From Pelobacter propionicus DSM 2379 (GTDB lineage Bacteria; Desulfobacterota; Desulfuromonadia; Geobacterales; Pseudopelobacteraceae), in contig NC_008609.1 in assembly GCF_000015045.1 (NCBI RefSeq), forward strand, positions 930,001-994,000: a stretch of DNA of 64,000 nucleotides, in the 5' to 3' direction. Of this stretch, positions 1-64,000 are shown in pieces (the first letter of the stretch is position 1; each line of letters begins with the position of its first letter). The notes under the pieces were generated by a model. It saw nothing but the letters and a program-made list of their open reading frames with translations. It ran no database searches and was not told the origin of the DNA. Both the position numbers and the translations under genes were made by a program.

Positions 1-225
1 ACCATCTGAAATGTCTTGATTACCTGGTTGAAATAATTGTACGTGCGTGCTATTGCTTATAGCACGGTTGAACGCCTGAACGCAAGAATATGTGATGGTT
101 TGATGGGCAGGCACTCTCCCCGTCCTTATGAAGAGAAGCTGCAACGGAAGAGGTTGGCTGTGTCTGGTAGTGTCGCGTTTCGTTGTATGGCTGCAAAGGC
201 CTCTGTGCCACCTGGTGAATGAACT

Positions 226-2211
226 ATGCAAGATAATCATACGATCCCGCAGACCCTAACGGTTCTTGAGCAGACATGGAACCGCTATGTCCAGAATGAA
301 GTGATTGAGATTCATCGAATCCGGCCGGAGGTGGCAAACTCCTGGCAACGCTGCCGAAACTACAAGGTCAATCCCTATGACATTGGTGACCAGGCGGTAA
401 ATCAGCTGGAACTCAGGGAACGTCTCCACCGTAATCACCATCTGGTAAAGATCGCGCGTTCTGCCATGGAAAACCTGTATACCTTTGTTCGGGGGTCTGG
501 TTTTGAAATCGTCCTGTCGGACCAGCATGCCTACCTGCTGGAGGTTGTGGGGGATCGTGACATAATCAGCAAGGGGACCAAGGTTCAGCTCTGTCCCGGC
601 GGCAACTGGCATGAGTCGTCCAAGGGAACCAACGCCATCGGGACCGCTCTCATGGAGAAACAGCCGGTTCAGATCCTGGCCTGGGAACACTTCTGTCGGC
701 CGAATCATTTTCTGACCTGCTCCGCTGCCCCCATTTTTGATCCTGAAGGGGAGATTGTGGGGGTTCTCAATATCTCCGGAGATTACCGTTATGCCAATGC
801 CCATACCCTCGGCATGGTTGTGGCAGCGGTAAATGCCATCGAAAAACAGCTTTGTCTTCATAAGGTCACCAGTAAACTCTACATCTCCTACAAATACTCC
901 CAGACCCTTTTGGAATCCATTTCGGACGGTATCGTCTCCGTGAACAACAGCGGCATCATTGCCGAGATGAACTCCAGCGGTGGCAAAATATTCGGCATCA
1001 ATCACCAGGCGGCCAAGGGCAAGCATATCAACACCGTCATGCGCCAGCAGGCGCCAATTCTGTCGCTGCTTGCCACCGGTGAGGGGTATCGGGATAGGGA
1101 AATTCTGCTGGAGAACCAGGGGAAGAAGGTGTTTAGTTCTGCTACCCTGCTGCTGGATGATTCCGGCAACACCATCGGTGCCGTTGCCGTCCTGCGCCAG
1201 GCGCGGGACGCGCTGAAGTCCCGCCGCGCCCAGCATTCCTCGTTGCCCCGCTACTCCTTTGACGACATTATCGGAGAGAGCCCCGCCATCAGCGAGGCCA
1301 AGGAATGGGCACGGATCGCGGCAAACAGTGGTTCGACCATTCTGCTCAGCGGTGAGAGCGGTACCGGCAAGGAGTTGTTTGCCCAGTCAATTCACAATGT
1401 CAGCTCTTTCAGGAACGGCCCTTTTATTGCCATCAACTGCGCCGCTATCCCGGAAGCCCTTGTTGAAAGTGAGCTGTTCGGCTATGCGGAGGGAACTTTC
1501 ACCGGTGCCAAAAAAGGCGGTAGCCCGGGTAAATTCGAGAGTGCCGACCGTGGTACGCTCTTTCTCGACGAGATAGGCGATATGCCGCTTACTGTTCAGG
1601 CCAAGGTGTTGAGGGTTATCCAGGAAAAGAAGATCTCCCGCGTTGGTTCCAGCGAAGAGCGCCAGGTGGAGATTCGCATCATCGCCTCGACCCATAAGAA
1701 TCTGCGGACAGAGGTGCTAAACGGTAATTTTCGGGAAGACCTCTTCTACAGGCTCAATGTCCTGGTCGTCCAGGTTCCGCCTTTGCGTGACAGGGGCGGG
1801 GATATCCCCTTGGTCGCCTGCCATCTGGTGGAGAAGATCTCCGCAAGGATGGGCAAACAGCGGATCGTTGGGGAAGATGCTTTCTGGGGAAAGCTTGCCT
1901 CTCATAACTGGCCCGGTAATGTTCGTGAACTGGAAAATGCCATCGAGCAGGCTGTCGTCAGGTCGGATGACTCCGGGGTCCTGTTGGCTCGTCATCTGAC
2001 GTTTGATGTCGTTGAGTCCGTCGCACCCACGGGGGGGAGGGCAGAGATCGTTTCTCTCACTGAAATGGAAAAGCAGGCCATAACTGCTGCGCTTCATCTC
2101 TATGATGGCAATATCCAGAAGGCTGCTTCGAAACTCGGTATCGGGCGTAACACCCTGTACCGCAAAATCAGGGAGTACGGCATCGCACATGCCGGTTCCC
2201 AAGTCCATTGA
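226..2211 (+). CDS. Sigma-54-dependent activator, AcoR-like (GAF-PAS-AAA+-Fis)
   Basis: This is a bacterial enhancer-binding protein of 661 aa that should activate RpoN promoters. An N-terminal GAF-like sensor spans about residues 60-210 and a PAS domain about 225-330. The AAA+ domain (about 345-575) has Walker A GESGTGKE near residue 375, a GTFTGA loop in place of the usual GAFTGA near 423, and an R-finger region. A Fis-type HTH ends the protein (AASKLGIGRNTLYRKI). The architecture matches AcoR/AcxR-type regulators of acetoin, alcohol and ketone catabolism. It lies upstream of the alcohol/aldehyde oxidation genes, so control of those genes is a reasonable inference. The Ser/Thr in the sigma-54 loop is conserved; only the first Ala is changed to Thr. 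The start at ATG 226 has a GGTGA upstream. The ligand is unknown. Confidence 0.88.
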   Translation: MQDNHTIPQTLTVLEQTWNRYVQNEVIEIHRIRPEVANSWQRCRNYKVNPYDIGDQAVNQLELRERLHRNHHLVKIARSAMENLYTFVRGSGFEIVLSDQHAYLLEVVGDRDIISKGTKVQLCPGGNWHESSKGTNAIGTALMEKQPVQILAWEHFCRPNHFLTCSAAPIFDPEGEIVGVLNISGDYRYANAHTLGMVVAAVNAIEKQLCLHKVTSKLYISYKYSQTLLESISDGIVSVNNSGIIAEMNSSGGKIFGINHQAAKGKHINTVMRQQAPILSLLATGEGYRDREILLENQGKKVFSSATLLLDDSGNTIGAVAVLRQARDALKSRRAQHSSLPRYSFDDIIGESPAISEAKEWARIAANSGSTILLSGESGTGKELFAQSIHNVSSFRNGPFIAINCAAIPEALVESELFGYAEGTFTGAKKGGSPGKFESADRGTLFLDEIGDMPLTVQAKVLRVIQEKKISRVGSSEERQVEIRIIASTHKNLRTEVLNGNFREDLFYRLNVLVVQVPPLRDRGGDIPLVACHLVEKISARMGKQRIVGEDAFWGKLASHNWPGNVRELENAIEQAVVRSDDSGVLLARHLTFDVVESVAPTGGRAEIVSLTEMEKQAITAALHLYDGNIQKAASKLGIGRNTLYRKIREYGIAHAGSQVH

Positions 2212-2220
2212 TCCTGGTCC

Positions 2221-2262
2221 TGATCTAAAAGGGGGAGTCTTTCGGCTCCCCCTTTTAGATCA
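2221..2262. terminator. Bidirectional rho-independent terminator
   Basis: A perfect 17-bp inverted repeat (TGATCTAAAAGGGGGAG at 2221-2237 pairing with 2246-2262) encloses an 8-nt loop. The A/T tracts at the base of the stem serve as U tracts on both strands. It sits between the convergent ends of the sigma-54 activator and the CinA-like gene, so it should end both transcripts. Confidence 0.85.
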
Positions 2263-2296
2263 GATACATCACACAACTCTTGTCCTCCGCATAATC

Positions 2297-3121
2297 TCAC
2301 CTCTGTTTTTCCCGATGTCTAAAGCCCAGTGATGTCAGTCCGCTCTGCAGGTCGCACAGCGCGGCCTCCAGTGTGCCATCCAGTGTCGTCTGCTTGCTCC
2401 CCACCGCAGTGAGAGTGATGTCGATTTCCCGGGATATGCCGATGGTGGTGGCAAGGGACTTGATATAGATATGTGGGTGCTCATTTGTTACCCGGCTGAG
2501 TACCGGTTCCATCAGTGATTCGTCATTGCATTCGACGGCAATGGTGCGCATTGCCGATGTGCCGCCGCTGAACGTTTTCCTGAGAAATGGCTGGAGTGAA
2601 CTGGAGAAGATTGTCTTCAACTCCGATGGCACGCCCGGCAGGCTGATGATGGTTGAGTTGCCGGCTTGCAGCAAGACACCCGGTGCCGTTCCGTTGGAGT
2701 TGTGCAGCGGGATCGCTCCCTTGGGGAGCCAGGCCATTTTTTCCCGGGGTGGGTTCAGGCCACCTTGGCTGAGTACTCCCTGCTCGGCCAGTTCGTCATA
2801 GCGTTCCTTGACCATTTGTCGGGCCTGCACATGGAGTTCCGTCACAACACCCACGCCACGCGCCACGGCGGCAAGCGTCAGGTCATCGGCAGTGGGGCCA
2901 AGTCCGCCTGAGGTAATGATAACCTGCGGTTCCCTTGTTAAAGCTGCCTGAAGTTCTGTTGCTATGACCTCCTCGGTGTCGCGCAGCATGGTGGCACGGG
3001 TAACATGCCCTCCCAGGTTGTGTATTTGCTTGCAGAGCCAGTTGGTATTCGTGTCCTGGATGCCGCCGATGAGGATTTCATTGCCGATGATGAACAGTTC
3101 AACACGTACCGGTTTTGTCAT
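2297..3121 (-). CDS. CinA-like MoCF-domain protein (COG1058 type)
   Basis: The 274-aa product starts MTKPVRVELFIIGNEIL and carries the molybdopterin-binding MoCF/MoaB fold of CinA N-terminal proteins: LIGGIQDTNTNW, then ITSGGLGPTADDLT, and a PLHNSNGTAPG segment. The C-terminal nicotinamide-nucleotide amidase domain of full CinA (about 400 aa) is absent, so this is the short form. CinA-type MoCF domains can act as ADP-ribose pyrophosphatases, while relatives bind molybdopterin. Its place beside a tungstopterin enzyme makes a cofactor role possible but unproven. The chosen start has GGGAG upstream; an in-frame ATG at 3214 would add 31 unlikely residues. Confidence 0.75.
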   Translation of the reverse strand: MTKPVRVELFIIGNEILIGGIQDTNTNWLCKQIHNLGGHVTRATMLRDTEEVIATELQAALTREPQVIITSGGLGPTADDLTLAAVARGVGVVTELHVQARQMVKERYDELAEQGVLSQGGLNPPREKMAWLPKGAIPLHNSNGTAPGVLLQAGNSTIISLPGVPSELKTIFSSSLQPFLRKTFSGGTSAMRTIAVECNDESLMEPVLSRVTNEHPHIYIKSLATTIGISREIDITLTAVGSKQTTLDGTLEAALCDLQSGLTSLGFRHREKQR

Positions 3122-3252
3122 GATAGCTCCCGTTTGTGGTATGGACTTCAGGTGTATAGAGTACACACGATCATGACCATATTCAAAATCATTTGTATGG
3201 ATCCATAGCGACAAGGGGAGTTCAGGTTGTCAGTGTATTCGGTATAAAAAAT

Positions 3253-3289
3253 CTGTTCCAATAATGATCATGATCTCGAAATGGAACAG
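3253..3289. promoter_or_regulatory. Inverted repeat CTGTTCCA...TGGAACAG, possible activator site
   Basis: CTGTTCCA at 3253-3260 and its exact reverse complement TGGAACAG at 3282-3289 lie in the long spacer between cinA-like and the alcohol dehydrogenase gene. A further ATGGAACATGG follows at about 3303. A related palindrome precedes the porin gene at 10505-10521. The half-site spacing is unusual for a simple operator. It may be an upstream activating site for the sigma-54 activator in this locus; that is inference. Confidence 0.35.
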
Positions 3290-3899
3290 GCTCTGTTTTG
3301 GTATGGAACATGGTGTGGATGGTGAGTGGAAAGACAATGTGAGATATTAAGTTAAAAAGCCTTTCTCTTCTGATTGTTTGGAGCGCTATTTGAAAAAAAC
3401 ATGCGCGTTCGGTCGGTTCCTTGCAGGTGTAAAAAAATAACGGCATTTTTGTTTTTGTGGATAATGTTTTTTGAGGCAGTGTCTGGACTTTTGGGTTCTT
3501 GGGGGTATCTTATTCAGGTAATAATTGGTTGGATGGTCTTTGGTACCTGTTGTTGATGGGCGCCTGGGGTGCCCGGGAGTATGTTCTGCCTGTGGGCGTT
3601 TGCTGTCTCGTTTGCAGACACGGTCTGAACCACAGTCACTAAAGCAAGTCAGTACGATAGCTTATGGATGAGGGTAATGATTCACTCTCTTGTTTTCAGT
3701 GCTTTTTATTGTGGGGAAGATAAGAGGGTATAATCGCTGACGCGATGAGGAGGAGTCTGTTCAGGGGAATGAAAAAAATATACAAATTTATATTGCATAT
3801 TTTTAGAAATGTGTTAAATCAAATAACAGAACTTGGTTTTAAATTATCGCCAAAACTGAGTGGCAATAGAGCTTTGATTTGTTTGTGACGAAAAGAGGC
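3290..3899. other. Intergenic region without a supported gene
   Basis: About 600 nt of AT-rich sequence separates the short CinA gene from the alcohol dehydrogenase. Possible reading frames are short, low in complexity and lack ribosome binding sites. A small TGTCT...AGACA palindrome lies near 3605-3621. A good -24/-12 sigma-54 promoter was looked for; only a weak candidate was seen near 3377 (TGGAGCG...TTTGA). Confidence 0.5.
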
Positions 3900-3919
3900 T
3901 TGCCAGAATTGTCTGGCAA
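3900..3919. promoter_or_regulatory. Perfect palindrome in adh leader
   Basis: TTGCCAGAATTGTCTGGCAA is an inverted repeat with 8-bp arms and a 4-nt centre. It lies 50 nt before the alcohol dehydrogenase start codon. The symmetry and position fit a dimeric operator or a small mRNA hairpin in the leader. It has no T tract, so it is not a terminator. Confidence 0.45.
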
Positions 3920-3969
3920 ATAAGATCAGGGTGGCGACACTCTGTACACCACACAAGGAGGAAGTACAC

Positions 3970-5133
3970 ATGGCATTAGCAGATCAGACTTTCGGCTTTT
4001 TCATCCCCACCGTAACGCTGTTGGGTGTAGGTTGTTCGAAAGAAACCGGTGAGCAGGCAAAAGCGCTGGGCGCAACGAAACTGCTGATCGTTACAGACGC
4101 CGGCCTGAACAAAATGGGCGTGGCCGACACGATCAAGGGCTATGTTGAAGCAGTAGGTCTCCAGGCTGTTATTTATGACGGCGCCGAGCCCAACCCGACC
4201 GATAAAAACGTTGCTGACGGCATTAAAGTCTATCAGGACAACAAGTGCGACGGCCTGATCACCCTTGGTGGCGGCAGCTCCCACGACTGCGGTAAAGGTA
4301 TCGGCCTTGTTGTTGCCGGCGGCGGCAACATCCGTGACTACGAAGGCGTTAACAAGTCATCCAAGCGTCTTCCCCCGTTCCTGGCAATCAACACCACCGC
4401 TGGTACCGCCAGCGAAATGACCCGTTTCTGCATCATCACCAACACCGATACCCACGTCAAAATGGCTATCGTTGACTGGCGTGTAACTCCGAACATCGCC
4501 ATCGACGATCCCCTGCTGATGGTTGGTATGCCTCCGAAGCTGACCGCTGCTACCGGTATGGACGCACTGACCCACGCCGTTGAAGCCTATGTTTCCATCA
4601 TTGCCAACCCGATCACCGACGCGTGCGCCATCAAGGCCATCGAACTGATCGCCAAGAATCTGAGCGTGGCTGTTGCCAACGGCGAAGACCTGGTTGCCCG
4701 TGACGCCATGGCATATGCCGAATATCTGGCCGGTATGGCATTCAACAACGCCAGCCTCGGCTATGTTCACTCCATGGCTCACCAGTTGGGCGGTTTCTAC
4801 AACCTGCCCCACGGCGTCTGCAACGCCATCCTGCTGCCCGTCGTCAGCCAGTTCAACCTGATCGCCTGCCCGCAGCGTTTTGCTGACATCGCCGTTGCTC
4901 TCGGCGAAAACATCTGTGGTCTCTCCACCATCGAAGCCGGCCAGAAAGCCATCGACAGGATCAAGTCCCTGTCCGCTTCCATCGGCATCCCCGCCAACCT
5001 GACCGAGCTGGGCGTGAAAGAAGCCGACCTGAAGATCATGTCCGAAAACGCCAAGAAAGATGCTTGCCAGCTGACCAACCCGCGTAAAGCCACGTTGGAC
5101 GAAGTCATTGCCATCTTCAAGTCTGCTCTGTAA
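3970..5133 (+). CDS. Iron-containing (group III) alcohol dehydrogenase
   Basis: The 387-aa cytoplasmic enzyme belongs to the Fe-ADH family, whose members oxidise alcohols or reduce aldehydes with NAD(P). The nucleotide-binding GGGSSHDCGKGIG is near residue 100. The metal ligands are visible in DALTHAVEAY, HSMAHQLGG and LPHGVCNA, plus an upstream Asp, and GTASEMTRFC is typical. Length is normal for the family. The start MALADQ is preceded by AAGGAGG at 3955-3961; an in-frame start 13 codons upstream is unlikely. It lies just upstream of an aldehyde:ferredoxin oxidoreductase, so the pair would take an alcohol such as ethanol or propanol to the acid. Codon use is strongly biased (AAC, ACC, ATC), suggesting high expression. 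Confidence 0.92.
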   Translation: MALADQTFGFFIPTVTLLGVGCSKETGEQAKALGATKLLIVTDAGLNKMGVADTIKGYVEAVGLQAVIYDGAEPNPTDKNVADGIKVYQDNKCDGLITLGGGSSHDCGKGIGLVVAGGGNIRDYEGVNKSSKRLPPFLAINTTAGTASEMTRFCIITNTDTHVKMAIVDWRVTPNIAIDDPLLMVGMPPKLTAATGMDALTHAVEAYVSIIANPITDACAIKAIELIAKNLSVAVANGEDLVARDAMAYAEYLAGMAFNNASLGYVHSMAHQLGGFYNLPHGVCNAILLPVVSQFNLIACPQRFADIAVALGENICGLSTIEAGQKAIDRIKSLSASIGIPANLTELGVKEADLKIMSENAKKDACQLTNPRKATLDEVIAIFKSAL

Positions 5134-5171
5134 TACTCATTTTTCTCTCTGTTAAGGAGGGAACGGCTGGA

Positions 5172-5207
5172 AGTGATGGGCAGTGTCATAACGCACTGCC
5201 CATCACT
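5172..5207 (+). terminator. Strong hairpin after adh
   Basis: A perfect 14-bp stem (AGTGATGGGCAGTG, 5172-5185, with 5194-5207) with an 8-nt loop follows the alcohol dehydrogenase stop by 38 nt. Only a short A/T stretch follows, so it may slow or partly stop transcription or protect the adh mRNA 3' end before the separate leader of the next gene. Confidence 0.65.
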
Positions 5208-5257
5208 GTAAAAGGATTCCTGCATAACAAAAAACTGTTAAATGAAATGCCATGTTA

Positions 5258-5372
5258 TCTCCGAGCCTTGCCACCTAAAAGGAAAACCTCATGGTGCACG
5301 GCCAACGGGTTTCGCTGGAAACAGCGGAGCCTCCCTTCAGGAAAGGAGCTTGTCCTCGTTAGAGAGGGTACA
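5258..5372 (+). promoter_or_regulatory. Structured leader resembling Moco/Tuco riboswitch
   Basis: The leader of the tungsten enzyme gene has several nested helices. TCTCCGAG at its left edge can pair with CTCG...GAGA near 5355-5367. Inside are CCACC/GGTG, a CGCTG-GAAA-CAGCG hairpin with a GNRA tetraloop at 5313-5326, and a purine-rich GCCTCCC...GGAAAGGAGC element at 5330-5349. A GNRA hairpin plus a GCCTCCC/GGAAAGGAG element is what I recall of the molybdenum/tungsten cofactor RNA motif. That RNA class is known upstream of cofactor synthesis, transport and enzyme genes. The ribosome binding site follows 10-15 nt later, so control of translation is plausible. Covariance-model scoring was not possible here. 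Confidence 0.55.
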
Positions 5373-5396
5373 TAAAATCATAGGGAGAAGATAACC

Positions 5397-7127
5397 ATGG
5401 ACAAGATTCTACGCGTTAACATGACAGACATGACCACCAAGGTCGAAGAAGTACCGGCTGAATGGGCTGGTCACGGTGGACGTGGCCTGACCTCAACCAT
5501 CGTTGCCGCAGAAGTACCCCCCACATGCCATCCGCTGGGACCGAACAACAAGCTGGTATTCGCACCTGGCCTGCTCTCCGGAACCCCGGCCGCCAACTCC
5601 GGTCGCCTCTCCGCCGGTGCCAAGAGTCCGCTCACCGGCACCATCAAGGAGAGTAATGCCGGCGGTACCGCCGCCCAGTTGTTCGCACGTCTTGGTATCA
5701 AGGCGATGATCATCGAGGGGCTTCCCAAAGAGGATAAGTGGTACAGCCTGCACATCGACAAGGACGGCGTCACCATCAACGAAGAGACCGAGCTGATCGG
5801 CAAGAACAACTTTGCCGTCATTGAGGCGCTTGAAGCTCGTCTCGGCAAGAAGACCGGCATTCTCACCATAGGTACCGCCGGTGAGTTCAGGATGGCTGCT
5901 GCCAACATCTCGGTCAAGGATCCGGACAGCAAGATTCGTAGTCATGGCCGCGGCGGTCTCGGTGCCGTCATGGGCTCCAAGAAGATCAAGTTCATCTCCA
6001 TCAATGGCGAAGGCGCCACTCCCGTCAAGATCGCCGATCCCGACAAATTCAAGGTTGCTGCTCGTACGTTTGCCAAGGCGTTGCTGGATCACCCGGTCAG
6101 TGGCCAGGCTCTGCCCACCTACGGCACCAACGTGCTGGTGAACATCCTCAATGAAGCAGGCGGTCTGCCGACCAAGAACTTCCGCTATGGCCAGTTCGAG
6201 GCCCACGACAAGATTTCCGGCGAGACCATGCACGACACCATCGTTGCTCGCGGCGGCAGGCCGAAGCACGGATGTCATGCCGGCTGCATCATTCAGTGCT
6301 CCCAGGTGTACAACGACAAGGACGGCAACTACCTCACCTCGGGCTTCGAGTACGAAACCATCTGGGGCATGGGCGCCGACTGTTGTGTTGAAGAACTCGA
6401 TGATATTGCCAAGGCCGACAGCCTGATGGATGATATCGGCATCGACTCTATTGAAGGTGTTGTCATGTTTGGCGTTGCCATGGAAGCTGGCATCATTCCT
6501 TTCGGCGATGGCAAGGGCATCCTGCGACTGCTTACGGAAGAGATCGCCAAGGGAACCCCCCTGGGCCGCATCCTGGGTGGCGGCGCCGGTTCCGTGGGCA
6601 ATGCCTACGGCCTCACCCGCGTGCCGGTGGTCAAGAATCAGGGCATCCCGGCCTACGATCCGCGTACGGTCAAGGGAATCGGCATCACCTATGCTACCAC
6701 CACCATGGGAGCTGACCACACCGCCGGTTACACCATTGCCACCAATATCCTCAATGTTGGCGGCTATGTGGATCCTCTCAAGAAAGACGGTCAGGTTGAA
6801 CTCTCCCGTAACCTGCAGATCGCCACGGCTGCCGTGGATTCCACCGGTATGTGTATCTTTGTCGCCTTCCCGGCTCTGGATATCCCCGAGTGTCTGCCTG
6901 CCCTGATCGACATGATCAATGCCCGTTTCGGCCTCTCCTTGACCGGTGATGATGTGGTTAACCTTGGCAAGTACATCCTGAAGACTGAGCACCAGTTTAA
7001 TATCGCGGCAGGATTCAATAATGCCCACGATCGCTTGCCGGAGTTCTTTGCCCTCGATCCGGTTCCGCCACACAACCTGGTGTGGGACTTTACTGACGAA
7101 GAGATTGATGAGTTCTGGAACTTCTAA
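5397..7127 (+). CDS. Tungsten aldehyde:ferredoxin oxidoreductase
   Basis: The 576-aa cytoplasmic enzyme should oxidise aldehydes to carboxylic acids, passing electrons to ferredoxin through a tungsto-bispterin and a [4Fe-4S] cluster. The N-terminal domain has GAKSPLTGTIKESNAGG and HGRGGLGAVMGSKK, both typical of the family. The cluster ligands appear as C293, C297 and C301 (HGCHAGCIIQC), with the distal C486 in DSTGMC. The C-x3-C spacing of the first pair differs from the C-x2-C of Pyrococcus AOR. A pterin-binding GADHTAGY segment lies near residue 442. RBS GGGAGA precedes ATG 5397. The upstream structured leader and the following sulfur-carrier and adenylyltransferase genes tie it to W-cofactor supply. 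Confidence 0.93.
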   Translation: MDKILRVNMTDMTTKVEEVPAEWAGHGGRGLTSTIVAAEVPPTCHPLGPNNKLVFAPGLLSGTPAANSGRLSAGAKSPLTGTIKESNAGGTAAQLFARLGIKAMIIEGLPKEDKWYSLHIDKDGVTINEETELIGKNNFAVIEALEARLGKKTGILTIGTAGEFRMAAANISVKDPDSKIRSHGRGGLGAVMGSKKIKFISINGEGATPVKIADPDKFKVAARTFAKALLDHPVSGQALPTYGTNVLVNILNEAGGLPTKNFRYGQFEAHDKISGETMHDTIVARGGRPKHGCHAGCIIQCSQVYNDKDGNYLTSGFEYETIWGMGADCCVEELDDIAKADSLMDDIGIDSIEGVVMFGVAMEAGIIPFGDGKGILRLLTEEIAKGTPLGRILGGGAGSVGNAYGLTRVPVVKNQGIPAYDPRTVKGIGITYATTTMGADHTAGYTIATNILNVGGYVDPLKKDGQVELSRNLQIATAAVDSTGMCIFVAFPALDIPECLPALIDMINARFGLSLTGDDVVNLGKYILKTEHQFNIAAGFNNAHDRLPEFFALDPVPPHNLVWDFTDEEIDEFWNF

Positions 7128-7249
7128 GATGAAGTGCTCATTGAGCACCATGTAGGTACGGGGCGCGGGCAGTGGCTGATGTACCCACTGTTCGCGCCTC
7201 CCCCTCCATGCCTGGATGTAATGAAGTATCTGATGTAAGGGGATAATTG

Positions 7250-7492
7250 ATGCAGGTTAGCGATACTTTAAAGGTAAACGTAAAACTCTTTGCAACCTTT
7301 CGTGTTGGCCGCTTTGTGGCTGAAGCGCGAGAATATCCGGTGGGAACACGTATCGTTGATATCATCAGGGAACTCCAGATCCCCGAACCCGAGATAGGCA
7401 TCATCATGTTGAACAGCAGGCATGCGGAGCCTGATCATCAGTTGAAAGATGGAGACAATCTAGGCATCTTTCCCCAAGTTGGAGGAGGCTAA
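7250..7492 (+). CDS. MoaD/ThiS-family sulfur carrier
   Basis: This is an 80-aa ubiquitin-like protein ending in GG (FPQVGGG), the C-terminus that is adenylated and thiocarboxylated in MoaD. The beta-grasp pattern is visible: VNVKLFATFRVGR at the start and KDGDNLGIFPQVGGG at the end. AAGGGG precedes ATG 7250; an adjacent TTG at 7247 is less likely. It is followed directly by its probable activating enzyme. The inferred job is supplying dithiolene sulfur for the tungstopterin of the upstream oxidoreductase. A dedicated MoaD copy in AOR operons is common in Geobacter relatives, from general knowledge. Confidence 0.85.
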   Translation: MQVSDTLKVNVKLFATFRVGRFVAEAREYPVGTRIVDIIRELQIPEPEIGIIMLNSRHAEPDHQLKDGDNLGIFPQVGGG

Positions 7493-7493
7493 G

Positions 7494-8315
7494 TTGGATT
7501 TAACCTCCTATCTTCTTTCCCACGCACGTGAAGATCTGATTTCCTGGTACGTCCAATTGGCAGCCGCACAGGATTTTCGATTGAGTATCTCCCAGGTTGA
7601 GGAAGCTATTCTCGAACATGGCCTGATGCCGGCCCGCTACCAGCGCAACCGCCAGACCATTTCCAACTCCAAGCAACTTCGCTTGTTCAGGAGTACAGCG
7701 GTCGTCATAGGCTGTGGTGGGCTGGGAGGCTACCTGATAGAGGAAATGGCGCGTCTCGGGATCGGCAATATCATGATGCTGGATCCAGATACGTTTGAAG
7801 AGCACAATCTCAACCGTCAACTGTATTCCTCTCCCAACCTGCTTGGCCATTCCAAGTCCGCTGTTGCCGCCGCGCGAGTCCGCGAAATCAATCCAGCCGT
7901 TACCGTAACCGCACTCCAGATTGAATTTTCCAGTGAGAATGCACGGGAACTCCTCAATGGCGCTGACGTCGTGCTGGACGGGCTTGACTCATTCTCGACC
8001 CGCCGGATGCTGGCCGCCATTTGCCGCGAGCTTCAGATTCCCTTGGTGCACGGCGCGATTGGCGGTTGGTACGGCCATGTTGCTACGCAGTTGCCTGGTG
8101 ATGACATTACCCCGTTTCTGGGAGGGCAGCGAGGAGAACAGAAAGGGGTCGAGATTCAGATCGGTAATCCCTCCTTTACTCCCGCGCTGGTGGCTAGTCT
8201 GCAGGTGGCGGAAGCCTGCAAGATCCTGCTGGGTGAAGGGTCGGTTTTGCATCAGAAAATGCTCTGCGTTGATTTGCGGGAGATGCTGTTTGAACAGGTT
8301 GCATTCGAAGTCTAG
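7494..8315 (+). CDS. ThiF/MoeB-family adenylyltransferase (E1-like)
   Basis: The 273-aa protein has an N-terminal helical extension of about 60 residues, then a Rossmann ATP-binding core: GCGGLGGYLIEEMARLG, LDPDTFEEHNLNRQL and the GHSKS lysine/serine segment. It should adenylate the C-terminal glycine of the preceding MoaD-like protein. The CxxC zinc pairs of MoeB/ThiF are not present, and the usual catalytic cysteine region reads GGQRGEQKGVEIQIGNPSFTP. It may therefore be an adenylating-only type that relies on another sulfur donor. The start is probably TTG 7494, because GGAGGAGG (7481-7488) is at the right distance and the MoaD-like stop is at 7490-7492. Confidence 0.85.
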   Translation: MDLTSYLLSHAREDLISWYVQLAAAQDFRLSISQVEEAILEHGLMPARYQRNRQTISNSKQLRLFRSTAVVIGCGGLGGYLIEEMARLGIGNIMMLDPDTFEEHNLNRQLYSSPNLLGHSKSAVAAARVREINPAVTVTALQIEFSSENARELLNGADVVLDGLDSFSTRRMLAAICRELQIPLVHGAIGGWYGHVATQLPGDDITPFLGGQRGEQKGVEIQIGNPSFTPALVASLQVAEACKILLGEGSVLHQKMLCVDLREMLFEQVAFEV

Positions 8316-8668
8316 GCAATTGTCTTATGGTGTTACTATTCCATTGTGTTAGCTCGGACTTAGCTTGTATGATGCTTGCGGCATAGGGAGACGATAGGTG
8401 TTGATTTTTTTTGTTTTAAAAACACCTGTAAACCCTTGTTTGAAAAAAAACTGCTTTATGGTGCTCTCTGAATGAGGTTCCCTGTTTTGGTAGATTCGTT
8501 TATTTTTGCTAGAATTTTGTCGTGTTTGCCTTGATAACAGAGGGTTCCTGAAACACCTAGTCGGTCACGGAAGACACTGGTCATGTGGATCCCGTTTCCA
8601 CTGATTATGGAAATATGCTGTTCGAATCGTACTGTTATTTAATGTTCGTGGAGGAGTCTGTACCTGCA
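8316..8668. other. Intergenic region before tungstate transporter
   Basis: No convincing gene is seen. An AGGTGTT...AACACCT stem (8396-8427) with an A/T-rich loop may end the upstream operon. CTGTTTTGGTA at about 8480 also occurs at about 3293 before the adh gene and may be part of a shared regulatory motif. An in-frame GTG at 8585 would extend the permease, but the GGAGGAG before ATG 8669 argues against it. Confidence 0.4.
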
Positions 8669-9367
8669 ATGGAGCTTTTTTTAGAAGGACTCATCAAAGC
8701 CTGGCAACTGCTCACAAGCCTCGACTCCGAGGTCCTGTCGGTTACCCTGCTCTCCCTGAAGGTCTCTGGCCTCGCAACACTGTTCAGCCTGTTGATCGGA
8801 CTCGGCGGTGGAACCGTGGTTGCGTTGACCGATTTTCCCGGCAAACGTATTCTGGTGAGCGTGGTCAATACCGGCATGGGGCTCCCGCCGGTGGTTGTCG
8901 GTCTTTTTGTTACGATACTGATCTGGCGTAACGGCCCTCTCGGTTATCTGGAACTGCTCTACACCCCCGGCGCAATCATCATCGCGCAAACCATCATCGC
9001 CACACCCATTGTCATGGGTATCTCCATCGCCTCCATACAGAACCTGCCCGCCAATCTCCGTTTGCAGATCCTGGCTCTGGGCGCTTCGCGGCTTCAGATG
9101 ACCTGGCTCCTGGTGAAAGAGGCCAAGCTGCCGCTTCTGGCGGCGGTTATGGCCGGGTTTGGCGGTGTCATCTCCGAGGTGGGCGCTTCGATCATGGTGG
9201 GGGGCAACATCAAGGGATATACGCGCGTCCTGACCACGGCGACGGTTATGGAGACCAGTCGCGGCAATTTTGACGTTGCCATCGCGCTCAGTATCATTCT
9301 GCTCGGCCTCTGTTTTGGTATCAACTACGTGCTGACCGCCGTTCAGCAGAGGCAGCGTCCGCGATGA
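8669..9367 (+). CDS. tupB: ABC transporter permease, tungstate (TupB) type
   Basis: The 232-aa inner-membrane protein is hydrophobic with about five or six transmembrane helices. It has the binding-protein-dependent permease loop (ILALGASRLQMTWLLVKEAKLPLL) that contacts the ATPase. Sequence and size fit TupB/WtpB-like permeases of the tungstate/molybdate group. ATG 8669 follows GGAGGAG (8650-8656). The ATPase gene overlaps its stop by 4 nt. The tungsten-enzyme context supports tungstate as substrate, but molybdate or sulfate cannot be excluded from sequence alone. No periplasmic binding-protein gene lies next to it. Confidence 0.8.
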   Translation: MELFLEGLIKAWQLLTSLDSEVLSVTLLSLKVSGLATLFSLLIGLGGGTVVALTDFPGKRILVSVVNTGMGLPPVVVGLFVTILIWRNGPLGYLELLYTPGAIIIAQTIIATPIVMGISIASIQNLPANLRLQILALGASRLQMTWLLVKEAKLPLLAAVMAGFGGVISEVGASIMVGGNIKGYTRVLTTATVMETSRGNFDVAIALSIILLGLCFGINYVLTAVQQRQRPR

Positions 9368-10458
9368 ACGATCAGGATGTATTGATGGAAGTTCGTGACA
9401 TCAGAGTTGTCCGTGGTGGGACGCAGGTGCTGAAGGTTCCTTCGTTCACCCTGGGATGCAATGAAACCGTTGCCCTGATCGGCCCCAATGGAACCGGAAA
9501 GTCAACTTTTCTGCTCACCCTGGCCGGTCTGCTTCCCCTGGCCAGCGGAGAGATCGTCTTCAAACAGCAGGCTGTCATACCCGGCTATGCCTCTACTGCC
9601 TATCGCAGGAGGCTGGCCATGGTTTTCCAGGACCCGTTGCTCTTTGACACCACCGTATTCGAAAACGTTGCCGCTGGATTGAAGCTGCGTCGTCTTCCCA
9701 AGCAGGAGATCCGCGAGCGGGTAACCGCCTGCCTGGACCGTTTCCGTATCGCCCATCTGGCGACCCGCTCGGCAAGCAAGCTTTCAGGGGGGGAGGCCCA
9801 GCGCACCAGTCTGGCCCGCGCCTTTGCCATCGCGCCGGAGGCCATTCTGCTGGACGAGCCTTTTGCTGCCCTGGATGCGCCGGCCCGTCAGGCGCTAAGC
9901 GATGACCTTGAGCAGGTGCTGCACGAGTCCCGCATATCGGCCATCATGACTACCCATGACCAGGCCGAGGCGTTGCGTCTGGCTGATCGCATGGTTGTCA
10001 TGCAGCAGGGGGAAATCATCCAGAATGGCACGCCGACCGAGGTGTTGAGCGCTCCCGCCAATGAATTCGTGGCCTCCTTCGTCGGCATGGAGAACATCTT
10101 TTCCGGGGCTGTCCGCGACGTAGGGCAGGACATGTTTTCACTGGCGGTGGGAGATCATGCCATTCAGGTGCTGGGCGCTGCGAAACGTGGCGAGTCGGCG
10201 GTCATCTGCATCCATCCGGAAAGCGTGACCGTTTCCCTGGATGATCCGGACTCGACCTCAAGCGCCCGTAATATTCTGCCGGCCAGGGTGAGCAAGGTCG
10301 TCCACATGGGGTTGTTTGCCAAGATCTACCTGGACTGCGGATTCAAACTGGTTGCCTCCATCACCAACCAGTCTCTGGAACGTCTGGCGCTCGCGCCGGA
10401 CAAGCGGGTGTTTGCTTCGTTCAAGGCGACTTCAGTGCACCTGTTTCGCAAGGGGTAG
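9364..10458 (+). CDS. ABC transporter ATPase with C-terminal TOBE domain (TupC/ModC type)
   Basis: The 364-aa ATPase energises the permease encoded just before it. Walker A GPNGTGKST is near residue 42, the Q-loop is VFQDPLLF, the signature is KLSGGEAQRTSLARAF, Walker B is AILLDEPFAALD, and the H-loop is TTHDQAEA. Residues from about 250 to the end form a TOBE/MOP-like domain, typical of oxyanion importers such as ModC and TupC, where it can sense intracellular oxyanion. It overlaps the permease by 4 nt (ATGA), so the two are translationally coupled. Import of tungstate for the aldehyde oxidoreductase is the natural reading. Confidence 0.88.
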   Translation: MNDQDVLMEVRDIRVVRGGTQVLKVPSFTLGCNETVALIGPNGTGKSTFLLTLAGLLPLASGEIVFKQQAVIPGYASTAYRRRLAMVFQDPLLFDTTVFENVAAGLKLRRLPKQEIRERVTACLDRFRIAHLATRSASKLSGGEAQRTSLARAFAIAPEAILLDEPFAALDAPARQALSDDLEQVLHESRISAIMTTHDQAEALRLADRMVVMQQGEIIQNGTPTEVLSAPANEFVASFVGMENIFSGAVRDVGQDMFSLAVGDHAIQVLGAAKRGESAVICIHPESVTVSLDDPDSTSSARNILPARVSKVVHMGLFAKIYLDCGFKLVASITNQSLERLALAPDKRVFASFKATSVHLFRKG

Positions 10459-10504
10459 GGGCAGTGATTCTGGATAAATGATCGTTGTGCGTGTTTCAGT
10501 TGTG

Positions 10505-10521
10505 GAACAGAAGTGCTGTTC
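10505..10521. promoter_or_regulatory. GAACAG-N5-CTGTTC palindrome before porin gene
   Basis: A 6-bp inverted repeat with a 5-nt spacer lies about 180 nt upstream of the porin start. Extended with its flanking TGG it matches the TGGAACAG half-sites at 3253-3289. It is a candidate binding site for the same regulator; this is inferred from the repeated motif only. Confidence 0.35.
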
Positions 10522-10701
10522 GACTGACATTTTCTCGATATCTTCCCCGGGAATGCTTCGCGGATGCGTGGATGGGGGAGAGGAAAGGAGTGATGGAAAA
10601 GAAGTTTCTGGACCGTTGTAGATGTAGATTCACGATGTTTCACCACACGTAGGAATATCGGCTTCAAGAATCCAATCTATTGAAGGAGAGGGAGGAAACG
10701 C

Positions 10702-12030
10702 ATGAAAAAACGTACAACACTTGCACTCGGATTATGCATGGCTGCTTCGCTGACGGCAACCAACCCCGCAAGCGCTGCTTTCACGGTGGGCGGTGAGAAC
10801 GGCTGGCAGTTGAGCACGGACGGTATCGTGGATGTCTTCGCAACCTATCACACCACTACAAGGATTAAGAGTGCCGATGCCACAAACCGTGGTATCGCGT
10901 GGCTGGACAACAACACATTCGACGAAACCAACCAGCGATTCGGTATTGGCGTCGGTCTGTTGCCGTCGGTCGTGGCCTTCAACATCAAGGCGCCCACCAC
11001 CAATGGTATCGATTCCACCGTACGTGTCGGCATCTACCCCAGTATTCAGAACGGTAATCAGGGTGGCCCTTCGAACAGGCGCTTTTCGGTAGGCGGCAAC
11101 ATCGACTTCCGTGAAATGTTCTACACCGCCAAGGGCAAGTACGGCGAATTCCTGGCCGGTCGCGCCCTGAACCTGTACCAGGGCAAGAACATCCTCACCG
11201 ACATGACGCTCTTGACCGCCGGTACCGTGGGGGCACGTGACAATACGGTTACCTTGGGCCACATCGGCTTCGGTTACCTGTATACCGGCTTCGGGCCGCA
11301 GATGCGCTACACCACCCCCGAGTTCCTTCCCGGGACCAAGTTCGCCATTGCCATAGGCGAGCCCTACAACATCAGCAGTGAAGGTGGTGACAAGACCAAT
11401 CTGCCCCGCGTGGAGGCCGAACTTTCCTACGCCCAGACCTACAAGAGCGGCGCCAAAGCTCAAGCCTGGCTCTCCGGTATCTACCAGAGGTCAACGCGCA
11501 AAACTTCGGATAATGTAACTGCCGCTACTCTTAATTTAGATGGTACAACAACCCCTGGATCTAGCGTTCCTAATCCTCGTGCTGGCGACCATCTTGAGTC
11601 CATCGGCGGTGCCTATGGCATCGGAGGGGGCTACAAAGGGGTTGAACTGCTCTTCTCCGGCTACGGCGGCAGGGGATTGGGTATGGTCAGTGCCCAGGAC
11701 GGTACGCTGGGGTCTACCGACAGCGCGGGACAGGCCCGTTTGTTCTGGGGTTTCCTGGCTCAGGCTACCTATCAGATCAACCCAACCTGGAAGGTTGGCA
11801 TCAACTATGGGCAGAGCCGGCTTGAAGAGACCGACCAGGATACCATCGATAGAAATAATGGTACCTATGCAGCGGCCAAGAAGCAGGAATCCGGCGTTTT
11901 CAGTGTAACCTACAACCTGAACTCCTTCACCCAGTTCGTGGCTGAATACATCCTTGCCCGCCAGACCTGGCATGACGGCGCACATCAAACGTCCAACCAG
12001 TTCGCCTTCGGCACCATGTTCTACTGGTAG
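10702..12030 (+). CDS. Outer-membrane beta-barrel porin
   Basis: The 442-aa protein begins with a clear Sec signal peptide (MKKRTTLALGLCMAASLTA, cleavage after NPASA about residue 26). It continues as alternating polar/aromatic beta strands and ends in FGTMFYW, the terminal aromatic residue typical of outer-membrane barrels assembled by Bam. Length fits porins of the alginate-export/DUF1302-like group found in Geobacter, but the exact family is not certain. GGAGAGGGAGG precedes the start. It probably gives uptake of a carbon substrate or ion for the oxidation pathway upstream. The palindrome at 10505-10521 may link its control to that pathway. Confidence 0.75.
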   Translation: MKKRTTLALGLCMAASLTATNPASAAFTVGGENGWQLSTDGIVDVFATYHTTTRIKSADATNRGIAWLDNNTFDETNQRFGIGVGLLPSVVAFNIKAPTTNGIDSTVRVGIYPSIQNGNQGGPSNRRFSVGGNIDFREMFYTAKGKYGEFLAGRALNLYQGKNILTDMTLLTAGTVGARDNTVTLGHIGFGYLYTGFGPQMRYTTPEFLPGTKFAIAIGEPYNISSEGGDKTNLPRVEAELSYAQTYKSGAKAQAWLSGIYQRSTRKTSDNVTAATLNLDGTTTPGSSVPNPRAGDHLESIGGAYGIGGGYKGVELLFSGYGGRGLGMVSAQDGTLGSTDSAGQARLFWGFLAQATYQINPTWKVGINYGQSRLEETDQDTIDRNNGTYAAAKKQESGVFSVTYNLNSFTQFVAEYILARQTWHDGAHQTSNQFAFGTMFYW

Positions 12031-12060
12031 GCCCTGACTGCTCAACGAAGAGGAGATTGT

Positions 12061-12333
12061 ATGCCGAAATACGTGATAGAACGTGAAATCCCCGGGGCGG
12101 GCACCATTCCCCCCCAGGATCTGCAGGCAATATCCCAGAAATCCTGCAGTGTCCTTGCCGGGCTCGGCCCCCAGATCCAGTGGGTGCAGAGCTATGTTAC
12201 CGAAAACAAGATTTACTGTATCTACATCGCTCCCAACAAGGAGATGGTGCTTGAACACGCCAAACAGGGCGGTTTCCCCGCCAACAGCGTGTCAGAAGTG
12301 AGTACGATGATCGACCCTACCACCGCTGAATGA
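12061..12333 (+). CDS. DUF4242 family protein
   Basis: The 90-aa cytoplasmic protein starts MPKYVIEREIPGAG and contains QAISQKSC, QIQWVQSYV and HAKQGGFPAN, the conserved blocks of DUF4242. This is a dimeric ferredoxin-like fold; an actinobacterial member has been reported to bind nickel. GAGGAG precedes the ATG. It sits between the porin gene and an AmiS/UreI-like channel gene. No enzymatic role can be assigned. Confidence 0.8.
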   Translation: MPKYVIEREIPGAGTIPPQDLQAISQKSCSVLAGLGPQIQWVQSYVTENKIYCIYIAPNKEMVLEHAKQGGFPANSVSEVSTMIDPTTAE

Positions 12334-12680
12334 TGCAATGTGCTGCTCCCCCACTCCCGGATTTCGACAATGCTGTCGGGCCGGGAGGGGTTTTAAACGG
12401 TTAGGAGGAAGATTTATGACGCTCGCTATACTTGTATTGATCAGTATCATGTGGCTCCCGGCTGGCCTGTTTTTTCTGGGGTACGGTGAGGCCAAGACAT
12501 CCGGCTTTCTCTGTGCTGTCGTGGGCGTGCTCACGGTTGCTGGCGCATTTTTCGAGGCTGCCACCGGCAATGCCTTTGGCGCCGCCCCGCTGTTCGTATT
12601 CGGCGTTCTCTACATGCAGACCGCCCATGCCTTTTTGACCGGAGCGGAAGACCTGCGCACCGTCGGCAACGGCGCCCTAG

Positions 12681-14357
12681 GAGTCTGTCGGGCTTAACGC
12701 ATTCAGCCGTCATCTCCAGGGCGTTTTCAATTGGTTAACCTGCTGTATTTATTGAATAAGTCGTCAGCTTTAGCTTGCGTTTTCTTGGTGTATCCCGTAT
12801 ATTTGTCCGGTAATATCAACTGGTTAGGTATCGGGGTTGACTATGAAATCAAAGTTTATTGAAGTTGACCGGGAAACACCCTATCTGCTCCCGCCATCGC
12901 TGCAGGATTGGCTACCAGAAAAGCACTTGGCCCGGTTTGTGGTCGAAATTGTCGAACAGCTCGACCTGCGCTCTTTGAAAGCTACCTATGCCGGCCGAGG
13001 CTCGCAGCCCTATAACCCTGAGATGCTGGTAGCATTGTTGTTTTACGGTTATGCGACAGGCGTATTCTCCAGCCGGAAGCTTGAGCGCAGCACCTACGAC
13101 TCCGTGGCATTCCGGTTCATAGCGGCAAACAGTCATCCTGACCACGATACCATTGCCACCTTCCGCCGGCGTTTTCTGCCGCAACTGAACAAGCTGTTTG
13201 CCCAGATTCTGCTGATCGCTCATCAGATGGAGGTGCTGAAACTGGGCAACGTTAGTTTGGATGGCAGCAAAATCAAGGCGAACGCCTCCAAGCACAAGGC
13301 GCTGAGCTATGAGCATGCCTGCAAGCTTGAAGAGCAGATCAAGGCTGAGGTTGGCGAACTGCTCAAAAAGGCCGAGGCAGCGGACCGTGCCGATATTCCG
13401 GACGGCATGAACATCCCCGAAGAACTGGAACGTCGGGAAAAGCGTCTTTCCGCCATTGCCGCAGCCAAGGTCGAGATCGAAAAACGAGCCGCTGAGCGCC
13501 ATGCTCGTGAACAGGCCGCTTATGAGAAGAAAGTCGCCGAACGGGCCAAGAAGGAGCAGGCAACGGGCAAGAAGGCCAAGGGGAAAGAGCCGAAACCGCC
13601 CAAATCCGGCCCCACTGCCAAAGATCAGGTCAATCTGACCGATGAAGAGTCGCGGATCATGCCGACCTCCGGTGGCGGATTCGAGCAGACTTACAACGCC
13701 CAGGCCGGTGTGGATACAGCATCAAAGCTCATCGTTTCGGCCCATGTTACCCAGAATCCCAATGACAAACAGGAGCTGACACCGACCCTGGAGAACCTGG
13801 CGGCGCTGCCTGAGAAGCTTGGCAAGGCAACCGATCTGGTAGCTGACAGTGGCTACTTCAGCGAAACCAATGTAACTGCCTGTGAGGAGAACGGGATAAC
13901 TCCCTACATTGCCGTAGACCGGCAGAGTCACAACGTGCCACTGATGGAGCGCTTTGCCGAACCGCCGCCGTTACCCGAAGATGCCGATTCCGTGGCCAGA
14001 ATGAAGCATCGCCTGAAGACACCTTCCGGCAAGGCGATCTACGCCCAGCGAAAAGTCACCTCGGAACCGGTCTTCGGCATCATCAAGGCGGTCATGGGAT
14101 TCAGAAGCTTTCTTCTTCGTGGCTTTGAAGCAGTAAAAGGCGAATGGAACCTCGTCTGCATGGCCTACAACATCAAACGGCTGCATGTCTTGGCCGGATA
14201 GAATGAGAAATAGCGAAAATCAGCCTGTAATAACCGCAGTCATCGCTGAAAGGGCTGAATTAACCAGGTTGCCGGTGGGAAGACGAACACATACGGAACT
14301 TTTTTAATCGGCTTGGCCACAAAAGAGGGCGCCCCTGAGGTCAAGCCCGACAGACTC
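12681..14357 (+). mobile_element. IS1182-family insertion sequence, 1677 bp
   Basis: The element is bounded by 15-bp inverted repeats: GAGTCTGTCGGGCTT at 12681-12695 and its complement at 14343-14357. It is flanked by CTAG on both sides (12677-12680 and 14358-14361), a 4-bp palindromic target duplication. It carries one transposase gene. It interrupts an AmiS/UreI-like gene. Family assignment rests on the transposase. Confidence 0.9.
12843..14201 (+). CDS. IS1182-family DDE transposase
   Basis: The 452-aa transposase has an N-terminal DUF772-like DNA-binding region (MLVALLFYGYATGVFSSRK). The catalytic core has Asp in LDGSKIKANAS, Asp in VADSGYFSE and Glu in EPVFGIIKAVMGFRSF. A Lys/Ala/Glu-rich charged helix (about residues 170-265) separates the first and second acidic residues, common in this family. 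The translation from ATG 12843 is intact, so the element may be active. The first in-frame start is a TTG at 12837 but ATG is favoured. Its only neighbours are the element's inverted repeats. Confidence 0.9.
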   Translation: MKSKFIEVDRETPYLLPPSLQDWLPEKHLARFVVEIVEQLDLRSLKATYAGRGSQPYNPEMLVALLFYGYATGVFSSRKLERSTYDSVAFRFIAANSHPDHDTIATFRRRFLPQLNKLFAQILLIAHQMEVLKLGNVSLDGSKIKANASKHKALSYEHACKLEEQIKAEVGELLKKAEAADRADIPDGMNIPEELERREKRLSAIAAAKVEIEKRAAERHAREQAAYEKKVAERAKKEQATGKKAKGKEPKPPKSGPTAKDQVNLTDEESRIMPTSGGGFEQTYNAQAGVDTASKLIVSAHVTQNPNDKQELTPTLENLAALPEKLGKATDLVADSGYFSETNVTACEENGITPYIAVDRQSHNVPLMERFAEPPPLPEDADSVARMKHRLKTPSGKAIYAQRKVTSEPVFGIIKAVMGFRSFLLRGFEAVKGEWNLVCMAYNIKRLHVLAG

Positions 14358-14701
14358 CTAGTGGTCGCCATCGTCTGCGCGATCTATGCCTATATTTTCG
14401 CCACCGGTGGCGCCGCCAAGCCCGATGGTTCGCTCCTCGTCGCTCCGGTGCCCTATCTGTCCTTCATGTATGTTACCTTTACCGCCATCTGCCTGATGGT
14501 TACCGGCGTGACCTATGGCAAGTTCAGTGGCAAGATCCTGGGACTTACCTTTATTATCCTGACCTTCACCGGTCTTCTTGCTCCGGCGATTGGTCTCATG
14601 GCCTACGGAAAACTGCCCTTCTAGGTGGCGACAGGCCTTCCGTTCCGGGGAGGTGGAATACTGTTGCCGAGTAGAAAACAACTATCCTGAAATGCTGGTC
14701 C

Positions 14702-14730
14702 TGGGGGCGCTTGTGCGCTCCCTTTTTTTG
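14702..14730 (+). terminator. Rho-independent terminator after AmiS-like gene
   Basis: GGGGGCGC-TTGT-GCGCTCCC forms a GC-rich stem allowing G-U pairs and is followed by seven T (14723-14729). It lies about 80 nt after the end of the interrupted channel gene and would end the porin/DUF4242/AmiS-like transcript. Confidence 0.75.
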
Positions 14731-14948
14731 TGAAAACAGCGGTTTCCGCTCTGGCACGGAGGGCGCGATCATGCTACAGTGCGCTGTCCGTCAACCGCGG
14801 GCGAAAACGGTATTCGGCAGGTAGATAGGGGCTCACAGCAAGGCTCAACAACCTTTCGCATTTAAACGTAAGGTTTTGTGTACGCTTCGTATCCCTTTCA
14901 TGCCTGTGGGACGCTGCTGCTCGTGGCTTTACCGCATGTTGTTTTCCT

Positions 14949-15114
14949 ATTAGCGCTTATCTTCAGCTTACTTGAAACCAATGCTCCCCCCTTTGAAAAA
15001 GGGGGACTGGGGGGGATTTGTTGGCGTTGGATTTTGAGGCAAATCCCCCTGAATCCCCCTTTTCCAAAGGGGGACTTTGTACTGTACCGCTACTGGCTGA
15101 AGATCAACGCTAAT
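14949..15114. repeat. MITE-like palindromic repeat, 166 bp
   Basis: The ends are near-perfect 19-bp inverted repeats (ATTAGCGCTTATCTTCAGC at 14949-14967; complement, two mismatches, at 15096-15114). Inside are two long inverted arms, about 14983-15020 and 15040-15077. Each arm is itself built of CCCCCTTT...AAAGGGGG and GGGGGATTTG blocks. The whole can fold into one long hairpin. No protein is encoded. A shorter related copy lies at about 52372-52455. The form suggests a non-autonomous transposable element or REP-like unit. Confidence 0.75.
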
Positions 15115-15161
15115 CGAGTGTTGTTTTGGTGTACGATTATTTTCCTGATGGAGGAGGGTGT

Positions 15162-16010
15162 ATGAAACTGGGTAAAAGGGTTGTGTATAGGGCGCTGTGG
15201 CAGGTAGTGCTCGCGTCGCTGGTGCTTTTGGTTGTAGCTTCCAGTTGCCTGGCCGGCTCTAAGCGGATGCTCTGGGAGAGTCGCGATCAGTTTGTGGCCA
15301 TCGAGAGCTCCGATGCCGTCAAGGGGGGGAACAGGATACCCAACCAGCATCCCGCCGACATACCACGCGAACGTCTGATCGACATCCTCGCTTCCATCCA
15401 GTTGCGCCCCGAGGACAAAAAGGACCCGCCGCTGCCGCTGTTTACCGACAAATCCCTGGAGATTCTGGCGCCCTACCTGGAGGATGCGTTGAAGCAGGCA
15501 AGTCCGGACGAGGACGTGACCTTTGCCATTATCGGGCTGCACCTGGCTCCCATGGGAATGTCCAGGGTTCCCAAGGCAACGGCCGGGCGCCTGTTCTACC
15601 AGGGGGGCAAGCTCAACCTGATCATCGGCAAGGCGCAGTATGAGTTCAACGAGCGCCACGACAGGAGGCTGTACCCCTTTTCTCCCGGCAACCGGGAATA
15701 TGTGGCCGAGGGCGACTGGATGCTGCTTCCCCAGCAGGACCAGCCGGACATGACCATCGTCAGAAAGGACTGGGTCGCTTTTGCCGATACCTGGAAACCT
15801 GCTGTCGTGACGGCGCCGTTGCCGGACAAGGCTACCGGAGTAGGACAGGCCGCTCCCGCTGCCACCCCCTCGGCGATTGACCGGCTGTTCAGCGGCAAGG
15901 CCGGCAAGACGGCCGAGCGGCTGAGCGTACTCAAGGAATTGCGCGACAAGGGGATCATCACCGAAGAAGAGTATCGCGGCAAGCGGCTGACAATCCTGAA
16001 CGAACTGTAG
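15162..16010 (+). CDS. Exported protein with C-terminal SHOCT-like segment
   Basis: The 282-aa protein has a signal peptide or membrane anchor (ALWQVVLASLVLLVVASSCLAG). Its Cys lacks a perfect lipobox. A middle region (about residues 40-215) has no family I recognise. It ends in a short helical SHOCT-like motif, LKELRDKGIITEEEYRGKR, often found at the C-terminus of bacterial membrane or secreted proteins as an oligomerisation element. GGAGGAGGG precedes ATG 15162; an earlier in-frame start would overlap nothing useful. It stands alone between a MITE and a terminator. Confidence 0.7.
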   Translation: MKLGKRVVYRALWQVVLASLVLLVVASSCLAGSKRMLWESRDQFVAIESSDAVKGGNRIPNQHPADIPRERLIDILASIQLRPEDKKDPPLPLFTDKSLEILAPYLEDALKQASPDEDVTFAIIGLHLAPMGMSRVPKATAGRLFYQGGKLNLIIGKAQYEFNERHDRRLYPFSPGNREYVAEGDWMLLPQQDQPDMTIVRKDWVAFADTWKPAVVTAPLPDKATGVGQAAPAATPSAIDRLFSGKAGKTAERLSVLKELRDKGIITEEEYRGKRLTILNEL

Positions 16011-16088
16011 CTGCTGGCCGAAGAACCGGTGACCGGGGCGAAGATACCGCATCCAATGGTCACTGAAATGTAAGCCAGTACCCGCTCC

Positions 16089-16137
16089 AAAACGCCCCCT
16101 GTTCCCTCATATCTGTTGAGGGGGCACGGGGCGTTTT
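16089..16137. terminator. Bidirectional terminator
   Basis: AAAACGCCCC (16089-16098) pairs with GGGGCGTTTT (16128-16137), and an inner CCCTC/GAGGG pair extends the hairpin. It lies between convergent genes ending at 16010 and 16196, and its A/T ends provide a U tract in both directions. Confidence 0.85.
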
Positions 16138-16195
16138 CGTGTCTGAAAGCCGGATCAAGGGCGGCGGCGTGGTTTCGGGATTCCGGGGAAGAGAA

Positions 16196-17260
16196 CTACT
16201 TACGCAGAAACAGCAGGTCGGCGATGACCGGTCGGTGGTCCGAAGCCTCTCCGGTCCCGGTCCGGCAGCCCAGCGCCTTGAAGTGGGAGCTCATCATGAC
16301 GTGGTCGATGCGCATCCAGGAGACGCGCATCCAGGGGAGACGGCGCTGGAGCAGGAAGTGGCCATAGGTGTAACCGTAGCCCCGCCCCCCCTCGGCGAAC
16401 GCGTCGTGGAGTCCGGCGTCCCGCAGGCCGGCGCACACCTGAGACGCGTCGGGTGAGTTGAGGTCTCCGCCGATGATAACGGGTCCCTTCTCCTGGCTGA
16501 TGAACTCCTGTACCATGCGGGCCTGGCTGAGGCGGATAGATACGTTCCGCTCGAAGCGCTGGATCCCTTTCGGCAGGTACCAGGGGCGTTTCCTCGCCGA
16601 ACCGACGGCGGAGAGCCCCTCGCGGGGGGATTCAAAATGGATGTTGTAGAGGGAGACCGGCGTCGAACCTATCTTCACTCTGTAGCGCGCGAAGGTCTTT
16701 TGTTTGCCGGATGGCCGGCTGATCGGCAGGATCTCCGTTTCCTCGAGGGGGAAGCGACTGGCGATCACGAACTGCTCCTGGGAGTGGAAATGCCATTTCG
16801 CGAAGTAGCTTCCCAGCGCTCCCTGCATAACCCCTCCCGCGTCCTGAAACAGCACGATGTCCGGGTTGGCCCGCGCAATGTCGTCTTTAAGCGCTTGTTG
16901 GGCCAGTTTGCCGCGGGAACAGTACTTGACATTCCAGGTCATGACCCTAAGCGGGGTAGCGGTGGACGATCCGTGAGCCTGGCCCCATGGCCAGCAGAAA
17001 CCCATCAGGGGACCGGCAACCCAGGCCACGCAGAGCAGGGGCAACCAGAGCCAGCGTCGGGCGGTCAGGAAGCAGATGATGGAAAAAAAGAGTCCGGGGA
17101 TCAGCCAGATCGCCTGAGGCAGGTAGAGGTTGAAGGCAGTGAACCACCAACGCTCCGGGCCAAACCGGTTGAACAGCGTCAGGGCGACAAGGATCGCCCC
17201 ATAGGCGAGGAGCGGGAGGATGAGCAGAAAAGGCGTTTTGGGGGCTGGTCGGTTGGTCAT
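16196..17260 (-). CDS. Membrane-anchored endonuclease/exonuclease/phosphatase-family protein
   Basis: The 354-aa protein has about three N-terminal transmembrane helices (residues 10-95), then an EEP-fold catalytic domain. Key motifs are MTWNVKYC, IIGGDLNSPD (catalytic Asp/Asn), RIDHVMMS and ASDHRPVIADL (the C-terminal His pair). Proteins of this layout are phosphodiesterases acting on nucleic acids, sphingomyelin-like lipids or inositol phosphates; the substrate here is unknown. The catalytic part probably faces the periplasm. It is transcribed towards the terminator at 16089-16137. The start at 17260 is the only good Met before the first helix. Confidence 0.82.
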   Translation of the reverse strand: MTNRPAPKTPFLLILPLLAYGAILVALTLFNRFGPERWWFTAFNLYLPQAIWLIPGLFFSIICFLTARRWLWLPLLCVAWVAGPLMGFCWPWGQAHGSSTATPLRVMTWNVKYCSRGKLAQQALKDDIARANPDIVLFQDAGGVMQGALGSYFAKWHFHSQEQFVIASRFPLEETEILPISRPSGKQKTFARYRVKIGSTPVSLYNIHFESPREGLSAVGSARKRPWYLPKGIQRFERNVSIRLSQARMVQEFISQEKGPVIIGGDLNSPDASQVCAGLRDAGLHDAFAEGGRGYGYTYGHFLLQRRLPWMRVSWMRIDHVMMSSHFKALGCRTGTGEASDHRPVIADLLFLRK

Positions 17261-17358
17261 GGCATGCCGTCCCGTCCGGGCGTCAGGGGAAGATCGGCAT
17301 CATCGCGGAATTCAGCGAGGTCGATGCGCTCTTTGTGCTGGCCCGGGGTATGTGAAGC

Positions 17359-17913
17359 TCAGTTGCCATGGATGGTCCTGGCGAGCTTGAGAAGCTGGGA
17401 GCTGACGGTCAGGCGAGCCTGGCGTACCGCTCCCAGGTTGATTTCGAAGCCGAGCCGGTTCTGGATCGGCACCAGCCCGATCATCCCGCCCGTTTCGCAG
17501 AACCCCTCCATATCGCTTACGGTCAGCACGTTCTGGTGGCGGAGCTCCCTCAGGATTGCGGAGACGCGCTGGCGCTCTGAGGGGGAGATATACACCAGAT
17601 GGGAACCCCGCGCCTCCGCGGCTGATTCGATGTGCCGGACCAGTGTCTTCGAGCCGTGTATCTGTTGAGTCTTCAGCGTTGCCATGAACGCGGCGGAAGG
17701 GATTCTGCCCAGGATGGCGATGGTAAAGGGTTCATTGTCGCGGTGAGCGTCGGCGGGCCACTGGGTGAGTTTGGCGAAATTGAGCACAAAGACAGCCTTC
17801 ACCTGTGATTCGTCCTGTCTGGCGCCCGTGGCCAGGGGGGGGAGCGTCAGGGGCAGGAAAAACATCAGCAGTAACGGCAGGCTCAAGCTTTTCATGAACG
17901 GGGAGAGCCTCAC
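17359..17913 (-). CDS. YfiR-like periplasmic protein (DUF4154)
   Basis: The 184-aa protein has a signal peptide (SLPLLLMFFLPLTL, cleavage near ATG-A about residue 30) followed by the YfiR/DUF4154 pattern: VKAVFVLNFAKLTQWP, FTIAILG, LVYISPSE and MIGLVPIQNRLGFEINL. In Pseudomonas YfiR represses the diguanylate cyclase YfiN from the periplasm. Here the start overlaps the stop of a REC-GGDEF-EAL gene by 4 nt, and a hybrid kinase precedes that, so the three form one operon. The likely partner is the periplasmic sensor of the kinase. The start may be six codons later at MKSLSL. Confidence 0.85.
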   Translation of the reverse strand: MRLSPFMKSLSLPLLLMFFLPLTLPPLATGARQDESQVKAVFVLNFAKLTQWPADAHRDNEPFTIAILGRIPSAAFMATLKTQQIHGSKTLVRHIESAAEARGSHLVYISPSERQRVSAILRELRHQNVLTVSDMEGFCETGGMIGLVPIQNRLGFEINLGAVRQARLTVSSQLLKLARTIHGN

Positions 17914-20066
17914 CGACCATGCTCCCGGACCGGTTCCACGGCGCCGGGAATGCGGCCCTCCCGGAGCAGTTCCCTGATCTTGTCTTCGGGGAGCGGTCGG
18001 CTGAACAGGTATCCCTGTATAACCCGGCAGCCGTTCTCCTTCAGGAACTGCAGTTGGGTAGAGGTTTCGACTCCCTCCGCCACGACCTCTTTGCCCAGGG
18101 AGTGGGCAAGGGCGATGATGGCGGTGACGACGGAGGCGCTTTCCACATTGTCGCCGCTCTGGGAGATAAACGACCTGTCGATCTTCAGGGTATGGAACGG
18201 CAGGCGGGTCAGGTAGCTGAGTGATGAGTAGCCGGTGCCGAAATCGTCGATGGATATGTTGACACCGGTTTCCTGCAGCATGCCCAGGACGCTGACCACC
18301 TCCTCGGCGTTTTCCATCAGCATTCCCTCGGTGATTTCCAGGTCCAGGTGATCACGGGCCGCGGCGCCGCGCGACCTGATCTGCTGGATGGTTTTGTTCA
18401 GGTTTGCCTTGAGGAAGTGTCTGGCAGAGAGGTTGACCGCCACCCGGACCAGGGGGATTCCCGCCGCTTGCCAGGCTTCAAGCTGTTTGCAGACAGTGGC
18501 GAGGACCCAGCGATCGAGGGCTATGATCAGTCCCGTTTCCTCGGCCAGGGGAATGAAGGAGCCCGGCGATACCAGACCCAGTTCCGGGTTGTTCCAGCGC
18601 GCCAGGGCCTCCAGGCCGATGATCCGGTTCGTGACGCAATCGATCTGCGGCTGGTAGTGGAGAAAGAATTCTTCCTTTTCAAAGGCCTTGCGCAGGTGTG
18701 TTTCCAGGATCAGGCGCTGGAGCGAGACGGAGTTCATCTCCTGGGTGTAGAACTGGAACGTGCTGCAGCCCAGATCCTTGGCGCAGTACATGGCCACGTC
18801 GGCGTTCTTGACCAGAATCTCCAGATCCGTGCCGTCATGGGGGTAGATGCTGATGCCGATGCTGCACGAGATGAAGACCTCGTTGCCGTTCAGCGCGAAG
18901 GGGGCTTCAAGGGCTTCGATGACTCTCCTGGCAACGCGCGCCGCTGCTTCCGGGGTGGTGATCCCCTCCAGAAGGATGGTAAACTCGTCTCCGCCGAGGC
19001 GGGCTATCAGGGAATCCCTCTGCTCCTCGCTGTCGCGGCTGACCGTGTCGTAGGGGCGCACGCGCAGGCGCAGGCGGTCTGCCACCTGTTGCAGCAGCAG
19101 GTCGCCGGCATCGTGTCCCAGCGAGTCGTTGATCCCCTTGAACCGGTCCAGGTCGAGCAACATGATGGCCAACTGGCGTTTGTGTTGTTCCGAGGTCGCC
19201 AGGGCGCGCCTGAGGTGTTCCTTGAAGAGCACCCGGTTGGGAAGGCCGGTCAGGCTGTCGTAGTAGGCAAGGTAGCGGATCTTCTCTTCTGCCAGCTTTC
19301 GGGACGTGATGTCCTGGATCGTCCCAGAAACGAGGGTGATGCGGCCCGAGGCATCCCTGTGTTCCTCGGCCTCCAGATGGATGAAGCGCTTGTCCTCCTC
19401 GTCGGCGGTTGCCGTCTGGCAATCGAGACTTAAGGGGCGTCCCCGCTCCATGAGCGCGTCCAGTCCCTTACGCAGGTACGGCCGTCCCAGGGGGTGAGCC
19501 AGGGCGATCAGCGAGGCTATGTCACGAACCTGGGTAGCGGAGTCAATGCCCATGATCTGCCGGCACGGTTCCGAGAGCTGGACCACATCCAGCAGCGGGT
19601 TCCACTCCCAGCTGCCCATGCGGGCCAGTTGCTGGGCCTTGCTCAGGCGCGCCTCGCTGGTGCGCAGGTCCCTGAAGGCCCTGCTCGACCTGAAGATGTA
19701 GTTGACCCGGTAGGCCAGAATTTGCCAGTTGAGCGGTTTGGTGATGAAGTCGGTGGCGCCCGCGCCGTAGGCCTTGTGGATCGACTCGATATCGTCCAGG
19801 CCGGTCATCATGACGATGGGAATGGTCTGTCCCTCGGGAAGCGCGCGAATCTCCGCGCAGACGCTGAAGCCGTCCTTGCCCGGCAGCATCACGTCCAACA
19901 GGATGACATCCGGGCCGGTTGCCAGGAATGTCTCAAGGGCGGTCGTGCCGTCCGGGCAGTCGTTGACGCTATGCCCCGCGGTTTCAAGAGTTATGCGTGT
20001 CAGGTGCCTGATGATCGGGTCGTCGTCTATCACCAGGACGGAGCAGTAATTCGTCTGCTCAATCAT
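17910..20066 (-). CDS. Response regulator with PAS, GGDEF and EAL domains
   Basis: The 718-aa cytoplasmic protein controls c-di-GMP. A receiver domain (about 10-125) has the phospho-accepting Asp in [17 protein letters not shown]-like region covers about 140-255. The GGDEF domain (about 265-435) has an intact LGGDEF active site. The EAL domain (about 450-700) retains [24 protein letters not shown] and VVAEGVET, so phosphodiesterase activity is expected. It overlaps both neighbours by 4 nt: hybrid kinase upstream and YfiR-like gene downstream. Phosphate probably comes from the kinase's HPt domain. Both catalytic sites look functional, so the net direction cannot be told. Confidence 0.93.
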
Positions 20067-22996
20067 GAATCACCACCCTGCATGACCTCGGTCAGTGCAT
20101 GGGAAACGATGGCGAATTCGGACTCGATGCGCGCGAGAAGTCCCGTGCCTTCTAGGACGCTGTTGTTTTTGCCGATGAATTCCACCGTCTTGCACAGCTC
20201 AGCCAGCCTGGAGGCCCCCAGGTTGGCGCTGCTGGACTTGAAGTAGTGTGCGTGCTTGTACAGTTGCTCCATGTCTCCGTTGTCGGCTGCCTGGCGCAGG
20301 GCCGCGATGACCCTGGGCGCGTCCTCCAGGTAATAGCCGATCACCGTCCGCAGGACCTGCTTCTTACCCTCCGGATCGATCTTGCGGATATTGTCGATGT
20401 AGCGCAGATCCAGGGCAGATTCGCCGTTGTCGGCGGCTTTTCGTTCGGTTGCCTCCGGCAGGGTGGGGGCGGGGCATTTTGTCAGCGCCGCCAGTGGGGG
20501 GAGCGATCCCGGTTCAGTGTCGGCGCGTTCTTCGGCGACGGAAGCGGCCGACGTCGTCCAGCGGGAGAGTATGCCGGTCAACTGCTCCAGCGTGTACGGC
20601 TTTGTCAGGTAATCGTCCATGCCGGCTTCCATGCAGAGCTCACGGTCCTGTTCGCCTGCATGGGCGGTCAGGGCGATAACGGTCTGGTGAGGCGTCCCGC
20701 CGCCTTCGCCAGGGGCGCTTTTTTCACGCAGGCGCAGCTCTTTCGTTGTCTGGTAGCCGTCCATGACCGGCATCTGGCAATCCATCAGGATGATGGAAAA
20801 GCGTCGTGAAGCCAACAGGTCCAGGGCTTCGCTGCCATTACTGGCGACGGTGACCTCGTAGCCCAGAAAACGCAGCATCTCGCGCCCCACATCCTGGTTG
20901 ACCAGGTTGTCCTCTACCAGCAGGGCTGAGGAGTCCGACACGGTCGTGAAACCGGTGGCGACCACCTGCTCCTGTTCTTTTCGCTGGGAGGTGCGGCCCA
21001 GCGCCGTGCCGGTCAAGCCGATCAGGCAGTCGTACAGCCACGAACTCCGCACCGGCTTGGTCAGGCAGTACTCGATACCCGCGGCCTGGGAGCGCTCCAT
21101 TTCGCCGATGATCCCGGATGAGGTGAGCATGACCATGTGCAGCGGCGGGATGGAGGGATCGGTCCTGATGGCGTGGGCCAGTTCGATCCCGTCCATGGCC
21201 GGCATCATCATGTCCAGGATCGCCAGCTGGAACGGATCGCTCTGGCCCGCATTGCGCAGGCTGGCCAGGGCCTCCAGGGCGCAGGAGGCGGTCTTGATCC
21301 TCATCCCCCAGGACAGGATGATCTGTTCCAGGATGGTCCGGTTGGTGGCATTGTCGTCTACCACCAGCACCTTCTGCTCGCGCAGGGCCTCGTGGGCAGA
21401 GGAGGGCAGGGCTGCCTGCTGGAGCGTGGCGGGGAGGTCGAAGCGGGCGGTGAAGCTGAAGCAGGAGCCGACATCGGGGGTGCTTTCCACGCGGGTAGTG
21501 CCCCCCATCAGCCCGGCCAGCTGCCTCACGATGGTCAGGCCGAGCCCGGTCCCTCCGTAGCGGCGGGTCATGGAGCCGTCTGCCTGGGCGAAACCTTCGA
21601 AGATTTTTTCCAGCGACTCCGGGCTGATGCCGATTCCGGTGTCGCGCACGAGGAAGCGGATCAGGATGTTGTCCTGGCCGCTTTCGGCCACATCCGCCGA
21701 GATCACGATTTCGCCCTGGTCCGTGAACTTGACGGCATTGCTGGCCAGATTCAGCACCACCTGGCGCAACCGGGCCGGGTCGCCGACGACCATGCGCGGC
21801 ACATCGGGGTGGATGGAGACCAGGAGCTCCAGCCCCTTCTGGTGGGCGGAACTGGCGAAGAGTTCCGCCGCGTCGCAGAGCAGTTCGTGCATGTCGAAGG
21901 GAATCTTCTCCAACTCGATCTTGCCCGCCTCGATCTTGGAAAAATCCAGGATGTCGTTGATGATGGCCAAGAGCGCCTCTCCCGAGTTGCGGATCGTCTC
22001 GGCGAACTGGCGTTGCTTACCGTTCAGAAGGGTTCCCAGTAAGAGCTCGGTCATGCCGAGAACGCCGTTCATGGGCGTGCGGATTTCGTGGCTCATGTTG
22101 GCCAGGAATTCCGACTTGGCCCGGTTGGCCGCGTTGGCCGCATCCCGCGCCACCTCCAGATCGGCGACCATCCGTTGCAGCTCTTCGGTGCGTATGGCGA
22201 CGGTATCCTCGAGGGTGTCCCTGCTCTTGAGCAGTTCCCGGTCCTGGGCCTCGATCTGGCTGAGCATCTCATTGAAGCCGTCGATCATCTGGCCGATCTC
22301 GTCGCAACTCTCGTTGGCGGCACGGATGGAGTAATCCTTGTTGGTGGTGACCCGGGACATGGTCTGGGCCAGGTTGGTGATCGGCCCGGTGATCAACTTC
22401 TGCAGCCGCGAGGCGATTGCGTATGCCGCCAGGAGAGCAACCAGCAGGATCAGGGCGGATGATGAGGCGACGCTGATGATCATGTCCCACAGCGGAGCGC
22501 TGGAGATGTGCACCACGACATAACCGAGGAGCTGGCCGTCGGACAGTATGGGGCGGACGATGTCGAAACAGGGAGGGATATGCCAGATGTCGCTCCTGCC
22601 CATCTGCTTCAGAGACGCAAGGCGCTCGGCGTTGGTTGCCGCCGGGCCCAGTTCTCTCTGGTGGGGGTTCTCGGCGGGGGCCTTGGGATTCTGGTACGCG
22701 GCGAATATGGCTCCCTCGCTGGTGACGATGAAGGCGCTCAGCACGTTGGGATTCGTGCTTAAGGGAGAAAGTGCGTCGCCTGCCCCTTGGGTGTCGGCGA
22801 ACATGAGCGGGGCCGTGGCGGAATAGGAAACCATGTCGGCGACAACGGCGGTGTTTTTCAGGATATCCTGACGATAGCGCATCACCTGGCCCACGATCAG
22901 GGTCAGCGATATCATGAATGCGATCGTGGCGCAGGTAACCAGGGTCAGCAGCATGATCTTCCGTTTTATGGTAATGCGTTGAAAACGCGTGCGCAT
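20063..22996 (-). CDS. Hybrid sensor histidine kinase, BarA-like (HAMP-HisKA-HATPase-REC-REC-HPt)
   Basis: The 977-aa inner-membrane kinase has transmembrane helices at about 13-35 and 170-190 around a periplasmic sensor region of CHASE8-like size, then HAMP. HisKA has [15 protein letters not shown] near residue 305. The HATPase domain is followed by two receivers (Asp in [13 protein letters not shown] and [13 protein letters not shown]) and a C-terminal HPt with His in [14 protein letters not shown]. The layout is that of a full phosphorelay. It is first in an operon with the GGDEF-EAL regulator and the YfiR-like protein, which could bind its periplasmic domain. Signal unknown. Confidence 0.92.
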
Positions 22997-23143
22997 CGCT
23001 CACCGTCTTTCATGAGGTTCGGGAATGGTGACAGCTGTGTAGAAGGACGTTTTAGGGAATTGAAATTGTTATATGTGCCTGCTTTTCCGGGGTGTGTCAA
23101 ATGGAATCTGTGTTCCGCTGGGCTGGCCTCTGCGGCCGGCTGC

Positions 23144-25501
23144 TTAAGGCGCGAACAGCTCCTGCAGCACCCTGCCCATTTCCTGGGGCCGGTATGGTTT
23201 GCTGAGTACCGCGCTGAAACCGTGCTCCCGGAAATTGGCCACTACCGGGTCATCGGAATAGCCGCTGGATACGATCGCCCTGACATGGGGATCCAGGCTG
23301 CGGAGCTTTTCCATGGTCTCCCTGCCGCCGATCCCGCCGGGGATGGTCAGGTCCAGGATAACGGCTGAGAAGGGTCTGTTCTCTTCTTTCCTCGCGGCGT
23401 AGAGTTCTATGGCCTGGGCGCCGCTTTCGACGCATTCCACCGAGTATCCGAACTCGGTCAGTATTGCCTCGGCCAACTCCCTGATCATCTCTTCGTCATC
23501 CATTACCAGTATATGCCTTCTGGTGTTTGATCCTTCGGCCGCACTAGGGGAGGGCGCTTCGTCGGCCTGATCCGCTGCGGGCAGGGAGACGAGAAACGTG
23601 CTTCCCCTTCCCAGGGTGGAGGCTGCCCGTATCTTTCCGCCATGTTTCTTGAGAATCGAGTGGCAGGTGGCCAGGCCCAGGCCGATACTGTTTTCCTTGG
23701 TGCTGAAGTACGGGTCGAAAATCTGCTGCATGTGGTGGGCGGGTATTCCGGTTCCGGTGTCCGTAACGGAGATTTTGACGAACTTCCTCCCCCCCTCTTG
23801 GGAGACGACGTTGCTCGCCCCTATGCTGATGGTTCCCCCTCCCGGCATGGCCTGGATCGCGTTGAACACCAGGTTGTGGATGACCTGGCTCAGTTGCGCC
23901 TCGTCCGCCTCCACCATCCAGATGTCGTCCGGCAGGTCGAAGCGGCATTTGACGTTGGAGCCGTGCAGGGCAAAATCGGTGGCCTCCCTGAGCAGGCTGG
24001 AAACGTCGATGTTCTTTTTGAGCGGCTCGCCTCCCCGGGCAAAGGTGATCAACTGACGTGTCAGGTCCTTGGCGCGGGTGGTTGCCGTTTCAGCCTCCTC
24101 CAGGCGTTTGGTGACCTTCGCCGTGTCATTGAGTTGCAGGCGTGCCAGGGAAATGTTGCCGAGAATTGCGGTCAGGATGTTGTTGAAGTCGTGGGCGATG
24201 CCTCCCGCCAGCACTCCCAGCGACTCCAGCTTCTGGGTTTTCAGGATCTCCTGGCGCGACTGCTGCAACTCGGTGATGTCTTCCACGGTCCAGACATAGC
24301 CCAGCACCGTGCCGTCCGGATCCTTGATGGGGTTGGCCAATGCCCGCACCCAGATGGTCTTTCCCAGGGGGGTCAGCAGGCGGTATTCGTGGGAATAGAC
24401 CCGCCCGGTGCTCATGGCCTCCAGCCAGGTTTTGGCCTGTTCTTCGCGGTCATCGGGGTGGATGGCCCTGGTCCACCCCTTGCCGATGCACTCCGCGGCC
24501 GACAGTCCGGCGATCTCTTCCCAGCGCGGGTTGCTGAGAATGCTGTTCCCCTCGCGGTCGGCGCTGAAAATACCGATGGGGGCCGAGTTGCAGAGGGTCC
24601 GGAACTGCTCTTCGCTGTCCTGGAGAGCCTTTTCCAGGTTTTTGTGCGCGGTGATATCGCGCACGATGGAGTAGCAGTATTCGAAGCCGTTGCGGTTGAA
24701 ATAGTTGGCGACGACCTCGGTGGGGTAGCAGCGGCCGTCCCGTGTCCGGTGGGACGACTCTAATTTTAGGTTGCCCGTCTGTTTCAGCTCCTCCCAGAAG
24801 GAGCGCCATCCTTCCTTTGTCATCTGCGGATTGATGTCCATGACGGAGAGGTTCAGCAACTCATCCCGGTTGTAGCCCAGCTTTTCGCAGGCCACTTGGT
24901 TTATGTTCCAGATCGTGCCGTCGGCGGCCAGCCAGAGCACCTCTTCGGCCAGGTTGTCCAGGGTGAAACTCTTCAGCTCCAGATCAGACTCGTCCCGTTT
25001 ACGCGCGGTGATGTCGTCCAGTGTGATCCATGATTCTCCCTCCCGCTCCGGGATCGCCTGCAACTGTGCCCAGAACGTGGAGCCGTCGTCGCGCAGCATG
25101 CGCATCTCCCAGCTCTGCCTTTCCTGCGATTCGTGGAGCCGTGTGCGTCGGCCAAGGAATGCTTCATGCTCCTCCGGGGTGATGAAGCGCTCAAGCGGTT
25201 CGCCGGCCAGGCTGTCCCGCTGGACGCCGACCATGGCGGCAAAGGTCAGGTTGGCCTCCACCACGGTTCCCCCCTGGCTGATGGTTACATATCCCACCGG
25301 GGCAAGATCGAACAGGTCCAGATACCGAGCCAGTATGTCTTTCAGTCCAGGTTGCGGGCAGTGCCGTCCGCCGCCCTCCCTTTCCGGCAGGCGGTGCGAC
25401 CCGTTGCGTGGCGGCTCATTCGGCTGGGCTGGGTTCCGCTGAGGTGTCAGGGGCGCGCCGCTGGTTGCGTCTCCGGCTGGTGGGCAGAGATGGTTTTTCA
25501 T
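23144..25501 (-). CDS. Multi-PAS hybrid histidine kinase with receiver
   Basis: The 785-aa protein has no clear transmembrane helix. At least three PAS/PAC domains fill residues about 55-420. The kinase core has GGIAHDFNNILTAILGNISL as H-box, the class seen in kinases followed by a receiver, then HATPase (FSTKENSIGLGLATCHSILK) and a C-terminal receiver with Asp in AVILDLTIPGG. It starts at MKNHLC: ATG 25501 is preceded by GAGGAGC, while the longer frame to 25597 has no good RBS. It is separated from the YfiR operon by 147 nt, so probably has its own promoter. Signal unknown; the soluble PAS array suggests redox or small-molecule sensing. Confidence 0.9.
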   Translation of the reverse strand: MKNHLCPPAGDATSGAPLTPQRNPAQPNEPPRNGSHRLPEREGGGRHCPQPGLKDILARYLDLFDLAPVGYVTISQGGTVVEANLTFAAMVGVQRDSLAGEPLERFITPEEHEAFLGRRTRLHESQERQSWEMRMLRDDGSTFWAQLQAIPEREGESWITLDDITARKRDESDLELKSFTLDNLAEEVLWLAADGTIWNINQVACEKLGYNRDELLNLSVMDINPQMTKEGWRSFWEELKQTGNLKLESSHRTRDGRCYPTEVVANYFNRNGFEYCYSIVRDITAHKNLEKALQDSEEQFRTLCNSAPIGIFSADREGNSILSNPRWEEIAGLSAAECIGKGWTRAIHPDDREEQAKTWLEAMSTGRVYSHEYRLLTPLGKTIWVRALANPIKDPDGTVLGYVWTVEDITELQQSRQEILKTQKLESLGVLAGGIAHDFNNILTAILGNISLARLQLNDTAKVTKRLEEAETATTRAKDLTRQLITFARGGEPLKKNIDVSSLLREATDFALHGSNVKCRFDLPDDIWMVEADEAQLSQVIHNLVFNAIQAMPGGGTISIGASNVVSQEGGRKFVKISVTDTGTGIPAHHMQQIFDPYFSTKENSIGLGLATCHSILKKHGGKIRAASTLGRGSTFLVSLPAADQADEAPSPSAAEGSNTRRHILVMDDEEMIRELAEAILTEFGYSVECVESGAQAIELYAARKEENRPFSAVILDLTIPGGIGGRETMEKLRSLDPHVRAIVSSGYSDDPVVANFREHGFSAVLSKPYRPQEMGRVLQELFAP

Positions 25502-25813
25502 TGCATGCTCCTCAGGTGCCGTTGGCGTAGGTTTTGGAATCGGGGCAGCTGCTCCGCCAATAGAAAACGAACGCCGTTTACGCCAGGAAGTATACAATGT
25601 TTGTGCTCCGCTGGCTTAAATTAACCGAAAAAAACGCCCGCCGGCAGTGTTGCTGGCGAAGCGCCCCGCAGCCGGTCACCGCAGGCAGGGTCCCGTTTCC
25701 CGGCCCTGTTTGTCATCCCGCTTGACAGCCAAAAAACGTTGGTGTATCGTTCGGTCCCTGCTGGAAGGCAAGAAATCTTTTAATAACTAATATCTTATGA
25801 TGCGGGCGGATAG
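25502..25813. other. Divergent intergenic region upstream of lipid cluster
   Basis: This stretch separates the divergent PAS kinase and ketoreductase genes and must hold promoters for both. A GC-rich stretch around 25638-25670 can form a weak stem-loop. The only clear promoter-like match is listed at 25722-25750. No gene is supported. Confidence 0.5.
25722..25750 (+). promoter_or_regulatory. Candidate sigma-70 promoter of lipid cluster
   Basis: A consensus -35 TTGACA (25722-25727) is separated by 17 nt from TATCGT (25745-25750), a partial -10 match. It lies 64 nt before the ketoreductase start and points into the 26-kb biosynthetic cluster. It was chosen by eye. Confidence 0.5.
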
Positions 25814-26533
25814 ATGAAGACTGCATTGGTGATCGGCGGAAGCCGTGGCATAGGACGGGCAATCACACTCAGGCTGGCAGAATCGGGTTTTGCCATCTGG
25901 CTGACCTACAGGAACAACCATGAGGCGGCCCGCGGCGTGCAGCAGGAGATCGAGGCGGCCGGAGGCAGTTGCGACCTGATCCCCTTCGATGTATCCAGCT
26001 ACGAAGAGACCGAGGCAGCCCTGGCCGAGCGCCTGGAGCGTGTGTCTCCCGATGTGCTGGTGTACAACTCGGGCATCGCCCGCGACAACCTGCTGATGTG
26101 GATGACCAAAGACGAGTGGAATTCGGTGATTTCCACCAACCTGAACGGTTTTTTCAACGTTACCCGCCAGGTGGTGTTCGCCATGCTCAAGGCCAGGCGC
26201 GGGCGGATCGTGGTGATCTCCTCCACTTCCGGCCAGGTGGGCCAGCCCGGCCAGGTGAATTATTCCGCCTCCAAGGCCGGCCTGATCGGCGCCGCCAAGG
26301 CCCTGGCGCGCGAGGTGGGCAAGAAGAAGATCTCGGTCAACGTGGTCGCTCCCGGCTTCATCGAAACCGAGATGACCACTGAGATTCCCCGGGAGCAGGT
26401 CCTCCCTCTGATCCCGCTCAACCGGGTCGGTACTGCCGACGACGTTGCCTCGGTGGTCAATTTCCTCTGCACCGAAGAGCATATGTATATCCATGGCCAG
26501 GTGATCGGCGTCAATGGCGGGCTGGCCATGTAG
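25814..26533 (+). CDS. 3-oxoacyl-ACP reductase (FabG-like SDR)
   Basis: The 239-aa short-chain dehydrogenase should reduce beta-ketoacyl-ACP with NADPH. The cofactor motif GGSRGIGRAI is at residues 8-17. The Ser-Tyr-Lys triad is in VVISSTSG and YSASKAG, and VVAPGFIETEM follows. The usual NAG motif reads NSG. Length is typical of FabG and of ketoreductases in aryl polyene clusters. It opens the cluster, 215 nt before the FAD oxidoreductase gene, which could still be on the same transcript. Its substrate is probably carried on one of the three cluster ACPs. Confidence 0.9.
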   Translation: MKTALVIGGSRGIGRAITLRLAESGFAIWLTYRNNHEAARGVQQEIEAAGGSCDLIPFDVSSYEETEAALAERLERVSPDVLVYNSGIARDNLLMWMTKDEWNSVISTNLNGFFNVTRQVVFAMLKARRGRIVVISSTSGQVGQPGQVNYSASKAGLIGAAKALAREVGKKKISVNVVAPGFIETEMTTEIPREQVLPLIPLNRVGTADDVASVVNFLCTEEHMYIHGQVIGVNGGLAM

Positions 26534-26748
26534 GCTCTCTCTTTGTTTCGGTGCGTAACCTTTATGGCGGTTTTCGCGTCTGCAGAGCAATGGTGCTTGC
26601 GTGACGGATCGAGGGGGATGCCGCATATGACGGAAGAATTCCGCTTCGGCAGCGGCAATGGCCTGAAACACCCGCTCCTTCAGGCATTCCCTGACAGGGA
26701 GCCGGAAGGGCGTCACCCATTCAGACAACGGGGAGTCGGCAGTCCAGA

Positions 26749-28242
26749 ATGAAAAAATATGATCATATCGTAGTGGGAAGCGGCATCAGCGGGTTGACGA
26801 TGTCGCTTTTGCTCTCCATGGGTGGAAAGAGCGTCCTTCTGATCGAGAAAAGCCCCACCATCGGCGGTTCCCTCTCCTGTTTCAGCCGGGGGGGGATTTC
26901 GTTCGACACCGGATTCCACTTTACAGGCGGCTTCCACCAGGGGGGGATACTCTCCGACATGCTGTCCCTGCTGGGCATCCGCGACATGATCGAGCCGGTC
27001 TTCCTTCCCTGCTCGGCCCAGAACCAGTTCGTCTTCGAGTCCCACGCCAGGAGCTTCGAACATCCCTGCGGCATGGATAACATCACCAGGGCCTTCAAGG
27101 GGTATTTTCCCGCCCAGACGGGGGCGATCGACCGCTACTTCCAGCTGGTCCGCTCGGTTTGCCAGCGCACCCCCTCCCTCAACCTGCGTGAAAACGTGAT
27201 CGCACCGCCGAACCTGGACGAGGACTACATCTCCCTGGACAGCGTGCTTAAAGAGCTGACCTCCGATCCCCTCCTGGCCGGCCTGCTGTCGGGGTACGCC
27301 ATGTGCTACGGGGTGCGGCCCGCCGAGGTCTCCTTTGCCAACCACGCCAGAATGGTCTCCAGCTTCTATGAGTCCGTGGCCTTTGTGCGGCATGGCGGCG
27401 ACGGCTTCATCAACGCCTTCCGTGAGGAGTTCAGGCGCCGCACTGTGGAAATCCGCTGCTCCACCTGGATTACGGAGCTGGCCGATATCCGCGACAGCAG
27501 GGTGGGTCGCTTCGTGCTGAGTAGCGGCGAAGAGGTCCAGGCTGACAATTGCGTCCTGACCATTCATCCCCAGGAGATCCTCAGGCTTTTGCCGGAGGGA
27601 CACTACAGCAGGGCCTTCGCCAGTCGGATCAACGCCTTTGAGCCTTCGCTGGGGCTCTTTTCGCTGTTCGCAGTGGTCAAGCCGGGGCAGGTCGACCCCT
27701 TTCCGGATGCGTCCATCGTGTCGCTCTTTCCCGATACCGACATGAACAGGCTGCTGGACCCCGCCTACCAGGGGCAGCCGGCCCTGGTCGTCGTCAAACC
27801 CCCGGCCCACGGGGGGGGGAAGGGAATCAGCATCGTGGAACCCTCCTTCGCCGGTCAGGTGCAGGCCTGGCAGGAGAGCCGGCGGGGGGCGCGGCCCGAG
27901 GGATACCAGGCCTACAAGCGGGCGCGGGTGGAGGCCATCAAGGAGCATCTCTTCGGCTGCTTCCCGGAGTACCGGGACCGCCTGGATTTCCTGGATGCCG
28001 GCTCCATGCTGACCTACAAGGAGTACCTCTGCAGCCCCGACGGCAGCGCTTATGGCGTGAAGCAGAAGATGGGCCAGTTCAACCTGGTGGGCAAGCTCCC
28101 CCTGCACAACCTCTTCGCCGCGGGACAGAGCGCGCTCTTGCCCGGCGTGATCGGCGCCATGATGTCGTCACTGATCGTCGGTCGCAACCTGCTGGGAAAA
28201 GAACAGTACGGACAACTGCTGGACAGGAACCTATGTCATTGA
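26749..28242 (+). CDS. FAD-dependent oxidoreductase, CrtI/phytoene-desaturase-like
   Basis: The 497-aa protein starts with a dinucleotide-binding fold (VVGSGISGLTMSLLLSMGG, then LIEKSPTIGGSLSCF) and ends with the FAD-contacting LFAAGQSALLPGVIGAMMSS typical of CrtI and carotenoid isomerase (CrtISO) relatives. In carotenoid pathways such enzymes desaturate or isomerise polyenes. Here the neighbours are FAS II enzymes rather than terpenoid genes, so an acyl chain or polyene on ACP or in the membrane is the likely substrate. CrtI-like proteins also occur in ladderane-type clusters, from memory. It overlaps the ketosynthase gene by 10 nt. A weak RBS precedes ATG 26749. Confidence 0.82.
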   Translation: MKKYDHIVVGSGISGLTMSLLLSMGGKSVLLIEKSPTIGGSLSCFSRGGISFDTGFHFTGGFHQGGILSDMLSLLGIRDMIEPVFLPCSAQNQFVFESHARSFEHPCGMDNITRAFKGYFPAQTGAIDRYFQLVRSVCQRTPSLNLRENVIAPPNLDEDYISLDSVLKELTSDPLLAGLLSGYAMCYGVRPAEVSFANHARMVSSFYESVAFVRHGGDGFINAFREEFRRRTVEIRCSTWITELADIRDSRVGRFVLSSGEEVQADNCVLTIHPQEILRLLPEGHYSRAFASRINAFEPSLGLFSLFAVVKPGQVDPFPDASIVSLFPDTDMNRLLDPAYQGQPALVVVKPPAHGGGKGISIVEPSFAGQVQAWQESRRGARPEGYQAYKRARVEAIKEHLFGCFPEYRDRLDFLDAGSMLTYKEYLCSPDGSAYGVKQKMGQFNLVGKLPLHNLFAAGQSALLPGVIGAMMSSLIVGRNLLGKEQYGQLLDRNLCH

Positions 28243-29459
28243 AACGAGTCGTCATAACGGGAATCGGTGTTGTTTCGCCCTTCGGAAACGGGGTGGCGGA
28301 ACTGGTCAGGGGGATGGAAGAGGGGCGCAGCGCCGTGCGCTTCATGGAGGGGTGGGACCGCTACAACGGCCTGCAGAGCCTGGTGGCCGCTCCGGTGGAG
28401 ATGCGCGGCGAGAAGGACATCCCCCGCCAGAAGCGCCGCTCCATGGGACGCATGAGCATCTTCGCGGCCCAGGCTGCCGACGAGGCCCTGGCTGACGCCG
28501 GCATCTGCCTGGCGGACGAGAACCTGTGGAGAGTCGGCTGCGTCATCGGCTCCACCATGGGGAGCGCCAAGAGCATCAACGACACCTTCGAGACCATGCT
28601 GCCGGACCGGGACTTGAGCAGGCTCAACTCCACCATGTTCTTCCAGTGCATGTCCCACACCGTGACGGCCAACGTGGCCCAGTACCTGGGACTGAACGGC
28701 ACGGTCATGGCCACCTCGGCCGCCTGCGCCTCGGCCCTGCACGCCCTGGGTGTGGGATACGACCTGATCCGCCTGGGGAGGCAGGAGGTTCTGCTGTGCG
28801 GCGGGGCGGAAGAGCTGCATCCCACGGTGACCGGCTCCTTCGACATCCTCTTCGCCACCTCCACAAAATACAACGAAAACCCTCAGAAGACTCCGCGTCC
28901 CTTTGACCGGGACCGGGACGGCCTGGTCTGCGGCGAGGGGAGCGGCATCCTGGTGCTGGAGGAGTACGAGCGGGCTGTTGCCCGCAACGCCAGGATCTAT
29001 GCCGAACTGACCGGTTTCTGTACCACTGCCAACGGCCTGCACGTCAGCCAGTCCAACCGGGACTCCATGGTCACTTGCATGCGCCAGGCCATCGAGGAGG
29101 CCGGGCTTGCGCCCGAGGGGATCGACTACATCAACGCCCATGCCACGGCTACCATTCAGGGGGATCAGGAGGAGGCGGAGGCGATCCGCGAGCTGTTCGG
29201 TCCGGCGGTGCCGGTCAGTTGCATCAAGGGGTACATCGGCCACACCCTGGGCGCGGCCGGATCCATAGAGCTGGCCGCGGCCCTGAAGATGATGGAGCAG
29301 GGAGTGATCTACCCGACTCACAACCTGGAGACGGTCAGCCAGGAGTGCGCGGGGATCGGGCATGTGATGCAACCGCTCAAAAAGCAGATCCGCAGCATAC
29401 TGAAGAACGGGTTCGCCTTCGGCGGCATCAATGCCGCGCTGGTGTGCACAAAAATCTGA
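28233..29459 (+). CDS. Beta-ketoacyl-ACP synthase (FabF type)
   Basis: The 408-aa thiolase-fold condensing enzyme has the complete Cys-His-His triad: C165 in ATSAACASALHALG, H303 in INAHATATIQGD and H337 in KGYIGHTLGAAG. The NAHATAT reading, in place of NAHGTST, is a mild variant. It should extend acyl chains with malonyl-ACP. It overlaps the CrtI-like gene by 10 nt and is followed after 30 nt by an acyl carrier protein gene, its probable partner. It is one of three complete ketosynthases in the cluster and the only one without an adjacent degenerate KS-like partner. Confidence 0.92.
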   Translation: MSLKRVVITGIGVVSPFGNGVAELVRGMEEGRSAVRFMEGWDRYNGLQSLVAAPVEMRGEKDIPRQKRRSMGRMSIFAAQAADEALADAGICLADENLWRVGCVIGSTMGSAKSINDTFETMLPDRDLSRLNSTMFFQCMSHTVTANVAQYLGLNGTVMATSAACASALHALGVGYDLIRLGRQEVLLCGGAEELHPTVTGSFDILFATSTKYNENPQKTPRPFDRDRDGLVCGEGSGILVLEEYERAVARNARIYAELTGFCTTANGLHVSQSNRDSMVTCMRQAIEEAGLAPEGIDYINAHATATIQGDQEEAEAIRELFGPAVPVSCIKGYIGHTLGAAGSIELAAALKMMEQGVIYPTHNLETVSQECAGIGHVMQPLKKQIRSILKNGFAFGGINAALVCTKI

Positions 29460-29489
29460 GCCGAGAGGGCGCCAAATCCGGAGGAGAGC

Positions 29490-29756
29490 ATGACCGAGCA
29501 GGAAATTATCGACAAAACCAACAGGGTCTTCGAGGAGGCCTTTGAAATAGAGCCGGAGCGGCTGCTGCCGGAGGCCAATATCTTCGTTGACCTGGGGCTG
29601 GACAGCCTGGACATCGTCGATCTGGTCGTGGCGCTCCAGAACAGCTTCGGCGTCAAGATCAGAAACGAGGAGCGCATCAGGGAGATCCGCACCCTCCAGG
29701 ACCTATACGGCTTCATCGCATCCCTCCGCACGGGGAAGGACGTCACAAGCGCATAG
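29490..29756 (+). CDS. Acyl carrier protein
   Basis: The 88-aa acidic protein carries the 4'-phosphopantetheine site at S39 in LGLDSLDIVDLVVAL. Helices flank it in the usual four-helix ACP pattern. GGAGGAG precedes ATG 29490. It follows the first ketosynthase gene and is the first of three ACPs in this cluster, which differ from each other enough to suggest distinct jobs such as starter and extender carriers. Confidence 0.92.
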   Translation: MTEQEIIDKTNRVFEEAFEIEPERLLPEANIFVDLGLDSLDIVDLVVALQNSFGVKIRNEERIREIRTLQDLYGFIASLRTGKDVTSA

Positions 29757-29780
29757 CGTACGGTTTCGCAGTGGAAATTT

Positions 29781-29936
29781 ATGAAAAGGTTCGAGGACAT
29801 GCAGACGAAGAGCCGCAATTGCGCAGCGGGCGCGGAGAGAAGCCGGGATCCGCTGGAGGCGTTACCACTGGACCTGTTTCCCGGCATGCTCCCCACCCCG
29901 GCGGCTCTGCCCCGTTCTGACCAGGAAGTGTCATAG
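29781..29936 (+). CDS. Possible small ORF, 51 aa
   Basis: An open frame MKRFEDMQTKSRN...RSDQEVS fills the gap between the ACP and acyltransferase genes, ending 4 nt before the next start. The ribosome site is weak (GTGGA). The composition, with several Pro and Arg, does not point to a known family. It could be a real small protein that couples translation, or chance. Confidence 0.25.
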   Translation: MKRFEDMQTKSRNCAAGAERSRDPLEALPLDLFPGMLPTPAALPRSDQEVS

Positions 29937-29940
29937 TCCC

Positions 29941-30693
29941 ATGCTCCAGCGCCTGTGTCTCTACCTCTTCAACCTGTACTTCTACACCCTTTTCCTCCTG
30001 CTCTCGGCGATCGTGATTCCGCTGTTGACCCTGTATGTCGTCTGCCAGGCGCCGTTCTCTACGCGCCGCAGGACCATGAAGCGCTTCCGGGCGGGCATCC
30101 GCCGGTATGGCCGGGTGATCACGTCCCTGCCATACCCCCTGATCAGGCTCCACTACCACTGCCCGGAGAACGGCCAGCCGGAAGAGGCGTGCATCTTCGT
30201 CTGCAACCACCGCTCGGCCTCGGACGCGTTCCTGATGGCCGTGCTGCCCCATGAACTGGTGCAGATCGTCAATGTCTGGCCGTTCCGGATACCGGTGCTG
30301 GGCATCTACGCCAGGTGGGCCGGTTATCTGAACATCCGCATGATGCCACCGGAAGAGTTCATGCGGCGGGGCACGGCGTTGCTGAGAGACGGCGTGTCGC
30401 TGGTGTTCTTCCCCGAGGGGACCCGCTCCACCGGGCGTGACATGGGCAGCTTCCACGGTTCGGCCTTCAGGCTGGCCCTGGCCTCGGGGGCGCCGCTGGT
30501 GCCGCTGTGCATCTCGGGGAGCGAAACCGCCCCACCCAAGGGGTCGGCCCTTCTGCATCCCGGAACGGTCAGGATTCGTCAGATGGCGGCCATCACCCGC
30601 GACCAGTACCGGGGTATGACCCCCTTTGCCTTCAAGAACCGGGTCTGGAAAATCATGGGGCGCGAACTGGCGCTCATGGAGAACAGGGCATGA
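29941..30693 (+). CDS. PlsC-like acyltransferase
   Basis: The 250-aa membrane-associated protein has an N-terminal hydrophobic helix (LYLFNLYFYTLFLLLSAIVI). The HX4D acyltransferase site is in CNHRSASDAF and the second PlsC block in FFPEGTRSTGRDMGSF. Such enzymes move acyl groups from ACP or CoA onto glycerol phosphates or related alcohols. In aryl polyene clusters comparable enzymes attach the polyene to a lipid head group. The start ATG is chosen from context; no strong RBS is seen. The next gene starts within its stop codon. Confidence 0.88.
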   Translation: MLQRLCLYLFNLYFYTLFLLLSAIVIPLLTLYVVCQAPFSTRRRTMKRFRAGIRRYGRVITSLPYPLIRLHYHCPENGQPEEACIFVCNHRSASDAFLMAVLPHELVQIVNVWPFRIPVLGIYARWAGYLNIRMMPPEEFMRRGTALLRDGVSLVFFPEGTRSTGRDMGSFHGSAFRLALASGAPLVPLCISGSETAPPKGSALLHPGTVRIRQMAAITRDQYRGMTPFAFKNRVWKIMGRELALMENRA

Positions 30694-32000
30694 CGCAGCA
30701 CAACTTTCAGGGGATGGGGGAGGCGGAGTTCCTGGCGCCCGACCGGATCCGCCGGCTGCAGGAAGAACTGCTGGCCAGGCATCTCGCCCATGTGGCCAGC
30801 GCCTCTCCCTTCTACCGGCAGCGGTTCCGGGAGCAGGGGATCGACGCGAGCCGGGTCAGCCTGGAGAATCTGGCGCAGATCCCCTGTACCACCAAGGACC
30901 AGCTGGCCGAGCGCAACGACGACTTCCTGGCTGTGCCGATGTCCCAGGTCGTGGATATCGTCCTCTCCTCCGGCACCACCGGCAGGCCCACCACGGTGAT
31001 GTACACGGAAAGCGATCTGGAGCGCCTGGCCTACAACGAGCGGATCTCCTTCGCCGGCTGCGGGCTGGGGCCGTCCGATGTGGTGCTGCTGACCTGCACC
31101 ATGGACCGCTGCTTCGTGGCCGGGCTGGCCTATTTCAGCGGTGTCAGGAGCCTGGGGGCGGCGGCCATCAGGAACGGATTGAGCAGTGTGGAGAGCCACC
31201 TGGAGATCATCCGCAGGCTGAAGCCGACGGTGCTGGTGGGGGTGCCAAGCTTCCTGCACAAGCTGGGGCGCTTCCTGGAGAGCCAGGGGCTGGACCCGGC
31301 TTGCAGCGGGGTCGCCAGGCTGGTCTGCATCGGCGAGCCGGTGCGCGACCGGGCCATGAATTTCCTCAAGATCGGCGAGAATCTGGAGCGGTTGTGGGGC
31401 GCCCGGGTCTATTCCACCTATGCCTCGTCGGAGATCGTCACCAGCTTCTGTGAATGCACCGCCCAGGCCGGGGGGCACCTGCATCCCGACCTGGCGGTGG
31501 TGGAGATCGTCGACGAGCGGGGCGCAGCGCTCCCTGCGGGCGAGGTGGGCGAGGTGGTGGTCACCCCCCTGGGCACCCAGGGGATGCCGCTGGTTCGTTT
31601 CAGGACCGGCGACCTGAGCTTCCTGATGGACGAACCGTGCCGCTGCGGCCGCACCTCGCCGCGCCTGGGTCCGATCCTGGGGAGGAAGCAGCAGATGCTC
31701 AAGCTGCGCGGCACGACCATCTACCCCACCTCCATCAACGCGGTGCTGGACGCCTATCCCGGCATCAGCGAGTACTATGTGGCCGCATCCAGCGACAGCA
31801 ACCTGTCCGACCGGGTCGAGGTCTTCGTGTCGGTCGGCGATCCCCGCTGTTCGGCCGAGAGGATCATGGACAAGCTGCAGGCTCATCTGCGTGTGCGACC
31901 CCAGGTGGTCATTGCCAGCGAGGAGCAGGTCAAAAGCCGGGTCTATCCCGGCAATGCCCGCAAGATGATCCGTTTCGTGGATACGAGAGAGAGACCATGA
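30690..32000 (+). CDS. AMP-dependent acyl activating enzyme, phenylacetate-CoA ligase-like
   Basis: The 436-aa adenylate-forming enzyme starts MTQHNF, overlapping the acyltransferase stop (ATGA). The nucleotide loop is LSSGTTGRPTT, the central ATP-binding block is YSTYASSEIVT, the hinge region is FRTGDLS, and a lysine near the end lies in GNARKMIRF. A Cys-rich CRCGRTSPRLG segment is typical of PaaK-like ligases. It may load the starter acid onto an ACP or CoA. No aromatic amino-acid ammonia lyase lies in the window, so the usual aryl polyene starter (4-hydroxycinnamate) has no local source. A longer frame from 30507 is not needed. Confidence 0.87.
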   Translation: MTQHNFQGMGEAEFLAPDRIRRLQEELLARHLAHVASASPFYRQRFREQGIDASRVSLENLAQIPCTTKDQLAERNDDFLAVPMSQVVDIVLSSGTTGRPTTVMYTESDLERLAYNERISFAGCGLGPSDVVLLTCTMDRCFVAGLAYFSGVRSLGAAAIRNGLSSVESHLEIIRRLKPTVLVGVPSFLHKLGRFLESQGLDPACSGVARLVCIGEPVRDRAMNFLKIGENLERLWGARVYSTYASSEIVTSFCECTAQAGGHLHPDLAVVEIVDERGAALPAGEVGEVVVTPLGTQGMPLVRFRTGDLSFLMDEPCRCGRTSPRLGPILGRKQQMLKLRGTTIYPTSINAVLDAYPGISEYYVAASSDSNLSDRVEVFVSVGDPRCSAERIMDKLQAHLRVRPQVVIASEEQVKSRVYPGNARKMIRFVDTRERP

Positions 32001-33490
32001 CGAACTGTCCGGACAGAATCTACGGTTCCGAATTCACCCCCCGGGAGATAGCCGATGCCGTGCGCGATGGGCGCCTGCTCTCCATGGAGATCGAATTCAA
32101 CCAGAACTGCAACTTCAGCTGCATCTACTGTTACGCCTCCCAGGCCAGCGCCAAACGCGACGACCTGACCAGGGATGAGTTCCTGGACATCATCGGTCAG
32201 GCTCGGGAACTGGGGGCGCGCAAGATCATCATCCTCGGCGGCGAGCCGACCCTCTACCCCCACCTGATGGAGATGGTCCGCCATATCCGCTCCACGGGGA
32301 TGGATGTGGAGCTGTTCACCAACGGCGCCAATGTCACCCCGCAGCTGGCTCGGGAGCTGTTTGAGAACCGGGCCAGGGTCGTGCTTAAGATGAACACCCT
32401 GGACGAGAGCCTGCAGGACACCCTCTGCGGCCGCAAGGGGGCCCATACCCAGATCCAGGAGGCCTTCGCCAACCTGAAGCTGGCCGGCTACCCCTCGCCT
32501 GACTGCCCCTTGGGAGTCAGCTCCATCATCTGCCAGCAGAATGTGGAGGAGCTGCCCCGCATGTGGCAGTGGCTGCGCGACCAGGGCATCCTGCCCTATT
32601 TCGAGATGATGACCCCCCAAGGGGGCGCCCGTGAGCATAACATGCTGGAGCTGGACTCCCCCAGGGCGGAGGACTTCTTCAACCGCATCGCCGAGATCGA
32701 CAGGACCGGCTACGGCATCCACTGGCAGCCCCAGCCCCCGCTGGTGGGGGGAGAGTGCCTGCGGCACCAGTACTCCTGCGCCGTCAACTCCCAGGGCTTT
32801 GTCCAGTCCTGCGTCGGCATTACCATCCCCATCGGCGACCTGCGCAGACAGAGCCTGCGGGAGGTGCTGCGCGACAGCGAGGTGGTGCAGGACCTGAAGA
32901 ACTACCGGGACCTGATCAAGGGGCCCTGCGGCACGTGCGAGCAGCTGGACCACTGCTACGGCTGCCGCGGCAGCGCATACCAGCTTACCGGCGATTACCT
33001 GGCCTCCGACCCGCTTTGCTGGAAGAACAGCCAGCGTCGCGACGAGATCATGTTCCTGCCCATCGACGTGTCCCGCTTCATGCCGCACAAGCCGCCCATG
33101 CTGCTGGTGGACCGCCTGCTGGAGATCGGGGACAGGACCTCGCTGTGCGAGATGACCGTGCGCGGGGATATGATTTTCGTGGACGAAGACGGCAGGCTGG
33201 ACGATGCCTCCTTTCCGGAGATCATCTCCCAGGCCGTGGCGGCCCAGGAGGGGTTCCGCAGGATCGCCAGCAGGAATCCGCTGCTGGAAGGCTTTCTGCT
33301 GGGAGTCAAGAAGCTGGAGGTCCTGGGGACGGCGCGGGTGGGGGACAGTCTGCGCATCTCCCTGTACAAGGCTTCCCGGTTCGGTGACTTCGGCATCCTG
33401 GAGGGTACGGTGATGAACGGCGACACGCTGATCGCCCGCGGTGAGATCAAGGTCTGGCAGAGCGGTTCCGGGGCGGGGAGTGGCGCATGA
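31997..33490 (+). CDS. Radical SAM protein fused to hotdog dehydratase domain
   Basis: One open frame of 497 aa joins two enzymes. Residues 1-351 form a radical SAM protein: the [4Fe-4S] ligands are C38, C42 and C45 (CNFSCIYC), GGEPTLYP follows, and a SPASM-like Cys set lies near the end (CAVNSQGFVQSC, CGTCEQLDHCYGC). Residues 352-497 are a FabA/FabZ-like 3-hydroxyacyl-ACP dehydratase of the aryl polyene type (FMPHKPPMLLVD with the active-site His, FPEIISQAVAAQEG with the acidic partner). No stop or ribosome site separates the parts; an in-frame ATG at 33050 lacks an SD. The start overlaps the ligase stop by 4 nt, as does the next gene. A fusion implies that radical chemistry and dehydration act on the same carrier-bound chain. 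Confidence 0.85.
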   Translation: MTNCPDRIYGSEFTPREIADAVRDGRLLSMEIEFNQNCNFSCIYCYASQASAKRDDLTRDEFLDIIGQARELGARKIIILGGEPTLYPHLMEMVRHIRSTGMDVELFTNGANVTPQLARELFENRARVVLKMNTLDESLQDTLCGRKGAHTQIQEAFANLKLAGYPSPDCPLGVSSIICQQNVEELPRMWQWLRDQGILPYFEMMTPQGGAREHNMLELDSPRAEDFFNRIAEIDRTGYGIHWQPQPPLVGGECLRHQYSCAVNSQGFVQSCVGITIPIGDLRRQSLREVLRDSEVVQDLKNYRDLIKGPCGTCEQLDHCYGCRGSAYQLTGDYLASDPLCWKNSQRRDEIMFLPIDVSRFMPHKPPMLLVDRLLEIGDRTSLCEMTVRGDMIFVDEDGRLDDASFPEIISQAVAAQEGFRRIASRNPLLEGFLLGVKKLEVLGTARVGDSLRISLYKASRFGDFGILEGTVMNGDTLIARGEIKVWQSGSGAGSGA

Positions 33491-34152
33491 GGGAATCCGC
33501 GGCCATGAGAAGCGTGATGCTGATGCTTGCCTGCCTGCTGCTGGCGATCCCCGTCTCCGGTTCGGGGACGGCGCAGCCTGCGGATATGGCGCTCTTCCTG
33601 CGCGACCTGGGCAAGAAGGCGTCCAGCTTCAGGACCCTCAAGACCGACTTCACCCAGGAAAAGAAGATGGCCATGTTCCGGGAGAAGCTGGTCCTCAAGG
33701 GGCGCATCTATCTGCAGAAGCCCAACCGGGTCGCCTGGCACGTGGATTCTCCCCTGCGCTATTCGGTGCTGATCACGGACAGGCTGATCCGCCAGTGGGA
33801 TGAGGAGACCAACCGGGTCCAGGAAGTCTCCCTGGCCAAAAATCCGGTCTTCCAGAACGTGCTCAGCCAGCTGACGGTCTGGTTCTCGGGGGAGTACGGC
33901 TCGCTCTTGGAGGCCAACGACGTGCGTGTGGTCAGCCGCCAGCCGCTGGCGATCGAGTTCATCCCCCGGCCCACCAACATCTCCCGCACGGTGATCAAGG
34001 CCATCACCATCACCTTCCGCGACGACCAGAAGTACCTGCAGCAGATCCGCATCCAGGAACTGAGCGGAGACCTGACCACCCTGCGCTTCCACAACACCAT
34101 CATGAACGCGCCGCTGGACAGCCGCAGCTTCGAGGTCAAGGGGCGTGTTTGA
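33487..34152 (+). CDS. LolA-like periplasmic lipid carrier
   Basis: The 221-aa protein has a signal peptide (SVMLMLACLLLAIPVSG) and a LolA-type beta-sandwich pattern: LKTDFTQEKKMAMF, KGRIYLQKPNRVAW and the later FHNTIMNAPLD. LolA proteins bind acyl groups in a hydrophobic cavity and ferry them to the outer membrane. Such a gene is a regular part of aryl polyene clusters. It overlaps both neighbours (4 nt and 8 nt) and precedes the MMPL exporter gene, so the three-gene set (carrier, exporter, lipoprotein) should move the lipid product outward. Confidence 0.85.
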   Translation: MRESAAMRSVMLMLACLLLAIPVSGSGTAQPADMALFLRDLGKKASSFRTLKTDFTQEKKMAMFREKLVLKGRIYLQKPNRVAWHVDSPLRYSVLITDRLIRQWDEETNRVQEVSLAKNPVFQNVLSQLTVWFSGEYGSLLEANDVRVVSRQPLAIEFIPRPTNISRTVIKAITITFRDDQKYLQQIRIQELSGDLTTLRFHNTIMNAPLDSRSFEVKGRV

Positions 34153-36523
34153 TTCCATCTTCTCCTGGCTGTACGGCCGCGTCCTGCACCACAGGAGAGT
34201 GGTCATCCTGCTGGTGCTGCTGCTCACCCTGGCCGCCGGAGCGGCGCTCTTTGTTGCCCGCTACGAGGGGAACATCGATCTGATGCTGCCTCCGGACCCC
34301 GAGATCGCCCGCAGCATGGACGTTCTCAGGGGATCCAGCTTCTCGGACAAGATGGTCGTCTCCCTTGCCCTGACCGATCCTTCCAAGACGAATAAGGAGC
34401 TCTTTCAGGCCGTGGACCAGCTGGCCTCGTCCCTGAAGCCGCCGCTGTTCATGAAAGTTGTGTCCGGCTTTTCACTGGCCACTGCCATGGATGAATTCTC
34501 CATCCTGCGCTATGCGCCCCAGGTGCTGGGGGAAGCTGATCTTGCGGTCATCGACGGTCAGATCAGGGAGGATGTGGTGTCCCGCAAGCTGCGGGACATC
34601 TATCTGCAGTCCTTCAGGCCGGAGAGCATCTTCACCTCGTCCCTCTCCCGCGGCGACCCCCTGGGGATCAAGCTGCTGCTGCTGGAAAAGATGCGGGCCC
34701 TGCCCGCCTCCATGGGGTACGACGTTTCCATCGAGGACGGGCACTTCATCAGCCGTGACGGCCGTCACTCCATGCTGATCATCCAGACCTCGGTCCCCAT
34801 GATGGACAGCCCGGGAAGCAAGCGGCTGGTGGCGGCCCTCCAGGAGCGGATCAGGGAACTGCCCCCCTATGTCACAGCCGACATCATCAGCGGCCATCTC
34901 CACACGGTCAGCAACGAACGGGTGATCAAGCACGACATCGCCGTCGTCTCCATCATCGCCTCGGTAACCTTCCTGCTGCTCTTCCTGCTGCTCTTCCGCG
35001 ACCCGCGGGTGCTGTTCGTGCTTATCATCCCGCTCATCGCCGTTGTCTGGGCGATCCCTTTGGCAACGGCCGTGGAGGGGCGGCTCTCGTTCATCGTGAT
35101 CGGTTTCGGCACGGCCATAGCCGGTATTTCCGATTACGGCCTTGTGGTGTACATCGCCATGAAACGGGGCGTCGCCGTCGGCCAGATTGTCAAACTCGCC
35201 AGGCTGGTCACCGTGGATGCGGCCACCACCATGTTCAGCTTTCTGGTCCTGTATATTTCCGTGATCCGCGGCTACCATCAGCTGGCGCTCTTCTCCGGAC
35301 TCTGCGTGGTGATCTGCCTGCTCCTGTCGCTGTTCCTCCTGCCGCCGCTCCTCTCCTGGAAGCGCTATCCCCTGGTTACGGACGCCACCATCGGTGACGG
35401 ACTGGATCGGTTCCTCAAGCCGTGCCGGGCGAATGTGGTGGCCTGGGCCGTGCTGACCGGTGTGGCGCTCGTGCTCTCCTTTTCGGTGACCTTCGACAGC
35501 GACGTGAAGAAGCTGGATGGCTCCGAACCGGGGATCCTGGCGGCTGAACAGCGCTTCCATGATGTGTGGGGGGGCAAGGCCAACCAGGCCCTGTTCGTGG
35601 TCAGCGCCGCCAGCCTGGAACAGGCCATGGAGATCAACGACCGGGTCTACGGGGAGGTGGCCGGAACCCGGCTCAAGGGGGAGTTCACCAGCCTGGCACA
35701 GTTCTGGCCTTCCGCGAAAGTGCGCCAGGAGAACGTCCGGCGCTGGGAGGAATTCTGGTCCCAGGGGCGGGAGCAGAAGCTTCAAGAGCTGATCCGCCGG
35801 ACGTCTGTATCCCAGGGCTTTTCCGAGAACGCCTTTGAACCCTTCTTCCAGGGACTGCATGCCTCACCCGGGGGGGAGGCGGTGACGGGCGGGGTGATCG
35901 GACAGCTGCAGGATCGATTTGTGTTGAGCAAAAACGGAGAATACCGTATCGTATCCTACTTTCCCGACCAGCGGGATTACATCGATGCGCTGAAACCGAT
36001 CACGCAACGATACCCTGGCACGTTTGTCGTATCGGGGAGAGCGCTGTCAGAGTCCATATCCACCATTACCGGTCGTGAGATCAGGATCCTGGCGCCGCTG
36101 GCCATCCTGCTCAACGTCCTCTTGACCTGGCTGCTCTTCAGGGAGTGGAGATACACCCTGATCGCCCTGGTGCCGCTGGTTACCGGCATTGTCTGGCTGA
36201 CCGGCATCATGGCGCTCCTGCACATTCCGCTGAATGTCATCAACATCGTGGCCGCCATCGTCTCCACCGGCGTGGTCGTGGACTACGGAAACGGCATGGC
36301 CTATGAGCATCGCCACAACCTGAACAGCGGAGCGCACCTGGCCGTGACCATGTCGGCGGCAACCAACGTCATCGGCTGCGGGGTGCTGCTGTTCGCCAGA
36401 CACCCGGCGCTGTTCTCCACCGGCGTTGCCATGGCGATCAGCATGGTCAGCGGCTATCTCACCGCGCTGCTGGTGGTTCCCTCACTCTGCGCCATGGCGC
36501 GGGAGCGGGGAGGGGAGCCGTGA
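34145..36523 (+). CDS. MMPL/RND-family lipid exporter
   Basis: The 792-aa inner-membrane protein has the two-fold RND layout: a helix near residue 20, a periplasmic loop, five or six helices (about 260-430), a second loop, and a final helix bundle (about 640-790). Polar residues in the fourth helix (GFGTAIAGISDYGLV and IVSTGVVVDYGNGMAY) may relay protons. MMPL proteins export complex lipids in actinobacteria and occur in aryl polyene and hopanoid loci. It overlaps the LolA-like gene by 8 nt and the lipoprotein gene by 4 nt. Confidence 0.88.
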   Translation: MFDSIFSWLYGRVLHHRRVVILLVLLLTLAAGAALFVARYEGNIDLMLPPDPEIARSMDVLRGSSFSDKMVVSLALTDPSKTNKELFQAVDQLASSLKPPLFMKVVSGFSLATAMDEFSILRYAPQVLGEADLAVIDGQIREDVVSRKLRDIYLQSFRPESIFTSSLSRGDPLGIKLLLLEKMRALPASMGYDVSIEDGHFISRDGRHSMLIIQTSVPMMDSPGSKRLVAALQERIRELPPYVTADIISGHLHTVSNERVIKHDIAVVSIIASVTFLLLFLLLFRDPRVLFVLIIPLIAVVWAIPLATAVEGRLSFIVIGFGTAIAGISDYGLVVYIAMKRGVAVGQIVKLARLVTVDAATTMFSFLVLYISVIRGYHQLALFSGLCVVICLLLSLFLLPPLLSWKRYPLVTDATIGDGLDRFLKPCRANVVAWAVLTGVALVLSFSVTFDSDVKKLDGSEPGILAAEQRFHDVWGGKANQALFVVSAASLEQAMEINDRVYGEVAGTRLKGEFTSLAQFWPSAKVRQENVRRWEEFWSQGREQKLQELIRRTSVSQGFSENAFEPFFQGLHASPGGEAVTGGVIGQLQDRFVLSKNGEYRIVSYFPDQRDYIDALKPITQRYPGTFVVSGRALSESISTITGREIRILAPLAILLNVLLTWLLFREWRYTLIALVPLVTGIVWLTGIMALLHIPLNVINIVAAIVSTGVVVDYGNGMAYEHRHNLNSGAHLAVTMSAATNVIGCGVLLFARHPALFSTGVAMAISMVSGYLTALLVVPSLCAMARERGGEP

Positions 36524-37188
36524 TCAGGCTGATCTGTCTGCTGCTCGCCCTGCTGCTCATGGCCGGCTGCGGGGCTCAGGTTCCCTTTCGGGAGGTGCCG
36601 GCCCTCCCCCTGGGAGCGGCTGAGCCGGCCAGGGTGCTGGATGATTTCAAGGCCCGCCTGCCGGAGCGTTTTCAGCTGCTCAACTCGGTGGTGCTGGAGT
36701 ATGCCGGCCTGTCCTTCATGGCTATCGGCTATCTGGACATGGACAGGAGCGACAACAGCTTTCAGGTGAGCTGCCTGAACCCCCTGGGGGTACGGCTGTT
36801 CGAGCTGTCCGGCGATCATGGCGCTATCACGGCCCGTTCGGTGCTGCCGCCACTCATGGGGTATGGCGACCTGCCCACCGCCGTGGGAACGGATATCGGC
36901 AGGATCTTCCTGGATCTGCTGCCGGCACCCCATGCCCAGGTCTGGAGGACAGGGAACAGTATCAGCTTCTGGCAGCCGGCCGGGGCGGGGCGCATGCAGT
37001 ACCTCTTCGCCGGACCTGATCGGGACCTGCTGGAGAAGAACTACTATGAGGACAGCCAGATCCAGTGGGGCGTTTCCTACTACGAATACGTTGAACTGGC
37101 TGGAAAACGCTATCCCCGGGGGATCGTGCTGACCAACTACCAGCGCAATTACCGGCTGATAGTGCGACACAAGGAGTTGTATTCGTGA
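36520..37188 (+). CDS. Outer-membrane-type lipoprotein, DUF3261-like
   Basis: The 222-aa protein has a lipoprotein signal (MIRLICLLLALLLMAGC, lipidation at C17) and a mature part resembling DUF3261 proteins found after LolA and MMPL genes in aryl polyene clusters. Family assignment is by position and general pattern, so moderate. It may receive the lipid from the LolA-like carrier, as LolB does for lipoproteins. It overlaps both neighbours by 4 nt. Confidence 0.72.
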   Translation: MIRLICLLLALLLMAGCGAQVPFREVPALPLGAAEPARVLDDFKARLPERFQLLNSVVLEYAGLSFMAIGYLDMDRSDNSFQVSCLNPLGVRLFELSGDHGAITARSVLPPLMGYGDLPTAVGTDIGRIFLDLLPAPHAQVWRTGNSISFWQPAGAGRMQYLFAGPDRDLLEKNYYEDSQIQWGVSYYEYVELAGKRYPRGIVLTNYQRNYRLIVRHKELYS

Positions 37189-37583
37189 GCAGGATCAAGG
37201 CGGAAATCCAGCAGTGCATGAGCGGACCGGAAAGGGACGGCGCGACCATTGGCGCCCGTTTCCGCTTTCCAGCGGGATTCATCGGCTTCCAGGGGCATTT
37301 CCCCGGCAACAGCGTCCTGGCCGGTGCCTGCCAGATCCAGTGCGCCCTCACCGCCATGGAGAAGGGGCTGGGCAAGGCGGTCGCCCTGCGCGAGATCGTG
37401 CTGGCCAAGTTCGTGGCGCCGGTGCTGCCGGAGCAGGAGATAACCTGCCTGGTGAGCGATTGCGCCGACACCCCGGGGGAGTGGCTCTGCCGGGCCCGCA
37501 TCACCAGGGGGGATGAACGGGTCGCCGAGCTCAGGCTGCGGGTCTGCCTGGTCGACGAAGCGGAAGGGCGGCGCGACCCATGA
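37185..37583 (+). CDS. 3-hydroxyacyl-ACP dehydratase-like hotdog protein
   Basis: The 132-aa protein is a single hotdog domain with the FabZ-type helix motif GHFPGNSVLAGACQIQ (active-site His). The acidic residue normally found in the next helix is replaced by Gln in this alignment (AGACQIQCAL), so activity may be altered or the protein may be a partner of the dehydratase domain encoded upstream. It starts at GTG, preceded by AAGGAG and overlapping the lipoprotein stop. It is the second dehydratase-like unit of the cluster. Confidence 0.8.
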   Translation: MSRIKAEIQQCMSGPERDGATIGARFRFPAGFIGFQGHFPGNSVLAGACQIQCALTAMEKGLGKAVALREIVLAKFVAPVLPEQEITCLVSDCADTPGEWLCRARITRGDERVAELRLRVCLVDEAEGRRDP

Positions 37584-38065
37584 ACATGCGCAGGAAGAGA
37601 ACCTATTTCGAACGCACGGCCGGCTCTCCGCAGCCGATCAGGGTGGAGCTGGAGCGTCGCGTCCGCTTCAACGAGGCCGATCCCATGGGGATCATGTGGC
37701 ACGGCAGGTACCCGCTGCTGTTCGAGGAGGCCTCCGAGGAACTGGGCAGGCGCTGCGGCCTCTCCTACGAGGAGTACCGCCAAGCCGGTCTCTACGCCCC
37801 GATCCTGTCGCTGCACATCGATTACTTCCAGCCGCTGCGCCTGGCCGAGCAGTTCAGGGTGGCCGCGTCCCTGGTCTGGCACGAGGGGGCGCGGCTGAAC
37901 ACCGAATTCCAGGTGCTGAAACAGGACGGGAGCCTGGCCACCAGCGGCTACACCATCCAGCTCTTTACCGACCAGCTGAGCGGTCAGCCCTGCATGGTCA
38001 CGCCGGCCATGCTGGAGCGCTGCCGGAGCAGGTGGAAGGCGGGGGAGTTTCATCCATGCCCATGA
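37580..38065 (+). CDS. 4HBT-family acyl thioesterase
   Basis: The 161-aa hotdog protein carries the YbgC/4-hydroxybenzoyl-CoA thioesterase motif RFNEADPMGIMWHGRYP with its catalytic Asp near residue 37, then LHIDYFQPL. Thioesterases of this type occur in aryl polyene clusters and may release chains from ACP or proof-read stalled intermediates. ATG 37580 overlaps the previous stop by 4 nt, and the next gene starts 10 nt before its end. Confidence 0.88.
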   Translation: MNMRRKRTYFERTAGSPQPIRVELERRVRFNEADPMGIMWHGRYPLLFEEASEELGRRCGLSYEEYRQAGLYAPILSLHIDYFQPLRLAEQFRVAASLVWHEGARLNTEFQVLKQDGSLATSGYTIQLFTDQLSGQPCMVTPAMLERCRSRWKAGEFHPCP

Positions 38066-39198
38066 AAGCCGTTGTTGTCGACTGCGATTGCCTGACCCCC
38101 TACGGCATGGGGAGCGATGCCTGCTGGCAGGGACTCCTGTCCGGGAGGTCGGCCATCACCAGGATTTCCCGCTTCGCCACCGGTGCCTTCATGTCCGACT
38201 ACGCCGCCACGGTGGAAGGGCTTATCTACCACGGCGGGACATCGTTGGTCATGCAGATGATCGATCGCCTGTTTCGCTGCGCTGCCCCGGACATCCCGGC
38301 CGACAGCCGGCTCCTGCTGGCAACCACCAAGGGGGAGATCGACTTCCTGGAGATGAGCGTGCTCTCCGATAGCGGCGATGCCGGCGAGAGCTCCCTGGAG
38401 CGGCTGCTGGAGAAGGTCGCCCGGCGCAGCGGCGCCGGGGGGGGGAGTCTGCTGCTGTCGGCCGCCTGCACCTCGTCCTCGGCTGCAGCGGCGCGGGGCG
38501 CGGCCCTGATCAGGGATGGCCAGGCAGACTGCGTGCTGGTGGTGGCCTGCGACGCGGTCACGGAATTCGTCTTTTCCGGCTTCTCCTCGCTGATGGCGCT
38601 GGACAGGGAGCCCGCCCGTCCCTTCGACAAGAACCGCGCCGGACTGAGCGTGGGGGAGGCGGCCGCCTACATGCTGATCATGAGCGAAGAACGGGCCCAA
38701 CGGGAGAAGCGCGCCATCCTGGCCGAACTGGCCGGCTGGGGGTTGAGCGACGATGCCAACCACATGACCGGGCCGAGCCGGGAAAGCGAGGGGATGATCC
38801 GCGCCATAGAGGTTGCGCTCCGCTCCGCCGGCCTGGGAGAGGAACGCATCGGTTTCATCTCCGCCCACGGCACCGGCACCCCCTACAACGACGCCATGGA
38901 GATGCGCGCCTTCCGCGCCCTGTTCGGCGCACAGAAGCGGCCGGTCTACTCAATCAAGGGGGGGATCGGCCACACCATGGGGGCAGCCGGTCTGGTGGAG
39001 CTGATCATGGCTGCCAGGGCATTGAGCGAGCAGCAGGTTCCCCCCACGCTGAACCTGGAGCAGGCGAGTGACGATGCCAGGGGGTGGGTCTCCGCCCAGC
39101 CGCAAGGACTGGAGGCGGCCGGCTATGCCCTGGTGACCAATGCCGGCTTCAGCGGCGTGAACACCGCCCTGGTGCTGGGGAACGGGGGCCTGTCATGA
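38056..39198 (+). CDS. Beta-ketoacyl synthase, complete
   Basis: The 380-aa condensing enzyme has C138 (LSAACTSSSAAAARG), H271 (ISAHGTGTPYND) and H306 (GGIGHTMGAAG), a full triad. It is slightly short for FabF. It overlaps the thioesterase gene by 10 nt and the next, KS-like, gene by 4 nt. The pair looks like a KS with a reduced chain-length-factor partner, as in type II polyketide and aryl polyene systems. ATG 38056 (MPMKAV) is used; a second ATG two codons later is possible. Confidence 0.9.
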   Translation: MPMKAVVVDCDCLTPYGMGSDACWQGLLSGRSAITRISRFATGAFMSDYAATVEGLIYHGGTSLVMQMIDRLFRCAAPDIPADSRLLLATTKGEIDFLEMSVLSDSGDAGESSLERLLEKVARRSGAGGGSLLLSAACTSSSAAAARGAALIRDGQADCVLVVACDAVTEFVFSGFSSLMALDREPARPFDKNRAGLSVGEAAAYMLIMSEERAQREKRAILAELAGWGLSDDANHMTGPSRESEGMIRAIEVALRSAGLGEERIGFISAHGTGTPYNDAMEMRAFRALFGAQKRPVYSIKGGIGHTMGAAGLVELIMAARALSEQQVPPTLNLEQASDDARGWVSAQPQGLEAAGYALVTNAGFSGVNTALVLGNGGLS

Positions 39199-39869
39199 GA
39201 ATCCAGGTGACCGGCGCCGGATGGGTGACAGAGTCGGCATACGGCAGCGTTGCGAGCGGGGAGGAGCGGCGTTTCGCCGAGGGGGAGGGAGTAGTTTCCC
39301 TGTCGCGCTCGGGGCTCTTCTCCCACCCCTTCAGGAACTTCGCCCGGCTGGACCTGTTGTCCAAGATGACCGTCTGTGCCGTGGCCTTGGCCCTGGGGGA
39401 CGCGGCCATCGCCTACTCTGCGCTGGAAAAGCAGGCCATCGGCATCCTGGGCAGCAGCAGCCAGGGGGCCCTGGCCTCCGATCTGGCCTATTTCAGCGAC
39501 TACGTTCGCAACGGCCGCACTCTGTCGCGGGCCAACCTGTTCATCTATACCCTCCCCTCCAGCCCCCTGGGCGAAGCTGCCATACACTTCGGCCTCGTGG
39601 GGCCGCTCCTGTACGCAGGGGGAGGGCAGGGGGCGGCCGGCACGATCCTGGACATGGCCGCCGCCATGCTGGCGGCTGGCGAGGCTGATCATATGCTGGT
39701 GGGCCGGGCCGATCCCGGGGAGGCCCTGTACCTTGTGCTTGAACGGGATCGGGGAGGTCGTGGAATCTGCTCCCTGGCCGAGGCGCGGGCAATCGTCGAT
39801 TCAGTACCTGATGTGGCTGGCATGGTGCAGGAACTATTACTCGTGAAGGATACAGAGGGCGAACCGTGA
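39195..39869 (+). CDS. Truncated ketosynthase-like protein without catalytic Cys
   Basis: The 224-aa protein aligns only to the N-terminal half of ketosynthases: LLSKMTVCAVALALGDAAI, IGILGSSSQGALASD, then GPLLYAGGGQGAAGTILD where the active Cys would be replaced by Gly. The C-terminal half with both His is missing, but no frameshift or stop explains this. It is coupled by ATGA overlaps to the KS before it and to the radical SAM gene after it. It may act as a small chain-length-factor-like partner of that KS. Confidence 0.8.
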   Translation: MRIQVTGAGWVTESAYGSVASGEERRFAEGEGVVSLSRSGLFSHPFRNFARLDLLSKMTVCAVALALGDAAIAYSALEKQAIGILGSSSQGALASDLAYFSDYVRNGRTLSRANLFIYTLPSSPLGEAAIHFGLVGPLLYAGGGQGAAGTILDMAAAMLAAGEADHMLVGRADPGEALYLVLERDRGGRGICSLAEARAIVDSVPDVAGMVQELLLVKDTEGEP

Positions 39870-41134
39870 AGATAAAATTGATCTATCCCAAATGGCCCAA
39901 GCTGGACCGGCAGACCGACTTCAACCTGCCGCCCCATGGCCCGGTCTGTTTCGCGGCCACGGTTCCGGCGGACGTGGACTTGAGCTTTACCGACGAGCAT
40001 GTGGAGCCGATCGATTTCGACGAGCATGCTGACCTGGTGGCCATCTCCTGCATGCTGACCTGCCAGATGCCCCGCGGCTGGGAGATCGCCGACATCTACC
40101 GTGCCAAGGGGATCCCGGTGATCTTCGGTGGTATCGGCACCATGCTGCATGCCCAGGAGACCATGACCCACGCCGATTCCGTCTTTCTGGGCGAGGCCGA
40201 GGGACGTTTCCATCAGGTGCTGACCGACCTGAACAACGGGGGGATGCAGAAGGTCTACGATTACCAGAACGACCTCCCCGACATCGGCCTGGTCGGTCCG
40301 GCGCGGCGGGAGATCCTCAACCGTGAACTGTACAACTACCGGGGCATGCAGATGGTGGACCTGGTGCACGCCTCCCGCGGTTGCCGCTTCACCTGCTTCC
40401 CCTGCTGCACGCCGTTTTTGGGGGGGACCAGATTCCGGCCGCGCTCCCTGGACGACGTCATCGCCGAGGTGGCTTCAATAGAGAACAACCGCCTGTTCTT
40501 CGTGGATAACTCCATGTCCCAGGACGACCAGTGGGAAAAGGATCTGTTCAAGGCCCTGATTCCGCTCAAGAAGAAGTGGGTTTGCCACCCGATCAAGGAC
40601 AACGACGAGATCCTGGACCTGGCCGCCGAAGCCGGCTGCTGGTACGTCTACCAGGCCATCTTCGACACCTCCGACCATATCCGCAACCGGGTCAAGCGCC
40701 TGCAGGAGCGGGGCATCGGCGTGGAGGGGACCATCATCCTGGGCACCGACGAGCAGGACGAGGAGTACATCAAGCGGCTGGTGGATTTCCTGCTGGAGAT
40801 CAACCTGGATCTGGCGGAGTTCACCATCCTGACCCCCTTCCCGCATACGCCGATCCGCGAGACCCTGGAAAAGGAGGGGCGCATCCTCTCCAACGACTGG
40901 CTGCGCTACACCGGCGGAGAAGTGGTCTTCCAGCCGGCGCGCATGACCCCGTCGAAACTTCAGGATCTCTATTATTACGCCTGGGACCGCTTCTACAGCG
41001 ACAGCAGCCAGAATCTGAAGATGGCCAAGCTGTTTCTCAAGGTGATGGAAAAGGAGAAGGCAGATGGAACATATCGCCATACCAGCCCCCGGCGCAGGAA
41101 GTGGGAGCGGAACGTGGAACGGGAGATTGTATAG
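39866..41134 (+). CDS. B12-binding-type radical SAM enzyme (first of two)
   Basis: The 422-aa protein has an N-terminal region like the cobalamin-binding fold (HADLVAISCMLTCQMPRGW, then GIPVIFGGIGTMLHAQE, VFLGEAE) and a radical SAM domain with C173, C177 and C180 (RGCRFTCFPC). The B12-ligating DxHxxG motif is not evident, as in many members of this class. Such enzymes (BchE-like group) carry out methylation, cyclisation and oxidative ring closure. The extra Cys after the motif (CFPCC) is notable. It overlaps both neighbours. Its substrate is probably an acyl or polyene chain from this cluster. Confidence 0.87.
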   Translation: MKIKLIYPKWPKLDRQTDFNLPPHGPVCFAATVPADVDLSFTDEHVEPIDFDEHADLVAISCMLTCQMPRGWEIADIYRAKGIPVIFGGIGTMLHAQETMTHADSVFLGEAEGRFHQVLTDLNNGGMQKVYDYQNDLPDIGLVGPARREILNRELYNYRGMQMVDLVHASRGCRFTCFPCCTPFLGGTRFRPRSLDDVIAEVASIENNRLFFVDNSMSQDDQWEKDLFKALIPLKKKWVCHPIKDNDEILDLAAEAGCWYVYQAIFDTSDHIRNRVKRLQERGIGVEGTIILGTDEQDEEYIKRLVDFLLEINLDLAEFTILTPFPHTPIRETLEKEGRILSNDWLRYTGGEVVFQPARMTPSKLQDLYYYAWDRFYSDSSQNLKMAKLFLKVMEKEKADGTYRHTSPRRRKWERNVEREIV

Positions 41135-42502
41135 GTGAAGGTGTTGATGATTTCGGCAAATGTGACGCTCTACCCCTATCCCGTCTACCCCCTGGGCATG
41201 AGCATGGTGGCGGCGGCCCTCAGCGGGGCGGGACACGAGGTCCAGCAGCTGGATTACCTGCAACAGGAGCGCTCCCTGGAGTCCGTGCTTGAGGAAGTGA
41301 AACGTTTTCAGCCCGGCATGATCGGCATCTCGGTGCGCAACATCGACAACGTGAACCTGCTGAACACCGAGTACTACATCCATAACGTCAAAAACATGGT
41401 GGATGCCATCAGGACGGTGAGCGATGCCCGCATCGTGCTGGGCGGAGCCGGCTTCTCCCTGATCCCTGAGCAGATCCTGGAGGAAACCGGCGCCGATTTC
41501 GGCGTGATCGGCGAGGGCGAGCAGCTAATGGTTGCGTTCGCCGACGGCGCGGAGCGGGGAATCTACCCCCAGAAACGGTTGCTGGGGCCGGCGTCGCCCC
41601 TGTCCGGCGACGATATTGGCTCGGCGCTCTACGACGAGGGGCTGACCCGCTTCTACCTGCAGAGCGGCAACATCGCCTCGATCCAGACCAAGCGGGGCTG
41701 CAGCCACCACTGCGTCTACTGCACCTATCCGCTGCTGGAGGGTTCGTGCCTGCGCAGCCGCGACCCGGTGAAGGTGGTGGACGACATCGAACTTTTGCGC
41801 GACAAGCACGGCACCGGCTACATCTTCTTCGTGGACTCGGTGTTCAATGACGATTCGGGTATCTACCTGGGGGTGGTGGACGAGATGCTGCACCGCAAGG
41901 TCAACATCCCCTGGACCGGCTACATCAAGCCGGGGAACCTGAACGACGAGATCGTGGAGCGCATGAAGAGCACCGGATTCGCCTCCGCCGAAGTCGGCTC
42001 CGACGCGGCCTGCGACAGCACCCTGGCTCGCATGGGCAAGGACTTCACCTTCGCCGACATCCGGGAGTGCAACGATCTGCTGACGCGGCACGGCATCGCC
42101 ACCTGTCACTTCTTCATGTTCGGCGGCCCGGGGGAGACCGAGGAGACGGTTAAGGAGGGGATCGCCAACATCTTGAGCCTGAAGAAGTGCGTCATCTTCA
42201 TCTTCATGGGTATCCGCCTGCTGCCCAACACTCCGCTGGCCAAAATCGCTGTCCGGGAAGGGGTGATCGACTCGGAGAGCGACATGCTGCAGCCGGTGTA
42301 CTACATCGCGCCCAACCTGGACAGGGACTGGCTGGAACGGACCCTGACCGAGGCCTTCGCCGGGGTTCGCCACTGCCTGTTCCCCCCCGACTGCATGGAC
42401 AATTGTCTGAACGTGTTGCACAAGCTGGGCTATAGCGGTCCCATGTGGGATCTGCTCACCAAGGAAAAACCGCGCAGAAGGGGCGCCCATGCCGCGGCCT
42501 AG
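41135..42502 (+). CDS. B12-binding-type radical SAM enzyme (second of two)
   Basis: The 455-aa protein starts at GTG directly after the stop of the first radical SAM gene. N-terminal segments PYPVYPLGMSMVAAAL, MIGISVRNIDN and IVLGGAGFSLIPEQIL are typical of the cobalamin-binding domain in B12-radical SAM proteins. The cluster site is C189, C193 and C196 (RGCSHHCVYC). FFMFGGPGETEETV near residue 325 is typical of the SAM domain's second half. A Cys-bearing tail (FPPDCMDNC) may hold another ligand. Tandem B12-type enzymes in a FAS-like cluster resemble ladderane loci more than standard aryl polyene loci. Confidence 0.87.
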   Translation: MKVLMISANVTLYPYPVYPLGMSMVAAALSGAGHEVQQLDYLQQERSLESVLEEVKRFQPGMIGISVRNIDNVNLLNTEYYIHNVKNMVDAIRTVSDARIVLGGAGFSLIPEQILEETGADFGVIGEGEQLMVAFADGAERGIYPQKRLLGPASPLSGDDIGSALYDEGLTRFYLQSGNIASIQTKRGCSHHCVYCTYPLLEGSCLRSRDPVKVVDDIELLRDKHGTGYIFFVDSVFNDDSGIYLGVVDEMLHRKVNIPWTGYIKPGNLNDEIVERMKSTGFASAEVGSDAACDSTLARMGKDFTFADIRECNDLLTRHGIATCHFFMFGGPGETEETVKEGIANILSLKKCVIFIFMGIRLLPNTPLAKIAVREGVIDSESDMLQPVYYIAPNLDRDWLERTLTEAFAGVRHCLFPPDCMDNCLNVLHKLGYSGPMWDLLTKEKPRRRGAHAAA

Positions 42503-43688
42503 CCCGCTTCCGGCAGAGAAGCTCTGGTGCGCGGTGCCGGTGTACAACAACCGGGAGACCCTGCGGCGGGTGGTGGAGGGGTGCCGCGCCATCCTGGACA
42601 ACGTGGTGGTGGTGGATGACGGCAGCACGGACGCGGATGTGGGCCTGCTCCTCTCCGGCCTGGACGTGACGCTCCTGCGCCATGGCCATAACCAGGGCAA
42701 GGGACGCGCCATCCTGACCGCCTCGCGCTTCGTGGAGCAGCAGGGGGGCGAGTACATGGTCACCGTCGACGCCGATGGGCAGCACCTGCCCATGGACATC
42801 CCGCGTTTCCTGCCGCTGCTGGAGCCGGGGGGAACGGCCCTGGTCATCGGCTGCCGGGATTTTTCCACCGACAACGTCCCCTTCTCCAGTCGCTTTGGCC
42901 GCTCCTTCGCCAATTTCTGGCTGCTGGTGGAAACCGGCCAGGTGGTGGGGGACTGCCAGAGCGGATTCCGCGCCTATCCGGTTCACTATCTCAACCAACT
43001 GGAGTTCAAGGGGGCGCACTACGACTTCGAGGCCGAGGTGCTGGCCAGGGCGGCCTGGGCCGGCCTGGAACTGGTCTGCGTGGATATCGACGTGATCTAC
43101 CCCCGGCCGGAGGAGCGGGTCTCCAGCTTCAGGCCGTTTCTGGACAACCTGCGGCTGAGCGGGATGCATTCCCTGCTGGTTGGCCGGCGCATGCTCCCCC
43201 TCGGGCACAGACGGCTGGTGCCGCGCAGCCCCAGCCCATTCCCCTCCCTCTGGCGCCATCCGGCCCGGGTGCTGGGGATGCTGCTGAAGGAGAGCGCCAC
43301 TCCCCAGGGGCTGGCACTGTCGGCGGCGGTGGGCATGTTCATCGCCGTGCTGCCGATCCTGTTCATGCATTCGATCGTCATCTTCTACGTCTCCCTGCGC
43401 CTGAACCTGAACAAGATCGTGACGCTCAATGTCCAGCATCTGGCCATGCCCCCCCTGATGCCGGCGCTCTGCATCGAGACCGGCTACTACCTGCGCCACG
43501 GCCGCTGGCTGACCGACCTCTCCTTTGCCACGGTGTTCCGGCAGTTCTCATCGCGCCTCCTGGAGTGGTTCATCGGTTCCCTGATCGTGGCCCCCGTGGC
43601 TGCCCTGCTCTGCGGCGGGCTCATGTACCTGGTGGCCGCCACGGTCCGCAAGGTGAGGAGAGCCCATGGGGCGAAACAGGGCTGTTGA
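42489..43688 (+). CDS. GT2 glycosyltransferase fused to DUF2062 membrane domain
   Basis: The 399-aa protein has a GT-A fold (VPVYNNRETL, VVVDDGSTD, VTVDADGQHLP with the DxD metal site) at residues 10-235 and a C-terminal DUF2062 membrane domain (SAAVGMFIAVLPILFMHS and later helices, about 270-395). GT2-DUF2062 proteins appear in aryl polyene clusters, where they may glycosylate the lipid anchor. It overlaps the radical SAM gene by 14 nt and the LpxL-like gene by 23 nt. Confidence 0.87.
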   Translation: MPRPSPLPAEKLWCAVPVYNNRETLRRVVEGCRAILDNVVVVDDGSTDADVGLLLSGLDVTLLRHGHNQGKGRAILTASRFVEQQGGEYMVTVDADGQHLPMDIPRFLPLLEPGGTALVIGCRDFSTDNVPFSSRFGRSFANFWLLVETGQVVGDCQSGFRAYPVHYLNQLEFKGAHYDFEAEVLARAAWAGLELVCVDIDVIYPRPEERVSSFRPFLDNLRLSGMHSLLVGRRMLPLGHRRLVPRSPSPFPSLWRHPARVLGMLLKESATPQGLALSAAVGMFIAVLPILFMHSIVIFYVSLRLNLNKIVTLNVQHLAMPPLMPALCIETGYYLRHGRWLTDLSFATVFRQFSSRLLEWFIGSLIVAPVAALLCGGLMYLVAATVRKVRRAHGAKQGC

Positions 43689-44568
43689 GCGCAGGCGGGG
43701 AAACCGGCTCGGTTTCTGGTTCTTCCGCACGGCGGTGAGGCTGTTCGGCCTGGGGGGCGCCTACGGCTTCCTCTACTTCGTCGGCCTGTACTATCTGGTC
43801 GTGGACCGCGGCCTGGTGAAGGCCACCCTGGCCTATGTGCGCCGGCGCTTCCCCGGCCATGGCCCGTTGCGCAGGCTGCTGGACGTCTACCTGCTCTTCG
43901 TCAGCCAGGGGAAGAACCTGATCGACCGTTTCGCGCTGGCGGCCGGCTACTCGGACATCTCCCTGGATATCAGGGGCTTCGACGAGCTGAAGCAACTCTA
44001 CTCCGCAGGCGGCAAGGGCTTCATCCTGCTGACCGCCCATGTGGGCAACTGGCAGGCGGCCATGACGGCGCTCCATGGCATCGGCAGGACCGTGCACCTG
44101 ATGATGCGGCCCGAGGACAACCAGGCGGTCAAACAGACTCTGAACATCGACGGTGGGGGGGCGAAGGTCAAGATTATCTACACCGACGACTCCCTGGCAG
44201 GGGCGATCCAGGCCGTCAAGGTGCTGGAACAGGGGGATCTGGTCTCCATCATGGGGGACAGGGTCTACGGCTTCAGTTCGGCCGAAGCGACCTTTCTGGG
44301 TGACCGGGTCTGCTTTCCCCATGGCGCCTTCACCCTTGCCGCTGCCGTGCAGTGCCCGGTGGTGGTGCTCCTCTCCGCCAAGGTGGGGACAAAGAAATAT
44401 GTCGTCGACGTCAGCCACGTCATCCCGCCGCCGGCCGGCGGCCGGAGAAGGAAGGACGCCGCCATGGGGGAGGCGTTGCAGCAATTCGCGGATGTGCTGG
44501 AGCAGTTCGTTCGCGAGCACCCCTACCAGTGGTTTGTGTTTCGCGATATCTGGACGTCCAATGAGTGA
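43666..44568 (+). CDS. LpxL/HtrB-like acyltransferase
   Basis: The 300-aa protein belongs to the lysophospholipid acyltransferase group of LpxL. The N-terminal hydrophobic region (FLYFVGLYYLVV) anchors it at the inner membrane. The HX4-type site reads TAHVGNWQAA, with Gln where LpxL has Glu (NWE). QGDLVSIMGDRV is the second conserved block. It may acylate the glycosylated product. It shares 23 nt with the GT2 gene and is the last member of the tightly overlapping block 29941-44568. Confidence 0.85.
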   Translation: MGRNRAVERRRGNRLGFWFFRTAVRLFGLGGAYGFLYFVGLYYLVVDRGLVKATLAYVRRRFPGHGPLRRLLDVYLLFVSQGKNLIDRFALAAGYSDISLDIRGFDELKQLYSAGGKGFILLTAHVGNWQAAMTALHGIGRTVHLMMRPEDNQAVKQTLNIDGGGAKVKIIYTDDSLAGAIQAVKVLEQGDLVSIMGDRVYGFSSAEATFLGDRVCFPHGAFTLAAAVQCPVVVLLSAKVGTKKYVVDVSHVIPPPAGGRRRKDAAMGEALQQFADVLEQFVREHPYQWFVFRDIWTSNE

Positions 44569-44594
44569 TCGCTATTTTTGATGAGGAGAGTGCT

Positions 44595-44879
44595 ATGGAA
44601 GACAAGGAACGAGAGCTTCAGAAAATTCGCAAGGATCTCAAGGAGATGATCGCCCGGGACCTGGCGTTGGAGGACATTACCCCCGAGGAGATCGGCGACG
44701 ACGAGATCCTGTTCGGCGACGGCCTTGGCCTGGATTCCCTGGACGCGGTGGAGATCGTGGTCCTCTTGCAGCGCAATTTCGGTGTCGAGATCAAGAACAT
44801 GGACCAGGGGAGGGAGATCTTCTACTCCATCGATACCATCGCCAACTACGTCTACGAGAATCGGGGCAAGCAGCCCTGA
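44595..44879 (+). CDS. Acyl carrier protein (second)
   Basis: The 94-aa acidic ACP has the phosphopantetheine Ser at S48 in GLGLDSLDAVEIVVLLQ. A longer, charged N-terminal helix (MEDKERELQKIRKDLKEM) sets it apart from the first ACP. GAGGAG precedes ATG 44595. It is 26 nt after the LpxL-like gene and just before the deacetylase gene. Confidence 0.9.
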   Translation: MEDKERELQKIRKDLKEMIARDLALEDITPEEIGDDEILFGDGLGLDSLDAVEIVVLLQRNFGVEIKNMDQGREIFYSIDTIANYVYENRGKQP

Positions 44880-44911
44880 GCCAGCGTGCCGAACATAGGC
44901 TGCGTCTGCTC

Positions 44912-45891
44912 ATGCTCGTTCTGTGCGCCGCCCTGTTGGCCGCCTGCGCCGGCAGCCGCCCGCCTGTCCCGGCAACGGGCCCCATGCCGCTGGTGACCTT
45001 CGTGCTGGACGACGGCAACGACACCGACTTTCTGCTGGGCAGGAGGATCTTCGCCGAACAGGGGGCCGTTGCCTGCAGCGCCGTGACCACTGACCTGATC
45101 AACACCCCCTTTCACATGACTCCTGAGCAGATCAGGGGGCTTGAGGAGGCCGGATGGGAGATCATGAGCCACACCGTCTCCCACCCCCACCTGCCGTTTC
45201 TGTCCCCGGCCGAGCTGGAGCATGAGCTGTCGCGCTCCAAGGCGGTACTGGAAGGATTGGGGGTGAGGGTCACCAACATCGTCTACCCTTTCAACAGCAA
45301 CAACAGTGAGGTGAGGAGTGCGGCGGCCAGGCACTACCGTTCCGGCAGGGGGGGGGGAGCGAGTTCAACGTCGGGAACATCGACCGCTCTTTACTCACGT
45401 CATTCTCCCTCAACCATGACCTGCCCCGGATGAAGAGCCACATCGACCGTGCCCATGCCGAGCGCTCCTGGCTGATCTTCTACTACCACGAGATCGACAC
45501 CAAGCAGAAGATAACGGAGAAACGGGGCAGTTTCCAGCAGGGGGAGACGGTGCGCCTGAGCCCCTCGGGGGCCGTGGCCCGCTACACAACCACCCACTGG
45601 TTCCCGATCTACGGCTATCACCTGTATCTGGTCCCCCTTTCCGGCACCCCCCAGGCGGGCGACCTGATCACCGGGACCGTCAGCGGCGCCACCGCCCGCA
45701 TCGATTACACCATCTACGACGATATCGCCCAGCTGGGGGATATGCTGCGCTATATCCGGGACAGCTATCCGGACATGCGTATCGTCACCATCGACCAGGG
45801 GCTTGACCTGCTGGGGATTCCGAACTTTGTGCTTGGGCAGCAGCCCGGACGCACGGGGAAAACGACATGCACGGAACCGACATGCTCATAA
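44912..45891 (+). pseudogene. NodB-type polysaccharide deacetylase, frameshifted at poly-G
   Basis: The first frame (from ATG 44912) gives a lipoprotein signal (LCAALLAACAG) and NodB motifs VTFVLDDGND and MSHTVSHPH. It runs off-frame after a run of ten G at 45348-45357. The second frame continues without loss from SEFNVGNIDRS through IFYYHEID to the stop at 45891. One added G or two fewer would join them into about 325 aa. The length of the G run makes slipped-strand switching or a sequencing error both possible. A functional product would be a periplasmic, lipid-anchored carbohydrate deacetylase. Confidence 0.8.
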
Positions 45892-47045
45892 CGGGATTGG
45901 GCGTGGTCTCGTCCGCCGGCAACGGCTGCAGCGAGACCCTTGATTCCTTTGTACGGCTGGAACGCAACGCCGGACCGGTCACCCTCTTTCCCACGGCCAT
46001 GGAGTATCCGGTCTTCGAGGTCAGGGGGATGCCGCAACCGTATTGCCTCCAGGGGATGCGCACCCTCGGCCTGACCCTGATGGCCCTGGACCAGGCCCTG
46101 GAGGATGCCGGCCTGGACGACCTGTCCGGCCGACGCGTGGGGGTCTGTCTGGGGACCACGGTGGCCAGCCAGCTGAACGACCTGGGGTTCTACGCCAGCT
46201 ACCGCAGCCAGGGCTCGGCGCCTCTGACAGCGGTCGACCGCTTCCTCAAGGGGAACCTGGCCGAATGCGTAGCCCGCCGGGTCGGCGCACGCGGCCCGGT
46301 CCTGACCGTGGTCAACGCCTGCTCCTCGGGGAGCGATGCCATCGGCGTGGCTCTCTCCTGGTTGAAGGGGGGGCTGTGCGACCTGGTCATCGCCGGCGGA
46401 GCCGACGAGCTGAACCATGTGCCCTACTGCGGCTTCAACTCCCTGGGCATCCTCAATCCGGGGCTCTGCGCCCCCTTTGACCGTGACCGCCGGGGGCTGA
46501 ACCTGGGGGAAGGGGCCGGGATCATGGTCCTGGAGCAGGAACGGCACGCCCGCATGCGGGGGAAGAGCTGCCAGCTCTTCCTGGCCGGATACGGCTCCAT
46601 GGCCGATGCCTATCACCTGACCGCCCCGCGCCCCGATGGCGCCGGCCTGAGGGCGGCGCTGCACATGGCCCTGGCCGAGGCTGGCATCGAACCCCGGCAG
46701 GTGGCCTTCGTCAATGCCCATGGCACCGGCACCCAGGACAATGACCTGGTGGAGGGGACGGTTATCAAGGATCTTTTCGGAGCCGGGCTGAAGCTGCTCT
46801 CAACCAAGGGGTACACCGGCCACACCCTGGGGGCAGCCGGCGGCCTGGAGGCGGTGTTCAGCGCCTTGGCGCTGCGGGAAGGGTGGATACCGGCCAGCGC
46901 CGGATTCGTGAACCGGGACGAGGCCATTCCCCTGGTGCCGGTGCGGGAAAAGAGCGCCATCAGCGGATGCTATGCGGTCTCCACTTCCCTGGCCTTCGGG
47001 GGGAACAACGCGGCCATCGTCCTGGGGCGGGGAGGGAAACCATGA
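45867..47045 (+). CDS. Beta-ketoacyl synthase, complete (third)
   Basis: The 392-aa condensing enzyme has C152 (VVNACSSGSDAIG), H285 (VNAHGTGTQDND) and H319 (KGYTGHTLGAAGG). It starts at ATG 45867, 24 nt inside the deacetylase gene, after GGGGA. Its stop overlaps the start of a KS-like partner by 4 nt. The pair resembles the KS/CLF heterodimers of type II polyketide synthases, so chain elongation with defined length is expected. Confidence 0.92.
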   Translation: MHGTDMLITGLGVVSSAGNGCSETLDSFVRLERNAGPVTLFPTAMEYPVFEVRGMPQPYCLQGMRTLGLTLMALDQALEDAGLDDLSGRRVGVCLGTTVASQLNDLGFYASYRSQGSAPLTAVDRFLKGNLAECVARRVGARGPVLTVVNACSSGSDAIGVALSWLKGGLCDLVIAGGADELNHVPYCGFNSLGILNPGLCAPFDRDRRGLNLGEGAGIMVLEQERHARMRGKSCQLFLAGYGSMADAYHLTAPRPDGAGLRAALHMALAEAGIEPRQVAFVNAHGTGTQDNDLVEGTVIKDLFGAGLKLLSTKGYTGHTLGAAGGLEAVFSALALREGWIPASAGFVNRDEAIPLVPVREKSAISGCYAVSTSLAFGGNNAAIVLGRGGKP

Positions 47046-48115
47046 ACATCCTCGGTATCGGCTCTGTTTTCAGCCGGGGAGCGGGAGTCCCGGCCCTGGA
47101 GGATGCCCTGCTCTCCGGCTGGCAGGCGCCGTCACGGGTGGAGGACCCCCGGGCGGAGAGCGGGTTTCGCCCGGCCTATCTGGTGGATCTGGCCGCGGTC
47201 CCGGACCGCACGCTGCTGAAGAAGCTCCGCAGGGCCGACAAACTGAGCAAAATGTGCGTGCTGGCCGCCGCCGGAGCCTTGGCTGACAGCGCCATTCCTG
47301 ACCTGGCTGACAAGCGCATCGGCATCATCCTGGCCACCGCCTTCGGCGCCCAGGTGACCACCTTTGATTTCCTGGACGGCATCCTGGATTTCGGCGATGC
47401 CCATGCCTCGCCCACCACCTTCTCCAACTCGGTGCACAACGCGGCCGCCTCCTATGTCTCGTCGTCCCTGAACATCCAGGGGCCGACCCTGACGGTGACC
47501 CAGTTCCGCTTCTCGTTCCAGTCCGCGCTCCAACTGGCCCGCACCTGGCTGGACCAGGGACGCTGCGACTACCTGCTGGTGGGGGGGGCGGACCAGTACG
47601 GCGACGTGCTGGGCTATGTGGCCGACCGGAAGCTGCATACGGCCGGGGATGGCAGGATCACCCCCTTTGTCTTCAACCCGGCCCGTCAGGTGCCGGGGGA
47701 GGGGGCGCTCTTCCTGCTTTTGGGCAGGGAGACGACCGAAAACGCCTACTGCGCCATGGACGGCGTGTACGTCAGCGACGACCCGGCCCGGGATCGGGCG
47801 GTGGACATGAACATCATCGAGGCCGACGGCATGCTGGCGGACGAATCGGGGTACCTCTCCTCCCTTGATCCCCGCATCCCCACCACGGCCTACTCTCCGC
47901 TGTTCGGCAGCATGCTGGTGGGAGGCGCCTTCAATCTGGCCGCCGGCGCCCTGATGCTGAAGCGGCAGACCAGCTTCGCGCCGCCGGTGACGGACAACCC
48001 CCGTGGCCTGAAGCTGGTGGCTGGGACCGCCGCGGCTTCCATCGCTTCGATCCGTTCACTCGGCCTGAACTGTTACGGCGAGGCCTCAGCCGTCTATCTG
48101 ACGCGGCTGCCCTAA
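47042..48115 (+). CDS. Chain-length-factor-like ketosynthase homologue
   Basis: The 357-aa protein keeps the thiolase-like fold (DKLSKMCVLAAAGALADSA, SPTTFSNSVHNAAASYVSS) but all three catalytic residues are replaced. The Cys position is R156 in LTVTQFRFSFQSA, the NAHGTGT block reads NIIEADGML, and the second His position is Ser in FGSMLVGGA. A Gln just before the Cys position (Q154) recalls the CLF Gln but is displaced. It probably forms a heterodimer with the preceding KS. ATG 47042 overlaps the KS stop. Confidence 0.87.
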   Translation: MNILGIGSVFSRGAGVPALEDALLSGWQAPSRVEDPRAESGFRPAYLVDLAAVPDRTLLKKLRRADKLSKMCVLAAAGALADSAIPDLADKRIGIILATAFGAQVTTFDFLDGILDFGDAHASPTTFSNSVHNAAASYVSSSLNIQGPTLTVTQFRFSFQSALQLARTWLDQGRCDYLLVGGADQYGDVLGYVADRKLHTAGDGRITPFVFNPARQVPGEGALFLLLGRETTENAYCAMDGVYVSDDPARDRAVDMNIIEADGMLADESGYLSSLDPRIPTTAYSPLFGSMLVGGAFNLAAGALMLKRQTSFAPPVTDNPRGLKLVAGTAAASIASIRSLGLNCYGEASAVYLTRLP

Positions 48116-48296
48116 CCGGGGGCGGCTGCGGAAGCCAGCTCTTCTCCAGCGGTCCCGTGGCTTTGCCCGATAACCACCATACCCCGTTAGAGCCTTGCGC
48201 ACGAGGCTGGGGACGCTTTTTACCCACACCCTGCCCGTCAGGGGGGAGACGAATTTACGAGCCCTGCATGGGGGCGACCACCAGAGGTGCTTCTCT

Positions 48297-48539
48297 ATGA
48301 CCGTTGAAGAAATTGAAAAAAAACTGATCCAGGGTATCGCATCCATTACCGGCTGCGATCTGGCCGCCATCTCTCCCCATTCCCCCTTCCACGAGCTGGG
48401 GCTGGACTCCTTCGGTTTCGTCGAGACCCTGGTCTTCATCGAAGAAACCTTCAAGTTGAAGCTGATCTCCACGGAACTGACCAGGCAGGATTTCGAGAGC
48501 ATCCACCTGCTGGCGCAGCTGATCGCCAGAAAACAGTGA
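48297..48539 (+). CDS. Acyl carrier protein (third)
   Basis: The 80-aa carrier protein has S38 in LGLDSFGFVETLVFI, an unusual DSF in place of DSL, as in ACPs of some polyketide and aryl polyene systems. It lies 181 nt after the CLF-like gene, so it may have its own promoter. AGAGGTG precedes ATG 48297. The condensation-like gene follows after 13 nt. Confidence 0.88.
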   Translation: MTVEEIEKKLIQGIASITGCDLAAISPHSPFHELGLDSFGFVETLVFIEETFKLKLISTELTRQDFESIHLLAQLIARKQ

Positions 48540-48552
48540 ACCCCTGATCCCC

Positions 48553-49872
48553 ATGCTGGAGTCTCCACGCAAGCGCTACCTGTCCGGCTCGGACTGGGTG
48601 ATCGCCGCCCTGGACCATCAGCTCAGGTCCACCACCAGCGCGGGCAATACCTGCCAGGTGGGGCTGCTTCTGGATGGTCAGCTGGACCAGGACCTCTTCA
48701 GGAGGGAGCTCAGGCGCTTCACCTGCCGCTTTCCGGTGCTGCAGGGGCGCGTCCGGCGAGACTTGAGGCTGACTCCCTACTGGAGCATCCCCCCCGGGTT
48801 GAGGGAGGATATCCCGGTGCAGGTGTCCCGGATCGCCGATCTCACCCGCAGCGGGGAGCTGCTGGCGCTGCTCAGCCACGCCGCCGATATCCCCTTCCGG
48901 GACGAACGCGAGCACCTGGCATTCCATATTGTCGATGACGGCCGCAGGAGCGCCCTGGTCATGCGTTTCGACCATCGCCTGTTCGATGCCCGCGGCGCGG
49001 AATCCTTTCTCGATAGCTTCCGCTTGAGCCTTGGCCAGGAGGATCTTCCCTCAACCCCGATCAGTTTCCGCTCGTCGGCGGAGCTGAGCCACTGGAACAG
49101 GAAGTTTCGGGCCGGCAGAAACGTCAACCGCCGGATCATCGCCCTCTCCCGCTCCACGCCGCTGAGCCTGCCCCTTCCTCCCGGAAGGGACAGAGGCTTC
49201 GGCTACCGCCTGCTCTGTTTCGACCGGCACGAGACGGACGCCATTTTCCACAGGGCCGATCACATGGCAGGCTATTTGATGGAGTCCTCGTTCTTCCTGG
49301 CCGCCATCACGGCCAGCCTGCACGGGCTGTTCGTTTCCCGTTCCGCCCCGGGGGAGAGCTATCTGGTGCCGGTTACCACTGATCTCGGTTCGGCCCGGGG
49401 TGTGGAGCGGGAGCTGTTCTTCAACCACTCTTCCTATCTCTTCTACCAGGTTCCGGCGCAGCTGGCCGGGGACATGGTGGCCCTGGTGGCCCTGTTCAAA
49501 CAGCAGATGTACGACCAGATCAAGTCCGGCTTTCCCCGCGACCTGGCCGAGGCCACCCTGCTGAGCCGCATCGCGCCGCTCCCCCTGATGGGAAAGCTGA
49601 TGCATCTCCCCCTGGAGGGGAAGCTGGCCAGCTATGTCTTCTCCCATGTGGGCAGGAGCTCCTTCCTCGGGACGGAGTTCATGGGGTGCCGGGTGGACAA
49701 CATCCTGCATCTGCCGCGGGTGCCCGCTCCGCCCGGCCTGGGGGTCTTCGGCTGCCTGTATGACGGGCGCCTGACCCTGACCATAGCCCATCTGGATGGC
49801 CTGCTGGAGCAGGGGGAGCTGGACCTGCTGGAGGCCGCCATCCGCCGGAATATGGGGGCGGAGCCGTCGTGA
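48553..49872 (+). CDS. Condensation-domain/CoA-dependent acyltransferase-like protein
   Basis: The 439-aa protein looks like a member of the condensation/wax-ester-synthase/PapA superfamily. The HHxxxD catalytic motif appears as FDHRLFDARG (first His changed to Asp, second His and final Asp kept). The PVTTDLGS and FFNHSSYLFY segments fit the second subdomain. It might transfer the finished acyl chain from ACP to an alcohol or amine. It directly follows the third ACP gene, its likely donor. Family assignment is moderate since the motif is degenerate. Confidence 0.7.
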   Translation: MLESPRKRYLSGSDWVIAALDHQLRSTTSAGNTCQVGLLLDGQLDQDLFRRELRRFTCRFPVLQGRVRRDLRLTPYWSIPPGLREDIPVQVSRIADLTRSGELLALLSHAADIPFRDEREHLAFHIVDDGRRSALVMRFDHRLFDARGAESFLDSFRLSLGQEDLPSTPISFRSSAELSHWNRKFRAGRNVNRRIIALSRSTPLSLPLPPGRDRGFGYRLLCFDRHETDAIFHRADHMAGYLMESSFFLAAITASLHGLFVSRSAPGESYLVPVTTDLGSARGVERELFFNHSSYLFYQVPAQLAGDMVALVALFKQQMYDQIKSGFPRDLAEATLLSRIAPLPLMGKLMHLPLEGKLASYVFSHVGRSSFLGTEFMGCRVDNILHLPRVPAPPGLGVFGCLYDGRLTLTIAHLDGLLEQGELDLLEAAIRRNMGAEPS

Positions 49873-49993
49873 CGCTGCTGGTAAAATCGTGCAGGGGGGA
49901 ATTGCTGCCGTTGATCCGATTGGCGGCTGCACCTGGCTCCCAATCCCCGCCCGTCCAGGGAGGGGAGCTGTATTACCTAACAGTTGAGGGGGG

Positions 49994-50584
49994 ATGCTGG
50001 TGACCTGCAGGGCTCTGAAAACCGCCGGCTGGCTGGCAATGGCAAGCGCCTTTGCCTCCATTCCGCTGACATACGCCTCCTTCCGGCTGGATGGCGGCGC
50101 CGATCCGGTCACCAACGCTATCCAGATCGCTATTCAGTTGGTCGGGATGACGCTGTTTGTTGCCATCACCCTGTTGCTCAGGAGGCTGCTCAACGCCAGG
50201 TTCGGATTCCATGACGCGGACAGGAGCATCGACCTGATGGTCATGGCGAATGTGGTGGCCTCCATTGCCTCTGTCGTGGCGCTCTGCTTCCCGCAGTGGA
50301 AGGAAATGTTGGGGGGTGCATCCCTCGTGATCGTGGTCTTCCAGGGGATAGTGCAGGTTCGATTCGGCCTTCGGCTGCTCAGGCTGCAGGATGACCTGGA
50401 CGGGATGCTGCGCCCCTTCTGCTATCTGAATGTGGCAACCGGTGTCTGCATCGCCTCGCTCGTGCTGATTGTCGTCGGGGTAGTGGTGAGCGCCATAGCC
50501 GACCTGATGCTGGGGACGATATTCTTTCACCTAGCCAAACTGGAGCGGGAACCGGATTCCCGCGGGACCGGCGCACAGCCATAG
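49994..50584 (+). CDS. Small multi-spanning membrane protein of unknown function
   Basis: The 196-aa protein has four or five predicted helices (LAMASAFASIPLTYASF, AIQLVGMTLFVAITLLL, VMANVVASIASVVALCF, SLVLIVVGVVVSAIADLML) and a charged cytoplasmic tail. No family is recognised. A GAGGGGGG stretch precedes ATG 49994. It comes after the condensation-like gene and before the decarboxylase and may serve the lipid pathway or be unrelated. Confidence 0.65.
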   Translation: MLVTCRALKTAGWLAMASAFASIPLTYASFRLDGGADPVTNAIQIAIQLVGMTLFVAITLLLRRLLNARFGFHDADRSIDLMVMANVVASIASVVALCFPQWKEMLGGASLVIVVFQGIVQVRFGLRLLRLQDDLDGMLRPFCYLNVATGVCIASLVLIVVGVVVSAIADLMLGTIFFHLAKLEREPDSRGTGAQP

Positions 50585-50634
50585 AGATTGGCACTGTTCG
50601 TTGCCCCAAGCCTGCGCAAGAAAGTGAATCCATA

Positions 50635-52338
50635 ATGCCGAAAAAACGTGACGCAGCCCGCGCCAACCTGGAAACCCTGTACCGGATCTTCACCGTACCC
50701 GAGGCGCCCGATTCGACCCTGGGCGCCATCGACCAGGCGATTGCCGACGATGTAATCGGTTTTTTGCAGACCCATATCGTTGCCGTGGAGCACGACCTGG
50801 AAGAGATCGAGGCCTACTACTCCTCCCCTGTCATCCCGGAAGAGCCGACCTATGTCTCCGAATATACGGAATTCGTCAAACGGAACCTGGTGGCCCAGTC
50901 GGTGCATACCGCCGCCCCCGGCTTTGTGGGCCACATGACCTCGGCGCTCCCCTACTTCATGCTTCCCCTGGCGCGGCTGATGACCGCCCTCAACCAGAAC
51001 CTGGTCAAGGTGGAGACCTCCAAGGCCTTTACCCCCATGGAACGGCAGGTTCTGGCCATGCTCCACCGCCTGGTCTATCGCCGGCCGGACGACTTCTATC
51101 CCCCCTGGATTCACAACAGCCAGCATGCCTTGGGCGCTTTCTGTTCCGGCGGCACCATTGCCAACGTTACGGCGCTCTGGGTGGCGCGCAACCGCCTCTT
51201 CGCCCCCAGCAGGACCTTTGGCGGCATTGCCCGGGAAGGGCTGTTCCGCGCCCTGAAACATCACGGCTGCGACGGGATCGCCGTGCTCGTCTCCGAGCGG
51301 GGACACTACTCCTTCGGCAAGGCCACCGACCTGCTGGGCTTCGGCCGGGACAACCTGATCAAGGTGAAGACCGACGGCCATAACCGCATCGACCTGAAGC
51401 TGCTCAGGGAAGAGTACCGGCGTCTGCGGGACCGCAACATCCTTCCGCTGGCGCTGGTGGGCATTGCCGGGACCACCGAAACCGGCAACGTGGACCCGCT
51501 GGAGGCCATGGCGGATTTCGCCCAGGAGATCGGCTGTCATTTTCACGTGGATGCCGCCTGGGGCGGACCGACCCTCTTTTCCGACCGTTACCGCTCCCTG
51601 CTGGCCGGCATAGAGCGGGCCGATTCGGTGACCATCGACGGCCACAAGCAGCTGTATGTGCCCATGGGGGCGGGGATGGTGGTGTTCAAGGACCCGACTG
51701 CCCAGTCGGCCATAGAGCACCACGCCAACTACATCCTGCGCCGCGGTTCCAAGGACCTGGGCAGCCACACCCTGGAGGGGTCGCGGCCCGGGATGGCCAT
51801 GCTGGTTCATGCCGGTTTTTGCATCATCGGTCGCAAGGGGTACGAGCTGCTCATCGACAGGGGGATCGAGCGGGCGCGGACCTTTGCCGAGATGGTCCGC
51901 AGCCATCCCGATTTCGAGCTGACCAGCGAGCCGGAGCTGAACATCCTTACCTACCGCTTCAGTCCGGCCAAGGTTCAGCAGGCCCTGGCGCGAGCAACGG
52001 ATGAACAGCGCCCCTACATCAACGCGCTCCTGGACCAGGTTAACCAGCAGCTGCAGAAGCACCAGCGGGAAGCGGGCAAGACCTTCGTCTCCCGAACCCG
52101 TCTCTGCGTGGGGCCTCGCCAGGAGGAGTTCACCGTGCTGCGGGCCGTGCTGGCCAACCCGCTGACCACCGATGAGATCATGGAGGCGATTCTGGCCGAA
52201 CAGTGCGAGATCGCGCGCACGCCTGAGATTCAGGCGCTGCTCAGGCAGATAGAGCGGCGCTGTGCAGGTGGGGAGCGGGACGAGCCGCTCCAACTCCAGG
52301 ACTACCCCGGTGAGTTGGACGAGCTGGACGAGTCGTAG
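50635..52338 (+). CDS. PLP-dependent decarboxylase, group II (PanP-like)
   Basis: The 567-aa enzyme is a fold-type I amino-acid decarboxylase. The PLP lysine is K338 in TIDGHKQLYVPMG, the cofactor-contacting HVDAAWGG precedes it, and GAFCSGGTIANVTAL lies near residue 168. Overall pattern and length resemble PanP-like aspartate 1-decarboxylases and glutamate decarboxylases of Gram-negative bacteria. Beta-alanine made from aspartate feeds coenzyme A and hence the phosphopantetheine arm of ACPs, which would fit its place after the lipid cluster, though this link is inference. The start follows a weak RBS 50 nt after the membrane protein gene. Confidence 0.82.
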   Translation: MPKKRDAARANLETLYRIFTVPEAPDSTLGAIDQAIADDVIGFLQTHIVAVEHDLEEIEAYYSSPVIPEEPTYVSEYTEFVKRNLVAQSVHTAAPGFVGHMTSALPYFMLPLARLMTALNQNLVKVETSKAFTPMERQVLAMLHRLVYRRPDDFYPPWIHNSQHALGAFCSGGTIANVTALWVARNRLFAPSRTFGGIAREGLFRALKHHGCDGIAVLVSERGHYSFGKATDLLGFGRDNLIKVKTDGHNRIDLKLLREEYRRLRDRNILPLALVGIAGTTETGNVDPLEAMADFAQEIGCHFHVDAAWGGPTLFSDRYRSLLAGIERADSVTIDGHKQLYVPMGAGMVVFKDPTAQSAIEHHANYILRRGSKDLGSHTLEGSRPGMAMLVHAGFCIIGRKGYELLIDRGIERARTFAEMVRSHPDFELTSEPELNILTYRFSPAKVQQALARATDEQRPYINALLDQVNQQLQKHQREAGKTFVSRTRLCVGPRQEEFTVLRAVLANPLTTDEIMEAILAEQCEIARTPEIQALLRQIERRCAGGERDEPLQLQDYPGELDELDES

Positions 52339-52371
52339 GGGAAGCGCAGAGGGTGGGTGCCGGCACATACC

Positions 52372-52455
52372 GAAAGCTAATTTTCAGCTGGGCTGAATTC
52401 AACGCTCCCCCCTTTTCAAAAGGGTGACTTTGCACGGCAGTGGCGCTGGCTGATA
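52372..52455. repeat. Short relic of the MITE-like repeat
   Basis: CGCTCCCCCCTTTTCAAAAG and the following GACTTTG...CTGGCTGA match the arm and right flank of the element at 14949-15114; the left flank TTTCAGC...GAATTCAA also matches. Only one internal arm is present, as though the centre was lost. It lies at the point where the recombinase remnant is cut off. Confidence 0.55.
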
Positions 52456-52468
52456 GAATTGTAACGAA

Positions 52469-52705
52469 TCAAAGTAACGAGATGCACAGTCTGTCAAGAT
52501 CATCACAGAGTCTATGGAACACGATTACCTGGAAAAGCTGAAACAGACCCATCCCACCCTGCGGCTCCTGACAGCCGACAACTTCCCTCTCATAAAGGTA
52601 ATACCGCAGCCACTTTTTGTACTCCGCATGAATGGCAGCGTCGATTCCCCGCGTATTGAGATGCGCAACATATCCGGTAAACACAGCATTCGGAATAAGT
52701 AGCAT
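52469..52705 (-). pseudogene. N-terminal remnant of tyrosine recombinase (integron-integrase type)
   Basis: From ATG 52705, with AAAGGAGA upstream, the frame reads MLLIPNAVFTGYVAHLNTRG and then HAEYKKWLRYYL. This resembles the N-terminal leader of integron-type integrases found in delta-proteobacteria, where KWLRYYLDFC is common. The similarity stops after about 45 residues and the core with R...HxxR...Y is missing. The minus-strand position next to a plus-strand cassette array is the arrangement expected for intI. The call is from memory of the family, so moderate. Confidence 0.45.
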
Positions 52706-53008
52706 GCCAATCTCCTTTGACATTGTTTTTACTTCAGAATATATTGCCCACTAATTAACCCGTGCCTATATTGTGTTGCATATCAAGATCACCAACTGAG
52801 CCAGGAACGTTCCAGGGAATGGTATCCTGGGGGATGGCCAGAAAACTTTTTTGCATGCCATGTGGCGTGTTGGTCGGTTTGATTTTATATATATTTTAGT
52901 AACTTGAGTAAATAATGTTTTATGTTTTACGCAGTGGCATCCAGATCTGGTGGGATGTTGACCAGGTCTGATCAATAAGGAGTTGCAAGCTAAAAGGACA
53001 ACAAAGAA
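52706..53008. other. AT-rich spacer before first cassette (possible attI/Pc region)
   Basis: This region separates the recombinase remnant from the first plus-strand cassette gene. GTTGACC at 52957 and GTTGCAA at 52982 are possible recombination cores (GTTRRRY-like), but neither is convincing. AT-rich stretches near 52880-52920 could hold a promoter. Nothing else is seen. Confidence 0.35.
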
Positions 53009-53710
53009 ATGAATAAAATTCCTTGCATACAATGTGGAGTAATGATTTTGGCGTCTACCGCTGAAAAGACTGGTGGTCTCTGCACGCCATGCAAGACTGG
53101 AACTCGTGAGTCATTGGAGGAGTCGCGCCAATGGAATAAGAACCGCAGGGATCAGCTAGCCAAGGCGGAAAGCGAGCGGGAACCTATCGAGGTATTGAGA
53201 AAGTCGGGACACAAAATGCAGTTTCATCACTACCATGGCCTAGAAGATCCTGCATATGAAATATTTCGCGCGGCTCTGGACACCGTCTATGACAAAGGAA
53301 ATGGTAAAAATGAACACATTGAACGACTCTCAAAGGAATGCCGCCTTGTGTATTTGCTTTGGTGTTTTGACGGAGAAATTCACAATGGGGGCTTTGACCA
53401 GCTTTTTACCAACTCTCTCGGTAATCACTGCTTAGAAATACTGCAAGATCTTGATGTTATCGGAGCAAAGAAGTCCTACGATTTACTGCGAATAGCGCTA
53501 AGTTGGTTCCCAAACTCCTCACCTTCGACAAACCGTCGAGAACGGTGGACTCAATATGAACTGTTCTCAGAACAGCAGAAATACCAAACTGACATGGACC
53601 GGCTTGATAAGGAGTTTTACAAGGATGAAGACAAATTGGCTAACTTGATTTGCGATTACGTTATGCACCACGGGTCAGCATTCATAGTCGAAAGTGATGG
53701 GCAGCTGTAA
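53009..53710 (+). CDS. DMP19/DUF4375-like protein with N-terminal zinc ribbon
   Basis: The 233-aa protein begins with a four-Cys ribbon (IPCIQCGVM...GLCTPC). The rest is a DMP19-like domain with LLWCFDGEIHNGGFDQLFTN and LEILQDLDVIGA. DMP19-related proteins occur widely in mobile regions; the Neisseria member is a DNA mimic. AT-richer codon use than in the lipid cluster suggests transfer. It is followed by an attC-like site, so it is probably a cassette gene. Confidence 0.75.
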   Translation: MNKIPCIQCGVMILASTAEKTGGLCTPCKTGTRESLEESRQWNKNRRDQLAKAESEREPIEVLRKSGHKMQFHHYHGLEDPAYEIFRAALDTVYDKGNGKNEHIERLSKECRLVYLLWCFDGEIHNGGFDQLFTNSLGNHCLEILQDLDVIGAKKSYDLLRIALSWFPNSSPSTNRRERWTQYELFSEQQKYQTDMDRLDKEFYKDEDKLANLICDYVMHHGSAFIVESDGQL

Positions 53711-53721
53711 CAAAGAGTGAT

Positions 53722-53785
53722 GTCCAACTTGCGGCGACAGCGGTCTCCGCTGACGCTCCGCCGCTGGCGCCTTGGGACGTTAAAT
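53722..53785. other. attC-like site A
   Basis: GTCCAAC (53722-53728) matches the R'' core RYYYAAC and GTTAAAT (53779-53785) the R' core GTTRRRY. Between them GGCGACAGCGG and CCGCTGGCGCC form an imperfect inverted repeat. It follows the stop of the DMP19 gene by 11 nt, as attC sites do. Blocks GGCGACAGCGGT and GCGCCTT..GACGTT recur in site G at 62486-62536. Confidence 0.7.
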
Positions 53786-53798
53786 GAGGAGGAAATAA

Positions 53799-54626
53799 AT
53801 GGAAAAAGTTGAATATCGGGTATCCATAAAAACAATAAAGGATATCTTAATCATAGTCTTGATTCTGGTTGTTGGATGGAACCTTCTAAAAGCCGATTTC
53901 AGTATTTCATTCGGTCAAATCAATTCGAGTGAGCTGCTATCATTGTTGTTGGCATTGTTCGCGATTGGATTGTCAGTGGCTTTTTACGTTAAGGCCAACA
54001 AAATAAGTAACATGTTTTACGACAACATGTATAAATTTACAAAACAGAATTCGGAGTTGCTAGGAAGGATCGAAGCTGGATTCGGAGAGCAGCTAAGACA
54101 TCTAGACGAGGGATACTCTGGCCTAAGAGAACGTTTCGACATGCTTCCGATCGATTTAGCAAAAACCAAGGCCAGGGTTGAGGATGAAAAAGCCGAAGTC
54201 AAACAAATGGAACAAGAACGAGACAAGTTACTTGAAGAACTGGCTATTAGAGCAAATCTAGAAAATGCAGAAAAGGAAGCTATGTTTGCAAAGCTAAAAT
54301 CCAGAGAGATAGAGTTACAATCAGCCAAAAATGAGCTTTCAAAACTTCAAATGAAATTGAGGGATGCCGTTGATGAGAAAGAATCGGGCGTTCCACTAAG
54401 AGCTATAAAGCATACGAAAAGAGCTGTTTTAGACAAATTAGGGCTGGAAGACATTGCAGAAGCAGATGATGCTACCTTAATGTCAGCGTGGAACCTTATT
54501 AAGGATGAGTTGTCAAGGCCATACATGAACGACCTACGTCGATCTGGTATAGCTGAAAAGAATGGAGAATTGACAGAGGAAGGCCTCCAGTTTATCAAGC
54601 TCACAGCACGAGAAGTAGGCGCTTAA
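53799..54626 (+). CDS. Membrane-anchored coiled-coil protein
   Basis: The 275-aa protein has two N-terminal helices (DILIIVLILVVGWNLL and LLSLLLALFAIGLSVAFYV) and a long Glu/Lys-rich coiled coil (about residues 80-200, EDEKAEVKQMEQERDKLLEEL), then a small C-terminal domain. No family is recognised. AGGAGGAA precedes the start. It lies between attC-like sites A and B, and its base composition is AT-rich, so it is probably a captured cassette gene. Coiled-coil membrane proteins of this layout occur in defence or envelope functions, but nothing specific can be claimed. Confidence 0.7.
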   Translation: MEKVEYRVSIKTIKDILIIVLILVVGWNLLKADFSISFGQINSSELLSLLLALFAIGLSVAFYVKANKISNMFYDNMYKFTKQNSELLGRIEAGFGEQLRHLDEGYSGLRERFDMLPIDLAKTKARVEDEKAEVKQMEQERDKLLEELAIRANLENAEKEAMFAKLKSREIELQSAKNELSKLQMKLRDAVDEKESGVPLRAIKHTKRAVLDKLGLEDIAEADDATLMSAWNLIKDELSRPYMNDLRRSGIAEKNGELTEEGLQFIKLTAREVGA

Positions 54627-54690
54627 CCAAACGCGACAGACGGTCGGCACGGTAAGGCCGCGCCGCCGCTGCGCTCTCCCCCTGTTTGAC
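54621..54690. other. attC-like site B
   Basis: GCTTAAC (54621-54627) fits R'', overlapping the stop codon of the coiled-coil gene. GTTTGAC (54684-54690) fits R' except for one position. The interior AACGCGACAGACGG and CCGCCGCTGCGC can pair imperfectly. Size 70 bp is typical of attC. Confidence 0.55.
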
Positions 54691-54723
54691 CAATGAAAGA
54701 TGAAATGAAAATGAAAGACGCCT

Positions 54724-55050
54724 ATGACTAATTATGTAGCCTATATCCCAGTCTGCCTCGCTGTGATAGGGGTTGCTTGGGTAAGCAGAAAGATAAAGCC
54801 GATAATATTGCAAGTGTTTATTGCTTTTATCGCATCCATAGCAATTTCCATATTTTTGGCGTGTATTCCAGAATGGGTTCATTCATCAACCCCAGGAGAA
54901 AATGCCTTTTCTTGGACATTAGTTTTAGCTGCTACATATGCAATTGTTGCTGTTCCGGTGTCTTTTGTTGCGACGATAGTTTTTAATCTACTTCAGCGCC
55001 GCGATCAACGGAGCAACAACAAACAAGGGAATTCCGGGGGCAATTTGTAA
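54724..55050 (+). CDS. Small membrane protein of unknown function
   Basis: The 108-aa protein has three helices (YVAYIPVCLAVIGVAWV, PIILQVFIAFIASIAISIF, WTLVLAATYAIVAVPVSFV) and a charged C-terminal tail. No family is recognised. No strong RBS precedes ATG 54724. It follows attC-like site B and is AT-rich like its neighbours. No clear attC was found after it. Confidence 0.6.
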   Translation: MTNYVAYIPVCLAVIGVAWVSRKIKPIILQVFIAFIASIAISIFLACIPEWVHSSTPGENAFSWTLVLAATYAIVAVPVSFVATIVFNLLQRRDQRSNNKQGNSGGNL

Positions 55051-55171
55051 TAATTCAATGGAGTTAAATACACTGTCACCAGAATCCCACATCAATGCCT
55101 GCCCTCGCAGGTTGCCCGACGATTGAGATCAGACATGCAATGTCCAAGATAGGGGGCATTGACAAGATCGA

Positions 55172-55621
55172 ATGGGGAAAAACATGATCGGAGCCATTAT
55201 TGCGAAGAGGAATGTTAGGGCTGGTCTGGAAGCACTGAATCGGCGTGACGTATCCACGTTTCTGTCGTCTTGGGCGGAAGATGCTGTGTGGAGCTATCCC
55301 GGAGATTCACCTGTCAGTGGAAGGTTCATCGGTAAAAAGGCGATCAGGGGGTGGTTCGAGAATCTCCTACGACAGATGCCTCAACTGAAGTTTACTGTCC
55401 ACAGTGTCTGCGTCTCCAATGTGTTCGATCTCGTCGGAAATAATACCGCGGCGGCCCATTGGGAGGTGGACTTCACCAACAGGGATGGCTATCGCCTGCA
55501 GTACAGTGGTGTGGCAATCCTTACCATCAAGAAGGGAAAGGTGGTCGAGGGACAAGATTTCATATTCGCAATGAACGATCAGATCAGGTGCCTGTGGGGC
55601 AACTCGAAGCCTGAAGTGTGA
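55172..55621 (+). CDS. NTF2-like/SnoaL-like protein
   Basis: The 149-aa protein has the cone-shaped NTF2-like pattern: a helical start (LEALNRRDVSTFLSSWAEDAVW), GRFIGKKAIRGWFENLL in the middle, and strands to VAILTIKKGKVVEGQDF at the end. The family includes ketosteroid isomerase and polyketide-cyclase-like enzymes as well as non-catalytic binding proteins. The substrate is unknown. The start may be ATG 55172 or the next Met at 55184. It is probably a cassette gene. Confidence 0.75.
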   Translation: MGKNMIGAIIAKRNVRAGLEALNRRDVSTFLSSWAEDAVWSYPGDSPVSGRFIGKKAIRGWFENLLRQMPQLKFTVHSVCVSNVFDLVGNNTAAAHWEVDFTNRDGYRLQYSGVAILTIKKGKVVEGQDFIFAMNDQIRCLWGNSKPEV

Positions 55622-55734
55622 CAAGGGATCTGATTGAGGGGTATGGACCATTGAAGATGAAATTACACGATGCCTGAGGGGATCTGTAAGTTCAATTCAT
55701 CACTTCACATATTCACATTTGAGGAAAAGTGATG

Positions 55735-55800
55735 TCCCAACTCTCGTGTGGCCTCGGTCGCGGCGGAAAAACTGCCGCGCCGGTCACACTCATAGCCGTT
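55735..55800. other. attC-like site C (hairpin beside intron fragment)
   Basis: TCCCAAC (55735-55741) is one base off the R'' consensus. It is followed by GTGTGGCCTCGGTCGCGGC pairing with GCCGCGCCGGTCACAC around a GGAAAAACT loop. The site ends in CCGTT at 55800, where group II intron-like sequence begins. This fits insertion of an attC-type intron at the R' core, but is not proven. Confidence 0.45.
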
Positions 55801-55805
55801 TCGCG

Positions 55806-56310
55806 CCAAGCAAAGTCCGGCGTATCTTGCAGGGTGAAAGTCCCTGTCGGAGAAGGATTAGCCATCCGCTCCGTATCGAGTCTTGCGCCTGTGGCGGAGT
55901 CGTGAAGTATGCGGCGAACAAGACAGGTGAAGCATAGACAGAGAATCTTGCAGGCCGTAGGGGAGTCCGCGCTCCCTGAAGTGCTGGTACAGCTTCGAAA
56001 GAGGGATGTTGCGGATGCCGAGGACTTAACGGGCTCCGAAGGTAACACGATTTCATCCGTAATAGGCGAGGATGGATAGATCCGCCGGAGTCCACAGGCC
56101 ATGGCATGCAGGAAGAGATATTCCGGGAACTTGGGAAGCCCCATTGACTCCTGGCGATGTAGAAAGGTTGTAGCAAGGTATATGGACATTGAGGCACGTA
56201 CCGGGGAAACCCTGAAACAGCCTAGGCCGGAACCTGACGGATGACGTGGAACATCGCAACAGGGAGGCGAGGTATAACCGTGAAAGGGTAAGCCCGCCGC
56301 ATGTCCTTGG
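55806..56310 (+). mobile_element. Group II intron 5' fragment
   Basis: The stretch holds no long gene but has features of group II intron domain I, including CAGGGTGAAAGTCCCTG near 55830, with the widely conserved GTGAAAGTCC. It continues with structured, non-coding sequence to about 56310. A reverse-transcriptase gene and the domain V hairpin are absent, so only the 5' part remains. It lies between attC-like sites C and D, as expected for group IIC-attC introns, which use such sites. Confidence 0.5.
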
Positions 56311-56313
56311 GGT

Positions 56314-56382
56314 GTCTTATCACGTCCTTGGACCGTGACCGGGCAAAAAACGCCCGGCAGGTCAAGTCCGGCGCCGTTGAGG
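56314..56382. other. attC-like site D
   Basis: The 69-bp site aligns along its length with site E (62381-62452): TGTCTTATCACGTCC versus TGTCTAACAACGTCC, AAACGCCCGGCAGGTCA versus AAACGCCCCGGCGGGTCA, and an identical 3' end (GTTGAGGTTTTATGATCGAA beginning at 56376). The R'' core is mutated (GTCTTAT). GACCGTGACCGGGC pairs with GCCCGGCAGGTC. The shared end runs into the start codon of the next gene. Confidence 0.6.
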
Positions 56383-56386
56383 TTTT

Positions 56387-58315
56387 ATGATCGAAATAAA
56401 TGTCTTTCGGAATCTTTGCCTTACCGCGGTACTATTCCTGCTTTTCTCTTTGTGGGGATGCAAAGAGAGAAATGTGAACAAGGTACTATCAGTCTCGCTA
56501 GGCGGAGAGGAAATGGTCGCTACACAACCGGTTGAGCATATTATGACAGCTCTGCTTGCCCTGGAAAAAGATCCGGAGAGGTCCCGCTTGCTTGTGGCTG
56601 CCCATAAGGAATGGCTCACATTAAGGATGAACCATTGCGCAGCCGTGTGCAATTCGGGGGATTCGACAAAAGGCCGTCAAGACCTGACAGAATGCTATAA
56701 TACCTTCGATAACCAACGAATAGAGATGTTGAATCAACAGAGGATCGCCCTGTTGTTCAACACCCCGCCAATAGGTCCCCTCCCGAACCAACCCATGAAT
56801 TTCGCCTATTCCCCCGAGTCGAAGACCCGACCAAGTGAGCCCCGTTCCCTTGCCGTAGCCTCGGCTGCTCCCATGGCAGCAGTGACCTTCGCAAACGATA
56901 TGACCGAAATATTCGATCTAGTAAGCGGGCGACTTCTAAGCAGGATACATACTCTTGACGCTGATAAACGGCGAGGTATTTATCATTTTTTTCTGTCCCC
57001 CAACGGAAGGGTCCTGATCGCCTCTTACCACTGGACAAAGAGAGGGCTGAAGATGTGGGACACGATAAGCGGGGACCTTCTCAGAGACAAAATGGTATTG
57101 CCCGACTATATACGGTTTCCCATGGCGGATGGCAGAAACTTCATATATACGGACAATAACAGGATCGGCATCTACGATATCGTGACGGACAAACCGATCT
57201 GGTATTCCGAGGGTAAGAGACCGGCCTCTTACATGGCGCTAAGCCCCGATGAAAAATGGCTGATAGTTGGGCGAGATGAGAAGATGGAGAGCTGGGAACT
57301 CATCAGGTCGGAAGGCAATCAAATCTCGTATGTTTTCCGAAGAGAGGAAACCGTGGGTAATTATTTCCAGCAACCAGCCTCAATCGTCTTTTCCCGCGAC
57401 AACCAATCATTTATCGGTGCTCTTCCGAGCGGCTCCCTGATGAAATGGCAGATATCCGAGCTAAAGGTCGTACAGCGCATGCGATTTCCCAAATACAAGG
57501 ACATCAGGATAATTCAGGTGCCACATGCGGATCCCTTCTTGATGGAAGCGAGGGTATCGAGTTTAGTATCGGAAGCATTCGTAGCCGACCTGGTGAAAGA
57601 AAAGGCGCAATGCCTGACTGAGCATAGAGGCACAAACACAAGGATGGCGGCTCTAGCCGACAATCTGGTACTGCTTGCCACCCCTCAGGAGTTAAAGATC
57701 GTGAGATTGCCCAGTTCCAGTGAAATGCTTCCCCTCGGAAAGGCGTTGGGCGGTATTGCCGCAGAGGCGCTCCCCCTCTATCCGGGTGTACAACAGGCCA
57801 ATCCACAGTCACGGGTAGACTGCGACAGCTTTCAAACGGAAGCGATCGGTGTCTACGAAGGGAAATTGGAAAACGGCGTGAGGCGGTTCCGTGAAAGAAT
57901 AGCCGGTAATGTTGTTGTGAATGTGGGTCTAACTGACAAACCCGTGAAACTGGTTTTAAGCTCATACGAACCGGTGGTTTGGCAATTGCGTCTATCTTCA
58001 GATGCACGAATTTCAGAAATTCTACTTTCCGGGTCCAATGAAAGCAGGATAGAGGGCATTTCCCAAACCGGGGTTACATATATCGGAAATGCCTATTCGT
58101 ATGGATCAACTAACCCTCGAGGCCGTTCTGCTTCTGATCTTGCTTATTCCGTCAGGCAAAAGACAGGATGCGGTATGGATAATTTTCAGGGTTCCTATAC
58201 AGGGTCGCTTTTCCATATTGGTGTACAGTCAAGCGGTAGTCGCTCGGAAGGGGATGGATTTTATAAGTATGTTGATGAGTATGGAAACGTTTCATACAAG
58301 GACCACCGAGACTAA
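56387..58315 (+). CDS. Large lipoprotein with beta-propeller-like region
   Basis: The 642-aa protein has a lipoprotein signal (LCLTAVLFLLFSLWGC, lipidation near C25). Residues about 60-120 resemble the LprI/DUF1311 Cys-pair region (HKEWLTLRMNHC...DLTECY). A WD40-like stretch follows (about 150-440, for example LSPDEKWLIVGRDEKMESWE). The last 20 residues (FYKYVDEYGNVSYKD) resemble DUF4124. The start codon lies in a repeat shared with 62446-62465, the 3' end of attC-like site D, and no SD is seen. It is a probable integron cassette gene. Confidence 0.7.
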   Translation: MIEINVFRNLCLTAVLFLLFSLWGCKERNVNKVLSVSLGGEEMVATQPVEHIMTALLALEKDPERSRLLVAAHKEWLTLRMNHCAAVCNSGDSTKGRQDLTECYNTFDNQRIEMLNQQRIALLFNTPPIGPLPNQPMNFAYSPESKTRPSEPRSLAVASAAPMAAVTFANDMTEIFDLVSGRLLSRIHTLDADKRRGIYHFFLSPNGRVLIASYHWTKRGLKMWDTISGDLLRDKMVLPDYIRFPMADGRNFIYTDNNRIGIYDIVTDKPIWYSEGKRPASYMALSPDEKWLIVGRDEKMESWELIRSEGNQISYVFRREETVGNYFQQPASIVFSRDNQSFIGALPSGSLMKWQISELKVVQRMRFPKYKDIRIIQVPHADPFLMEARVSSLVSEAFVADLVKEKAQCLTEHRGTNTRMAALADNLVLLATPQELKIVRLPSSSEMLPLGKALGGIAAEALPLYPGVQQANPQSRVDCDSFQTEAIGVYEGKLENGVRRFRERIAGNVVVNVGLTDKPVKLVLSSYEPVVWQLRLSSDARISEILLSGSNESRIEGISQTGVTYIGNAYSYGSTNPRGRSASDLAYSVRQKTGCGMDNFQGSYTGSLFHIGVQSSGSRSEGDGFYKYVDEYGNVSYKDHRD

Positions 58316-58359
58316 GGCAAGGATAGAAGAGTAAGAGCTATGCATTTCACAAAATGAGG

Positions 58360-58413
58360 TTTCAACTCGCGGCCGGACCGGCCCAAAAACGGCCGGTCAG
58401 CCTTGTGTTAGAC
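58360..58413. other. attC-like site F
   Basis: TTTCAAC (58360-58366) fits R'' except the first base and GTTAGAC (58407-58413) fits R' exactly. GCGGCCGGACCGGCC and CGGCCGGTCAGCC form an imperfect hairpin between them. It follows the lipoprotein gene by about 45 nt and precedes a DUF2251 gene by 16 nt. Confidence 0.6.
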
Positions 58414-58429
58414 AGAAAATGGAGAAACA

Positions 58430-58801
58430 ATGAACTCGACAGTAACGGCGGAGCAGATGATTAACGTCGGCGAGGAGACGGTGATAGAGGATCAATCTCC
58501 GAAGACATGCTTTGCAGTTGTGTTCGAGGATGACGGTGAGACAGGCTATTTCTATGGACTTGACAGGTCATTAGGCGATCCAATCTTGGACACCTTGCAC
58601 ATCTACAACTCAGATGCGGTTACCGACAAAAATATCCCGTCTAAGGTGCAGATATTGTGGTCGCAAGATGGATTGAAAGCCGCTTTGATCATTAATCAAT
58701 ATCCTCACGCTGTATTCGATTTTGAAGGGAAAAGAGGATACTGCAGATCGAATTTCCCACCACCAAATGAATGTTGGACAAAGTTTAGCCACGAATGGTG
58801 A
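58430..58801 (+). CDS. DUF2251 family protein
   Basis: The 123-aa protein contains AVVFEDDGETGYFYGLD and ILDTLHIYN, the conserved blocks of DUF2251, and ends normally. It has no signal peptide or membrane segment. GGAGAAAC precedes the ATG. It directly follows attC-like site F. Its own attC may be site E at 62381, separated from it by insertion of the transposon. Function unknown. Confidence 0.75.
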   Translation: MNSTVTAEQMINVGEETVIEDQSPKTCFAVVFEDDGETGYFYGLDRSLGDPILDTLHIYNSDAVTDKNIPSKVQILWSQDGLKAALIINQYPHAVFDFEGKRGYCRSNFPPPNECWTKFSHEW

Positions 58802-58937
58802 GGCTGATCAGAAAAATTGATGGAAATTAGGCGAGAAATAGACGAGAAATGTGAGGAAAAGATGGAGAAGCCCCCTCACTTTTCTTGGCGGAATCGACGG
58901 GGGCTCCTCCTTGCCCAGCAGGAATCAGGCAGGAGTC

Positions 58938-59500
58938 ATGCTACCAGAAATTATTCAGCGTCAGAAGCTTTTTTCCCTCCTTCATAACATCGACGTCGAC
59001 CTTGCCGAGGGGGTGCGCTCCCTTGGTTGCCCTACTGTTCGGGACCGCTGCACCGAGGCGCCTATGTGCGCAAACCCCGTGGCGGCCCCGCCAACCTGTT
59101 CGAAACATTCTTCATACGCCATAGTCTTTGCTGCGGTCGTGAAGGTTGCCGACGACGGACCTTGCCGCCATCGGTGCTCTTCCTGGGCCGGCGTGTTTAT
59201 TGGGGCGGGGTGATCGTTGTCGCCACAGCCCTTCGCCAACAGCGGGAAAAGGGTTACAGCGCCCGCAAGATCATGGACCTCTTCGGCGTCACCCTCTCGA
59301 CTTTCAGACGCTGGCTGGCGTTTTTTCGCTCGACCTTCCCGCATACCTCAACCTGGCAAAGATTGCGCGGTCTCCTGATCCCTCCAGTGGCGGCGGAAGC
59401 GATTCCGTTGGGGGTGCTGGAGCGCCTGGGGCTTGGCCGCGACGGCCCGGAAACGGCGTTGGTGCGCTGTCTGCGACTGCTTGCGGGATGCGGCTTTTGA
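58938..59500 (+). pseudogene. Transposon-borne zinc-finger/HTH protein (DUF6431-like), frameshifted
   Basis: The frame from ATG 58938 (GGAG upstream) reads MLPEIIQRQKLFSLLHNID to LGC and then needs one extra C near 59030-59032 to continue as PYCSGPLHRGAYVRKPRGG, CCGREGCRRRTLPP and the HTH-like SARKIMDLFGVTLSTFRRWL. The CxxC zinc pair spans the frameshift. Proteins of this sort accompany the DDE integrase and AAA ATPase that follow, and I associate them with DUF6431 from memory. The shift probably inactivates it, unless frameshifting occurs. Confidence 0.65.
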
Positions 59501-59654
59501 ACAGGATCGGCGAGGGAGCTGGACTGTCGTAAGGGTCCGCGCAAAAGATGGCGGATTCGCATCGGGCTCGGAATGGTTTATAAGGCGGCTCTTGGCTGAC
59601 CCGAAGGTGCTCCACAGTGGAGACGCCTGGATGGCGGCCGGAAAGGAGCCTTAA

Positions 59655-61109
59655 ATGAAGAAGAATGTAGTCCCGAAGCAGCGCTGGGCCAGGTTTCGGC
59701 TGCAGGTGATCGGACCGCTATTGGCGAGCCCTGCCGCGAGCGGGGAGTTGCAGGGAAAGATCCGGGAATTGAGCGAGAGGGTGTACCGGCATCCCCTGCT
59801 CCCGGAGAAGTCTATACGACTTGGTTTTTCCACGCTCGAACGCTGGTACTACCAGGCGAAGGACGCCGCGGACCCGATCGCTGCGCTGAGTCGCAAGGCG
59901 CGTTCGGACGCCGGGTGTCAGATTGCGCTGTCCGAGGCGCTCTTGAGCGCCCTGGAAGTGCAGTATGCCAGGTATCCTCGCTGGACGGTGCAACTGCACT
60001 ACGACAACCTCGCCGCCGAAGTGGCCCAAAAGCCCCAGATGGGAGCCTTGCCGAGCTACCAGAGCGTGCTTCGCCGAATGCGGGAGAAGGGGTGGCAGAA
60101 AAGGCGCGAGCCCGCGAACCCGACCGAAGGACAACGCCGCGCCGTCCGGCGCCGCGAAAGCCGTGAGATTCGCGGCTATGAGGCGAGCCACGTGCACGCC
60201 CTGTGGCACCTCGACTTCCACCAGGGAAGCCTCAAGGTGCTGGACGAGGAGGGGGGCTGGCAGACGCCCCTGGTGTGCGCGGTTCTGGACGACCGGAGCA
60301 GGCTCTGCTGCCATCTGCAGTGGTATCTGGCGGAAAGCGCCCAGAACCTCGCGCATGCTCTCACGCAGGCGATGCTGAAACGTGGGCTTCCCAGGGCTCT
60401 GATGACCGATAATGGAAGCGCGATGCTGGCGGAGGAAACCCGGGAGGGGCTGGCCCGACTCGGGGTGAGCCACGACACAACCCTTCCTTACTCGCCCTAT
60501 ATGAACGGGAAACAGGAGGTGTTCTGGGCGCAGCTTGAGGGACGTCTCATGGAGCTTTTGCGCGGGGTGAGCCCCTTGCGGCTGGAGTTCCTCAACCGCA
60601 CCACCCAGGCGTGGGTCGAACAGGACTATCACCGCCGTACCCACAGCGAGATCGGCTGCGCTCCGATCGAGCGCCTGCTCGCCGGACCGGAGGTCTCCCG
60701 CTCGGCTCCCGACATGGACTCCTTGAATCTCGCCTTCACCCGCCAGGTTACGCGCACCCAGCGCAAAAGCGATGCAACCGTGACGGTCGAGGGGGTGCGC
60801 TTCGAGGTCCCGTCGCGGTTCAGGCATCTCCCCCGCCTGACGTTACGCCATGCCGGTTGGGACGTAAGCCGGATGGTTCTAGTGGATCCCGACAGCTGCA
60901 ATCCCTTGGCCCGGCTGCTCCCCCAGGACAAGGAGAAAAACGCCTCCGGTCAGCGCCGCACTCTGGAACCGGTTGCGGCGCAGTCGGCCCAGGCGAACGC
61001 CTCACCCGAGGAGATGCCCGCACTGCTTCGCAAGTGGCTGGCGGATTACGCCGCCACCGGGCTTCCACCGGCCTATCTTGCCGTGAAGGAGGGTCCCGAT
61101 GAACGATAA
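59655..61109 (+). CDS. DDE-type integrase/transposase (rve family)
   Basis: The 484-aa transposase has an N-terminal helical region and an RNase H-like core with the catalytic Asp in WHLDFHQGSLKVL, the second Asp in LMTDNGSAML and Glu in NGKQEVFWAQLEG. A C-terminal beta-barrel-like region follows (VRFEVPSRFRHLP). AAGGAG precedes ATG 59655. It overlaps the ATPase gene by 11 nt. The pairing with an AAA ATPase is that of Tn5053/Mu-type systems (TniA/TniB, MuA/MuB). Confidence 0.88.
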   Translation: MKKNVVPKQRWARFRLQVIGPLLASPAASGELQGKIRELSERVYRHPLLPEKSIRLGFSTLERWYYQAKDAADPIAALSRKARSDAGCQIALSEALLSALEVQYARYPRWTVQLHYDNLAAEVAQKPQMGALPSYQSVLRRMREKGWQKRREPANPTEGQRRAVRRRESREIRGYEASHVHALWHLDFHQGSLKVLDEEGGWQTPLVCAVLDDRSRLCCHLQWYLAESAQNLAHALTQAMLKRGLPRALMTDNGSAMLAEETREGLARLGVSHDTTLPYSPYMNGKQEVFWAQLEGRLMELLRGVSPLRLEFLNRTTQAWVEQDYHRRTHSEIGCAPIERLLAGPEVSRSAPDMDSLNLAFTRQVTRTQRKSDATVTVEGVRFEVPSRFRHLPRLTLRHAGWDVSRMVLVDPDSCNPLARLLPQDKEKNASGQRRTLEPVAAQSAQANASPEEMPALLRKWLADYAATGLPPAYLAVKEGPDER

Positions 61110-61929
61110 GACTCTCCTGGCCCTCTACGGGCTCAAGTACAACCCGTTCGTGCCGGCGCTTCCCGTGGAGGCGCTCTGGCCGCTGCCGGGCGCCGAACTC
61201 TTTGCCCGGCGCCTGGAGTCCCTGGTCTCCCAGGGCGGGTTCTCCCTGATCACCGGTGAGCCGGGCTACGGCAAATCGAAGACCCTGCAGTGGCTTGGCG
61301 CCCGCCTGGGACAACTGCCCGACATCGTAGTGGGGGTGATGGAGCGCCCCCAAAGCAAGGTCGCCGATTTCTATCGCGAGCTTGGAGAGCTATTCGGCGT
61401 TCAGCTCAATCCCGCCAACCGGTATGGCGGATTCAAGGCGCTGCGTGAGCGCTGGCGCGCACACTGTGCAGCGACTCTCTTGCGCCCGCTGCTCCTGGTC
61501 GATGAGGCTCAGGAGGTCAGCTCCGAGTGCCTGACCGAACTGAGGCTCCTGCAAAGCGCGAGCTTCGACTCCCAGAGCCTGCTCTTCACCGTGCTGTGCG
61601 GCGACGCCCGGCTCCCCCAGCGCTTCCGCACCCCGGAACTCCTACCCTTGGGCAGTCGCATCCGCGCCCGCCTGGAACTCTCCGCGCTCACCCCGCAGGA
61701 GCTGGCTTCCTACCTGGACTACGTCCTGCAGAAAGCCGGGGCGCCCCAGTTGATCGCACCGGAGCTGATCCAAACCCTGGCAACCCATGCACACGGAAAC
61801 CTGCGGGTGCTCACACACATGGCGGCGGAACTGCTCACCGCCGCCGCCGAGCGCAACCTCCCGCGCATCGACGAACCCCTCTACTTCGACCTATTCACTC
61901 CTCCCGTGCGTCAGCCGCGCCGTTCCTGA
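61099..61929 (+). CDS. Transposition AAA ATPase (TniB/ExeA-like)
   Basis: The 276-aa ATPase has Walker A GEPGYGKSK near residue 55 and Walker B LLLVDEAQE near residue 135. The DEAQ form is typical of ExeA, TniB and IstB-like transposition regulators. It starts inside the end of the integrase gene (11-nt overlap). It would choose targets and activate the integrase. Confidence 0.86.
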   Translation: MNDKTLLALYGLKYNPFVPALPVEALWPLPGAELFARRLESLVSQGGFSLITGEPGYGKSKTLQWLGARLGQLPDIVVGVMERPQSKVADFYRELGELFGVQLNPANRYGGFKALRERWRAHCAATLLRPLLLVDEAQEVSSECLTELRLLQSASFDSQSLLFTVLCGDARLPQRFRTPELLPLGSRIRARLELSALTPQELASYLDYVLQKAGAPQLIAPELIQTLATHAHGNLRVLTHMAAELLTAAAERNLPRIDEPLYFDLFTPPVRQPRRS

Positions 61930-61948
61930 AATAGCCCGGGAGGTGGAT

Positions 61949-62197
61949 ATGGAATGCACTGTGTATAACCCCCAGAAAAGACGGCTGGAAACGCTCGATG
62001 TGGAGATCACGGAGGAAAATACGACATGGTTCCGCTACCGTCGGAATATTAGAAGCATCACCATGATCACTGACTGGAACGGAGGACTGCTCATCAAGAC
62101 AGGGTTTAACTATCCGGTCTATCTGTATGACGTATCGAGGGAGGACATCGGTTACAGCCGGAAGAAGGCAAGGGAGCTCATGCGGCAACTGAGGTAG
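61949..62197 (+). CDS. Small protein of unknown function (82 aa)
   Basis: The product MECTVYNPQKRRLETLDVEI...ARELMRQLR is rich in charged and aromatic residues with a few strands and a C-terminal basic helix. No family is recognised. GGGAGGTG is well placed before ATG 61949, which supports it as a real gene. It lies 19 nt after the ATPase gene and may be a passenger or accessory gene of the transposon. Confidence 0.55.
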   Translation: MECTVYNPQKRRLETLDVEITEENTTWFRYRRNIRSITMITDWNGGLLIKTGFNYPVYLYDVSREDIGYSRKKARELMRQLR

Positions 62198-62380
62198 GAA
62201 AAACCTGGGGGCGGCGGATGAACCTACTGTTATGCAGGGCTCAACCGCCGCCCATCCAGCATCCATGATCGTCAGGTCAGGGCCTGCAATGATCCCTCAA
62301 TTAGCAAGTCTGAACCTCCCTCGATTATCGTGTTTACTCTCAATGGGATGACGCCGCGAGGAATCTATTCCTATAAGGAT
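62198..62380. other. Spacer between transposon genes and attC-like site E
   Basis: A GGGCGGCGG...CCGCCGCCC stem (62210-62218 with 62247-62255) may be a terminator or part of a transposon end. The remaining sequence has no gene. The transposon's right end should lie here but no inverted repeat partner was identified. Confidence 0.4.
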
Positions 62381-62452
62381 GTCTAACAACGTCCATGGAC
62401 GTCGTTGGGGGCTGAGAAACGCCCCGGCGGGTCATGGCCGGCTCCGTTGAGG
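62381..62452. other. attC-like site E
   Basis: GTCTAAC (62381-62387) fits the R'' core exactly. The R' position reads GTTGAGG (62446-62452), one base off. The 72-bp site is homologous to site D at 56314-56382, and the two have an identical 20-bp end through ATGATCGAA. The end includes an ATG that here opens only a 17-codon frame (MIELVSGRKLDNTRRQR). Confidence 0.65.
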
Positions 62453-62485
62453 TTTTATGATCGAATTAGTTTCCGGACGGAAGCT

Positions 62486-62536
62486 GGATAACACACGGCG
62501 ACAGCGGTAAATCCGTTGCGCCTTTAGACGTTGCAC
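62486..62536. other. attC-like site G
   Basis: The hairpin GGCGACAGCGG-TAAAT-CCGTTGCGCC lies between GGATAAC (62486-62492) and GTTGCAC (62530-62536), both one or two bases off the cores. It shares GGCGACAGCGGT and GCGCCTT..GACGTT with site A at 53722-53785. It lies 33 nt after site E, so the two sites frame almost nothing. Confidence 0.55.
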
Positions 62537-62582
62537 GTGAAAGAATGATGACAAAAGGCACACGAGAAGCTAAGATGTCGAC

Positions 62583-62870
62583 ATGAAACCTATCAACTGG
62601 AACTCGGATAAAAATGTGGCGCTCAAAATTGAGCGCGGCGTCTCCTTCGAGGAAGTATTGGTGGCAATCTCGCAAGGAGCGCTCCTCGATGTCGTCATAC
62701 ATCCAAACGAGGAAAAGTACCAGAATCAACGCATTTTTATCGTCCGCATTCGCGGTTACGCCTACTTGGTTCCCTTCGTTGAAACAGACGGAGAAATATT
62801 TCTGAAAACCGTCATCCCAAGCCGAAATGCCACCAAAAGGTATATCTCAAAGGGGAAGAACAATGAGTAG
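62583..62870 (+). CDS. BrnT-like toxin (type II toxin-antitoxin)
   Basis: The 95-aa protein resembles BrnT ribonuclease toxins: INWNSDKNVALKIERGVSFEEV at the start, then FIVRIRGYAYLVPFVE and KTVIPSRNATKRY at the end. The start follows attC-like site G by 46 nt. Its stop overlaps the start of the antitoxin-like gene (ATGAGTAG). In a cassette array, toxin-antitoxin pairs are known to stabilise neighbouring cassettes. Confidence 0.75.
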   Translation: MKPINWNSDKNVALKIERGVSFEEVLVAISQGALLDVVIHPNEEKYQNQRIFIVRIRGYAYLVPFVETDGEIFLKTVIPSRNATKRYISKGKNNE

Positions 62871-63201
62871 AAAAGCGAAAACTGAAGATAAGAAATATGA
62901 AGACGATATCCTCTCATCGTATGAGAGCGGTGAGTGGAAGTCTGTTGCAAATCTTGACGACGAAATAGTCCGGTATGCCTCTGGCGCTGCTGCTGCCCTC
63001 ACAAAAGACAAACGCATCAATATTCGCCTTTCTACTCGAGATCTGGAAGATATCCAAATGCGGGCTGCCGAAGAAGGTATGCCCTATCAGACACTGATTG
63101 CCAGTATCGTTCACAAGTATGCCAGTGGCCGGCTGATCGAGGCTGCACCACGTCCAACTAAGCGCTCAACCGGTCGTGCCAAGAAGCTGCGCGCAGGCTA
63201 G
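62863..63201 (+). CDS. BrnA/CopG-like antitoxin
   Basis: The 112-aa protein has a ribbon-helix-helix-like segment (KRINIRLSTRDLEDIQMRA then MPYQTLIASIVHKYASG) and a basic Lys/Arg tail. This is the pattern of BrnA- and CopG-type antitoxins that bind DNA and the toxin. GGGGAAG precedes ATG 62863. It overlaps the toxin gene by 8 nt. Confidence 0.78.
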   Translation: MSRKAKTEDKKYEDDILSSYESGEWKSVANLDDEIVRYASGAAAALTKDKRINIRLSTRDLEDIQMRAAEEGMPYQTLIASIVHKYASGRLIEAAPRPTKRSTGRAKKLRAG

Positions 63202-63300
63202 CTCTCCCCCGTTGATTGATGTTCCCCCACCGCTACCTTCACAGCATGAACAGTGAGGGGGCGCGTCTTGAGCTTGTGGCAATGGTCAAGAGTTGAGACG

Positions 63301-63338
63301 CGACCCCCAAGTTGTTTACCGACCCCCAAGTTGTTTAC
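63301..63338. repeat. Two tandem copies of a 19-bp unit
   Basis: CGACCCCCAAGTTGTTTAC occurs twice without a gap (63301-63319 and 63320-63338). It lies between the antitoxin gene and the upp terminator. It could be a duplicated insertion-sequence end or a regulator site. Confidence 0.8.
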
Positions 63339-63339
63339 A

Positions 63340-63388
63340 ACGAGCAAGGGCCGGCCCGTTTCACTCGAAACGTCCGGCCCTTGCTCGT
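63340..63388 (-). terminator. Terminator of upp
   Basis: ACGAGCAAGGGCCGG (63340-63354) pairs perfectly with 63374-63388, and an inner CGTTTC/GAAACG pair extends the stem. It lies 60 nt after the end of upp on the minus strand. A short T-rich stretch follows on that strand. Confidence 0.8.
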
Positions 63389-63448
63389 CTGTTCGGGGGA
63401 GGGGAGCAGGATTGACCTGCACCCTGCCGCGAGGCTGGCGCAGGAATC

Positions 63449-64000
63449 CTATTTCGTGCCGAATATCTTGTCCCCGGCATCGCCCAGGCCGGGAAGGATG
63501 TAGCCCTGTTCGTTCAGGCGCTCGTCGATGGAGGCAACGTAGATCTCCACATCGGGATGGGCGCGGCCGATGCGCTCCAGGCCCTCGGGAACGGCCACCA
63601 GAAAGAGCCCCTTGATGCGCCTGCAGCCGGTCTTTTTCAGCATCTCGATGGTTGTCAGCAGCGAGCCGCCGGTGGCCAGCATGGGATCGATGATCAGGGC
63701 GATGCGCTCCTCCATGCCGCTGGCGAATTTCTCGTAGTAGGCCACCGGTTCCAGCGTCTCCTCGTTACGGTAGAGGCCGACCACGCTGACCTTGGCGCTG
63801 GGGATCATGTCCAGGACGCCGTTCATCATCCCCAGGCCGGCCCGCAGGATCGGCACCACCGTGATCTTTTTTCCCTTGATCTGCTGGACGGTGACCGGTC
63901 CGGCCCAGCCGGTGATGGTGATGCTCTCGGTTTCCAGGTCTTTTGTCGCCTCATAGGTCAAAAGGCGGGCGACTTCGGACGCCAGTTCCCGAAACTGTTT
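63449..64000 (-). CDS. upp: Uracil phosphoribosyltransferase, partial (5' end outside window)
   Basis: The frame runs off the window edge; 183 residues are present, beginning [22 protein letters not shown]. The product makes UMP from uracil and PRPP. The PRPP-binding loop is in [14 protein letters not shown], and [12 protein letters not shown] and the end [27 protein letters not shown] are characteristic. Length missing at the N-terminus is about 25 residues. It probably marks the chromosome backbone beyond the accessory region. Confidence 0.93.

Follow-up and report, generated by a model that had tools for sequence, protein, structure and literature searches.

An open reading frame of 497 codons that joins a radical SAM/SPASM enzyme to a hotdog dehydratase of the aryl polyene (ApeP) kind was identified at 31997..33490 (+) in the window, i.e. 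the whole stretch of 64,000 nucleotides of Pelobacter propionicus DSM 2379 DNA that was analysed (NC_008609.1, positions 930,001 to 994,000). A sequence-only reading of this DNA had claimed such a frame and knew of no described enzyme with this layout, while allowing that the fusion might turn out to be common and already characterised. The fusion was indeed shown to be common within one type of gene cluster, in many anaerobes of several phyla, and no description or characterisation of it was found in the literature searched. On balance, the protein is best interpreted as a bifunctional subunit, the ApeP half of which would pair with a second hotdog protein of the same cluster (HD2), with the SPASM radical SAM enzyme tethered at the same ACP-bound stage.

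The fused protein and its domains

Translation of the window showed that the frame starts with an ATG at 31997, ends with a TGA at 33490 and contains no internal stop codons, its start overlapping the stop codon of the upstream ligase gene (ATGA). The encoded 497-amino-acid protein consists of a radical SAM/SPASM part (approximately residues 1-345; 31997..33031, +) and, following a short linker, a hotdog dehydratase domain (approximately residues 352-490; 33050..33466, +). Pfam searches with the entire protein returned Radical_SAM for residues 33-167 (1.5e-21; 77.7 bits compared with a gathering score of 29.5) and SPASM for residues 254-314 (2.4e-5; 24.9 bits compared with 21.5). Together with the CxxxCxxC motif (C38-C42-C45), these two matches above their gathering scores place the N-terminal part in the radical SAM/SPASM superfamily. 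A GGEP motif is present at residues 81-84, and the seven-cysteine SPASM pattern (C254, C272, C311, C314, C320, C323 and C341) was found to be invariant among 39 aligned sequences.

The C-terminal part gave no Pfam match at 1e-3 when the whole fusion protein was searched. When searched alone, it matched the ApeP-like family PF22817 (1.7e-4; 21.6 bits, which is below the gathering score of 27) and PDB chain 6qsr_B, the ApeP chain of an ApeI:P complex (8e-10). An AlphaFold2 model based on the 39 aligned sequences (mean pLDDT of 88, pTM of 0.87) showed both domains to be well formed, with residues 354-493 superposing on 6qsr_B (Z of 18.9, 25% identity) and the radical SAM part on the SPASM folds of SuiB, SkfB, anSME and PqqE (Z of 23-26). 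The dehydratase half is thus similar in fold and sequence to ApeP of Xenorhabdus doucetiae (PDB 6qsr), and likewise retains the Glu and lacks the His of the active site, with an ApeI-like partner gene in the same cluster. In contrast to ApeP, which is a free-standing protein of ~150 amino acids, the version encoded in the window is preceded within the same chain by a radical SAM/SPASM enzyme. The latter shares its fold, CxxxCxxC motif and seven-cysteine pattern with AhbD, NirJ2, PqqE, SuiB and anSME. Its scores against NCBIfam equivalogs were all far below the cut-offs, the highest being those for AhbD (126.9 bits, cut-off 500) and NirJ2 (117.1 bits, cut-off 500), compared with 98.7 bits for PqqE (cut-off 381). 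In a look that was not systematic, no precursor peptide or RRE was noticed that would suggest a RiPP maturase.

Alternative gene models were rejected. The fused frame is conserved in other genomes from several phyla, including four genomes among the relatives at 69-80% identity, and the fusion is therefore neither a chance arrangement nor the result of a frame error or a pseudogene. A separate dehydratase starting at Met352 was not supported, as this residue is not conserved and no clear Shine-Dalgarno sequence was seen upon inspection. A longer protein of 678 amino acids (the frame being open from 31454) was also dismissed, as its additional N-terminal stretch lies over the ligase gene and is read in a different frame from it.

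The gene cluster and a probable shared dehydratase site

The fusion gene is located within a run of genes on the plus strand, which were assigned by profile matches unless indicated otherwise. Upstream, these encode an SDR ketoreductase (FlxB/FabG-like; 25814..26533), an FAD-dependent oxidoreductase (CrtI/CrtD-like; 26749..28242), a beta-ketoacyl-ACP synthase (KS1; 28233..29459), an acyl carrier protein (29490..29756), a PlsC-type acyltransferase (ApeD-like; 29941..30693) and an AMP-dependent acyl ligase (FlxY-like, phenylacetate-CoA ligase type; 30690..32000). Downstream, they encode a LolA-like carrier (ApeL- or flexirubin LolA2-like; 33487..34152), an MMPL/RND-type transporter (ApeM-like; 34145..36523, assigned from a weak Pfam match and its conserved position), a DUF3261/LolB-like lipoprotein (ApeN-like, Pfam; 36520..37188), the ApeI-like hotdog protein HD2 (37185..37583), a 4HBT thioesterase (ApeK-like; 37580..38065), a second ketosynthase (KS2; 38056..39198), a short ketosynthase-like or chain-length-factor (CLF)-like protein (39195..39869), two B12-binding radical SAM proteins (a, 39866..41134; b, 41135..42502), a family 2 glycosyltransferase with DUF2062 (ApeJ-like; 42489..43688) and an LpxL-like acyltransferase (43666..44568), which was assigned by eye from its translation and is a conserved neighbour. 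Across phyla, the order SDR, FAD enzyme, KS, ACP, PlsC, ligase, fusion, LolA, MMPL, DUF3261, HD2, thioesterase, KS, CLF, two B12-binding radical SAM proteins and glycosyltransferase is maintained. The CLF-like protein is ~224 amino acids in length, i.e. half the usual length of a ketosynthase, and is short in relatives too.

The set of genes is that published for aryl polyene clusters (PMC8253772). It shares with Flx/Ape clusters the KS, CLF-like protein, SDR ketoreductase, two dehydratases, thioesterase, LolA, MMPL and DUF3261 components, the acyltransferases and the FlxY-like ligase, several members scoring under curated cut-offs. The FlxY-like ligase obtained 459 bits compared with a cut-off of 520. 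Unlike Flx/Ape clusters, it lacks an ammonia-lyase and an ApeH-type ligase, and contains an additional three radical SAM domains and the CrtD-like FAD enzyme. Features of ladderane-type clusters are also present, since B12-binding protein b matched TIGR04072 (rSAM_ladder_B12) with 636 bits (cut-off 360) and is accompanied by FabF paralogues, the FAD enzyme and the ligase. The cluster need not be invoked as a source of the C31:9 hydrocarbon, for a separate pfa-like Type I synthase was listed in P. propionicus by Shulse and Allen (PMC3098273).

FabZ hotdog dehydratases form their active site from a His and a Glu that are contributed by the two subunits of a dimer. Among 51 fused dehydratase domains, Glu408 and Gln412 were invariant, whereas residues 386-403 contained no His in 50 of the 51, so that these 50 lack the combination of His plus Glu in one chain that marks a canonical, homo-oligomeric FabA/FabZ. 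Conversely, HD2 and its counterparts retain the GHFP His (His38) in 39 of 39 sequences, with an acidic residue at the FabZ Glu position in only 3 of 39; in HD2 itself, a Gln is aligned with an Asp of the ApeI fragment. The sequence match of HD2 to ApeI is weak (0.0015), and a Foldseek structure search ranked FabZ chains first. The same complementary His/Glu pattern was observed in sister clusters that encode a free-standing ApeP. These patterns, together with the precedent of the FabZ dimer, suggest that the fused dehydratase and HD2 most likely share one active site, predicted to consist of E408 from the fusion and H38 from HD2. Given the missing His, the fused dehydratase is probably active only when paired, as one half of a heterodimer, to its ApeI-like neighbour. 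The earlier assignment to a FabA/FabZ-type, aryl-polyene-type dehydratase was thus borne out for the aryl polyene (ApeP) kind and not for FabA/FabZ proper.

Distribution of the fusion and relation to anammox genes

A scan of one genome per species for patterns within the radical SAM part yielded 147 relatives, mostly on contigs of metagenome-assembled genomes (MAGs), the best 80 of which were analysed. Among these best 80, both domains were present in one frame in 49, with one more cut by a contig end, and the remaining 30 were represented by the radical SAM enzyme alone, ending just past a conserved DPxCWxN motif. Fusion bearers, nearly all MAGs, are labelled by their record titles as Geobacteraceae, other Thermodesulfobacteriota, Nitrospirota, Omnitrophota, Lentisphaerota, Verrucomicrobiota and Planctomycetota. 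Two MAGs labelled 'Brocadiaceae' that carry the fusion (G277 and G278) were not accepted as anammox bacteria, as hydrazine synthase alpha was not found in them.

In a tree of dehydratase domains, for which free-standing ApeP proteins were sampled only in the class of the window by a separate genome search, all fused domains were positioned on one side of a branch (SH-aLRT of 99, bootstrap of only 40), which allows, but does not prove, a single fusion event. The sequence-only reading had advised looking for homologues split into adjacent genes, and such an arrangement was found in two genomes (G170 and G173). On the radical SAM tree these fall inside the fused sequences on a long branch, and on the dehydratase tree outside the fused domains. 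With such a pair of separate, adjacent genes at locus L161 (12649-14338, minus strand), no ligase was found between PlsC and the radical SAM gene.

The radical SAM half is 43-45% identical, over its whole length, to a stand-alone protein of anammox-type genomes, the gene for which directly follows a ligase and precedes a B12 radical SAM gene (TIGR04072); hydrazine synthase alpha is encoded in five of the eight genomes with this relative. As this order fits the Kuste3343-3340 genes of Rattray et al. 2009 (PMC2649909), which Javidpour et al. 2016 list as Kuste3343-3342-3341-3340 (PMC4790861), we infer, by gene order alone, that the stand-alone gene corresponds to Kuste3343, a suspected ladderane gene. 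The window copy differs from it in being fused. In the portion of Rattray et al. 2009 that was available (PMC2649909), Geobacter and Pelobacter carbinolicus are reported to have clusters like those of anammox bacteria and Desulfotalea, and the fusion is not mentioned. Similar clusters were therefore already noted in 2009, the fused enzyme itself being apparently undescribed. In the same study, D. psychrophila, with its similar cluster, produced no ladderanes (PMC2649909). The synthesis of ladderanes by anammox bacteria is a long-open question, and a close relative of a suspected ladderane radical SAM enzyme is shown here to occur outside this group, including in the genome of the window.

Candidate roles of the radical SAM half

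The preferred interpretation places the fusion protein in an anaerobic aryl-polyene/flexirubin-like type II polyketide (lipid) assembly line, in which the ApeP half and HD2 would dehydrate ACP-bound 3-hydroxyacyl chains, and the N-terminal SPASM enzyme of the Kuste3343-like family would be tethered to act at the same ACP-bound stage. The fusion would link the radical enzyme either to dehydration of the ACP-bound chain or to the priming that immediately precedes it. The heterodimer, the substrate and the reaction are what we infer here, the fusion, its conservation, the family, the residue pattern and the slot replacement described below being observations. Making or priming the head or starter group, in replacement of an ammonia-lyase, is ranked slightly ahead of modification of the growing polyene.

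Sister clusters favour a role in starter supply. A 527-amino-acid ammonia-lyase is encoded between the ligase and a free-standing ApeP in G043, as is an ammonia-lyase in G190 and G133. At the G112 locus, which is cut by the end of its contig, a lyase gene adjoins ApeP, and three further short loci also have a lyase beside ApeP. No lyase was present at loci with the radical SAM protein among those examined; furthermore, PF00221 lyases were not found genome-wide in seven fusion genomes or in G170 and G173, nor was UbiC found in any of ten genomes tested, leaving the fusion genomes tested with no TAL/HAL or UbiC starter source. The swap concerns few clusters of one class and is a correlation, and suggests that head-group supply or priming may be the task of the radical SAM half, in place of a step alternating with dehydration. 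The location of the conserved fusion in an ACP-based cluster is supported, whereas the proposal of the sequence-only reading, successive action on one ACP-bound chain, is complicated by both the half-site and the lyase slot.

One possibility, to which we give not quite an even chance, is that the radical SAM half produces the acid of the head group, with an aromatic amino acid as a potential precursor, for activation by the adjacent FlxY-like ligase, and thereby replaces tyrosine ammonia-lyase, with the fusion to ApeP serving delivery or stoichiometry. Consistent with this, the ligase gene is directly upstream of the fusion in 44 of 51 fusion loci and of the stand-alone gene in three anammox-type loci. 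However, five fusion loci have no ligase next door, and stand-alone radical SAM relatives in Desulfobulbales occur in clusters with neither ligase nor ApeP, indicating that the radical enzyme requires neither of these partners. The role of FlxY in flexirubin models is, moreover, only putative in the wording of NCBIfam. The swap of a lyase for a radical enzyme constitutes a specific and testable hypothesis.

A slightly less favoured alternative, in line with the sequence-only reading, is that the radical SAM half abstracts a hydrogen from the elongating ACP-bound chain, leading to desaturation, oxidative decarboxylation, isomerisation or C-C bond formation, and that the dehydratase joined to it introduces double bonds into that chain or sets their position. 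In its favour, the top NCBIfam scores were those for the SPASM relatives AhbD and NirJ2, and AhbD is an oxidative decarboxylase that forms vinyl groups. Physical linkage to a dehydratase that acts on ACP-bound substrates would also fit, as would the Desulfobulbales clusters without a ligase and the occurrence of the relative in anammox clusters, whose lipid products have no aromatic head (PMC2649909). This alternative nevertheless leaves unexplained why sister clusters have an ammonia-lyase in exactly this slot and why the fusion genomes tested lack both lyase and UbiC genes. In either version, the radical enzyme would belong to one and the same assembly line as the dehydratase.

It is conceivable, though unlikely, that a ladderane-family radical SAM enzyme displaced the ammonia-lyase of a flexirubin/aryl-polyene pathway, came to make a new head group by radical chemistry and then became fused to the half-site dehydratase; if so, its relative would perform an equivalent step in anammox ladderane synthesis. 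A chance in-frame join of co-expressed neighbours whose domains act independently would agree with the adjacent genes of G170 and G173 and with the placement of their stand-alone ApeP away from the fused domains in the tree, but is improbable, as ~50 loci from several phyla have kept the fusion together with its short, conserved junction, and only L077 and G170/G173 have both domains unfused within one cluster.

A pyridoxal-dependent decarboxylase encoded just past the cluster (50635-52338) was considered a candidate tyrosine decarboxylase that would provide the head group, and was rejected as it represents PanP, an aspartate 1-decarboxylase (TIGR03799, 887 compared with a cut-off of 606). Between the cluster and this gene, a further module of KS, KS-like and ACP genes (45867-48539) is followed by a gene for a 439-amino-acid protein without Pfam matches (48553-49872), and G001, G026 and G225 have orthologues of this module and protein after their core clusters. 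A hybrid histidine kinase that is rich in PAS domains and includes a response regulator domain (23144-25597, minus strand) is encoded divergently from the first cluster gene, and paired genes for an rve integrase and an AAA ATPase at 59655-61929 probably represent an insertion element of the IS21 type.

Follow-up and report, generated by a model that had tools for sequence, protein, structure and literature searches.

The window, a 64,000-nucleotide stretch of the Pelobacter propionicus DSM 2379 genome (NC_008609.1, positions 930,001 to 994,000), contains two adjacent B12-type radical SAM genes, RS1 and RS2. Taken as a whole, the evidence is best explained if the products of both act as tailoring enzymes in a type II polyketide pathway that is aryl-polyene-like and independent of oxygen, and this is probably the case. 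In this pathway a polyene acyl chain would be built on an acyl carrier protein (ACP), modified, anchored to a lipid or glycan and exported to the outer membrane. RS1 and RS2, inherited together as a pair, would work on the chain while it is bound to ACP. RS2 most likely performs methyl transfer, or other C-C bond formation, via cobalamin, and RS1 most likely performs a non-methylating radical step such as dehydration, desaturation or ring closure. An ACP-bound acyl (polyene) substrate is likely because both in the window and in relatives of the same gene order the pair is surrounded by KS/KS-like pairs and ACPs; this supports the acyl-chain substrate proposed in an earlier sequence-only reading.

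Both open reading frames are intact and closely packed, as that reading described. RS1 starts 4 bases inside the 3' end of the preceding KS-like gene, zero bases separate its TAG stop from the GTG start of RS2, and the GT2 gene overlaps the end of RS2 by 14 bases. Directly upstream lies the reported KS/KS-like pair, in which the KS has the catalytic Cys and its partner lacks it. All 48 RS1-group rows and all 30 RS2 rows of the alignments keep the CxxxCxxC motif. RS2 passes the Pfam cut-offs for B12-binding (PF02310, 79.5 vs 32.1) and Radical_SAM (69.5 vs 29.5), and RS1 lies slightly below both (31.8 vs 32.1 and 24.6 vs 29.5). Of the extra cysteines noted earlier, C181 of RS1 is mostly kept (33 of 36 orthologues; two Ala and one Ser otherwise). 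Those in FPPDCMDNC of RS2 (C420 and C424) are Cys in one of 30 aligned rows, the window's own, and are rejected as a cluster ligand.

The surrounding operon (about 25.8-49.9 kb; Table 1) is an aryl-polyene-like type II polyketide set rather than ordinary FAS. It encodes KSs, KS-like partners, ACPs, dehydratases, acyltransferases and LolA/RND/DUF3261 export proteins, and the 'FAS operon' of the sequence-only reading should read aryl-polyene-like type II PKS operon. We take DLGLDSLD in ACP 1 to be the ACP motif. The deacetylase-like gene has a broken frame in the window and is intact in relatives, and the SPASM-dehydratase fusion is a single frame in 33 of 33 loci of this kind. The last conserved protein was not detected in the fifth type A region, which ends before that position.

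Table 1. Features of the RS1-RS2 operon; type A denotes related clusters of the window's form, and bits are given against family cut-offs where stated
Feature	Coordinates	Strand	Details
SDR / ketoreductase (ApeQ-like)	25814..26533	+	syntenic, 79-90% identical in 5 type A clusters; named from sequence
Phytoene-desaturase-like FAD oxidoreductase	26749..28242	+	PF01593 43.3 bits, over cut-off; NCBIfam CrtD 88 bits, under cut-off
Ketosynthase A	28233..29459	+	PF00109 138 bits; catalytic Cys/His/His kept (alignment)
Acyl carrier protein 1	29490..29756	+	DLGLDSLD; 76-89% identical in type A
PlsC-type acyltransferase	29941..30693	+	PF01553 68.5 bits
AMP-forming acyl ligase, FlxY-like	30690..32000	+	NF053551 458.7 bits, cut-off 520
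Radical SAM/SPASM enzyme fused to ApeP-like dehydratase	31997..33490	+	PF04055, SPASM; ApeP-like 21.3 bits, cut-off 27
LolA-like carrier	33487..34152	+	PF03548 67 bits; NF053544 112 vs 125
RND/MMPL-type exporter	34145..36523	+	HpnN 84.9, HAE3 64 bits, each under cut-off
DUF3261/LolB-like protein	36520..37188	+	PF11659 20.3 vs 22.3
ApeI-like dehydratase (by position)	37185..37583	+	no Pfam match; place conserved
4HBT thioesterase	37580..38065	+	PF13279 58.9 bits
Ketosynthase B	38056..39198	+	PF02801 108.8 bits; Cys/His/His kept
Short KS-like partner without catalytic Cys	39195..39869	+	PF00109 28.7 bits; alignment
RS1, radical SAM enzyme with B12-type N-terminal domain, unnamed family	39866..41134	+	GTG start, 422 aa
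RS2, B12-binding radical SAM enzyme, TIGR04072 (ladderane-cluster family)	41135..42502	+	GTG start, 455 aa; 636.3 bits vs 360
GT2 glycosyltransferase + DUF2062	42489..43688	+	PF00535, PF09835
LpxL-type acyltransferase	43666..44568	+	PF03279 59.7 bits
Acyl carrier protein 2	44595..44879	+	74-92% identical in type A
Polysaccharide-deacetylase-like gene	44912..45891	+	family named from sequence
Ketosynthase C	45867..47045	+	PF00109 99 bits; Cys/His/His kept
KS-like partner without catalytic Cys	47042..48115	+	PF00109 57.8 bits; alignment
Acyl carrier protein 3	48285..48539	+	comparison with type A clusters
Conserved protein	48553..49872	+	no Pfam/NCBIfam match; 43-68% identical in 4 of 5 type A regions

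The set of genes in the operon agrees with the ape gene list of E. coli given in the available part of PMC8253772. Aryl polyene (ape) and flexirubin clusters share with it an acyl-ACP/CoA ligase, a KS with a KS-like (CLF-type) partner, a further KS, two dehydratases, KR, ACPs, a thioesterase, acyl- and glycosyltransferases, and LolA-, RND- and DUF3261-like export proteins. The aryl polyene hallmarks are present, namely KS with a Cys-less KS-like partner, ACPs, dehydratases and Lol/RND export. Some of these genes (ApeP-like, DUF3261, LolA2 and FlxY) score under their family cut-offs, which we count against the tailoring reading. Unlike ape and flexirubin clusters, this one yielded no aromatic starter enzyme (PF00221, PF04345) and no ApeB-type methyltransferase was noticed in it; it adds the two B12-type radical SAM enzymes, the SPASM-dehydratase fusion and the phytoene-desaturase-like protein.

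Related clusters occur in two types. Type A combines RS1-RS2 with the radical SAM/SPASM-dehydratase fusion, type B combines RS1-RS2-RS3 with an aromatic ammonia-lyase, and no related cluster has both fusion and lyase. On the RS1 tree this exclusion comes down to a single change (RS3 to two), and is therefore weak as independent evidence. The RS1 scan of named genomes gave 585 stretches and 520 relatives, of which the best 80 were kept. Among the matches listed, RS1 occurs in about 11 phyla. The gene order of the RS1/RS2 neighbourhood recurs across phyla, and the association is therefore far more than chance. Type A clusters are spread over many anaerobic phyla, and the culturable Victivallis vadensis is among the carriers. 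Compared with the window, RS1 is the best-conserved protein in 15 of 15 type B clusters (63-69%, against 63% or less for the others). The distances of RS1 are correlated with those of RS2 (r 0.845 over 66 pairs), a value reached by none of 2000 permutations. The pairing is not obligatory, since of the 67 named loci with 3.2 kb or more of downstream sequence (among the best 80 of 520 relatives), 6 have RS1 without RS2. Several genomes are represented both in the 20 compared regions and in the 80 named loci, and key counts refer to named loci alone.

The ammonia-lyase family PF00221 was not found in this genome, in five other type A genomes or in that of V. vadensis; the same search finds it in 5 of 14 controls. 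Chorismate lyase (PF04345) is absent from 7 out of 7 genomes, with a positive E. coli control. The type A starter is probably not an ammonia-lyase-derived coumaroyl group, and the SPASM-dehydratase fusion takes the place of the lyase.

Profile searches separate the two enzymes, which the sequence-only reading had treated as one kind. RS2 passes the curated NCBIfam whole-protein model TIGR04072 (rSAM_ladder_B12, cut-off 360) with 636.3 bits, as do type B RS2 (681) and an anammox member (418). RS1 scores 48.1 bits with this model and reaches no NCBIfam cut-off. Since RS2 belongs to TIGR04072 and RS1 to an unnamed family, they are not one enzyme kind. The term 'BchE-like' holds for domain architecture but not for family: RS1 and RS2 score 36.0 and 80.6 bits with the BchE model (TIGR02026, cut-off 481.35), and 53.5 and 60.4 bits with the HpnJ model (TIGR03471, cut-off 577.6). 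In the tree, a quick search without bootstraps and without a BchE row (BchE was compared by profile scores), RS2 groups with anammox TIGR04072 members at 100% and HpnJ forms a separate 100% branch, apart from both RS1 and RS2. This genome has its own HpnJ (782 bits) at another locus. Membership in BchE or HpnJ is thus rejected, and the hopanoid or tetrapyrrole grouping that had been named as a refutation is absent. A role of the pair in either synthesis, for which only the common domain architecture speaks, is contradicted already by these results and almost certainly wrong. In the literature searched, we found neither TIGR04072 by name nor a description of the RS1-RS2 gene pair; sources also drawn on, in partial text, were PMC9902471, PMC9821293, PMC7356697, PMC5461906, PMC10132072 and PMC12858407.

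Structure modelling, proposed earlier as a check, was compared against solved structures only. The RS1 model (pLDDT 90.5) matches AprD4, MgmA, OxsB and TsrM over its whole length. Its closest fold is AprD4 (PDB 6fd2), a cobalamin-free radical SAM diol dehydratase, with Z of 32.2 and rmsd of 2.5 over 371 residues, some 6 Z units above the next (MgmA, 25.9). AprD4 is also its best PDB profile match (3.9e-9; the sole other is TsrM, 4.6e-4). For RS2, both closest fold and closest sequence are TsrM (PDB 6wte/6wtf; 3.2e-50, TM 0.84), a B12 radical SAM tryptophan C2-methyltransferase. However, identity is 22-23%, TsrM serves another pathway, and the Trp C-methyltransferase family score is 138.7 bits vs a cut-off of 500. 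The other next-best family is BzaD (216 bits), a methyl transfer enzyme, so that the next-best families and folds of RS2 are mostly methyltransferases. RS1 might accordingly be read as a cobalamin-free, AprD4-type radical dehydratase of hydroxyacyl-ACP, with B12 used by RS2 only, a reading that also fits the PF02310 score below cut-off. We consider this unlikely: the AprD4 family model gives RS1 just 20.5 bits (cut-off 500), and the Rossmann-type domain conserved at the N-terminus of RS1 points to a bound cofactor. RS1 and AprD4 are 18% identical, and AprD4 acts on a sugar. The AprD4 fold together with the B12 score just under cut-off is nevertheless counted against the tailoring reading. Alternatively, both proteins could be cobalamin-dependent C-methylases that branch the polyene, since methylation is the reaction of most B12 radical SAM enzymes characterised so far (PMC13142503, available part). 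The methyltransferase families nearest RS2 agree with this possible but rather doubtful scheme, whereas AprD4, the nearest fold of RS1, is a non-methylating dehydratase, and counts toward a non-methylating RS1. Also against it, we know of no methyl-branched polyene from these hosts.

The remaining alternatives concern the product. Similar clusters in Geobacter and Pelobacter were already named in 2009 (Rattray et al., PMC2649909, available part). Anammox ladderane FASII clusters share with the window a TIGR04072 enzyme, a radical SAM/SPASM enzyme (43-44% identical) beside an AMP-ligase, a phytoene-desaturase-like protein, an RND/MMPL-type exporter, LolA, GT2, acyltransferases, and KS and KS-like proteins; like type A, they have no aromatic ammonia-lyase. 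Kuste locus numbers were matched to the anammox genes through gene order and descriptions rather than accessions. The shared RS2 family, SPASM enzyme, adjoining AMP-ligase and phytoene-desaturase-like, RND and KS-like proteins, with an RS1-like protein (32-33%), favour ring closure, in which both enzymes, or RS2 on its own, would join carbons of the polyene through new C-C bonds to give a carbocyclic, possibly ladderane-like lipid. The anammox SPASM enzyme is not fused to a dehydratase, and the RS1-like protein is not an RS1 orthologue, since in the tree, within a 37-row clade, it falls on a different branch of the RS1 superfamily, alongside Geobacter-relative genes. Anammox bacteria also carry AmxMT1 and a second TIGR04072-type gene, and this genome lacks both: AmxMT1 gave 0 matches in this genome in a search without positive control, and RS2 alone answers at E<=1e-30 (33%). 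Moreover, no ladderanes were detected in Desulfotalea psychrophila, a carrier of such clusters (same partial source), whose cluster is known from PMC2649909 only, the species not being found by name. Ring closure is improbable, and the fuller version, a type A sister of the anammox ladderane pathway with a non-aromatic AMP-ligase/SPASM-dehydratase start and RS1 and RS2 converting polyene-ACP to a carbocyclic lipid, is more improbable still. The cluster is also syntenic with that of D. psychrophila, a producer of C31:8 and C31:9 hydrocarbons (PMC2649909, in part). This could instead point to the proposal of Rattray et al. (2009) that the product is a polyunsaturated fatty acid or a hydrocarbon whose chain is pre- or post-processed by the radical enzymes. 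Such a product is very unlikely, as KS-like partners and Lol/RND export better fit aryl-polyene systems. A separate PfaA-type PUFA synthase is encoded in this genome (1745.7 bits with neighbours, against a cut-off of 1010) and in two of three other genomes tested, so the RS1-RS2 cluster is not needed for PUFA and this task is rejected.

Expression of candidate ladderane genes in E. coli was unsuccessful (PMC4790861, available part). Relatives of the key candidates form a tidier cluster in this genome, one that named, culturable anaerobes carry too, so the chemistry could be tested outside anammox. The operon appears equipped for oxygen-free synthesis and export of an unusual polyene-type lipid, and exchange of the lyase for the SPASM enzyme may represent a new way to start a polyene without an aromatic head group. 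RS1 represents a widespread, strongly conserved enzyme family without an NCBIfam name; if the sister-pathway reading were true, it would be the founding member of a family performing radical chemistry on polyene-ACP.

The sequence-only reading of two intact B12-type radical SAM genes in tandem is borne out by the open reading frames, the motifs, the Pfam matches of RS2 and confident models of both proteins. CxxxCxxC is present in all aligned rows, RS1 and RS2 alike. The B12-type architecture stands by Pfam for RS2, which matches B12-binding and Radical_SAM clearly. RS1 lies slightly under both cut-offs, and its predicted structure (pLDDT 90.5, pTM 0.88) has the same two-domain fold as the RS2 model of comparable quality (pLDDT 88.4, pTM 0.87). 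RS2 scores 636 bits against TIGR04072 (cut-off 360), an NCBI family named for ladderane clusters, versus 81 for the BchE model, and a BchE identity of RS2 is rejected. RS1 reaches no NCBIfam cut-off; its top score is 54 of 251, for TIGR04013. In a tree of 88 rows (quick search, SH-aLRT support), RS2 and the anammox TIGR04072 proteins form one 100% clade, and RS1 forms a separate 100% clade within a 37-row clade that includes the anammox RS1-like protein. HpnJ and RS3, a third tandem radical SAM gene of some relatives, are set apart with 100% support, so that the pair does not group with hopanoid synthesis. The 60 bits of RS2 against the HpnJ model and the genome's own HpnJ (782 bits), located elsewhere than the cluster, also speak against an HpnJ identity.

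Features in the window and in compared loci (window positions unless a contig, C3 of the same genome, or a compared locus, L, is named)
Feature	Position	Strand	Remark
Transposase-like ORF	12837-14201		resembles an insertion-sequence transposase, on sequence impression
Operon	about 25.8 to 49.9 kb		
RS1	39866-41134	+	complete gene, tightly packed with RS2
RS2	41135-42502	+	complete gene, tightly packed with RS1
Deacetylase-like gene	44912-45891		reading frame changes near a run of ten G
PanP aspartate decarboxylase	50635-52338		TIGR03799, 887 versus 606 bits; closely downstream of cluster
Solitary RS3-like B12 radical SAM gene	C3:2684216-2685676 (L247:14217-15677)		outside cluster; 51% to type B RS3; surroundings look like polysaccharide genes
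PfaA-type PUFA synthase	C3:3389918-3396721		separate from cluster; 1745.7 bits, with neighbours
Second small lipid-type cluster in relative G033	L244, 6.7-14.8 kb		three B12-type radical SAM genes, ACP, LpxL-like, GT2, deacetylase-like gene

The operon runs from SDR, a phytoene-desaturase-like (PDS-like) protein, KS, ACP, PlsC, AMP-ligase and a radical SAM/SPASM-dehydratase fusion through LolA, an RND/MMPL-type exporter, DUF3261, a small dehydratase-like protein, thioesterase, KS and a short KS-like protein to RS1 and RS2, followed by GT2, LpxL-like, ACP, deacetylase-like, KS, KS-like, ACP and an unknown protein. Cys/His/His is retained in the three KSs, and the Cys is missing from both KS-like proteins. 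The earlier label of FAS operon is too plain, as this content closely follows the E. coli aryl polyene ape list in PMC8253772. Several matches fall below family cut-offs (ApeP-like, 21.3 versus 27; DUF3261, 20.3 versus 22.3; LolA2, 112 versus 125; FlxY, 459 versus 520), indicating likeness to aryl polyene genes and not membership. The deacetylase-like gene is a single intact frame in relatives G230 and G190; its broken frame here possibly reflects sequencing error, decay or phase variation.

The cluster exists in two forms. Among 20 regions from the class, five have the window's order with RS1-RS2 (type A) and 15 have RS1-RS2-RS3 (type B), marked by a PF00221 aromatic ammonia-lyase (550 bits in the single example examined); many three-gene clusters also carry a DarH acyltransferase (477 versus 300). 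Of the best 80 named loci, 40 had sufficient upstream DNA and a visible LolA or RND. The SPASM enzyme occurs with neither lyase nor RS3 in 28, lyase and RS3 without SPASM in seven, and neither head enzyme in five, four of these with RS3; lyase and SPASM never occur together in the 40. SPASM and dehydratase share one frame in all 33 loci (28/28 named). Along the RS1 tree there is one switch of the head module and there are two of RS3, so the pattern is a single old split rather than many independent cases. Downstream, RS2 is found without RS3 in 47 and with it in 14 of 67 named loci among the best 80 with at least 3.2 kb beyond RS1, and six have no RS2 beside RS1. The solitary RS3-like gene of this genome might act in trans with RS1-RS2.

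Full-length RS1 orthologues (62–100% identity) are present in 54 of 244 genomes of the class, counted from the search listing, with fragments in five more; the next tier of matches is at most 38% identical. The named genomes hold at least 520 RS1 relatives among at least 585 stretches, and the best 80 span about 11 NCBI phyla, mostly as MAGs (Nitrospirota, Omnitrophota, Lentisphaerota, Verrucomicrobiota, Planctomycetota, Acidobacteriota, Myxococcota and others). One acidobacterial locus, L131, has a solitary RS1 without KS, ACP or RS2, beside a gene resembling NuoD by sequence. RS1 is the best conserved protein relative to the window in 15/15 type B regions (63–69%), with a mean pairwise distance of 0.31 for RS1 and 0.495 for RS2. 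RS1 and RS2 distances correlate (r 0.845, 66 pairs), a value reached in 0 of 2000 permutations.

Three Planctomycetota genomes are taken as anammox: a G421 protein matches PDB 8hd2 (459 bits), which we match to AmxMT1 from PMC9821293, and the other two share G421's cluster. The anammox clusters hold an RS1-like protein (32–33% identity to RS1), a SPASM enzyme 43–44% identical to the window's and adjoining AMP-ligase, a TIGR04072 member scoring 412–440 bits, and LolA, RND, PDS-like, GT2 and KS genes. SDR and PlsC matches each occur in one of the two clusters mapped gene by gene. Anammox bacteria have AmxMT1 and a second TIGR04072-type gene, neither of which was found in the window's genome. L216, L222 and L232, from the window's order and family, have genes 64–70% identical to the anammox RS1-like protein, two adjoining an RS3-like gene and none within a ladderane cluster; gene transfer with anammox bacteria is possible.

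Similar clusters were described by Rattray et al. (PMC2649909, in part) in K. stuttgartiensis, D. psychrophila, Geobacter and Pelobacter; D. psychrophila had no detected ladderanes, and PUFA synthesis was proposed. For this genome, the separate PfaA-type gene makes that proposal less likely. 'Ladderane' clusters also appear across many phyla in a metagenome study from 2023, with no product in its available portion (PMC9902471). As far as the literature searched, these points are new: RS1 as a family of its own, highly conserved and without a name; the division of the cluster into two forms; the SPASM-dehydratase fusion; and the correction of the earlier claim of unusual extra cysteines.

PF00221 is absent from all three anammox genomes. 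Nor do the window's genome, V. vadensis or the five further type A genomes have it (controls respond in 5/14), and the same seven lack UbiC-type chorismate lyase (E. coli control positive); neither coumarate nor UbiC-made 4-hydroxybenzoate is therefore a likely starter. The SPASM enzyme sits where the other form has its lyase and may produce or modify the starter. RS2's closest relatives by score and fold are mostly methyltransferases, and RS1's closest fold, from its model, is AprD4, a dehydratase according to PMC5461906. Ring closure by RS1 or RS2 is a live alternative, favored by the anammox link of the cluster and by ring-forming Cbl radical SAM enzymes listed in PMC13142503. In the mechanism that we propose, the RS1-RS2 pair would act on an ACP-bound polyene, with RS2 adding a carbon (methyl) and RS1 performing a non-methylating radical step.
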